From: a virus
DNA: 28,127 nt
IMG/VR virus record: IMGVR_UViG_3300025133_000485
Span: 1 to 28,127 of that record
Reading direction: 5' to 3' (one strand)
Under the pieces are notes generated by a model that saw only the letters and a program-made list of their open reading frames with translations, was not told the DNA's origin and searched no databases. This document shows positions 1 through 28,127 of this stretch, in pieces. The translations under genes were made by a program, and so were the position numbers. Within the stretch, counting starts at the first letter, position 1, and the number at the start of each line of letters is the position of its first letter.

Positions 1-3
1 GCG

Positions 4-34
4 GGCGCCCTGGCATGAGCCGGGGCGCCTTTTT
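4..34 (+). terminator. Rho-independent terminator, cassette 1
   Basis: An 11-bp stem (4-14 with 19-29, one G-U pair) with an ATGA loop is followed directly by five T. It must end transcription of a gene that lies before the window. It is the first of three equivalent hairpins that sit at the start of each repeat cassette. Confidence 0.85.
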
Positions 35-109
35 GCTTTTCCAAAAGAAAGCCCAAAGAGGGGTAGACAGCGGTAGACACTTTGCTATTCTGGAAGCATG
101 AACAACACC
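26..109 (+). repeat. Cassette repeat copy 1 (terminator end, promoter, start codons)
   Basis: This 84-nt stretch is nearly identical to 622-706 and 980-1063. It runs from the 3' arm and T-run of the terminator through an A-rich segment with CTTTT/AAAAG arms, two GGTAGACA-type boxes 10 bp apart, a -10 box and the first four codons (Met-Asn-Asn-Thr) of the next gene. The flanking genes are unrelated, so only the regulatory segment is repeated. Confidence 0.95.
64..91 (+). promoter_or_regulatory. Promoter of cassette 1, leaderless type
   Basis: The -35-like TAGACA (64-69), 16-bp spacer and -10 TATTCT (86-91) lie 6 nt before the ATG at 98, so the expected transcription start falls on or next to the start codon. 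A second TAGACA at 74-79 makes a direct repeat exactly 10 bp away, one helical turn, which could be a regulator site. The GGAAG at 92-96 is too close to the ATG to act as a Shine-Dalgarno. Confidence 0.7.
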
Positions 110-331
110 ACGACCCCCTCCCTCACCGCCGCCGACTTCGCCGCGCACGCCGCGATCTTCACCCCGCTCCCCGGCGTCGCCACCGTCATCGCGCTCGCAA
201 CGGTCGCCTCGGTCCTTTCCGCCTACGCCGGCCTCTTCACCAACTACCGCACCCCGGCGCAGCGTGCGGACGACCTCGACTACTCCCGCCGCCACTTCGG
301 CACCGTCTACTACCACAACCCCAACAACTAG
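98..331 (+). CDS. Small membrane protein, unknown function (77 aa)
   Basis: I do not recognise this protein. Residues about 27-47 form a hydrophobic Ala/Val/Leu/Ile-rich stretch that could cross the membrane once. A polar, Tyr/Arg-containing tail follows. The start at 98 is chosen because the repeat-borne promoter lies just upstream and because the MNNT N-terminus is shared with the genes at 695 and 1052. It is followed by a Shine-Dalgarno-led gene 12 nt downstream, so the two probably form one short operon between two terminators. The position in a promoter-dense array of tiny genes suggests an early phage accessory gene that acts on the host, but that is inference. Confidence 0.75.
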   Translation: MNNTTTPSLTAADFAAHAAIFTPLPGVATVIALATVASVLSAYAGLFTNYRTPAQRADDLDYSRRHFGTVYYHNPNN

Positions 332-343
332 GAGAAAAGAAAG

Positions 344-580
344 ATGCACCTCACCAACCTCGAGATCAACCAACTCATCGCCGCCCTACGCTACGCGGTC
401 GACGATCTGCAGCAACTCGGCTACCTCGTCTCGAGCCTCGACACGGGCAACGACTACCCGACCCAATACACCACCGACGAGACCGACGACAACTCTGGAG
501 ACGCGCCTACGATGCAGGTCGAAGGATGGACGCGGGCCAAGGAAGCGATCGCGCTCCTCGAGGGGATCCAGGCCGACTAG
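344..580 (+). CDS. Small acidic protein, unknown function (78 aa)
   Basis: This is an unrecognised acidic protein. The N-terminal half is predicted helical (about residues 1-32, with heptad-like Leu/Ile). The middle is rich in Asp, Thr and Tyr, and the C-terminus is a second helix. Unlike its neighbours it has no copy of the cassette promoter. It has a Shine-Dalgarno, GGAGA at 331-335, overlapping the stop codon of the gene before, with 8 nt to the ATG. It is therefore the second gene of the cassette 1 transcript, which ends at the hairpin 600-630. Confidence 0.75.
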   Translation: MHLTNLEINQLIAALRYAVDDLQQLGYLVSSLDTGNDYPTQYTTDETDDNSGDAPTMQVEGWTRAKEAIALLEGIQAD

Positions 581-599
581 ATCCAGGCCGGCCACCACT

Positions 600-630
600 G
601 GCGCCCCGGCTTCGGCCGGGGCGCCTTTTT
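600..630 (+). terminator. Rho-independent terminator, cassette 2
   Basis: A perfect 11-bp G+C-rich stem (600-610 with 615-625) is closed by a C(TTCG)G tetraloop and followed by five T. It ends the cassette 1 transcript and abuts the next promoter. Confidence 0.93.
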
Positions 631-706
631 GCTTTTCCAAAAGAAAGCCCAAAGAAGGGTAGACACCGGTAGACGCTTCGCTAAACTTGAAAGCATGAAC
701 AACACC
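622..706 (+). repeat. Cassette repeat copy 2
   Basis: This is the 85-nt second copy of the unit at 26-109. It has diverged most in the promoter: the second box is TAGACG and the -10 is TAAACT. The start codon and next three codons are unchanged. Confidence 0.95.
660..687 (+). promoter_or_regulatory. Promoter of cassette 2, leaderless type
   Basis: TAGACA (660-665), a 16-bp spacer and TAAACT (682-687) stand 7 nt before the ATG at 695. The second box (TAGACG, 670-675) is again 10 bp from the first. Confidence 0.68.
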
Positions 707-940
707 GAGACCACCCGCTTCGCCACTGGCACCACCTACTTCACCCGCTCGATCGGCGATCACAATTGCATCTTCCGCTTTGAGATCGAGCGCCGCACCG
801 CCTCGTCGGTCTGGATCAACGTCGACGGCAAGACCACGCGCCGCAAGATCTCGGTCTACAACGGCGTCGAGATCTTCCAGCCCTTCGGCTCTTACTCCTT
901 CGCCCCAACCATCTCGGCCGACCGTCCGGTCGCCGTCTAA
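695..940 (+). CDS. Small protein, unknown function (81 aa)
   Basis: I do not recognise this protein. After the shared MNNT start it has alternating polar and hydrophobic residues typical of beta strands, with a basic stretch (KTTRRK) near the middle and several aromatic residues. It could be a small beta-sheet fold. An upstream in-frame ATG at 629 is ignored, because translation from it would run through the conserved terminator T-run and promoter. It is the only gene of its cassette: a promoter lies at 660-687 and a terminator at 957-988. Confidence 0.75.
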   Translation: MNNTETTRFATGTTYFTRSIGDHNCIFRFEIERRTASSVWINVDGKTTRRKISVYNGVEIFQPFGSYSFAPTISADRPVAV

Positions 941-956
941 ATCCCCGCCCGCACCA

Positions 957-988
957 GGCGCCCCGGCTTCGGCCGGCGGCGCCTTTTT
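957..988 (+). terminator. Rho-independent terminator, cassette 3
   Basis: The stem 957-967 pairs with 972-983 with one bulged C. It has a TTCG loop and five T. It is the same design as the hairpin at 600-630, with one inserted base in the 3' arm. Confidence 0.9.
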
Positions 989-1063
989 GCTTTTCCAAAA
1001 GAAAGACCAAAGAAGGGTAGACACGGGTAGACACTTTGCTATTCTGGAAGCATGAACAACACC
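980..1063 (+). repeat. Cassette repeat copy 3
   Basis: This 84-nt copy is closer to copy 1 than to copy 2. The sequence from TAGACA through the -10, the GGAAG and the MNNT codons matches copy 1 almost base for base, while the flanking genes do not. Confidence 0.95.
1018..1045 (+). promoter_or_regulatory. Promoter of cassette 3, leaderless type
   Basis: TAGACA (1018-1023), 16 bp, then TATTCT (1040-1045), 6 nt before the ATG at 1052. The second TAGACA is at 1028-1033. Since no terminator with a T-run follows, this promoter may also drive the clamp gene at 1307. Confidence 0.7.
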
Positions 1064-1252
1064 GAGAACACCACCCCCACCGCCGCGCACCTCGCAGCAA
1101 AATCCACCCTCGCAGCCGCCGGCATCGAGACCCTCCGCCCTCGCAACATGGACAGCCTCGACTTCCACGAACTCAGCGTCAACGATATCACCTCGATCAT
1201 CGAGGAAGCATACGCCGCCGGCCTGGAAGCAGCCCGGAAGGCCAACAAGTAA
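1052..1252 (+). CDS. Small helical protein resembling DUF6900 (66 aa)
   Basis: After the MNNT start the protein has a stretch around IETLRPRNMDSLDFHELSV, then an Ile/Glu/Ala helix ending in AYAAGLEAARKAN. From memory this resembles the DUF6900 family of small phage and plasmid proteins (pattern: ETL, R-N-SDSLDFH, then an ALEAAYEAG-like helix). The function of that family is not known to me. The start is fixed by the repeat-borne promoter. The clamp gene follows after 54 nt that hold a hairpin, so the two may be co-transcribed. Confidence 0.75.
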   Translation: MNNTENTTPTAAHLAAKSTLAAAGIETLRPRNMDSLDFHELSVNDITSIIEEAYAAGLEAARKANK

Positions 1253-1261
1253 ACAACATCC

Positions 1262-1283
1262 GGCCCGCCCTCACCGGCGGGCC
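1262..1283 (+). other. Hairpin before the sliding clamp gene
   Basis: A perfect 8-bp stem (GGCCCGCC 1262-1269 with GGCGGGCC 1276-1283) has a 6-nt loop. An A-rich stretch follows, not a T-run, so it is not a standard terminator. It may be an mRNA structure or attenuation point between 1052-1252 and the clamp gene, whose ATG has no clear Shine-Dalgarno. Confidence 0.5.
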
Positions 1284-1306
1284 AAAACAACCAACCAGAA
1301 CCAAGC

Positions 1307-1894
1307 ATGAAGATCCCAAAGAAATACAAACTCGACCAGGCCGTCTCCCGCTACGAGGACGCCCGCTTCGCCACCGAGCACATCCACATCGATACCGACA
1401 ATAAATGCGCGGTCGCCACCGACGGCCGCATCCTGGCGGTGGTGCCCTGCGAGCCCTCGCCAACCGAGGAGATCATCGGCGACCCGGCGCTCGTCCCGGT
1501 CGACGCCTTCAAGGCCGCACGCAGGGCCGCCGGCGGCGGGCAGAAAAACCCGGACCTGGTGCTCATGGTCGACGACCGGGTGACCGTCCAGGACGGTGCC
1601 GGCAAGCGGACCTTCGACCAGGGCAAAGGCGAGTTCCCCAACTACAAGAACGTGATACCTGCAGCCGGCGCCGGCAAAATCGAGCTCGTCATCAACGCCA
1701 ACCTGCTGCAGAAGCTCGCTAACGCCCTCGGGTCCAGCGGCGGCGTCAAACTCGAGATCCAACACGTGGTCGACGACAAGGGCGTCCACAAGCACATCGA
1801 GCGGAATAAGGGCATCCGGGTCACCCCGATCACTCAAGGCACCGAGGGCGAGAACGACGCCTACGGCGTGATCATGCCCATCACCCAGACATGA
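1307..1894 (+). CDS. Two-domain beta sliding clamp-like protein (195 aa)
   Basis: This is probably a DNA polymerase processivity clamp. Three signatures match the second and third domains of bacterial DnaN. ATDGRILA at residues 37-44 corresponds to the VATDGHRLA of domain II. GEFPNYKNVIP at 108-118 corresponds to the RFPDYRRVLP region at the end of domain II. The C-terminal GVIMPI corresponds to the terminal YVVMPMRL. DnaN is about 366 aa with three domains; this protein is 195 aa and has no room for domain I. With two domains per subunit a closed ring would need three copies, as in PCNA; that is inference. It is overlapped by the next gene (ATGA) and presumably works with the family A polymerase at 25761-27818. 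No Shine-Dalgarno is obvious before the ATG. Confidence 0.75.
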   Translation: MKIPKKYKLDQAVSRYEDARFATEHIHIDTDNKCAVATDGRILAVVPCEPSPTEEIIGDPALVPVDAFKAARRAAGGGQKNPDLVLMVDDRVTVQDGAGKRTFDQGKGEFPNYKNVIPAAGAGKIELVINANLLQKLANALGSSGGVKLEIQHVVDDKGVHKHIERNKGIRVTPITQGTEGENDAYGVIMPITQT

Positions 1895-2115
1895 GCAGCG
1901 CCTTCGCCGTCTTCAAGCTCGCCGCAAAGTCGCACCCGTGCGACGACTGCGGCGAGCAGATCGTCAAGGGCGACCGCTACATCAAGGCGAGCCGCAAGCA
2001 CGCAGGCGACTTCGAGCGCCTCAAGTTCTGCCTCTTCTGCGCCTCTCGCAAGCGCGAGGGGCGGCCGTCCTGGCACGACCTCGCTAGACGGGTCCCCGCT
2101 TCCGGCGGGTCATAG
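1891..2115 (+). CDS. Small four-cysteine zinc-binding protein (74 aa)
   Basis: Two CxxC pairs, C17-C20 (CDDC) and C47-C50 (CLFC), are separated by 26 residues and could bind one zinc ion. The rest is rich in Lys and Arg, as in small nucleic-acid-binding zinc ribbons. The start codon overlaps the clamp stop (ATGA), so the two are translationally coupled and may act together in replication. The sequence does not match a family I can name. The stop at 2113-2115 touches the -35 box of the next promoter. Confidence 0.75.
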   Translation: MSSAFAVFKLAAKSHPCDDCGEQIVKGDRYIKASRKHAGDFERLKFCLFCASRKREGRPSWHDLARRVPASGGS

Positions 2116-2144
2116 TTGCCAGTGAGCCCTCTGCCCGTTACCGT
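2116..2144 (+). promoter_or_regulatory. Promoter of the hydrolase gene, leaderless type
   Basis: TTGCCA (2116-2121), a 17-bp spacer and TACCGT (2139-2144) stand 7 nt before the ATG at 2152. The -10 lies inside a perfect palindrome (2134-2150). There is no Shine-Dalgarno between it and the ATG. Confidence 0.6.
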
Positions 2145-2150
2145 AACGGG
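2134..2150. promoter_or_regulatory. Palindromic operator over the -10 box
   Basis: CCCGTTAC C GTAACGGG is a perfect inverted repeat of 8+1+8 bp that covers the -10 box and the expected transcription start. This position is typical of a repressor site. A shorter relative lies at 3081-3094 in the same place relative to the next gene. Confidence 0.6.
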
Positions 2151-2151
2151 C

Positions 2152-3063
2152 ATGGCAATCCTCACCCTCGGCGCATACGGTGGCGCCACGCCCCCAACCG
2201 GCGTCACCAATAAAGAGTGGACCGTCGACATGGACGGCAACACCGACTCGGCCGGGATTGTCAGCTACCCGACAGGGCTGGCGGCGGCCGGCCACGGGAT
2301 CCTCTTCGTGCGCGGCGGGACCACCGGCGCCGCGGCCTCGCTGGCCGACACCGACATCGACGTCCTCGAGGACCTGGTCGAGTATCAGAGCACCGCCTAC
2401 GGCGACCCCGCCGGCGGCCGCACAATCTTCGCGCCGGCCATCCGCGGATGTGCCGCCGACGTATGGACCGACGGCCCGGCGAGCCCTGGCACCGACGAGT
2501 TCGGTGGCGACGACCTGCAGGACCTCGCGCTCTCGTGGGGCATCATGGACGAGATCGGAGTGGCCGCCGGCACGCCCGCCATCCACACCGGCAAGAAGGG
2601 CGCCCTGGCATTCAGCGCCGGCGCCATGCGGCTCCTCAAGGCGCTCAGGGCGCGGACCTTCCAGCCCCGCGCCGTCTGCCTCCGGTCCCCCCTGACCAAC
2701 ATCGCATACCCCGGGCACGTTACATCCGACGCGGTCAGGGCCATGATACCAGGGTGGACCAGCCCTTCCGGCACCGAGCACCAAGACCTTACCACCTACG
2801 AGAAGGCCCAAAAGGTCGCCAGATCGGCGCTCCACTGGTGCGAGGACCTCCCCTACATCCCGTACCTGATAATCCAGGCCGAGGACGACGCGACCATCCG
2901 CGCCGAGGACACCAGGGCCTTCGTTAAATACATGAAGGACCTCGGCCACGACATCGACCTCGCCAACGTCCCGACCGCCGGCCACTCCTTCGCTAGCGCC
3001 AGTCTGGTCAAGGCGTCCAACAATCTCATCAGGGGCTTCTTCAACCGCACCCTCGAGGTATAG
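2152..3063 (+). CDS. Alpha/beta hydrolase (303 aa)
   Basis: This is a probable serine hydrolase of the dienelactone hydrolase/prolyl oligopeptidase-like alpha/beta group. The likely triad is Ser155 in AFSAG (a nucleophile elbow in which the first Gly of GxSxG is Ala), Asp246 in IIQAEDDATI, and His278 in AGHSF. The spacing and order are those of the fold. The N-terminus has no lid, signal peptide or membrane segment. The start at 2152 is preferred over a TTG at 2116 because of the promoter and palindrome. The substrate is unknown; an esterase acting on host surface polymers or a host-metabolism function are both possible. It lies between the replication genes and the head genes and has its own promoter, like a separately acquired moron gene. 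Confidence 0.8.
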   Translation: MAILTLGAYGGATPPTGVTNKEWTVDMDGNTDSAGIVSYPTGLAAAGHGILFVRGGTTGAAASLADTDIDVLEDLVEYQSTAYGDPAGGRTIFAPAIRGCAADVWTDGPASPGTDEFGGDDLQDLALSWGIMDEIGVAAGTPAIHTGKKGALAFSAGAMRLLKALRARTFQPRAVCLRSPLTNIAYPGHVTSDAVRAMIPGWTSPSGTEHQDLTTYEKAQKVARSALHWCEDLPYIPYLIIQAEDDATIRAEDTRAFVKYMKDLGHDIDLANVPTAGHSFASASLVKASNNLIRGFFNRTLEV

Positions 3064-3090
3064 GCACGCCGGGCGTTTATCCGTTACAGT
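3061..3090 (+). promoter_or_regulatory. Promoter of the 88-aa gene, leaderless type
   Basis: TAGGCA (3061-3066), an 18-bp spacer and TACAGT (3085-3090) stand 6 nt before the ATG at 3097. The -35 overlaps the hydrolase stop codon. It is weaker than the cassette promoters, but has the same geometry relative to the start codon. Confidence 0.5.
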
Positions 3091-3094
3091 ACGG
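3081..3094. promoter_or_regulatory. Second copy of the palindromic operator
   Basis: CCGTTAC A GTACGG is an inverted repeat like the one at 2134-2150, with one base missing in the right arm. It again covers the -10 box. The shared half-site CCGT(T)AC suggests that one regulator controls both genes. Confidence 0.5.
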
Positions 3095-3096
3095 AC

Positions 3097-3363
3097 ATGC
3101 CAACACCCGTCCAGGAAGCCGCCCGCTATGCCGCCGCTACCGTCGAGGAGCCCCTCGTCGAGACCGGCGCGACCTATCTGCCCGTCTCGGCCCTCGGTAT
3201 GCAGGCCCGCAAGAAGGCCCTGCGTGAGCTCCGTTGCATCCCCGCCGGGATCGAAGTGGCCGAGCCGGTCGAGGCCGCCAACGAGGCCGACACCCTGGCG
3301 CACGGCGCCGACCCCGAGCCGGCGCCGGCGCCCGAGCCCGGTGACGACGAGACCACCGAATAG
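3097..3363 (+). CDS. Small protein with acidic Pro/Glu tail (88 aa)
   Basis: I do not recognise this protein. Residues 1-60 are mixed and probably helical. The C-terminus is a low-complexity acidic tail of Pro, Ala, Glu and Asp. Its leaderless promoter and the operator-like palindrome set it apart from the packed structural genes after it, yet it lies only 14 nt before the next gene, so its promoter may also start the structural transcript. The position suggests a small head-associated or regulatory protein. Confidence 0.65.
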   Translation: MPTPVQEAARYAAATVEEPLVETGATYLPVSALGMQARKKALRELRCIPAGIEVAEPVEAANEADTLAHGADPEPAPAPEPGDDETTE

Positions 3364-3377
3364 ATAAGGGTGCCAGG

Positions 3378-3992
3378 ATGGCCGAACAAGTACGCCCGAT
3401 GCAGTACCAGGAGGAAGAACGATTCAAGTTCGACCCCTACGCGCACGCGGTGACGGCCATCACCGAGCCGCACCGGATGACCCACGACGGCTTCATGTAC
3501 AACGCGAGCAGCGGCGGAATAGCCGTCGCAGATGGTGCCACGCTCGACGTGATCTTCGCGCTCGCGGCGGGCGTTTTCGCGCATGTTATTCTGGTCGAAT
3601 TCGGGATCGACGACGGGCCCGGCCTCGTCGAGCTTTACGAGAACGTCGTCACAAGCGACGATGGGACGACCGTACTCACCAAGAACCACAACCGCGTCGG
3701 CACCCCGTCCGACCCGGCCACCGTGGTCACCCATACCCCGACAATCACCGACGTGGGCGACGTCCTGCACCAGCGGTACATCCCCGATCCGGGCGGTTCA
3801 GGCAACCAGAGTCTAGGCAACGTCTTCTCGGGCGAGGACCAAGAGTGGGTCCTCGGCGGCGAGAACAAGTACCTCTGGCGCCTCACCAACAACAGCGGTG
3901 GCGCCATCAACGCTGGGGTCCACTTCAACTTCTACGAGATCGGCTACACCGTGAACCACCGCGAGGAGTTCGACAACCTGTCCGGAAGCTAA
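3378..3992 (+). CDS. Putative virion protein, beta-rich (204 aa)
   Basis: The protein is rich in Gly, Thr, Val and aromatic residues with a strand-turn pattern throughout. It has no signal peptide or membrane segment. The motif MTHDGFMYNASSG near residues 34-46 and the overall layout resemble small unnamed proteins coded near portal or capsid genes in other tailed phages, which I recall only as hypothetical structural proteins. A short purine-rich AGG lies just before the ATG. It is followed by the portal gene after 3 nt, so it belongs to the late operon. It could be a head decoration or head-fibre protein; confidence in any specific role is low. Confidence 0.65.
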   Translation: MAEQVRPMQYQEEERFKFDPYAHAVTAITEPHRMTHDGFMYNASSGGIAVADGATLDVIFALAAGVFAHVILVEFGIDDGPGLVELYENVVTSDDGTTVLTKNHNRVGTPSDPATVVTHTPTITDVGDVLHQRYIPDPGGSGNQSLGNVFSGEDQEWVLGGENKYLWRLTNNSGGAINAGVHFNFYEIGYTVNHREEFDNLSGS

Positions 3993-3995
3993 ACC

Positions 3996-5540
3996 ATGCA
4001 AGAGCTAAGAATCCGAAACCAATCGCAGCAGATCTACACCCGCGCCATATCGAGCGCGTGGCGTAATAACATCCAGCTAAACGACCCGAGCCTCTGGCAA
4101 TTCAGAGACCCCGAGGTCGAGGAGAAAATGCTACGCGATGCCGACATCAGGCACGCGGTCGGATACCGCCGGCACCTCATCGCAGGAAAAGACTGGCACA
4201 TAGTCCCTGCCGACGCGGCGAGCGCACGCGCCCCGATGGCGGTCGAGATCGCCACCGAGCTCGTCAAGGGCATCGAGGGGTTCACGCAGTCGCGTATGAA
4301 CCTCGCCCGGGCCTTCTTCTCGGGCGCCCGCTTCGCCCGCATCCACGGCGAGCCCCGAGTCCTCCGCATCGGTGACGGCAAGCCGCGCACCTGGTGGGTG
4401 CCGACCAGGCTCGAGGACACCGACAAGCGCATGTACCGAATCGTCCCGCAAAACGACGACGGCGAGCTCTCCGCGCACTGGGAGCGGTGGGACGTCGGCG
4501 AGGTGACCTTCGCTCCCGAGTCGAAGATGGACGCGCTCCACACCATCAAGCACGTTTACCAAGACGACGAGGCCACGCTCGGTTACGGCTCCGCGCTCCG
4601 CGAGGCCCTCGGCTGGTGCTGGTACGCCAAGGAACACGTATTCCAGGAGAGCCTCGCGGCCGTCGAGAAGTTCGCGCAAGGCATCCTCGTCGCCAAGATT
4701 GACGGCGCACGCGACGCCAAGACCGACCTCCCGAACAACGAGCTCATCGAGGACTGGACCGGAGTGCTCGAGGACCTTCGCGCCCGCCACGTTCTCGTAT
4801 TCGACAAGAGCGACGAGGTCGAGATCCTGCCAGGCGGCGGCGAAGGGTGGCAGACCTTGGAGACGATGCGAGCCGAGCTCTGCTCTAAAGTCTATACCTT
4901 GATTTTAGGCGCCAACCTGACTACCGCGGCAAGCGATGGCGGGAGCTACGCGCTCGCAGAAGTCCAGGAAAACAGCACCGAAGCGCTCATCCAGTTCGAC
5001 CGCGAGACCCTGCAGGAGACCCTAAGCAAGAGCCTCATCGGCTGCCTCTGGTTCCGCAACCACGCGAACCTCGTCGAGCTCGGCATCGACCAGGAGCGCC
5101 CGCTCTTCAACATCACGCAAGAGAAGCGGCAAGATCCCAAAGAGCGAGCCGAGGTCGCAAGCACACTCTCGGCGATGGGCGTCGACCTGCCGCTCAATGA
5201 GGTCCTGGAGCAGACCGGATTCTCAGCACCCGAGGAAGGTGAGCCAATCATCCCGGGCGGTTCAGGGGTTCAGCCCTTCGGCGGCGGGCTCTCGGACTTC
5301 GGGCTAGCGGGTGGCGAAACCGCGGCGCCGGTCGACGTGCAGGACACCGCGCTCAACGGCGCACAAGTGCAAGCCGCGACCGACATCATAGACCGCGTCG
5401 TGAGGGACGTCATGCCCGCAGACACCGCTATCGATATGCTCATCACCATGTTCAACTTACAGCCCGATAAGGCGAGGCGCATGGTGGAAGGTGCCCGTAC
5501 CTTCGAGCCCGTCGAGACCTCAACGGAGTCGACCGTCTAG
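3996..5540 (+). CDS. Portal protein, DUF935/Mu gp29-like (514 aa)
   Basis: This forms the ring at the unique head vertex through which DNA is packaged and ejected. Length and layout match the DUF935 (Mu gp29) family. Residues about 40-130 contain the RHAVGYRRHLIAGKDWHI segment near the N-terminus. The middle has the WCWYAKEH and FGQGILV-like region. Around residues 300-345 the sequence GGSYALAEVQENS is followed by a long helix (the clip/crown side). The C-terminal 100 residues are acidic and variable. It starts 3 nt after the previous stop (TAAACCATG junction) without a good Shine-Dalgarno and is followed 3 nt later by the gpF-like gene, the order found in Mu. Confidence 0.9.
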   Translation: MQELRIRNQSQQIYTRAISSAWRNNIQLNDPSLWQFRDPEVEEKMLRDADIRHAVGYRRHLIAGKDWHIVPADAASARAPMAVEIATELVKGIEGFTQSRMNLARAFFSGARFARIHGEPRVLRIGDGKPRTWWVPTRLEDTDKRMYRIVPQNDDGELSAHWERWDVGEVTFAPESKMDALHTIKHVYQDDEATLGYGSALREALGWCWYAKEHVFQESLAAVEKFAQGILVAKIDGARDAKTDLPNNELIEDWTGVLEDLRARHVLVFDKSDEVEILPGGGEGWQTLETMRAELCSKVYTLILGANLTTAASDGGSYALAEVQENSTEALIQFDRETLQETLSKSLIGCLWFRNHANLVELGIDQERPLFNITQEKRQDPKERAEVASTLSAMGVDLPLNEVLEQTGFSAPEEGEPIIPGGSGVQPFGGGLSDFGLAGGETAAPVDVQDTALNGAQVQAATDIIDRVVRDVMPADTAIDMLITMFNLQPDKARRMVEGARTFEPVETSTESTV

Positions 5541-5543
5541 ACC

Positions 5544-6473
5544 ATGGCCGAGTTCGACGTCAACGGAATCCTTGAGGACATCAACACACGGCTCGCCGAG
5601 GGTTATATCACGGCCTTCCGCGAATACCTGGTCGCGGTCGTCTTGAGAAACGCGCCGCAAACCCGCGACGCCCGACTCAAGCTCGAGGAGGTGGTGCGCG
5701 AGTCGATGGGGGCGGCCGAGGTCCTCGGCGCCTTCTCGACTCTACGCCAAGCGGCGGCGGTACTCGGCGAGGACCGGGTCCACCTTGCAGCGGATCGCGG
5801 TCAACTCCTCGCCTTCGCGGACACCTCGGCGACGAAGATCCTCTCGAGGGTCACCTTCGCCGAGGCGCTCGAGGACCTGGTCGACCGCGTCCCGATGACG
5901 CTACGCCCTGCCGCGGAGAGGGCATCCTTCCGCATCGCCGAGCTCTACAGTGAAGAAGGCGGCGTCATCGCCTTCGCCAAGTCGGCCGAGGACGCCGTCA
6001 CCGCACGCGCCCAAGAGCTCATCGCTAAGGGGGTCCGCGAAGGTATCCCCGAGCGCGACATCGGCCGCACGCTCGCCTTCGGTGTCAACAGGATCCGCGA
6101 GGAGACCGAAGCCTGGACCGAGGGCTACGCCAGGATGGCCTTCCGCACCAACCTCAACGACGCCGTCACGGAAGGCCGGCTCCGACAAGCGCGGGATCCC
6201 GACATCAAGGTCGCGGTCCCGGCCTTCCGCTTCACGGCCGTCGGCGACGGCGACACGCGCCCTAACCACCGGGCCGCCGACGGCGTCATCCTCTCGGTCG
6301 ACAATACGGCATGGCGGTGGCTCCGCTCACCTCTCGGCTACAACTGCAGGTGCAGGCTCGACAACATGAGCCGCCCCGAGCTCCGACGGATGGGCCGCCT
6401 CGACGCCGCCGGCAAGGTCATCGAATCGAAGATCCCGTACAACGCCAAGCCCGACGAGGGGTTCAGGCCGTGA
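5544..6473 (+). CDS. Minor head protein, Mu gpF-like (309 aa)
   Basis: This is a head morphogenesis protein of the Mu gpF/SPP1 gp7 superfamily, which binds the portal region in the procapsid. The diagnostic C-terminal block is present: FRTNLNDAVTEGR at about residues 200-212, then the DTRPNHRAADG segment around 235-245, then WRWLRSPLGYNCRCRL around 256-272. The N-terminal two thirds are helical. It follows the portal gene as in Mu. Its last codons overlap the next gene (GTGA), so those two are coupled. Confidence 0.9.
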   Translation: MAEFDVNGILEDINTRLAEGYITAFREYLVAVVLRNAPQTRDARLKLEEVVRESMGAAEVLGAFSTLRQAAAVLGEDRVHLAADRGQLLAFADTSATKILSRVTFAEALEDLVDRVPMTLRPAAERASFRIAELYSEEGGVIAFAKSAEDAVTARAQELIAKGVREGIPERDIGRTLAFGVNRIREETEAWTEGYARMAFRTNLNDAVTEGRLRQARDPDIKVAVPAFRFTAVGDGDTRPNHRAADGVILSVDNTAWRWLRSPLGYNCRCRLDNMSRPELRRMGRLDAAGKVIESKIPYNAKPDEGFRP

Positions 6474-6691
6474 GGCGACCCCGGTGGGACGACACGCGCC
6501 AAGACCTTCGGCGCCTCGTCTTCAAGGACGGCGCCGCCACCGTCGCACGCCGAATCCACGCCCACCGGGCAACGGTCTACCGGCTCATCAGCGGCGATAC
6601 CAGGCGCCCGAGCGGCCCGCTCAGGGCGGCCGTCGAGGAGGTCGTCGCAGATGCGACAACACCACCTGATACAGTAGGCGAGGAAACATGA
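6470..6691 (+). CDS. Small helix-turn-helix protein in the head operon (73 aa)
   Basis: A GTG start at 6470 overlaps the stop of the gpF-like gene (GTGA), and its own stop overlaps the protease ATG (ATGA). Both overlaps argue for a real gene. Residues about 12-50 read like a DNA-binding helix-turn-helix: LRRLVFKDGAATVARRI, then a HRATVYRLISGDTRRPSG recognition-helix region. The Arg-rich RRPRWDD N-terminus would also suit DNA binding. A regulator between the minor head protein and the protease is unusual. It could regulate late expression, or be a packaging-related DNA-binding protein such as a terminase small subunit. Confidence 0.65.
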   Translation: MRRPRWDDTRQDLRRLVFKDGAATVARRIHAHRATVYRLISGDTRRPSGPLRAAVEEVVADATTPPDTVGEET

Positions 6692-8106
6692 AACACGCCA
6701 CCACGCACCGCGCCCCGGGCTTCAAGGTCACCAAGACCGACGACCACACGGTCTTCCATAGCGTCCCGATCTTCGCAGAATGCGAGCGTGGCGACTTATG
6801 CTTCGACGCTAAATGGATCGCCGGCGCCGTCGCCGAGGCCCAACAGCAGGAGCGCGACGGTTACTTGCCACCGCTCCACACCAGGCACCACGAGCCGGCG
6901 ACGGACCAGACCGACGCCGTCAAGGCGGTCGGCGTCTTCCGCATCACCGACGCGGGTCCGGTCACCTTCAAGGGTAAGCGGATCACGGCCGTCTTCGCCG
7001 ACCTCATCGTCACCGATCCAGGCATGGCCGACGAGCTCGGCCGCATGAAGTACCCTTACCGCTCGGTCGAGATCTTCGACCCGGAAGGCCCGCCGAAGAT
7101 TAACGGCCTGGCGCTCCTCGACCACGAGGCGCCCTACCTCGAGCTCCCGATGCTCTTCGCCGGTGAGGTCGACGACAAGCGCGACCAGGACGCCCTCGCG
7201 CACTCACGCGCCGAGGGCATGATCCCCGACACCGGAGTCGCAGGTGCGACAAGTTTCTCCCTCAACTACTCTCGCAAGTCAGGCGATCCCGTGTTAGGCT
7301 CCGTCCAACACGGCAAGCGAGCCGTACTGCTTTTCAAGTTTCCCGACGAGGACAACATGACCGACGACAACAAACAAAGCACCGACAACCCCGCCAACTT
7401 CGCCGACGATAGCGAGGACAAAGACGAGGACGGTGAGAACATGGAAGGCGGTGAGGGCGGCGGTCTAGACGTCGGCTCAGTCGTCAAGGCCATCGAGTCG
7501 GGCGACATCAGCGTCGCCGACATGGACGCCATCCTCGCAGCCATCCAGGCGCAAGGCGGCGAACCAGCACCCGAGGAGGAAGGGGTCGACGAGCCCGCAC
7601 CTGCTCCCGCACCTGGCGCCGAGATCATGAAAGGCGGCACTGCAGCCGCCAAGCTCTTCGCTCACCAGCAGGGCAAGATCGACGCACTCGAGGCCAAGGA
7701 CCGAGCACGCGATGCAGCTGACAAGCGCACCACCGACGTCGGTGTCGCCATGAAGCGCCTCGATGGCAAGCCGCTAGGCTCTGACCTCGAGCAACGCCTG
7801 ACCAAGTTCCACAACACCGTCGGCGGCAACGCCGAAGCGTTCAAGGAATACGTCGACACGATGGCCCGCTCCGTAGGCGAGCTCCCGTCCGACAACTCTG
7901 GCGCCAACTTCGCTGGCCAGCCTAAGATGCCGAAGGCAGCGATGGCCTACCAGAACCACGGCGGCGAAGCCGTCGACCAGGCCGCGCACTTCTCGCGTGA
8001 GTACCAATCCGGCATCGGTCGGAATATGCGGGCGAGTGAGGAAGCCTACGTCCGCATCAACATGAAGCGCCTCGGCTTCGATATCGAGGAAACCGCAACC
8101 GCCTAA
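6688..8106 (+). CDS. Prohead protease-scaffold, Mu gpI-like (472 aa)
   Basis: The N-terminal ~175 residues look like a head maturation protease of the Mu gpI type (phage I protein): a PPLHTRHHEPAT segment near residues 60-72, GVFRITDAGPV and then YPYRSVEIFD around 122-131. The rest is an acidic low-complexity linker (about 225-320, rich in Asp, Glu, Gly, Pro), then a helical C-terminal region like a scaffold. In Mu the protease and scaffold share the C-terminal part through an internal start; an equivalent start is visible here at 7357. The gene has a GGCGAGGA Shine-Dalgarno and is coupled to the small HTH gene. The decoration and capsid genes follow. Confidence 0.85.
   Translation: MKHATTHRAPGFKVTKTDDHTVFHSVPIFAECERGDLCFDAKWIAGAVAEAQQQERDGYLPPLHTRHHEPATDQTDAVKAVGVFRITDAGPVTFKGKRITAVFADLIVTDPGMADELGRMKYPYRSVEIFDPEGPPKINGLALLDHEAPYLELPMLFAGEVDDKRDQDALAHSRAEGMIPDTGVAGATSFSLNYSRKSGDPVLGSVQHGKRAVLLFKFPDEDNMTDDNKQSTDNPANFADDSEDKDEDGENMEGGEGGGLDVGSVVKAIESGDISVADMDAILAAIQAQGGEPAPEEEGVDEPAPAPAPGAEIMKGGTAAAKLFAHQQGKIDALEAKDRARDAADKRTTDVGVAMKRLDGKPLGSDLEQRLTKFHNTVGGNAEAFKEYVDTMARSVGELPSDNSGANFAGQPKMPKAAMAYQNHGGEAVDQAAHFSREYQSGIGRNMRASEEAYVRINMKRLGFDIEETATA
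7357..8106 (+). CDS. Possible internal-start scaffold protein (249 aa)
   Basis: An in-frame ATG at 7357, residue 224 of the protease gene, is preceded by GAGGA at 7348-7352 with 4 nt spacing. It sits at the junction between the protease domain and the acidic/helical C-terminal region. A product from here (beginning MTDDNKQ) would be a free scaffold, as Mu gpZ is within gpI and lambda Nu3 is within C. The site is visible; its use is inferred from those phages. Confidence 0.4.
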   Translation: MTDDNKQSTDNPANFADDSEDKDEDGENMEGGEGGGLDVGSVVKAIESGDISVADMDAILAAIQAQGGEPAPEEEGVDEPAPAPAPGAEIMKGGTAAAKLFAHQQGKIDALEAKDRARDAADKRTTDVGVAMKRLDGKPLGSDLEQRLTKFHNTVGGNAEAFKEYVDTMARSVGELPSDNSGANFAGQPKMPKAAMAYQNHGGEAVDQAAHFSREYQSGIGRNMRASEEAYVRINMKRLGFDIEETATA

Positions 8107-8118
8107 ACGGAGACCGAC

Positions 8119-8592
8119 ATGGCTGACCGCACCACCAATCAACAGTACGAATCGAAAGGCGCCGACCGAGTGGCGTACCCGATGACCAACGCCGCCGTCT
8201 TACCCATCGGCACCCTCGTGCAAGTCGCCAGCGGCTTCGCGGATCACTACGACGGCACCGGCACCCTGCTCGGCATCGTCGTCGGCGGTGAGAACCTCAA
8301 CTCATCCGGGATCCCGGTAGGCGACACCAGCCTCACGCCCGACGCAGCTTGCTACGTCGACGCGAGCGGCCCGGTGATCGTTGGAATCCCGGTTGCGAAT
8401 TCGACCGTGGTGGGCGCTTACGTCTACTGCGACGACTCCGACCTGGCTAACGCGGATACCACCCAACCGACGACCGACGCCCCGATTGGGTGGATCATCG
8501 GCTGGCGATCTGCGACCGACGTAGACGTCAAACTCTTCACCGCACTTGAACACACCATCGGCGTACAAGGCGGCGGTGCAGCCTGGACGTAA
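8119..8592 (+). CDS. Head decoration-like protein, DUF2190-like (157 aa)
   Basis: This is a small beta-rich protein directly before the major capsid gene, the usual place for a capsid decoration protein. It has short Val/Ile/Gly strands such as GTLVQVASGF and GTLLGIVVGG, then VDASGPVIVGIPVANSTVVG, a layout resembling DUF2190-type decoration proteins. There is no signal peptide. A GGAG Shine-Dalgarno precedes the ATG at a normal distance. The identity rests on position and on the repeated strand pattern, not on a decisive motif. Confidence 0.7.
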   Translation: MADRTTNQQYESKGADRVAYPMTNAAVLPIGTLVQVASGFADHYDGTGTLLGIVVGGENLNSSGIPVGDTSLTPDAACYVDASGPVIVGIPVANSTVVGAYVYCDDSDLANADTTQPTTDAPIGWIIGWRSATDVDVKLFTALEHTIGVQGGGAAWT

Positions 8593-8595
8593 ACC

Positions 8596-9591
8596 ATGAG
8601 AGCAAACGCTTCACAACTTCTTGCTAACGGTCTCCGCACCGAGTTTTGGGACACCTACGCGAAGGTCCAGAACCGCGTCGCAGACTCACGCCTCGCCTCG
8701 GTAATGAACCTCGGCATCAGCGCGACCAACCGCGAACACGACTTCGGCTACTTCGAGAGCGCCCCGCACTTCACTCAGTGGAAGCGCGGCGACGAGATCA
8801 AGTCCAAAGCGATGGACTCGGTAGCCTTCAACGTCCCCGTCTACGAATGGGGCCGTCGAGTGCCGTGGTCCAAGTGGGATAAGGACGACGACCAGACCGA
8901 CTCGCTCATGGCCGTCGCAAGCCAGGCCGGCGAATCTGCAGCGCTCCTTCCCGAGCGCATGTTCTTCGACTGCATCCAAAACACGACCACCATCCTTCCG
9001 TCGGTCCCGACGGCACCAGATGGCGCGGTCATGTTCGCAACCACCGACGGCGGTGGCGGAGCACGCTTCGGCGCCACCAACGGCAACCTTCTGTCAGGCG
9101 GCGGCGTAACGGCATCGGCAATCCTCACGGACTTCTACGACGCCATCCAGCAGTTCATGCTCTTCCAAGACACCGAGGGCCAACCGCTCCTCAACGACAC
9201 GCTCATGCAGCAGCCGTTCATCCTCTGCCACCCGGTCGCTCTGACCGAGGCGATGGAGACCGCGTTCCTGCAGAAGCAACAGCTAGGCGACTCGTCCGTC
9301 GGTGGTGCCAAGTCGAACGTGATCGCGGATACCGCGAAGCGCGTGACGCTCTGGCCGAGCCCACGCCTTGACAGTGTCGACGCGAACGACTGGTATCTCT
9401 TCCTCGGCAACCCACCAAAGGAGCAGACCTTCTTCCTCGACCGCGAGGCAGTGACCGAGGAGTCGGCGCTCATGAGCGACAACAACTCAGACAGCGTCCG
9501 CAGCACCGCCGAAGAATACATCCAGTGGCACAGCCGCTCGGGTGCAGGTATCGCTCTGCCATACGGCGCGATCAAGACGACCAACACCTAA
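8596..9591 (+). CDS. Major capsid protein, Mu gpT-like (331 aa)
   Basis: This is the main shell protein, expected to have the HK97 fold. The order of elements follows Mu gpT: an N-terminal helix (ASQLLANGLRTEFWDTYAKV), a strand region with FGYFESAPHFTQW, a YEWGRRVPWSKWDKDD segment, and the helix AGESAALLPERMFFDCI that matches the AVQPDELIFKLL region of gpT. A C-terminal domain with CHPVALTEAMETAFL follows. No separate cleavage site is obvious. It begins 3 nt after the decoration gene without a Shine-Dalgarno (TAAACCATG) and is followed by a strong terminator, consistent with high, separately ended expression. Confidence 0.88.
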   Translation: MRANASQLLANGLRTEFWDTYAKVQNRVADSRLASVMNLGISATNREHDFGYFESAPHFTQWKRGDEIKSKAMDSVAFNVPVYEWGRRVPWSKWDKDDDQTDSLMAVASQAGESAALLPERMFFDCIQNTTTILPSVPTAPDGAVMFATTDGGGGARFGATNGNLLSGGGVTASAILTDFYDAIQQFMLFQDTEGQPLLNDTLMQQPFILCHPVALTEAMETAFLQKQQLGDSSVGGAKSNVIADTAKRVTLWPSPRLDSVDANDWYLFLGNPPKEQTFFLDREAVTEESALMSDNNSDSVRSTAEEYIQWHSRSGAGIALPYGAIKTTNT

Positions 9592-9611
9592 GCGGTCCAG
9601 GTCGACCAACC

Positions 9612-9646
9612 ACGGCCGCCGTCCTTCGAGGCGGCGGCCGTTTTTT
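9612..9646 (+). terminator. Strong rho-independent terminator after the capsid gene
   Basis: CGGCCGCCG (9613-9621) pairs with CGGCGGCCG (9632-9640) around a 10-nt loop, and six T follow (9641-9646); A9612 can extend the stem. It separates the head genes from the completion and tail genes. No convincing new promoter is seen in the 46 nt before the next ATG, so read-through may feed the tail genes at a lower level. Confidence 0.93.
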
Positions 9647-9692
9647 CTTACCATCAACTAAATGAGGCCCGCACCAGCGGCCAGAACCTCCG

Positions 9693-10280
9693 ATGACTAC
9701 AGCAACAAAAACCACCAAAGTCGACGCCGCCTCGCTGGCGCCAGACTTCGACAACATCCCCGGCGAGCTCATCGCCGACGAATACTGCTTCTGGATGGGC
9801 GTGACCGCCGACTGCCCTCGCGGGCAGATCGACGTCGCCGGCATGTGCTTCCCGCGAGGGACCGAGCGCATCATCATCAACGACGCCGGCAAGCAGGTTC
9901 GCGTTCCCGAGAACGGCACACTCAACCAGTTCGTCTCGCGGCACCACTTCGAGGAGCTCTGCAAGGTCCTCCCGCGCCTGGTAATCAGGCCATCGAAGCC
10001 GGTCCTGCAAGACGGAAGCGGTGAAAACATCGGCGACCCAATCAACCGGAGCAAGGGCAAGCTCATCAAGATCCCCGATGAGAAGATGATCGCCGGTGCC
10101 GCCGACGGTGGGCGTAGGCTCAAGCCCTACGTCAAGCGCGAGGGCGACCGCCCCGCCACCGAATTCATGTATTTTATCTACGCCCCGAGTGGGGTCCGTG
10201 GACCCAACTTCCAGACGATCGCAGAGGCGGGCCTTGAGTGGCCGGCCGAGATCCAAGCGGTCGAGGACCTCTTGAGCTAG
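9693..10280 (+). CDS. Unknown virion assembly protein (195 aa)
   Basis: I do not recognise this protein. Residues 20-70 contain two cysteines and the segments DEYCFWMGV and MCFPRGTERIII. The C-terminal third has an EFMYFIYAPSGVRGPNFQTI stretch. It is soluble, mildly basic in the middle and has no signal peptide. It is the first gene after the capsid terminator and lies before the CBM-like structural gene, so a head-tail connector or minor capsid role is possible by position only. Confidence 0.65.
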   Translation: MTTATKTTKVDAASLAPDFDNIPGELIADEYCFWMGVTADCPRGQIDVAGMCFPRGTERIIINDAGKQVRVPENGTLNQFVSRHHFEELCKVLPRLVIRPSKPVLQDGSGENIGDPINRSKGKLIKIPDEKMIAGAADGGRRLKPYVKREGDRPATEFMYFIYAPSGVRGPNFQTIAEAGLEWPAEIQAVEDLLS

Positions 10281-10290
10281 GAGCTCACCA

Positions 10291-11652
10291 ATGCCAACCG
10301 AAGCCGAAATCCAAACCCAGTGGAAAAACCTCGCTAACGTCCTCGAAAAGACGCGAGCCTACGCCGACGACAACCTCGTCAACGCGGGCGGCTACATCGA
10401 CGTCCTCGTTCAGAGCTTCGAGGGTGAGTATATTCCGATCGAGGGTGCGGCTTTCGTGACCCGCGTCCGCGCTCTCCTCTCGAGCGCGGTCGACCAGTCC
10501 CAGGCGCTCGCCATCCTCGAGCCGATGCTCTACGAGTATTCGGCGATCTTGGCGGTGAGTTCGACGCTCGGCTACGGCTCGGGCTATAGGAGCGCCGGCG
10601 ACGTGTTCGTCGCGCTCTACCAATGGCTCCACGACAACACCGAAAGCGTCGAGACCAGGGCAATCACCTACACCACGCCCTCGGCTAGTGGCTCCAACAC
10701 GGGCAACGCCGATATCGCACGCCTCACCGTCGACCGCTTCGGCTACAACCTCGAGGCGTGTACCGTCGAGAAGAAGATGGTCAAGTGCATCGCCGACCAG
10801 AACAGCGGCACCCAAAAGTGGGCCGAGAGCTTCGAGGTTATCGGTGAGTCGGCGAGCTTCGACGGCCTCCGCCGAGGCGTCACCGGCAGCGGCGAAGCCT
10901 CGCGCACGCTCATCCGGGCCAAGCACGCCGGCAGCGGTGCCGGTGGTTCGCTTCTCAACAACTCGAGCTTCTCCGACTTCACGGCCGACTCGGGCGGTGA
11001 GCAGTTCACCGGATGGGTCGAGACCCTATCAGGCGCGGCCGTCTACACCGACATCACGCAAGACACGACCAACTACTACCGCACGCACCCCAACGCGAGC
11101 ACCAACGCGAGCATGAAGATCTCGATGGACAACGCCGGCGATGAGATCACGCTCAAGCAGTCCGTCAACAACATGCGCATCTCGCGCCTGGACCCCGACA
11201 CCCCGTACTTCCTTCGCGTAGCTTGGAACCGCTCCATCGGCTCAGGGACCGCCGGCAACGTCACGCTCAAGCTCGGCGGCAACACGGAAGTCACCACGGC
11301 CGTCGCCGCGCAGAGCGGCTGGCAGGAGCTCATCATCCCGTTCGACAAGACCTGCTGGCTCGAGGAGTTCGGCGAGGATTCCTTCGACATCGAGATCGGG
11401 TGGGACGGCGGGACCGCCGGCTACATCCTCTTCGACGACGCCATCTTCTGCCAATGGGACCGAATCGACGGCACCTACTGGCTCGTCCACCAGAACTCCC
11501 AGGTCCCGGCCGCCAACCTCGTCGAGGACGAATACTACGCCGTCGACTCAGGCGGCGCACCAGGCACCGGTATCCTGCAATACTGGTGCTGGATCGCGGG
11601 CCTCGGCTACCTCCCGAGCGACGCCTCGCCAACCATCACCGACCCAACCTAA
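10291..11652 (+). CDS. Virion protein with carbohydrate-binding-like domain (453 aa)
   Basis: The N-terminal ~110 residues are helical. The region about residues 220-385 reads like a jelly-roll carbohydrate-binding module of the CBM4/9 kind: a start with NNSSFSDF and GWVETLSG, then ASMKISMDNAGDEITLKQSV, then RLDPDTPYFLRVAW, LKLGGN, GWQELIIPFD, and a closing strand GYILFDDAIF. This is the normal strand order of such modules. The C-terminus has Trp/Tyr-rich strands. GGAG overlapping the previous stop is a good Shine-Dalgarno. A surface-exposed head or neck protein that binds glycans is the simplest reading. Binding itself is unproven. Confidence 0.7.
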   Translation: MPTEAEIQTQWKNLANVLEKTRAYADDNLVNAGGYIDVLVQSFEGEYIPIEGAAFVTRVRALLSSAVDQSQALAILEPMLYEYSAILAVSSTLGYGSGYRSAGDVFVALYQWLHDNTESVETRAITYTTPSASGSNTGNADIARLTVDRFGYNLEACTVEKKMVKCIADQNSGTQKWAESFEVIGESASFDGLRRGVTGSGEASRTLIRAKHAGSGAGGSLLNNSSFSDFTADSGGEQFTGWVETLSGAAVYTDITQDTTNYYRTHPNASTNASMKISMDNAGDEITLKQSVNNMRISRLDPDTPYFLRVAWNRSIGSGTAGNVTLKLGGNTEVTTAVAAQSGWQELIIPFDKTCWLEEFGEDSFDIEIGWDGGTAGYILFDDAIFCQWDRIDGTYWLVHQNSQVPAANLVEDEYYAVDSGGAPGTGILQYWCWIAGLGYLPSDASPTITDPT

Positions 11653-11655
11653 ACC

Positions 11656-12132
11656 ATGACCGCTTCCGCACTCTGGACCGACGTCGTCGCCAACTACGAG
11701 AGCGAGGGCCTCATAAACCTCACCAACCCGCGAGACAACGGCGCGACCGCCGTCGTCACGGCCTACGGTGAGAGCGCGGCTCAGGAGGTCATTGACCTCT
11801 TCCCGATCTACGGCCAGGTCGACTACGACGCGACCAACTCGCAGCATGTGACCGTCGGCCGGCGAGGAGTCATCGCGGTCCTCTACGAGCGCGGCGGCAC
11901 ATCCTCGACCATCGCCGAAGTCGAGTGGAACCAGGTTTTCGGTGACGACGGGCTCATCACCAAGCTCAAGCGCACCAGCGCAAGAGCCCGCCAAGGCCCG
12001 AACACCAACTCAGGCGTCCGCCAAAAGAGCGAGCTCACCAGCACCGGGCGACGGGTCCGCGGCTGGTCTGACGTCGACTCCCTCCCGCTCGGCCGGCGTT
12101 GGCTACCCCGGCGCACCATCGCAGAGGACTAA
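11656..12132 (+). CDS. Head completion or connector protein (158 aa)
   Basis: This soluble protein lies where Mu-like phages code gp36/DUF1320 and other phages code neck proteins. It has a mixed alpha/beta N-terminal domain (about 1-100, with AVVTAYGESAAQEVIDLF and VTVGRRGVIAVLYERGG) and a basic, probably flexible C-terminal part rich in Arg and Ser. I cannot confirm the family. It starts 3 nt after the previous stop in the recurrent TAAACCATG junction and is followed by the gpG-like gene. An internal-virion or neck role is inferred from position. Confidence 0.6.
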   Translation: MTASALWTDVVANYESEGLINLTNPRDNGATAVVTAYGESAAQEVIDLFPIYGQVDYDATNSQHVTVGRRGVIAVLYERGGTSSTIAEVEWNQVFGDDGLITKLKRTSARARQGPNTNSGVRQKSELTSTGRRVRGWSDVDSLPLGRRWLPRRTIAED

Positions 12133-12136
12133 GGGA

Positions 12137-12721
12137 ATGACGCGGGCGACCTTCAAGAAGGGAGCGCAAGTCGAGCGGTGGGAGAAAAACCTCGCCAACC
12201 CTCGAGCGGCCCTCAAGCAGATCGGCGCCCTGGTGGTCGCCGAGTCGCAGCGATCTTTCCGTGATCAGCAACACGGCAAAGACAAGTGGGAGCCCCGAGC
12301 ACCCGTCAACGTCTACGGCATCATCTCCGACTTCGCCAAGGGCGGCACGCCACCGGCGCGACGCTTCGAGAGACGTCCGGTACTCAAGGACACCGGGCGC
12401 CTCTCGAGCTCGATCGCCTTTAAGGTGCTCGGCACATCCGCCGTCGAAGTGGGCTCCAACTTGCCGTATGCTGGCACCATGCAATACGGCGGCCCCATCG
12501 AAAGCGAGAAGATCTCGAGCAGCGTCCGCCGGGCGCTCTGGAAGTGGCTCAAGCCAAAAGACAAGGGCCTCAAGGCCCAACTCGGCTGGCTGCTCAATAA
12601 GAAATTCCGCGGCGAGACCCTCAAGGGCGAAGTCGAGGCCCGCCCCTTCGTCGGCATCACCAAGGACACCGTCGAGGATATCCGCGAGGTCGTCGGCGTC
12701 GAGATCATGGAGGTCCGCTAG
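12137..12721 (+). CDS. Virion morphogenesis protein, Mu gpG/Phage_tail_S-like (194 aa)
   Basis: This resembles the virion morphogenesis family of Mu gpG and P2 gpS, which completes the tail or head-tail joint. Key features are an early helix with ALVVAESQRSFRDQQ, then a KWEPRAP turn, then RRPVLKDTGRLSSSIAF around residues 80-95, VEVGSNLPYAGTMQYGG around 103-119, and the closing ARPFVGITKDTVEDI near 168-182. The ATG at 12137, after the previous stop with a short purine stretch, is chosen over an upstream in-frame ATG at 11942, which would overlap the preceding gene by nearly 200 nt. Its stop shares a base with the next GTG start. Confidence 0.88.
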   Translation: MTRATFKKGAQVERWEKNLANPRAALKQIGALVVAESQRSFRDQQHGKDKWEPRAPVNVYGIISDFAKGGTPPARRFERRPVLKDTGRLSSSIAFKVLGTSAVEVGSNLPYAGTMQYGGPIESEKISSSVRRALWKWLKPKDKGLKAQLGWLLNKKFRGETLKGEVEARPFVGITKDTVEDIREVVGVEIMEVR

Positions 12722-13287
12722 TGGTTTCATTCAAGAGCTCAAGCCGCGTGATCAGAGCACCAGGCACGGTCATTGCCACGCCAACAGACCTCACCGATGC
12801 AGCCGGGACCGGCGAGTACGGCGGCAGCATCATCGGCTCGACGAGGGCGGTGGCGCTCGTCCCTTTGGGCACGCCCTACCGCGTCGAGTGTGAGGGTCTC
12901 GGGGAATACTCCGACGTCCTGGAAGGTAACAACCGCTACATCGTCAACTTCTTCCTCCGCGGATGGGACCAGGGCGCCGTCTCAAGTCTCCTCGCCGGCG
13001 GTTACGCCCAGGGCGCAACAACCCAGAATGCAGTCTGGACCGAGCCCGGGACGAGGACGCCGGGACAAAGCTCGACAAGCAGGGCCCTCGTGTGGCTCTT
13101 CGCACCTGACGACACCCACAGCCACCCGGCACTCATCATCCGCGCCGGCATCCCGGACTTCGCCGAAGGTGCCGAGGTAGCCTTCCAACACCAGGAGGAG
13201 CTCGGCATCAATATATCGATCGAGTGCATCCGCAACGGGAGCGGCCAGACCATAGACCTCGGACACCTGGAGGACCTGACGCTATGA
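12721..13287 (+). CDS. Probable major tail (tube) protein (188 aa)
   Basis: A GTG start shares one base with the previous stop (TAGTG). The protein is a beta-rich fold of the size of siphovirus tube proteins. Strand-like stretches include GGSIIGSTRAVALVPLG, YRVECEGLGEYSDVLEG, RYIVNFFLRGWDQGAVSSLL, and later GAEVAFQHQEELGINIS with a conserved-looking LGHLEDLTL end. Its place between the completion protein and the tail terminator-like gene supports a tail tube role. No diagnostic motif was found. If the tail is unusually short, a neck ring is an alternative. Confidence 0.55.
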   Translation: MVSFKSSSRVIRAPGTVIATPTDLTDAAGTGEYGGSIIGSTRAVALVPLGTPYRVECEGLGEYSDVLEGNNRYIVNFFLRGWDQGAVSSLLAGGYAQGATTQNAVWTEPGTRTPGQSSTSRALVWLFAPDDTHSHPALIIRAGIPDFAEGAEVAFQHQEELGINISIECIRNGSGQTIDLGHLEDLTL

Positions 13288-13739
13288 ACATCTGGCCATT
13301 CCGCAAAGAGACACACGAGGCCCTGCTCGACGACGACTCGCTCGACCGGGCAATTCGCGCCGGCGTGCAGTTCGATCTCGCCTGGTTCCTCAACCAGCCA
13401 CCCGAGGTCCAGGAGACCATCGCCGCCCGGCGTGACGCCTGGCTCGAGGACCTGGTCGTCGCCGCCGGCTACGCCATCCTCGACCCCGAGCGCACCAGGC
13501 TCGCCATGGCAGCCGAGGACGGCGACGAGGAAGCCGATGCGACCCTCGAGGGCCTCAACGCGCTCGAGGTAGCTAAGGCGATGGCCTTCCACGCTGCTCA
13601 GGAGAGCTCAGGAGCGCCTCCACGGCCAACCCGACAAACCATGAGCGGGTTAGGAGAACGTCGCAGAGGGGCCGCCGCAGCGCGAGAAGCAGGACGTCGG
13701 AAGGGTTCCTGCTTCGGTGCCGAGGAGGTGAAGACATGA
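13284..13739 (+). CDS. Possible tail assembly chaperone (151 aa)
   Basis: It begins in an ATGA overlap with the tube-like gene and ends in another ATGA overlap with the next gene, which fixes both boundaries. The N-terminal 100 residues are acidic and helical (LDDDSLDRAIRAGVQFDLAWFLNQP, then VQETIAARRDAWLEDLVVAAGYAIL), and the last 45 are basic and Gly/Arg-rich. Its size, acidity and place after the tube gene fit a tail assembly chaperone, but I see no frameshift site and the next gene is not a typical partner. The role is inferred by position. Confidence 0.5.
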   Translation: MNIWPFRKETHEALLDDDSLDRAIRAGVQFDLAWFLNQPPEVQETIAARRDAWLEDLVVAAGYAILDPERTRLAMAAEDGDEEADATLEGLNALEVAKAMAFHAAQESSGAPPRPTRQTMSGLGERRRGAAAAREAGRRKGSCFGAEEVKT

Positions 13740-14524
13740 ACGCCCGCCAAATGGCACAGCAGATACGGCACATTCTGGCGACGGCGAATTGGCCCGAGAG
13801 CCCCGGCGACCTAGTGTTTGGTGACCGGTTGTCCTACGTTTTGGCCGGCCTCCCCGACGAGGACGAGCTCCCCGGCGGTTTCCCGTTTGTCCTGGTCAAC
13901 ATCGGCGGCGGCACCGCCGATCCCGACGACCCCAACCTCCTCGAGCAGACCTTCGACGTCCTCGCGGTGGCTGACGTCTCAGGCGGCCGCATGGGCGAGC
14001 AAGCCCTCGTCGGCGGCGCCAAGAGCTCGCTAGGGACCAGCGCCAACCGAGGCGTCCTCGAGCTCAACGACCGGGTCCGCGACGCCCTCAAGGACCTCCG
14101 CGGCACCGACGGGGCCGCTCTGCAGCTACGCGCCACCGCGGCCGGGTCTCCGACCAGGCTCGGCCGAGGGCGGCACCTGGCCATCGGCGAATCGACCTTC
14201 ACAGGATGGATCACGGCGGCGCCGAGCTACACGCACCCGACCAGGCTCGCCAAGACCGGCAACGTCTGGACCTGGACCGGCGCCCAGTGCTCGGCTCGCT
14301 TCGACTTCATTCGGTACCGTCTCGGATACGTCGACGGGACCACGCCGGCGACTTCACCAGGCGACCTCGACACGGTCGTCTACACCGGCACCGACCTCAC
14401 CACGACGATCGCAGCCGTCGCCGGTAAGACTTACTCCATCTTCGCCGACTACGGCCACCGCGGCGGGACCGCCATCGAGGGCTCCAGCGACGGCCGCGAG
14501 CTTAGTGCTTACCTAGTGACATGA
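13736..14524 (+). CDS. Tail terminator-like protein with extra C-terminal domain (262 aa)
   Basis: Residues 1-160 look like a tail-completion or terminator protein: an N-terminal helix, then GGFPFVLVNIGGGTADP, a LLEQTFDVLAVAD strand, and a helix with ANRGVLELNDRVRDALKDL, followed by RHLAIGESTFTGWI. This resembles the DUF1834/minor-tail terminator pattern of a strand pair, a long helix and a final strand. About 100 extra residues with Trp/Thr/Tyr-rich strands follow (VWTWTGAQCSARFDFIRY to TYSIFADYG), a possible Ig-like or decoration domain. It is coupled on both sides by ATGA overlaps. Confidence 0.55.
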   Translation: MNARQMAQQIRHILATANWPESPGDLVFGDRLSYVLAGLPDEDELPGGFPFVLVNIGGGTADPDDPNLLEQTFDVLAVADVSGGRMGEQALVGGAKSSLGTSANRGVLELNDRVRDALKDLRGTDGAALQLRATAAGSPTRLGRGRHLAIGESTFTGWITAAPSYTHPTRLAKTGNVWTWTGAQCSARFDFIRYRLGYVDGTTPATSPGDLDTVVYTGTDLTTTIAAVAGKTYSIFADYGHRGGTAIEGSSDGRELSAYLVT

Positions 14525-15228
14525 GCACCAACCGCGACGACATGACCTTCACCCCCCGGTTCAAAGAGCCGAGGGATTCAGGGCCACGCCGACGCGCCAG
14601 GGAAGCACGCAACCTCGAGAAGGCCAAGCGCAAGCGCACCGCGCTCATGCAGCGGCTCAAGCACGCCTCGACACTCCGTAGTCTACAGTCAGCCCGGTCG
14701 GCCAGGACGACCGCCACGATGCGAAAGGCGGCCGGTGCGGGCGCCAAGACCGCGACCCGCCTCGGAGCGAAGTCCGGGTCCAGGCTCCTCGGTCCCGTCG
14801 GTGCCGCGCTCCTCGTCATGGACGCCATCAGCATCGCCGGCTCGACAACACGCCGCGCCGAGGGAGGGGTCTCAGGCCGCCTCCTAGACGCGATGGACCA
14901 GGACGTCATCTACGGCAACATCGACGAGCTCGCCACCGGGGTCGCTCGCGGCCGTGAGAGCATAGAAGGCGACGAGGACCTCCTCAGAATCATAGGTCAA
15001 CAAGGCCGCGTCAACTCGCAGATCGGCCAACTCGGCGCCTGGTTCAAGGAGCGCGAGACCGCACGCGCCATCGGTGCAGATCTCATCGAGCGCGAGCCGA
15101 CCTTCGACCACCTGGAAAGCATCGCCGACAAGGCCATCAAGAAAAGCGCCGACGCCGTCAAGAGCGCGGCCGATGGTGCCGTCAACGCGATCCGGTCCTA
15201 CTTCGGTAAAGGGGAGCTCACCCGATGA
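14521..15228 (+). CDS. Tape-measure-region protein 1, basic with hydrophobic segment (235 aa)
   Basis: Residues 1-85 are strongly basic and helical. Residues about 87-110 are hydrophobic (SRLLGPVGAALLVMDAISIAG), enough for one membrane span. The C-terminal half is helical and ends in an amphipathic stretch (ADKAIKKSADAVKSAADGAV). It is the first of three short genes that stand where a long tape measure gene is normally found. It may be a short tape measure or a membrane-active ejected protein. It is coupled by ATGA overlaps to both neighbours, and a GGGGAG lies before the next start. Confidence 0.6.
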   Translation: MSTNRDDMTFTPRFKEPRDSGPRRRAREARNLEKAKRKRTALMQRLKHASTLRSLQSARSARTTATMRKAAGAGAKTATRLGAKSGSRLLGPVGAALLVMDAISIAGSTTRRAEGGVSGRLLDAMDQDVIYGNIDELATGVARGRESIEGDEDLLRIIGQQGRVNSQIGQLGAWFKERETARAIGADLIEREPTFDHLESIADKAIKKSADAVKSAADGAVNAIRSYFGKGELTR

Positions 15229-15770
15229 CCAAAAAGGCACGGGTACGGCTCGGGCTCGATACCAAAGCCGCCGAGGCCGACCTCCGGGACCTCGCCAAGG
15301 AAGGTGAGAAAAGCGCCGGTAAAGTCAACGACTCCCTCGGCGGCGGGTTCGGTCGTGCAGCAGCCCTCGGTGCCGTCACCGGCGCCGGGTTCGGCCTGGC
15401 GCAAAGGGCCGCCTCACGCATCGGCGGCTTCATGCCTGACGTTATCTCAGAGGCCTCGGTCGGAACCCGCGCCAACATCGACGACTTCTTCGGAGGACCT
15501 GCAGCACGGGCCGCGAGGGGCGCCCGCGAGCAGACTAAATCCGCCTACGCCGAAATCATCGGCCGCATGAAGGAGCCGACGGTCACGCCTGGCATCCGCA
15601 ACTACTACAACAACGTCAAGGACCTCCGCGAGATCACCGAGCGCGGCAACACCAAAATCGACCAGGAGCTAGGCGGTGACATCGTCGAGGACGCCTTCGA
15701 GGGCATCAAAAACACCATCACCGGCGGCTTCGACCGCATCATCGAGGCCCTTCCGATAGGGGGTAAGTGA
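15225..15770 (+). CDS. Tape-measure-region protein 2, paralog of the next gene (181 aa)
   Basis: The N-terminus (VRLGLDTKAAEADLRDLAKE) has the look of tape measure N-termini, in which a strand is followed by an AEADL-type helix. A Gly/Ala-rich hydrophobic stretch covers residues about 38-65. The segment AREQTKSAYAEIIGR with GIRNYYNNVKDL matches AREQTKAAFAYQVGR with GMRDFYNTASKI in the next gene, so the two are paralogs. The C-terminus is amphipathic. A typical tape measure is several hundred to over a thousand residues; this one is 181. Assignment to the tail lumen is inferred from position and N-terminal pattern. Confidence 0.6.
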   Translation: MTKKARVRLGLDTKAAEADLRDLAKEGEKSAGKVNDSLGGGFGRAAALGAVTGAGFGLAQRAASRIGGFMPDVISEASVGTRANIDDFFGGPAARAARGAREQTKSAYAEIIGRMKEPTVTPGIRNYYNNVKDLREITERGNTKIDQELGGDIVEDAFEGIKNTITGGFDRIIEALPIGGK

Positions 15771-16363
15771 TGGACGAGAAAGTCAACATCCCGGTCGGCG
15801 TCGACACCCGGAAAGCGAAGTCAGACCTCGCGCAACTCAACCGCGAAAAGGCCCGCACCGGCAAGCGCATCAATGCTGCAGCACGCCGCACCTCGAGGGT
15901 GGCGACCCGCGCATTCGCCTTCACCGGTGTCGCGGCCACCATCGGCAAATTCCAGAGCAACGAGTCAAGCGGTAACGTGAACCCCGTCGACGAGGCGCTC
16001 ACACCCCTCAGAGCGGCCGGCCAACAGTTCATCGACGACGGGCTAGGGTTCTCAGCGAAAGCCCGTAAATCAGCCCGTGAGCAGACTAAGGCCGCATTCG
16101 CCTACCAGGTCGGCCGGACCGGCGACACCGCCGGCATGAGAGACTTCTACAACACGGCCTCAAAGATCCAGCAGGACGTCGAAAGCGGCCGAAACCTCAT
16201 CCGTCGAGACCCGCGCTTCGTCGGTCCCGACCCGATGGCAGCGGGAAAAGCTGCCGTCAAGGGCCACCTCAAGCTATTCTTTAAGAACCTGGAAGCAGCG
16301 AACCCGATGCGGACCCTCATGAGGGGATTCGAGTACGTCGCCGAAGGCATAGCAGCGGAGTAA
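15770..16363 (+). CDS. Tape-measure-region protein 3, paralog of the previous gene (197 aa)
   Basis: The preferred start is the ATG at 15770, overlapping the previous stop (TGATG); a GTG directly before it is also possible. Residues 5-25 (VNIPVGVDTRKAKSDLAQLNR) match the start of the previous protein. A short hydrophobic stretch lies around residues 45-60. The AREQTKAAFAYQVGR and DFYNTASKI block is shared with it, and the C-terminus is a basic amphipathic helix region. Tandem duplication of the ancestor gene explains the pair. The stop is followed 3 nt later by the next tail gene. Confidence 0.6.
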   Translation: MDEKVNIPVGVDTRKAKSDLAQLNREKARTGKRINAAARRTSRVATRAFAFTGVAATIGKFQSNESSGNVNPVDEALTPLRAAGQQFIDDGLGFSAKARKSAREQTKAAFAYQVGRTGDTAGMRDFYNTASKIQQDVESGRNLIRRDPRFVGPDPMAAGKAAVKGHLKLFFKNLEAANPMRTLMRGFEYVAEGIAAE

Positions 16364-16366
16364 AAC

Positions 16367-17779
16367 ATGGCAGTCACCAATCCCTTCCAGATCACCTACA
16401 ACGGCACGGCCATCGGCGGAAGCTCCGACACCTACCAACTTCTCGGCCCCTACGTTATCGACAAGGGGTACCGCTCAATCCGCGTATTTTTCGACGTTAT
16501 CGTCGTCGCCACCAGCGCGGCCACCCTGCGAAGCCTAAGCGACACGCTCGAGACCAAGTTCCGCGAGCGGGACAAGGATCTCGAGATCAACACCGGCTCG
16601 ACGGTCTGGACTTGGACCGCCGGCACGCACTACTTCAATCCGGTCTGCACGATCTCCAAGAGTGGCAACAGCGAGACCGACCGCGGCCTCTCGCGTGCCT
16701 ACTCGGTCGTCGTCGAGGCCGAGCTCCCAAGCGACGCCTCCGGTGACAACGGGCTCCTCGAGATTCGCACCAACGTCGGATACGAGCCGAGCCGCCAAAA
16801 GACCGTCACCATCGAGGGCAGCTACACCGCCACCGAGAGCGACGACTCGACGACCAACTACACCGACAACGCCGACGCCTACATCGACACCCTACTCACG
16901 GGCATCGATGGCTCGGCGACCTGGGAGCTCCTCGAGGAGGACTACGACTTCGACAGGAACACGGCCAACACCCGCTTCCAGCGTCAATACATCGAGCTCC
17001 TTTCCAACCAGAGCTCCGGCACGCTCGACGACACCGAGATCAGGGACCACCGGGTCATATTCACCGACCTATCTCAGCACCCGGCAGACTCCCGCGAGGG
17101 CATCCACCGGCTCCGCCGGGTCGTCGGGTCCTACGAATGCGCAATCGACATCGAGCAGACCACCGACCTCTACGACGTATTCGACTCCAAAGTACGGCCA
17201 TTCATCCTCGACACATTCCGCGCCAACTTCAACCCGGCAGTATTCTGCCTCGAGGACCGGCGCATCAGCTACGACGACACAACCAAAAGGCTCTCGGCGT
17301 CGCTGCAGTTCCTGTACCAGAAGGACGGCGGCGAGGCCGTCGTCGAGATCTCGCAGAGCGTCGCATACCGCGAGCAGCGGACCATCGACTACACCCCGGT
17401 CCACAGCAGCCAGAGCGAGACAACCGCATACGCCGACCCAGGATGGGCAACCATCGAGCGCGTCTGGACGAGGACCGTCGTCGTCCTCGGTGACGAGTCA
17501 CCTCAACGGCGCATCAGCGGCACGCCGCGATACAACGAGGCCGGCGACTTCGACGTGATCGGCGGGCTCAACATCGAGGGGCGCCAAAACATAGTGGCGT
17601 CCGGGTGGAACATCGTGAGCAACACCAGCCAAGTCCAGGAGCAGTGGATCGGCGACCCGACCAACGACGAGCAACTCAAGCTCTCCTCACTCACCGAGAC
17701 CGTCGTCGAGCGCTACCACGACCAGCCAAGCGGCAGCGGCACTGGCAGCGGTGGCGGACCAATCACGCGCAGAGGGTAA
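16367..17779 (+). CDS. Tail protein, possibly distal tail (470 aa)
   Basis: This is a beta-rich tail protein of uncertain role. Residues 1-100 contain YQLLGPYVIDKGYRSIRVFF and RERDKDLEINTGSTVWTW. The middle holds repeated strand-turn units and acidic loops, and the C-terminus is a Gly/Ser linker (SGSGTGSGGGP). Internal similarity is hinted at by two segments that both read as E-V/L-P-S-D followed by strands, but I did not align them. Its place before the hub-like gene fits a distal tail protein or a domain-added tube protein. It starts 3 nt after the previous stop with no Shine-Dalgarno. Confidence 0.6.
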   Translation: MAVTNPFQITYNGTAIGGSSDTYQLLGPYVIDKGYRSIRVFFDVIVVATSAATLRSLSDTLETKFRERDKDLEINTGSTVWTWTAGTHYFNPVCTISKSGNSETDRGLSRAYSVVVEAELPSDASGDNGLLEIRTNVGYEPSRQKTVTIEGSYTATESDDSTTNYTDNADAYIDTLLTGIDGSATWELLEEDYDFDRNTANTRFQRQYIELLSNQSSGTLDDTEIRDHRVIFTDLSQHPADSREGIHRLRRVVGSYECAIDIEQTTDLYDVFDSKVRPFILDTFRANFNPAVFCLEDRRISYDDTTKRLSASLQFLYQKDGGEAVVEISQSVAYREQRTIDYTPVHSSQSETTAYADPGWATIERVWTRTVVVLGDESPQRRISGTPRYNEAGDFDVIGGLNIEGRQNIVASGWNIVSNTSQVQEQWIGDPTNDEQLKLSSLTETVVERYHDQPSGSGTGSGGGPITRRG

Positions 17780-17782
17780 CGG

Positions 17783-20029
17783 ATGGCCCTCACCAAGCCA
17801 CGCATCACCTACGACGGCGTCGAGCTCTCGGCGTCAGGCTCGGTCGCCTGGAAGTTCACCACCGGCTCACGGCCGTATATGGCCACCTTCTCGGTTTACC
17901 ACCGGGATTGGAACGGTAAGCTCAGGCCGAAAATCGGCCAGTCGGCCGACCTAGTCATCGTCGACGGCCGAGGCACGACCCTCACCGTCCAGAACCTCAC
18001 GCTGCTGCATGAGGTCCCGAGCGCCAAGCCAAAGGAGCGCAGCTTCGTGCTCGCCGACCGGCGCTGGCGGTGGCAATACACGCTCATCAGCCGCGACTAC
18101 AACGTCCCGAAAAAGACCGGCGACCGCACCGCGCAAATCAACGTCCCATTCCCGGGCTTCGTCACGACCGACCAATATGACTACAAGGGATTCTCGCTCG
18201 AGGGTGGGGACACCGTCTGGACCGCCCGAGCAGTACTCGAGGACGTACTGCAGCAGCTTCGCAACGAGGGCGACGGCTTCCCCTACACGGTCGACAGCTT
18301 CCCGATCCAGGAGCAGACCGGCGGCACCCGGAGCTTCACGCTGCAGAACGTGGTCCTGCGCGACCAGGGCGACGTCGCGCTCGCACGCCTACTCGCATAC
18401 ATCCCAGGCGCGACCGTATGGGTCGACGCCTCTGGCATCGTCCGCATCATCAATGGCGCCGATCTCGCCGCGGCGGAAAACTACTTCCAGAGCCTCCCCG
18501 GCGCAACCTGGGACGGCGAGCGAGCGGTCGTCGTCAACCGCAAGGCGCTCAGGCCCCGGAACATCGTCGTCCACTACCAGCGCGAGGTCGAAGTCCTCCT
18601 CGAGTATTCGGACAATTACGGCAGCGGCACGGTGGCGAGCCCGTCCTACTCGCGGCCCTACATCGAGAACGTGATTCAGACGGTCGACGACAAGACCACC
18701 GTCACCGAGTACGACCCGATCCTCAAGCGCCGCATCACCAAGACCGACCTGCCGCCCGGCACATGGGTCGAGTTCAAGGCATGGCTCGCGGCGATGGAAG
18801 CGGACCGCCCGCCCAACTCGGACCCGTGGACCTTCGACACGATCAAGATGCACTGGGTCAAGGGCAACCTCGACGTCGCACTCGGCGCCGGCGGCCTGGA
18901 CCTCGACACCACCGCCAATATCTCGATGAGGATTCAGGCCATCAAGCAGCACTTCCGGCAGAGCTTCCGCATCAACAGGCGGCTCATGGACCGCACGCGA
19001 GACATCCAAAACGTCTCCGCCCTGCTCCTCGACCCGTACACCGGCACCCGCGGCCCCGCCCGCGTATGGGGCCAGGCCACAATCATCCCGTCGGCTAAAG
19101 GGCTCATGGCGAGCCGCTTCAATAAGGCCAACGCTCACTACTACCGCAACGTCGACTACTTCGCACCGACGCAAGGCCAGTTCTCAGGCCGCACCATCGA
19201 GGCACCGCATGGCCCGGCCAAGGTCAACATCGTCGACCGCGACCTCGGGATCTTCCGCCTCGACTGGATCCTCTCGCCATACGGCACCGACCAGAGCTTC
19301 ATCCCGTGCATGCTCGAGGCCGAGGATGGCGAGTTCAAGGTGCCGATACGCGACCTCGCGCAACAAGACGACGAGCCTATGGGGAGCGGCGTGAGGGTCG
19401 AAGGCGGGACGAATTCCATCTTCCTCGCCGACCGCCTTAGCTACCGGGTTCTCCTCACTGTCGTACCAGGCGCACCGAACAACAAGCGGGCCTTCCACCG
19501 CGTGGAGATCTCGGCGTCCGACGTCGAAGCCTTCACCGAGGGCGACTGGCGCATCGGGTCAGGCGAGGGACCGGACCTCGAGGTCTTCGTCGCACCAACC
19601 GAGGCCACGGCACGCTTCGCCTGGCAGGACGACTCTGCAGCCGCGACGACAATCGGCGAGCTCCTCGGCATCGACAAAGACGACCCCGTCAACAGCGGCA
19701 TCGAGGGCACCGTACTCCCCGGATACACCCTGGCCAACGAGGAGCGCGAGCTATCCAGCCACTCTCGATCGGTGGCATCTGAGCTCTACGTCAACTTCGC
19801 CGACAGCATCCAGGGACGGGTCGCCACGGTCGTTCCCGATACCGGCCTCAAGCTCACCGGCAACATGAGCGGCGCCACCGTACAAGTAGCGGCGGCCCCG
19901 TCTGGTAAAGTTTCAGCCATGCACGAGTTCCCCGGCGTACAGAAGCCCATCTCGCGCCTCGCGCTCATGGGCGAGGGCGCCCGCCAAGTCGTGCTCGGAA
20001 TCGTGCGATTCTCAGGAGGTGACTCTTGA
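17783..20029 (+). CDS. Tail hub or baseplate-like protein (748 aa)
   Basis: This large protein lies between the distal-tail-like gene and the fibre. Residues 1-110 form a strand-rich domain (YMATFSVYHRDW, SADLVIVDGRGTTLTVQNLT). Around residues 195-270 the segment ALARLLAYIPGATVWVDASGIVRIING, followed by a long strand with NIVVHYQREVEVLLEY, resembles the hub fold of phage T4 gp27/gpD-type tail proteins. The C-terminal third is beta-rich. No lysozyme or peptidase motif was seen. The gene ends in TTGA overlap with the fibre gene, whose start lies within its last codons, so the two products are coupled and probably contact each other. Confidence 0.6.
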   Translation: MALTKPRITYDGVELSASGSVAWKFTTGSRPYMATFSVYHRDWNGKLRPKIGQSADLVIVDGRGTTLTVQNLTLLHEVPSAKPKERSFVLADRRWRWQYTLISRDYNVPKKTGDRTAQINVPFPGFVTTDQYDYKGFSLEGGDTVWTARAVLEDVLQQLRNEGDGFPYTVDSFPIQEQTGGTRSFTLQNVVLRDQGDVALARLLAYIPGATVWVDASGIVRIINGADLAAAENYFQSLPGATWDGERAVVVNRKALRPRNIVVHYQREVEVLLEYSDNYGSGTVASPSYSRPYIENVIQTVDDKTTVTEYDPILKRRITKTDLPPGTWVEFKAWLAAMEADRPPNSDPWTFDTIKMHWVKGNLDVALGAGGLDLDTTANISMRIQAIKQHFRQSFRINRRLMDRTRDIQNVSALLLDPYTGTRGPARVWGQATIIPSAKGLMASRFNKANAHYYRNVDYFAPTQGQFSGRTIEAPHGPAKVNIVDRDLGIFRLDWILSPYGTDQSFIPCMLEAEDGEFKVPIRDLAQQDDEPMGSGVRVEGGTNSIFLADRLSYRVLLTVVPGAPNNKRAFHRVEISASDVEAFTEGDWRIGSGEGPDLEVFVAPTEATARFAWQDDSAAATTIGELLGIDKDDPVNSGIEGTVLPGYTLANEERELSSHSRSVASELYVNFADSIQGRVATVVPDTGLKLTGNMSGATVQVAAAPSGKVSAMHEFPGVQKPISRLALMGEGARQVVLGIVRFSGGDS
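20014..20022 (+). promoter_or_regulatory. Perfect Shine-Dalgarno before a TTG start
   Basis: AGGAGGTGA at 20014-20022 is fully complementary to the usual 16S rRNA 3' end and lies 3 nt before the TTG at 20026. It sits within the 3' end of the hub gene. It fixes the start of the fibre gene and shows that the host reads a standard Shine-Dalgarno, even though many genes here have none. Confidence 0.85.
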
Positions 20030-23000
20030 GCACAGGATTCACCGACTGGCCTGACCTCGGGATCTTCCCGACGCAGGACACCCAGGACGGCGTCCCGGTC
20101 GGCATGAGAATGACGCTCATCGGCGGCCGCGTCAAAATCCGCCCCGAGCCCGGTGAGAGCGGTGCCACCAAGGTCACCGAGTACGCCCGCGAGCACGGCC
20201 TCGGCACCCTCGGCGACATCCACCCCTGGCTCTTCTGGCAGACCCAAGAGCGCGAGATGCGCGACATGGGGTCATGGTCGATGGCATGGGGCGCGGTCGT
20301 CACCGACGCAGCAGGAGTCCGCTACGGCGGCCCCGCCGGCGTCCAACCTCTCACGGTCAAGGAAGGCCACCAGGTCAACGACCCCCGATACCGGGTCCTC
20401 CTTCCGGCATGGGATAGCGTGCTCCCGTGGCAGCCCGAAGGAATGCTCTCGATGGTCATGCCGTCGACCGACGAGACCGAGCCGGGCTCAGTCATGCTCA
20501 ACGGTGACCGGCGCCTGGTCGCCGCGTGCGCAAGCGGACCAGGTCAAGCCGGCACCACCATCTGCGACATGCAGCCCGACGGCGAGCTCTGCATGGACGG
20601 AAGCCTGACCCCCGGCCTCAACGGAAGGCACGCACGGCTGCAGGGCCTGGTCCGCGTTATCGCCCTGGACCATGGCTCGGCGCCGATGCTCGGCGGATCC
20701 TGGTACAACAGCATCGCGCTCAACTACGGCGTCTCACAGCAGGAAGGCATCCTCGGCTACGGCATGATCTACGGCCGGGCGATTAACGGCGGCGGGCCAA
20801 CGACCGGAAGCACCACCGCGCAACAACCAGCCGGCGCGGGCGGCGGTCAGAACGGCCCCGACCCACCAGGGAGAGACAACAACGGCTTCGCATCAGGCAC
20901 GGGCGGCTCACCAGGCAGCGACGCCCCGGGCGGCTCAAACTCAGGTTACCAGCGATCGGTCGCCGACTTCGGGCAATTCATCTCGAAGGCGCAAGGCGGC
21001 CACGCGGTCGGCTTCATGGCGCACGAGGCGTCAGGCCCTATCGTCTTCGGATGCGGCAAGCACCGCGTCGGGATCGACAAAGACGGCCACCCGATGACGT
21101 CGGCGCACATCTCGACCAACGGCTACTTCTACAAAAACGCGAGCGAGGACGGGCCGCTCTACTTCTCCAACGAGGAGTACCCCGAGGAGCTCGACGAGCA
21201 CGCTAACGAGACAAAGGTCCACCTCTCATGGGATAAGGAAACGAGCCACGCCTTCGTCGGTGGCGCCCGTCGAGGCGTGTGGCGATGGTGGACAACCGTC
21301 CCCTACGTCCGCCCGACCACTGGACGGCCGCCGACCGCCGCCACGCCAAGCACGCCAGGCACGCCGAGTCGGCCGACCACACCGGGCTCACCCGGTGCGC
21401 CCGGCGTGCCGGGCACGCCGTCGACGCCGGGACGACCTACCACCCCAGGGGCGCCTGGCAGACCTGGCAGCCCTACCGGGCCATCCGTGCCAGGGACCCC
21501 GGGCGGGCCCGTCGCGCCCGACGACATCCCGAACCCGGCGAAGCCGAAACCCTACGCCCCTGCGACGCCCAACAACACCGTCGGAAGGCGTCCAGGCCGC
21601 GCCGTAACGCCCGCAAGGCCACGCGGCCCCGTCATGCCGGCCGACATCCCGAAGCCCGCAAAACCGCCTAACGCGCCGCCAGGGCGACCCGTCACCTACC
21701 CGGAAGGGACCACGCGCAACCAGCCGATCGTCCCGGTCGCGCCTGGCAACTCATACTTCATCGGCCGCGGCTTCGACAATCAGAGCTTCAGCGACAACTT
21801 CGACATCAATCCCCCCGACGGGTCGGACTATAACGGCATCAGACCCGCCGGCGTAGTCCAGCAGGTCGGCGGCGCCGCCGGCGGCGGTGAGGACGTCGGG
21901 CTCTTCTCGATCTTCCACCCGCACAGCACGGGCTTCGCGGCGATCGCTCTACGGCCTCAACTCTGGATCAAGGGCGCACCCAACTTCGAGCACAACCCGC
22001 TCCTCGGCTCCGCCATGTATCGCAGCGAGGAGCAGACCAGGCCAACGGTTCTCACGATCCGGGCATGGGGCGCACAGAGCGAGAGCGGTGACTGGAAGTA
22101 CGCTAAAACCCCGGTGTCGTCTCGCGCCCGAGGCGGCACCGCCGACGGCGGCATCCTCGTCGCGCCGGCCGAGTTCGAGATGGAGGACTACCTCGGCATC
22201 AACAGCAACGCCGACACCGACAACCCGACCGCGAGCACCTACGCGATGCTGGCGCCCAACGTCTCGCTCGCCTTCGGCAACCCCGCAACCAGCGGTGGGC
22301 CGACGGTCGGGTCGAAACTCATCTACCAGGAGACGGCAGCCGGCGACCTCATATTCTCGGAAGTCACCGACGTCGCGGGAAGCCTGACCGAGATCATCAA
22401 GGTATCGGTCGACGGCGACGGCGCCGGATACACCGAGCTCGAGGGTACCGGAGCTCTCAAAGTGCCCGGCGGCTCGACCGACGAGCGGCCAACCACGCCG
22501 GCGGCGGCGATGGTCCGCTACAACTCGACCGACAAAGCATTCGAGTATTACGACGGGACAACATGGAACAGCCTGACGCCGGGCGGCGGCGGTGGCGGCG
22601 GAGTTACTTCGGTCAACGGCCACACCGGCGTCGTGGTCCTCGACCCCGACGACCTCAACGACGCATCGACGTCCCACAAGTTCGTCACCTCGGACGACAT
22701 CACCAACCTTAGCAACCTAAGCGGGACCAACACGGGCGACGAGCCGACCGCCACCACCGGCGCCGAAGGTGTCGTCGAGCTCGCAACCACCGCCGAGGCC
22801 GAAGCAGGTAGCGCGACCGACCGCGCATTAACCCCGGCCTCGGTCGCGGGTCTGATGAAGCTCTTGCCCAAGGCGTTCGGATCCTTCGACCCGAAGACCT
22901 CACCCGTCATCAAGGCCAACCACTTCAACCTCGGCGGCACGCTCACCCGCAACGGCACCGGCGACTACACGCTCACCTACGACACCGCCCTCGCCGACGC

Positions 23001-23172
23001 CAACTACACCGTCACCATGAGTTGCTCGGACAACACCGGCACCGCGTTTGCGTGGGGAGTGGCACAGAAAACAACAACAACCTTACGGGTCTTCATCCGT
23101 CTCCCGACAGGCGCGGCAAGCGACGCCGCCGAGCTCGTCCACATCGTAGTCCATCAAAATCTAGCGCCATGA
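20026..23172 (+). CDS. Tail fibre with collagen-like tract (1048 aa)
   Basis: This is the probable receptor-binding fibre. Residues 1-130 form the attachment region. About 430-575 are proline-rich: from 441 to 498 every third residue is Pro (20 in a row), with Gly following 11 of them, a collagen-like X-Pro-Gly register. Glycine is not at every third position, so a triple helix may be interrupted. About residues 853-925 carry a classic fibre motif: a Gly-rich turn, then VTSVNGHTGVVVLDPDDL, then GAEGVVELATTAEAEAG and ALTPASVAGL. A beta-rich C-terminus ends in LVHIVVHQNLAP. The TTG start is supported by the Shine-Dalgarno at 20014-20022. It is coupled to the next gene by an ATGA overlap. Confidence 0.85.
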   Translation: MSTGFTDWPDLGIFPTQDTQDGVPVGMRMTLIGGRVKIRPEPGESGATKVTEYAREHGLGTLGDIHPWLFWQTQEREMRDMGSWSMAWGAVVTDAAGVRYGGPAGVQPLTVKEGHQVNDPRYRVLLPAWDSVLPWQPEGMLSMVMPSTDETEPGSVMLNGDRRLVAACASGPGQAGTTICDMQPDGELCMDGSLTPGLNGRHARLQGLVRVIALDHGSAPMLGGSWYNSIALNYGVSQQEGILGYGMIYGRAINGGGPTTGSTTAQQPAGAGGGQNGPDPPGRDNNGFASGTGGSPGSDAPGGSNSGYQRSVADFGQFISKAQGGHAVGFMAHEASGPIVFGCGKHRVGIDKDGHPMTSAHISTNGYFYKNASEDGPLYFSNEEYPEELDEHANETKVHLSWDKETSHAFVGGARRGVWRWWTTVPYVRPTTGRPPTAATPSTPGTPSRPTTPGSPGAPGVPGTPSTPGRPTTPGAPGRPGSPTGPSVPGTPGGPVAPDDIPNPAKPKPYAPATPNNTVGRRPGRAVTPARPRGPVMPADIPKPAKPPNAPPGRPVTYPEGTTRNQPIVPVAPGNSYFIGRGFDNQSFSDNFDINPPDGSDYNGIRPAGVVQQVGGAAGGGEDVGLFSIFHPHSTGFAAIALRPQLWIKGAPNFEHNPLLGSAMYRSEEQTRPTVLTIRAWGAQSESGDWKYAKTPVSSRARGGTADGGILVAPAEFEMEDYLGINSNADTDNPTASTYAMLAPNVSLAFGNPATSGGPTVGSKLIYQETAAGDLIFSEVTDVAGSLTEIIKVSVDGDGAGYTELEGTGALKVPGGSTDERPTTPAAAMVRYNSTDKAFEYYDGTTWNSLTPGGGGGGGVTSVNGHTGVVVLDPDDLNDASTSHKFVTSDDITNLSNLSGTNTGDEPTATTGAEGVVELATTAEAEAGSATDRALTPASVAGLMKLLPKAFGSFDPKTSPVIKANHFNLGGTLTRNGTGDYTLTYDTALADANYTVTMSCSDNTGTAFAWGVAQKTTTTLRVFIRLPTGAASDAAELVHIVVHQNLAP
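21340..21519 (+). repeat. Collagen-like triplet coding tract (residues 439-498)
   Basis: Twenty consecutive triplets end in Pro; eleven begin with Gly. The coding DNA is C-rich at codon starts (CCN) with 9-nt near-repeats, which could let the tract change length by slippage or recombination. There are 11 X-Pro-Gly sites, the kind of site that collagen prolyl 4-hydroxylase recognises. Confidence 0.85.
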
Positions 23173-23390
23173 CCACCGCCCAAATGTACGCCATAATCGG
23201 AGGAGTGCTCGGCCCTTGCGTCGCCATCATCCTCTACTTTTTCAAGCGGTTCGTTATGACGATCGACCGGCAGGTCGAGGCGTTTCAAGCGGTCCAGGAC
23301 AACAACGACAAAGCCTTCCGTGATCTACAGCGCGAGATAAGCGCGGTGGCTCAGAAAGTCGCCAAGCTCGAGGGTAGGATGGATGCGTGA
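23169..23390 (+). CDS. Small membrane protein, holin-like (73 aa)
   Basis: It starts in an ATGA overlap with the fibre gene. Residues about 5-25 (MYAIIGGVLGPCVAIILYFF) form one membrane span; the remaining 45 residues are a charged helix with heptad-like spacing (QVEAFQAVQDNNDKAF, LQREISAVAQKVAKLEG), probably a coiled coil. An N-terminal span followed by a coiled coil resembles XhlA-type or other small holin-associated proteins. It is the first gene after the fibre, where lysis genes often lie. Its stop overlaps the next GTG (GTGA). Confidence 0.65.
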   Translation: MTTAQMYAIIGGVLGPCVAIILYFFKRFVMTIDRQVEAFQAVQDNNDKAFRDLQREISAVAQKVAKLEGRMDA

Positions 23391-23734
23391 AAGGCATACT
23401 GTGGGTCTTCTTTTTCTTGCTCATATTCAACATCGGGGCGAGCTTTTGGGGCGCGCTCCAGACATCAAAATACATAGACGCCCTGCATGAGCAACTGATG
23501 AGCAGCCAAAACGGTAGCAGCATGGCCTCGACCAAAATAGGCCCGGTCGGCGTCGAGACAACCATCGAGGGCGTGACCGTCACCGTCCCCGTCTCCGTCA
23601 CCGTCACCCAAGGCGAGGACGTTCCCGAGAACGTCGCAACCCCGAAAGACTCGGAGACCGACGCGCAACTAAGCGCCCGCGCTTTCGACACGCTGGCGGC
23701 CCGCGTCAAGTACGTCAAAACTAACGGCACCTAA
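23387..23734 (+). CDS. Membrane-anchored protein, unknown, lysis region (115 aa)
   Basis: A GTG start overlaps the previous stop (GTGA). Residues 1-23 (KGILWVFFFLLIFNIGASFWGAL) form a signal anchor. The rest is polar and outside the membrane, with a valine/threonine-rich strand region (VETTIEGVTVTVPVSVTVTQ). I cannot match a family. The topology fits an inner-membrane component of a lysis module, such as an i-spanin or holin partner, but it has no long coiled coil. It is followed immediately by a lipoprotein gene, as i-spanins are. Confidence 0.55.
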   Translation: MKGILWVFFFLLIFNIGASFWGALQTSKYIDALHEQLMSSQNGSSMASTKIGPVGVETTIEGVTVTVPVSVTVTQGEDVPENVATPKDSETDAQLSARAFDTLAARVKYVKTNGT

Positions 23735-23735
23735 A

Positions 23736-24287
23736 ATGAAAAACCACACCATCATCACCGCCCTCATCGGTGGCGTGCTTCTGCTCGCCGCCTCTTGCTC
23801 CACGTTCACCGAGGAGGAGCAGCAGCAATATGAAGGCTACGAGCACCGACAGACCGAGCTCGGCTACCAGTCGGAAGCCGCAGCGACGGCCCTGGCCGAG
23901 ACCTTCCCGCGTGCAGCCTTCCTTCTCGACAAGGCCCGCAATGGCGTATTGACCCAAGCCGAAGTCCTCGAGCTCACCGATCTCTTCAACAACGGACCGC
24001 AACGACTCAAGGATGGGATCACACTCGTCCAAGGAAACCTCGCCGAGTGGTGGAGCATCGAGCAGAAGAAAGTCGACCTACGCGAGACCGCCGGCGGCGG
24101 ATGGTGGGAAGAAGCTCTTGCGATGGGCTTGCCTTTGCTGGTCGGTCTAGGCGTCCCGACGTCGGGACCACTGGCGCCCCTGCTGCCATGGCTCGCACCG
24201 TTCTTAGAGAAGACCCCGCTCCGCAACCGCGAGAAACGTGCCACGGCACGAGCCGCTCACGACGCGAAGGCGGCCGAGAAGGTATAG
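23736..24287 (+). CDS. Putative lipoprotein with C-terminal hydrophobic segment (183 aa)
   Basis: The N-terminus has a lysine, a hydrophobic core (IITALIGGVLLLAAS) and Cys21, so it looks like a lipoprotein signal peptide. The lipobox AASC lacks Leu at -3, so it is not perfect. The middle is helical with many Glu/Gln. Residues about 130-155 form a second hydrophobic stretch (ALAMGLPLLVGLGVPTSGPLAPLL), then a basic tail. A pairing with the previous membrane-anchored gene would resemble i- and o-spanins, but o-spanins are normally shorter and proline-rich, so that is a weak inference. It could also be a superinfection exclusion protein. Confidence 0.6.
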   Translation: MKNHTIITALIGGVLLLAASCSTFTEEEQQQYEGYEHRQTELGYQSEAAATALAETFPRAAFLLDKARNGVLTQAEVLELTDLFNNGPQRLKDGITLVQGNLAEWWSIEQKKVDLRETAGGGWWEEALAMGLPLLVGLGVPTSGPLAPLLPWLAPFLEKTPLRNREKRATARAAHDAKAAEKV

Positions 24288-24297
24288 TCCACACTCC

Positions 24298-24543
24298 ATG
24301 AACGACCAAGCTCAAGAGCAACCCGTCGACGAGGTCACCAGCCTCGTCGACGCCCCGCAACCGGACCGCGATGACGCGCAACAACGAGCGCACCTATGCG
24401 CCACCGATATTCAGGAGATCCTTGAGAGACACCGGTGCCGCATCATGCCACGAATCGACCCGGCGACCATCGAGCCCGTAGGGCTCGCCGGCGACAAGGT
24501 CCAGATTCAAGCGACTTTCTGGATCGCGCCCCTCTCGTCATAA
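24298..24543 (+). CDS. Small phage protein with conserved-looking C-terminus (81 aa)
   Basis: The N-terminal 30 residues are acidic and probably flexible. The remainder has a helix (CATDIQEILERHRCRIMPRI) and a strand region (DKVQIQATFWIAPL). The pattern EIQ-L-C-P-ID-I-G-VQ-WI resembles small hypothetical proteins in many phages, although I cannot name the family. The start at 24298 is chosen over an upstream in-frame ATG inside the previous gene. It is coded just before the oxygenase and is separated from it by 9 nt. Confidence 0.65.
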   Translation: MNDQAQEQPVDEVTSLVDAPQPDRDDAQQRAHLCATDIQEILERHRCRIMPRIDPATIEPVGLAGDKVQIQATFWIAPLSS

Positions 24544-24552
24544 GGGCACCCC

Positions 24553-25128
24553 ATGACGGACCCACTCCCCGAGCGATACCACGCCGCAAGATTCACATAC
24601 TTCGAGGACGTCATGCCTCTCGAGTGGCTCGCATCGGCCGGGGAGTGGCTCCACCACAACAAGGGCTTCTTCCTTCGAGGCGGTGACGAGGACGGCCGCG
24701 ACCGATTCAACTACGAGCTCACCGAGGTCGACGACCTCTTCAAGCCGACCGCCGACCTCAAGGCGGAGATCCTCAAGCACCTCGCCGGCGCCATCGAGAA
24801 GGTCGGGATCCCCGACTTCGACCTCGAGGCCATCGAGTGCCACGCGACGCTCTACCACCACGGGAGCCACTTCGCTCACCACAAGGACCGCGACGACGGC
24901 ACGCGGCGCCTGGCCTTCTGCTTCTACCTGCACACCGAGCCCAAGATGTTCTCGGGCGGTGAGCTCGAGTTCCTAGACGGGACGATGGTCGAGGCGAATC
25001 ACAACCGGCTCGTCATTTTCGACCCTTACCAGCAGCACCGGGTTCGCCGCGTCGAGTGCTGGTCCGCGGACTTCCTCCACGGCCGGTGGGCGATCTCAGG
25101 TTGGATCCACGGCAAGCCGGCCGAATAA
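24553..25128 (+). CDS. Fe(II)/2-oxoglutarate oxygenase, prolyl-4-hydroxylase-like (191 aa)
   Basis: This is a double-stranded beta-helix dioxygenase with the usual P4H-type layout: an HxD iron site (His110, Asp112, in FAHHKDRDD), a distal iron His (His162, in PYQQHRV), and Arg178 (in GRWAISGWIH) to hold 2-oxoglutarate. RLAFCFYLHTEP and GGELEFLDG are the typical strands between the iron ligands. The family uses O2 and 2-oxoglutarate to hydroxylate protein or small-molecule substrates. No signal peptide is present, so it acts in the cytoplasm. It is the last gene of the + strand block, and the fibre encoded 1.4 kb before it has a proline-triplet tract. A role in fibre proline hydroxylation is an inference; nucleobase or lipid substrates are alternatives. 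Confidence 0.85.
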   Translation: MTDPLPERYHAARFTYFEDVMPLEWLASAGEWLHHNKGFFLRGGDEDGRDRFNYELTEVDDLFKPTADLKAEILKHLAGAIEKVGIPDFDLEAIECHATLYHHGSHFAHHKDRDDGTRRLAFCFYLHTEPKMFSGGELEFLDGTMVEANHNRLVIFDPYQQHRVRRVECWSADFLHGRWAISGWIHGKPAE

Positions 25129-25167
25129 AAAACGGCCGCGACCCCCTTTCCCGAGAAGGCCGCGACC
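25127..25167 (-). terminator. Candidate terminator of the - strand micro-operon
   Basis: Read on the - strand, short G+C-rich inverted arms (GCGGCC with GGCCGT) and an inner CCTT/AAGG pairing precede six T (25132-25127). GGCCGCGACC also occurs as a direct repeat at 25134-25143 and 25158-25167. The hairpin is weaker than the + strand ones; the T-run overlaps the oxygenase stop codon, as expected for a convergent junction. Confidence 0.4.
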
Positions 25168-25212
25168 TGCAGCACGCAAGCCCTTTGCTCCTGCGCGGCG
25201 CCGTCGAGTATA

Positions 25213-25338
25213 TCAACCACCGCCGGCGATATCGTCGCCGAAGTCCGCGAGCATCAAACCAGGCATTGCCAAGATACAGAGCGGGAAGCCCCACGCGAGG
25301 CCGACCCAACGGGCGAGGGTGCCGAGCACCAGCCTCAC
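25213..25338 (-). CDS. Tiny membrane protein (41 aa)
   Basis: A GTG start at 25338 overlaps the stop of the HTH gene (GTGA). A GAGGAGGTG Shine-Dalgarno lies inside the HTH gene 5 nt upstream. The protein is mostly one hydrophobic helix (LVLGTLARWVGLAWGFPLCI) followed by a short tail with AMPGLMLADFGDD. I do not recognise it. Its strong ribosome site and tight coupling support it as a real gene. It could be a toxin-like, holin-like or membrane-anchoring partner of the regulator. Confidence 0.55.
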   Translation of the reverse strand: MRLVLGTLARWVGLAWGFPLCILAMPGLMLADFGDDIAGGG

Positions 25339-25574
25339 GCTTCCACCTCCTCACGCGACTGCAGGAGTGCCTTATCAACGACCTCGACATCGACCTCGAG
25401 GCCGAGCGCGATCGCCGAGACCGTCCACGCCTGTGCACGCTTAGCACCCTTCATGAGGTTATACAGATGGGCACGCGAGACACCGCAAGCGGCGGCCATC
25501 TCCCCCATTTTCCGAGGGCGGGCCGTCGGATCTTCGTGGCGGGCCTCGCGCTCAATCAGCTGACGGAAGTTCAT
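25335..25574 (-). CDS. XRE-like helix-turn-helix regulator (79 aa)
   Basis: The start at 25574 overlaps the stop of the 50-aa gene (ATGA); a GTG 15 nt upstream is less likely. Residues about 25-65 read as an XRE-type HTH: KMGEMAAACGVSRAHLYNLMKG, with the recognition helix at SRAHLYNLMKG, followed by RAQAWTVSAIALGLEVDVEVVD, the usual dimer-side helices. The size fits a Cro-like or plasmid-type regulator. Its likely targets are the tandem GGTAGACA boxes or the CCGTTAC palindromes, but nothing here proves it. Confidence 0.75.
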   Translation of the reverse strand: MNFRQLIEREARHEDPTARPRKMGEMAAACGVSRAHLYNLMKGAKRAQAWTVSAIALGLEVDVEVVDKALLQSREEVEA

Positions 25575-25723
25575 GAGCACGCCACCCACGCCGTCAAGGC
25601 GCCCGTGATAACTACGAGAACAAGAGCGGACCAGGACAGCGCCACGGCCTCGGCCTCAAGATCGGCGCCTGAGCGCCCCTGGCCGCCCTCGAGGAGCGGC
25701 GCGTCATTGCGGGAATCTTTCAT
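25571..25723 (-). CDS. Small membrane protein, first gene of - strand micro-operon (50 aa)
   Basis: It starts at 25723, 6 nt after a TACTAT -10 box, and its stop overlaps the HTH start (ATGA). Residues 1-25 are polar (MKDSRNDAPLLEGGQG); residues 28-50 form one hydrophobic span (ALSWSALVLVVITGALTAWVACS). It is too short to match to a family. Promoter, coupling and spacing make it more than chance. Along with the 41-aa gene it brackets the regulator, which suggests a membrane signal or exclusion function. That is speculation. Confidence 0.55.
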   Translation of the reverse strand: MKDSRNDAPLLEGGQGRSGADLEAEAVALSWSALVLVVITGALTAWVACS

Positions 25724-25729
25724 GGCCCC

Positions 25730-25757
25730 ATAGTACACCGCCGTCCCCTGCTGTCAA
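25730..25757 (-). promoter_or_regulatory. Consensus promoter of the - strand micro-operon, leaderless type
   Basis: On the - strand TTGACA (25757-25752), a 16-bp spacer and TACTAT (25735-25730) lie 6 nt before the ATG at 25723. It is the best match to a sigma-70 promoter in the window. The -35 box begins 4 nt after the polymerase stop codon. Confidence 0.8.
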
Positions 25758-25760
25758 CTA

Positions 25761-27818
25761 CTAACCCTGGAAGTACGGAGCCCTGTAACCCTCGGCAGCG
25801 AGCGGTAAGCCCTTCGCCCACGGCGGGCACTCGGTGAGCAGACGACAGAACTCATCGACGTCACCGGCGCCGACAGGCACCTCTGCGGCCAGGGAGTCAT
25901 GCACATGGACCACCAGGTCATAGGGGTCCACCTTGCCAAGCCGCACGGTGGCGGCCGCCAGGAGGTCCCGAGCGACGGCCTGGGTCACGTTCTCGGCCAG
26001 CTTCCCGCCGTAGGTCGACTCCAGGACCATGCTCGTCTTGTCCTTCCCCATCGAGAAGAACCTGAGCTCCTCCCGCGTGATCTCTTTCTCGACAATCGTG
26101 CCGTCCTCCTCGACGATCTTAATCACCGAGGTGGTGAACACCAGCTTCGGCCTCCAGTAGCGAAGCGTGCGACCGCTAGGGAGCACAATACCGAGGCAAC
26201 CCTTCGACGCAATGGCAGTGACGAGGCCCGAGGGTATGGCGACACCAGGGGCGGCGACGGCCGACTTGGCGGCCTCCTCGATCTCGTTCCAGAACGCGAC
26301 AATCCGGGCGTTGGCCTTGCGCCAGGAGCGCTGGATTCGACGCGCCTCAACGAGCGAAAGCGGCACGCCCCAACCAGCGGCGGTCGTCACAAAGGTCAAG
26401 ACGCCCATGCCGTAGCCGAGCGCGAGCGTGGCGACCTTGCCTAGCTGGCGGTCCGAGCTCCCGACGTCGGCTGCAGCCTTCACGTAGATATCTTCACCGG
26501 ACCGGAATACATCCAGGACGTCCTCCTGACCGGCAAGCCAAGCGATAACCCGCGCCTCGATGGCAGACCAGTCGGCCGCGATGAGCTCCTTGCCAGGCGC
26601 CGCGCAAAGGATCGAGCGCAAGCAGGAGCTCACCGCCTCGAGCGGGCGCTCAACCAGGAACTTCAAACCTTCAAGATCACGCCGGCTAATGGCTTCACGC
26701 ACCGGCCCGGCCAAGTCGCCGAGCTTATCCTTCGGCAAGTTATGCACCTGGAAGCCCGAGCCGGTCCACCGGCCGGTGCCGGCGCCACCAAACTGCAGCG
26801 TGAAGCGGAGCCGACCATCGCGGCCGACCATCGAGTCAACCCGGGCAAGCTTCGCAAGCGAGGTAGCCTTCGTAGACTCGAGCCGGTTCTGCAGGACCAG
26901 GCGCACATCAGGGTGCAGCCCATCACGCGACAAGATCTCAGCGACCGCCGACTTATCGGTCGACTCGGACTTCTTAAACACGACCGCACCGTCGACCAGC
27001 TTCTTCCGGGTCCGCGTCGGAATCGCAACGCCATGCTCTTTCAGGAAGGACTTGAGCGCGGCCGGGTTACGCGAGTCCTTAACCAGCACCGCACGCCAGT
27101 CGGACAAGCCGTGGACGACCTCGGTGTCGAGCTCGGCCTTACGCGCCAAGACAACTGCCATGCAGTCCTCGGCGAAAGCCCGATCGAGGTAAACGCCCCG
27201 CGCATTGATTCGTTTATCAACACGGTAGGCGAGCTCCTCGGCGACGTCGAGGGGCTTCAATCGGTAATAACAGTCGAGGGTGGCGCCGACATCACGGCCG
27301 CAATAGACGACCAGGCGGTCCCGGTTCGCCGGCGTGTCGTGGGCGTTTTCCCATCCGCCATCTACACCATCGACGAGCTTGCACATTTTCAGCATGAGCG
27401 CGGCGCCTTCTTTATCCTTCTGGATCGGGCAGCCAAGCGACTCGGCGAGACCGGAAAGGCTCATCGGCAAATTCAGCGCGAGGCCGAGCACCTGCGTGTC
27501 AGCGATCTGCTCGAGCTCGAGCGGCGGAAAGCCGTAACAAGGCTCGAGGATATTCCGCCAGATCGACAACTCAAAGCTGGCGTTATGGGCGACCACGGTG
27601 CCACCGGCTAGGATGAACTCGACCAGGCCGCGAGGGAGCTCATCACCAGGCTCCCACTCGATAAACGAGTAGCGGTCGCGGTTCTCCGCATAGGCGAACA
27701 CGACGCAATAAACATCGGTCGACTCATCAGCAGCGTAGGCCCACTGGCCGACGCGCTTCAAGTCGGCAGCCGACTTTGTTTCAATATCGACCGCAAGAAT
27801 TCCCTTTTCTACATTCAT
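25761..27818 (-). CDS. Family A DNA polymerase with 3'-5' exonuclease (685 aa)
   Basis: This is the replicative polymerase. The exonuclease domain has DIET (Asp11, Glu13) for motif I, AHNASFELSIW for motif II (Glu in place of the usual Asp) and YCGRD for motif III. The polymerase domain has motif A ADWSAIEARVIAW (Asp416), the fingers motif RQLGKVATLALGYG, and motif C VVHVHDSLAAE, with Asp641. At the position of the conserved Glu in HDE it has Ser642. The order and the GLPLAAEGYRAPYF end match phage bifunctional PolA-type enzymes. The ATG at 27818 is preferred over an upstream GTG at 27863 because the exonuclease fold begins right after it. The SSB-like gene precedes it; the promoter of the micro-operon follows at its 3' end. 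Confidence 0.92.
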   Translation of the reverse strand: MNVEKGILAVDIETKSAADLKRVGQWAYAADESTDVYCVVFAYAENRDRYSFIEWEPGDELPRGLVEFILAGGTVVAHNASFELSIWRNILEPCYGFPPLELEQIADTQVLGLALNLPMSLSGLAESLGCPIQKDKEGAALMLKMCKLVDGVDGGWENAHDTPANRDRLVVYCGRDVGATLDCYYRLKPLDVAEELAYRVDKRINARGVYLDRAFAEDCMAVVLARKAELDTEVVHGLSDWRAVLVKDSRNPAALKSFLKEHGVAIPTRTRKKLVDGAVVFKKSESTDKSAVAEILSRDGLHPDVRLVLQNRLESTKATSLAKLARVDSMVGRDGRLRFTLQFGGAGTGRWTGSGFQVHNLPKDKLGDLAGPVREAISRRDLEGLKFLVERPLEAVSSCLRSILCAAPGKELIAADWSAIEARVIAWLAGQEDVLDVFRSGEDIYVKAAADVGSSDRQLGKVATLALGYGMGVLTFVTTAAGWGVPLSLVEARRIQRSWRKANARIVAFWNEIEEAAKSAVAAPGVAIPSGLVTAIASKGCLGIVLPSGRTLRYWRPKLVFTTSVIKIVEEDGTIVEKEITREELRFFSMGKDKTSMVLESTYGGKLAENVTQAVARDLLAAATVRLGKVDPYDLVVHVHDSLAAEVPVGAGDVDEFCRLLTECPPWAKGLPLAAEGYRAPYFQG

Positions 27819-27904
27819 GATTAAAAGGTGCCCAGGGCGGGCGGGCAGGTCCGGCACCCCCACGGTAGCCAGCCCACATCCCGCCCGCCCCGAGCGGTTA
27901 CATG

Positions 27905-28127
27905 TTAGCCGAGGAGACCATCAAGACCACCACCCGACTCCTCGCCGAGCTCCGAGCCGGCTTCAAGGTCGTCGGTCTCGATAGCATCAAAGACGTCACG
28001 GGCGTCCTTACGGCCACCGAGGCGCGTATCCTCGCGGACCAGCTGCACGGCATTCAGCGAGAAGCTGACGCCCTTGCCGCCCTCTGGGTGCTCCCAGGCG
28101 TAAGCGGTCAAGTGGAAGCGGCACCAG
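27905..28127 (-). CDS. C-terminal part of a single-stranded-DNA-binding protein, DUF2815-like (partial)
   Basis: The reading frame is open to the window edge, so the N-terminus is missing. The visible ~73 residues include CRFHLTAYAWEHPEGGKGVSF, then SLNAVQLVREDTRLGGRKDARDVFD. This resembles the C-terminal half of DUF2815 phage proteins (T7 gp2.5-like ssDNA-binding proteins), in which a GGKG(I/V)SF-L--VQ-V pattern is followed by an acidic stretch and a flexible tail. It lies just upstream of the polymerase on the same strand, 86 nt away, and would act with it at the replication fork. Confidence 0.65.
   Translation of the reverse strand, partial: WCRFHLTAYAWEHPEGGKGVSFSLNAVQLVREDTRLGGRKDARDVFDAIETDDLEAGSELGEESGGGLDGLLG

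Follow-up and report, generated by a model that had tools for sequence, protein, structure and literature searches.

The window analyzed here is a complete IMG/VR record (28,127 bp), and unit counts are confined to it. It encodes a Mu-type portal (Portal_Mu), a Mu-like gpT capsid, a Mu F-like head protein, and a DNA polymerase of family A; its phage proteins gave no T4-type match, positions 1 to 8000 gave zero DNA matches among 50,697 phage records, an Rfam search gave zero matches, and a phage collection search gave a single, weak portal match. The phage group to which the window belongs is uncultured and unrelated to T4-type phages. Genome contigs searched for a host with portal and capsid alignments gave zero matches; an actinobacterial host may be indicated by −10 variants (e.g., TAGGAT and TAGACT).

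At its left end, the window holds three plus-strand copies of a ~108-nt unit, hairpin included (pairwise identity, 88%, 91%, and 91%), at positions 3 to 109, 600 to 706, and 955 to 1063. As originally noted, they are near identical and separated by unrelated genes, and none would be expected by chance: the terminator tail TTGCTTTTCCAAAAGAAAG lies at 33, 629, and 987 (0 expected) and GGGTAGACANSGGTAGAC at 61, 657, and 1015 (0.07 expected), with unit parts found nowhere else in the window. Exact runs common to the copies are at most 41 nt long. Each unit consists, in order, of a hairpin, TTTTT, the tail GCTTTTCCAAAAGAAAG, two GGTAGACA-like sites, a promoter, and an ATG followed by AACAACACC, giving the encoded start MNNT. 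The hairpins (3 to 30, 600 to 625, and 956 to 982, the last with one bulge) are GC rich and predicted to be strong (−25 to −28 kcal/mol). Promoter hexamers of the form TAGACA-N16-TATTCT (or TAAACT) precede each ATG, with only 9/12 matches to the consensus. In unit 1, the −35 box TAGACA (64 to 69) and −10 box TATTCT (86 to 91) stand before an ATG at 98 (6-nt gap); in unit 2, TAGACA (660 to 665) and TAAACT (682 to 687) stand before an ATG at 695 (7-nt gap); and in unit 3, TAGACA (1018 to 1023) and TATTCT (1040 to 1045) stand before an ATG at 1052 (6-nt gap). The paired sites form a direct repeat, GGTAGACA-N2-GGTAGACA, with the sites 10 bp apart, at 62 to 69 and 72 to 79 in unit 1 and at 1016 to 1023 and 1026 to 1033 in unit 3; in unit 2, GGTAGACA (658 to 665) is paired with GGTAGACG (668 to 675). 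Exact GGTAGACA is restricted to the units within the window. At one mismatch, it occurs 13 times genome-wide versus 11 expected by chance, without excess, which leaves the exact pair as the only informative form.

The four cargo genes, all on the plus strand, are mutually unrelated; g1 and g4 have a marginal likeness over their first 20 residues (E value, 0.047), and unit-to-unit similarity runs slightly into the genes. Behind unit 1 lies g1 (98 to 331; 77 amino acids [aa], no known family), followed by g2 (344 to 580; 78 aa), which is the second gene on the predicted unit 1 transcript and whose start is preceded by a Shine-Dalgarno-like GGAG and no unit. Unit 1 would thus drive two genes, which corrects the original description. 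Unit 2 leads g3 (695 to 940; 81 aa, no known family), and unit 3 leads g4 (1052 to 1252; 66 aa), a DUF6900 protein (PF21841; E value, 4.9e-14). Neither g3 nor g4 had a counterpart in the other loci fetched, save the 99.9% identical L004/L007; a DUF6900 search gave zero matches in relatives but also zero in control genomes and so is uninformative. A hairpin 3′ of g4 (1262 to 1283, plus strand) has no T-run on that strand and is probably not a terminator toward the next gene, so the unit 3 transcript may continue into the conserved gene “clamp” (1307 to 1894, plus strand) to the right of the array, which has weak matches to phage DNA polymerase processivity factor and RusA-like families. That each transcript ends at the next unit therefore holds for two of the three, g4 being without a T-run terminator.

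A second assembly (L004/L007), 99.9% identical to the window and with an array identical in layout, extends the window leftward by 61 bases. Because these bases contain the 3′ part of another gene, at least one gene lies upstream of the first terminator.

From the −10 spacing, transcription of each unit is predicted to begin with the A of the ATG or beside it and so to give leaderless transcripts, which would account for the presence of the start codon within the repeat. A −10 box 6 to 7 nt before the start, with no Shine-Dalgarno sequence, was found in 3/3 units. Distances from TANNNT to ATG were tabulated for 1,393 distinct ATG contexts from 61 loci of the phage group, over 41 distances. TANNNT occurred 17 times at 6 nt and 14 times at 7 nt (mean, 3.7 per distance), these being the top two of the 41; distance 36 was also high (13 occurrences), so the background of the histogram is noisier than Poisson. 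Unit-led genes open with A- and C-rich, G- and T-poor codons (A, 0.30; C, 0.47; first ten codons). Folding energies over the first 40 nt of these genes are 0 to −5.5 kcal/mol, versus averages of about −7 to −13 in their interiors. Fairly weak 5′ folding is also seen in the remaining genes of the window (mean, −4.8), which makes the CA-rich effect no more than partly specific and supportive. Mycobacteria, Streptomyces, and Deinococcus commonly have leaderless mRNAs, whose translation is enhanced by CA repeats 3′ of the start codon (PMC9031893).

Relatives (~60 loci) were obtained from scans with the capsid protein and a portal alignment, and arrays were found by self-comparison of the loci. The same unit design, in other sequences, was present in L025 (three units), L027 (four, one of the L025 type and three of a variant), L029/L069 (three), L065/L066 (two), and L048 (six), and L008 has one unit; L056 repeats were left out of these counts. 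Promoters in L025, L029/L069, L027, and L065/L066 are of the TTGAC(A/T) type, with the ATG 6 to 7 nt past the −10 box, and unit-led genes of these phages mostly open with N-, S-, and T-rich codons (MSTNAN, METN, and MSTSNNN). A complete terminator-promoter-ATG unit, as first described, was present in all three window units, but in most relatives (L008, L025, L027, L029, and L065/L066) the unit includes no terminator. L048 units are not leaderless, having a ~45-nt leader with a hairpin between the −10 box and the ATG; the leader hairpin GCTGAGGGGGTGGTCCTCTCAGC is perfectly repeated in 6/6 units (L048:1-3309). The end of the L048 contig repeats 94 nt of its start, gene-specific codons included, which indicates a circle of ~44.6 kb with exactly six units. 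Two further candidates were rejected: the L045/L046 repeats, in which an ATG-initiated stretch recurs, seem to be coding sequence and were not counted as units, and L005/L006 have in common with the window only the ~22-nt terminator tail, with no other homology at an E value of ≤1e-5, probably by chance.

Comparison of related phages for different cargo between units, the test originally proposed, was positive in L025 versus L029. These are ~98 to 99% identical over most of their shared length, with 98.7% identity as far as ATGAG in unit 1, where it breaks off, and once more from CCAAGA at the start of unit 3. Between these breakpoints, both within units of ~60 bp, L025 has 1,045 bp with genes of 71 and 136 aa, and L029 has 1,561 bp with genes of 237 and 245 aa that differ from those of L025. 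The L025 units are mosaics, unit 2 having the unit 1 core and the unit 3 end. The L029 layout was seen in two assemblies (L029 and L069; 99.4%); that of L025 comes from one metagenome assembly, in which chimeric joining at the repeat is possible, although the exact runs common to unit copies are short (L025, up to 49 nt; L029, up to 27 nt). The L029 terminase large subunit carries an in-frame LAGLIDADG homing-endonuclease insertion (intein-like; L029:1389-2482), as does that of L014 (L014:1681-4434); the insertion is missing from L025, and such differences are not at units.

Closer to the window is L008 (capsid, 80% identical), whose single unit, without a hairpin, lies directly 3′ of a DNA methylase gene and is followed by a partial g1 homolog (54.5% over 33 aa), a gene unlike g2, and the conserved clamp gene. 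L008 has neither g3 nor g4 nor their units, and it keeps the paired GGTAGACA form with differing flanks. L024 has a unit-like promoter with one TGTAGACA directly before its clamp homolog. The simplest reading of the L024, L008, and window series would be stepwise cassette gain at the promoter, the alternative being loss in L008. As judged from these alignments, the sister lineage L025/L029, whose unit sequences are different, shows recombination at units, and for the window units we infer it from gain or loss relative to L008; the two comparisons support the predicted swapping and gain of small genes at the repeats. In L030, L031, L051, and L058, close relatives differ in, or lack, a 2- to 3-kb block immediately 5′ of the portal, and the block joints have no repeated unit. 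Since relatives without the repeat also exchange genes by the portal, turnover does not depend on units, which appear to supply it with fixed joints.

We consider it probable that the unit is a self-contained expression slot and that recombination between copies exchanges the intervening gene. The hairpin and T-run would stop an incoming transcript, and a predicted sigma-70-type promoter, bearing a pair of GGTAGACA copies at a 10-bp offset, would launch a new one, the second copy possibly serving as the operator of a regulator. With the −10 box ending 6 to 7 nt before the ATG, the new transcript is predicted to be leaderless, beginning at or next to the AUG, so that promoter and start codon must move together as one piece. 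The A/C-rich, weakly structured first codons (MNNT) would be expected to aid leaderless translation. Since the copies are near identical, homologous recombination could insert, delete, or replace the intervening gene with expression intact.

A different, rather unlikely, explanation is that the units are no more than promoters and terminators whose likeness reflects selection for binding a single host or phage regulator, with nearby turnover due to ordinary illegitimate recombination within accessory DNA. Exact GGTAGACA confined to the window units, the pair kept in L008 despite its differing flanks, and gene swapping at the same place in repeat-less relatives all agree with it, as does a small HTH protein encoded at 25335 to 25589 (minus strand), a candidate regulator of the paired GGTAGACA sites. 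Such selection leaves unexplained, however, the near-identity of the terminator tail and first codons, as well as the L025/L029 breakpoints inside units and the mosaic units. Exchange could also be dedicated and integron-like, a phage or host factor recognizing the unit (e.g., the paired GGTAGACA) and promoting crossover, with units of different sequence having evolved independently in several phages of the group; we regard this as a long shot, and if it were true, incoming genes would in every case be inserted downstream of a promoter, start codon, and translation-enhancing leader peptide.

If an entire cassette had recently been duplicated in tandem and its coding part had then diverged, this would account for the weak g1/g4 likeness over 20 residues and for unit similarity running slightly into the genes, but such a history is very improbable: the units are ~90% identical, yet no gene homology is detectable beyond that likeness, and g3 and g4 are unlike in both length and family. 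The joining of reads from different phages at a common repeat during assembly seems more improbable still. The window, L004, and L048 contigs do end at or near a unit, where assemblers would stop; against such an artifact, two assemblies (99.9%) agree on the three-unit array, L029 and L069 agree with each other (99.4%), exact runs between window copies do not exceed 41 nt, and the L048 circle closes through gene-specific sequence.

The expression slot proposed here has parallels in known systems, and, contrary to the original suggestion, the design has precedents in principle in T4-type PeSLs and mycobacteriophage ESAS. The original account cited the start-associated repeats of mycobacteriophages but not PeSLs. 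PeSLs (promoter-early stem-loops; Arbiol 2010; Comeau 2014) are reportedly repeated between small accessory genes of T4-type phages; related phages are said to differ in the genes between the motifs, recombination between motifs was reportedly proposed, and small circular DNAs are reportedly its products. The title of one report, as listed among the references of PMC4503421, describes composite conserved promoter-terminator motifs mediating modular shuffling. As far as that description goes, the three window units resemble PeSLs in their composite of promoter and predicted stem-loop terminator, and gene content changes at motifs in L025 versus L029 (with another unit sequence), with which window versus L008 is consistent. 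Set against the same description, the units of L008, L025, L027, and L029 are without a terminator, the window phage, whose portal, head, and F proteins are of Mu type, is not a T4-type myovirus, and its units, with the −10 box 6 to 7 nt before the ATG, include the start codon and the codons that follow; the L048 units, with their hairpin-bearing leader, look nearest to PeSLs.

Extra genes with their own promoter and terminator, usually standing alone, are known as morons in lambdoid phages; in the window, by contrast, several genes have one repeated signal in common. In cluster K mycobacteriophages, the sections consulted of two reports describe SAS and ESAS as repeats just before the ATGs of nonstructural genes, SAS being a 13-bp ribosome-binding-site-like motif and ESAS having a 17-bp imperfect inverted repeat (PMC3203893, PMC11373665) and containing SigA-like promoters (PMC11373665). 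The 13-bp SAS GGGATAGGAGCCC had 0 matches in the window with up to 2 mismatches. As described in those sections, the ESAS inverted repeat surrounds the promoter, whereas window units have the direct repeat GGTAGACA-N2-GGTAGACA, and the same sections do not describe swapping for ESAS (PMC3203893, PMC11373665). In the haloarchaeal virus HGTV-1, compared by description, most genes along one arm of the genome are preceded by a promoter-like box plus an inverted repeat, and gene shuffling was proposed for it, but it is an archaeal virus with TATA-like boxes (PMC3950731). Cluster O mycobacteriophages have predicted leaderless SigA-promoter mRNAs with +1 at the start codon and deletions ascribed to recombination between 17-bp repeats; there, promoters and repeats are separate elements, whereas in the window they form one unit (PMC4351075). 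The window phage is not of T4 type and its units do not have the SAS/ESAS sequence features, but they work like PeSLs. What is new here is the leaderless, start-codon-carrying cassette form in an unrelated uncultured phage group.

Promoter-cassette shuffling is thereby extended from T4-type phages to an unrelated uncultured group, in which, with leaderless mRNAs, a short repeat can carry all that a new gene needs for expression. The unit marks the start of each accessory gene and so offers a handle for finding accessory phage genes, and L025 versus L029 is a natural experiment on the exchange of such genes.

Elsewhere in the window, a 2OG-Fe(II) oxygenase is encoded at 24553 to 25128 (plus strand), and a long tail-region open reading frame (20026 to 23172), with no match in Pfam, has collagen-like G/P/T repeats near 21300 to 21700. 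Among the relatives, LPD29-domain proteins are encoded behind two unit types (L027:2094-2801 and L029:4211-4924), and another (L048:3493-4005) is the product of a downstream gene that is not directly unit led.
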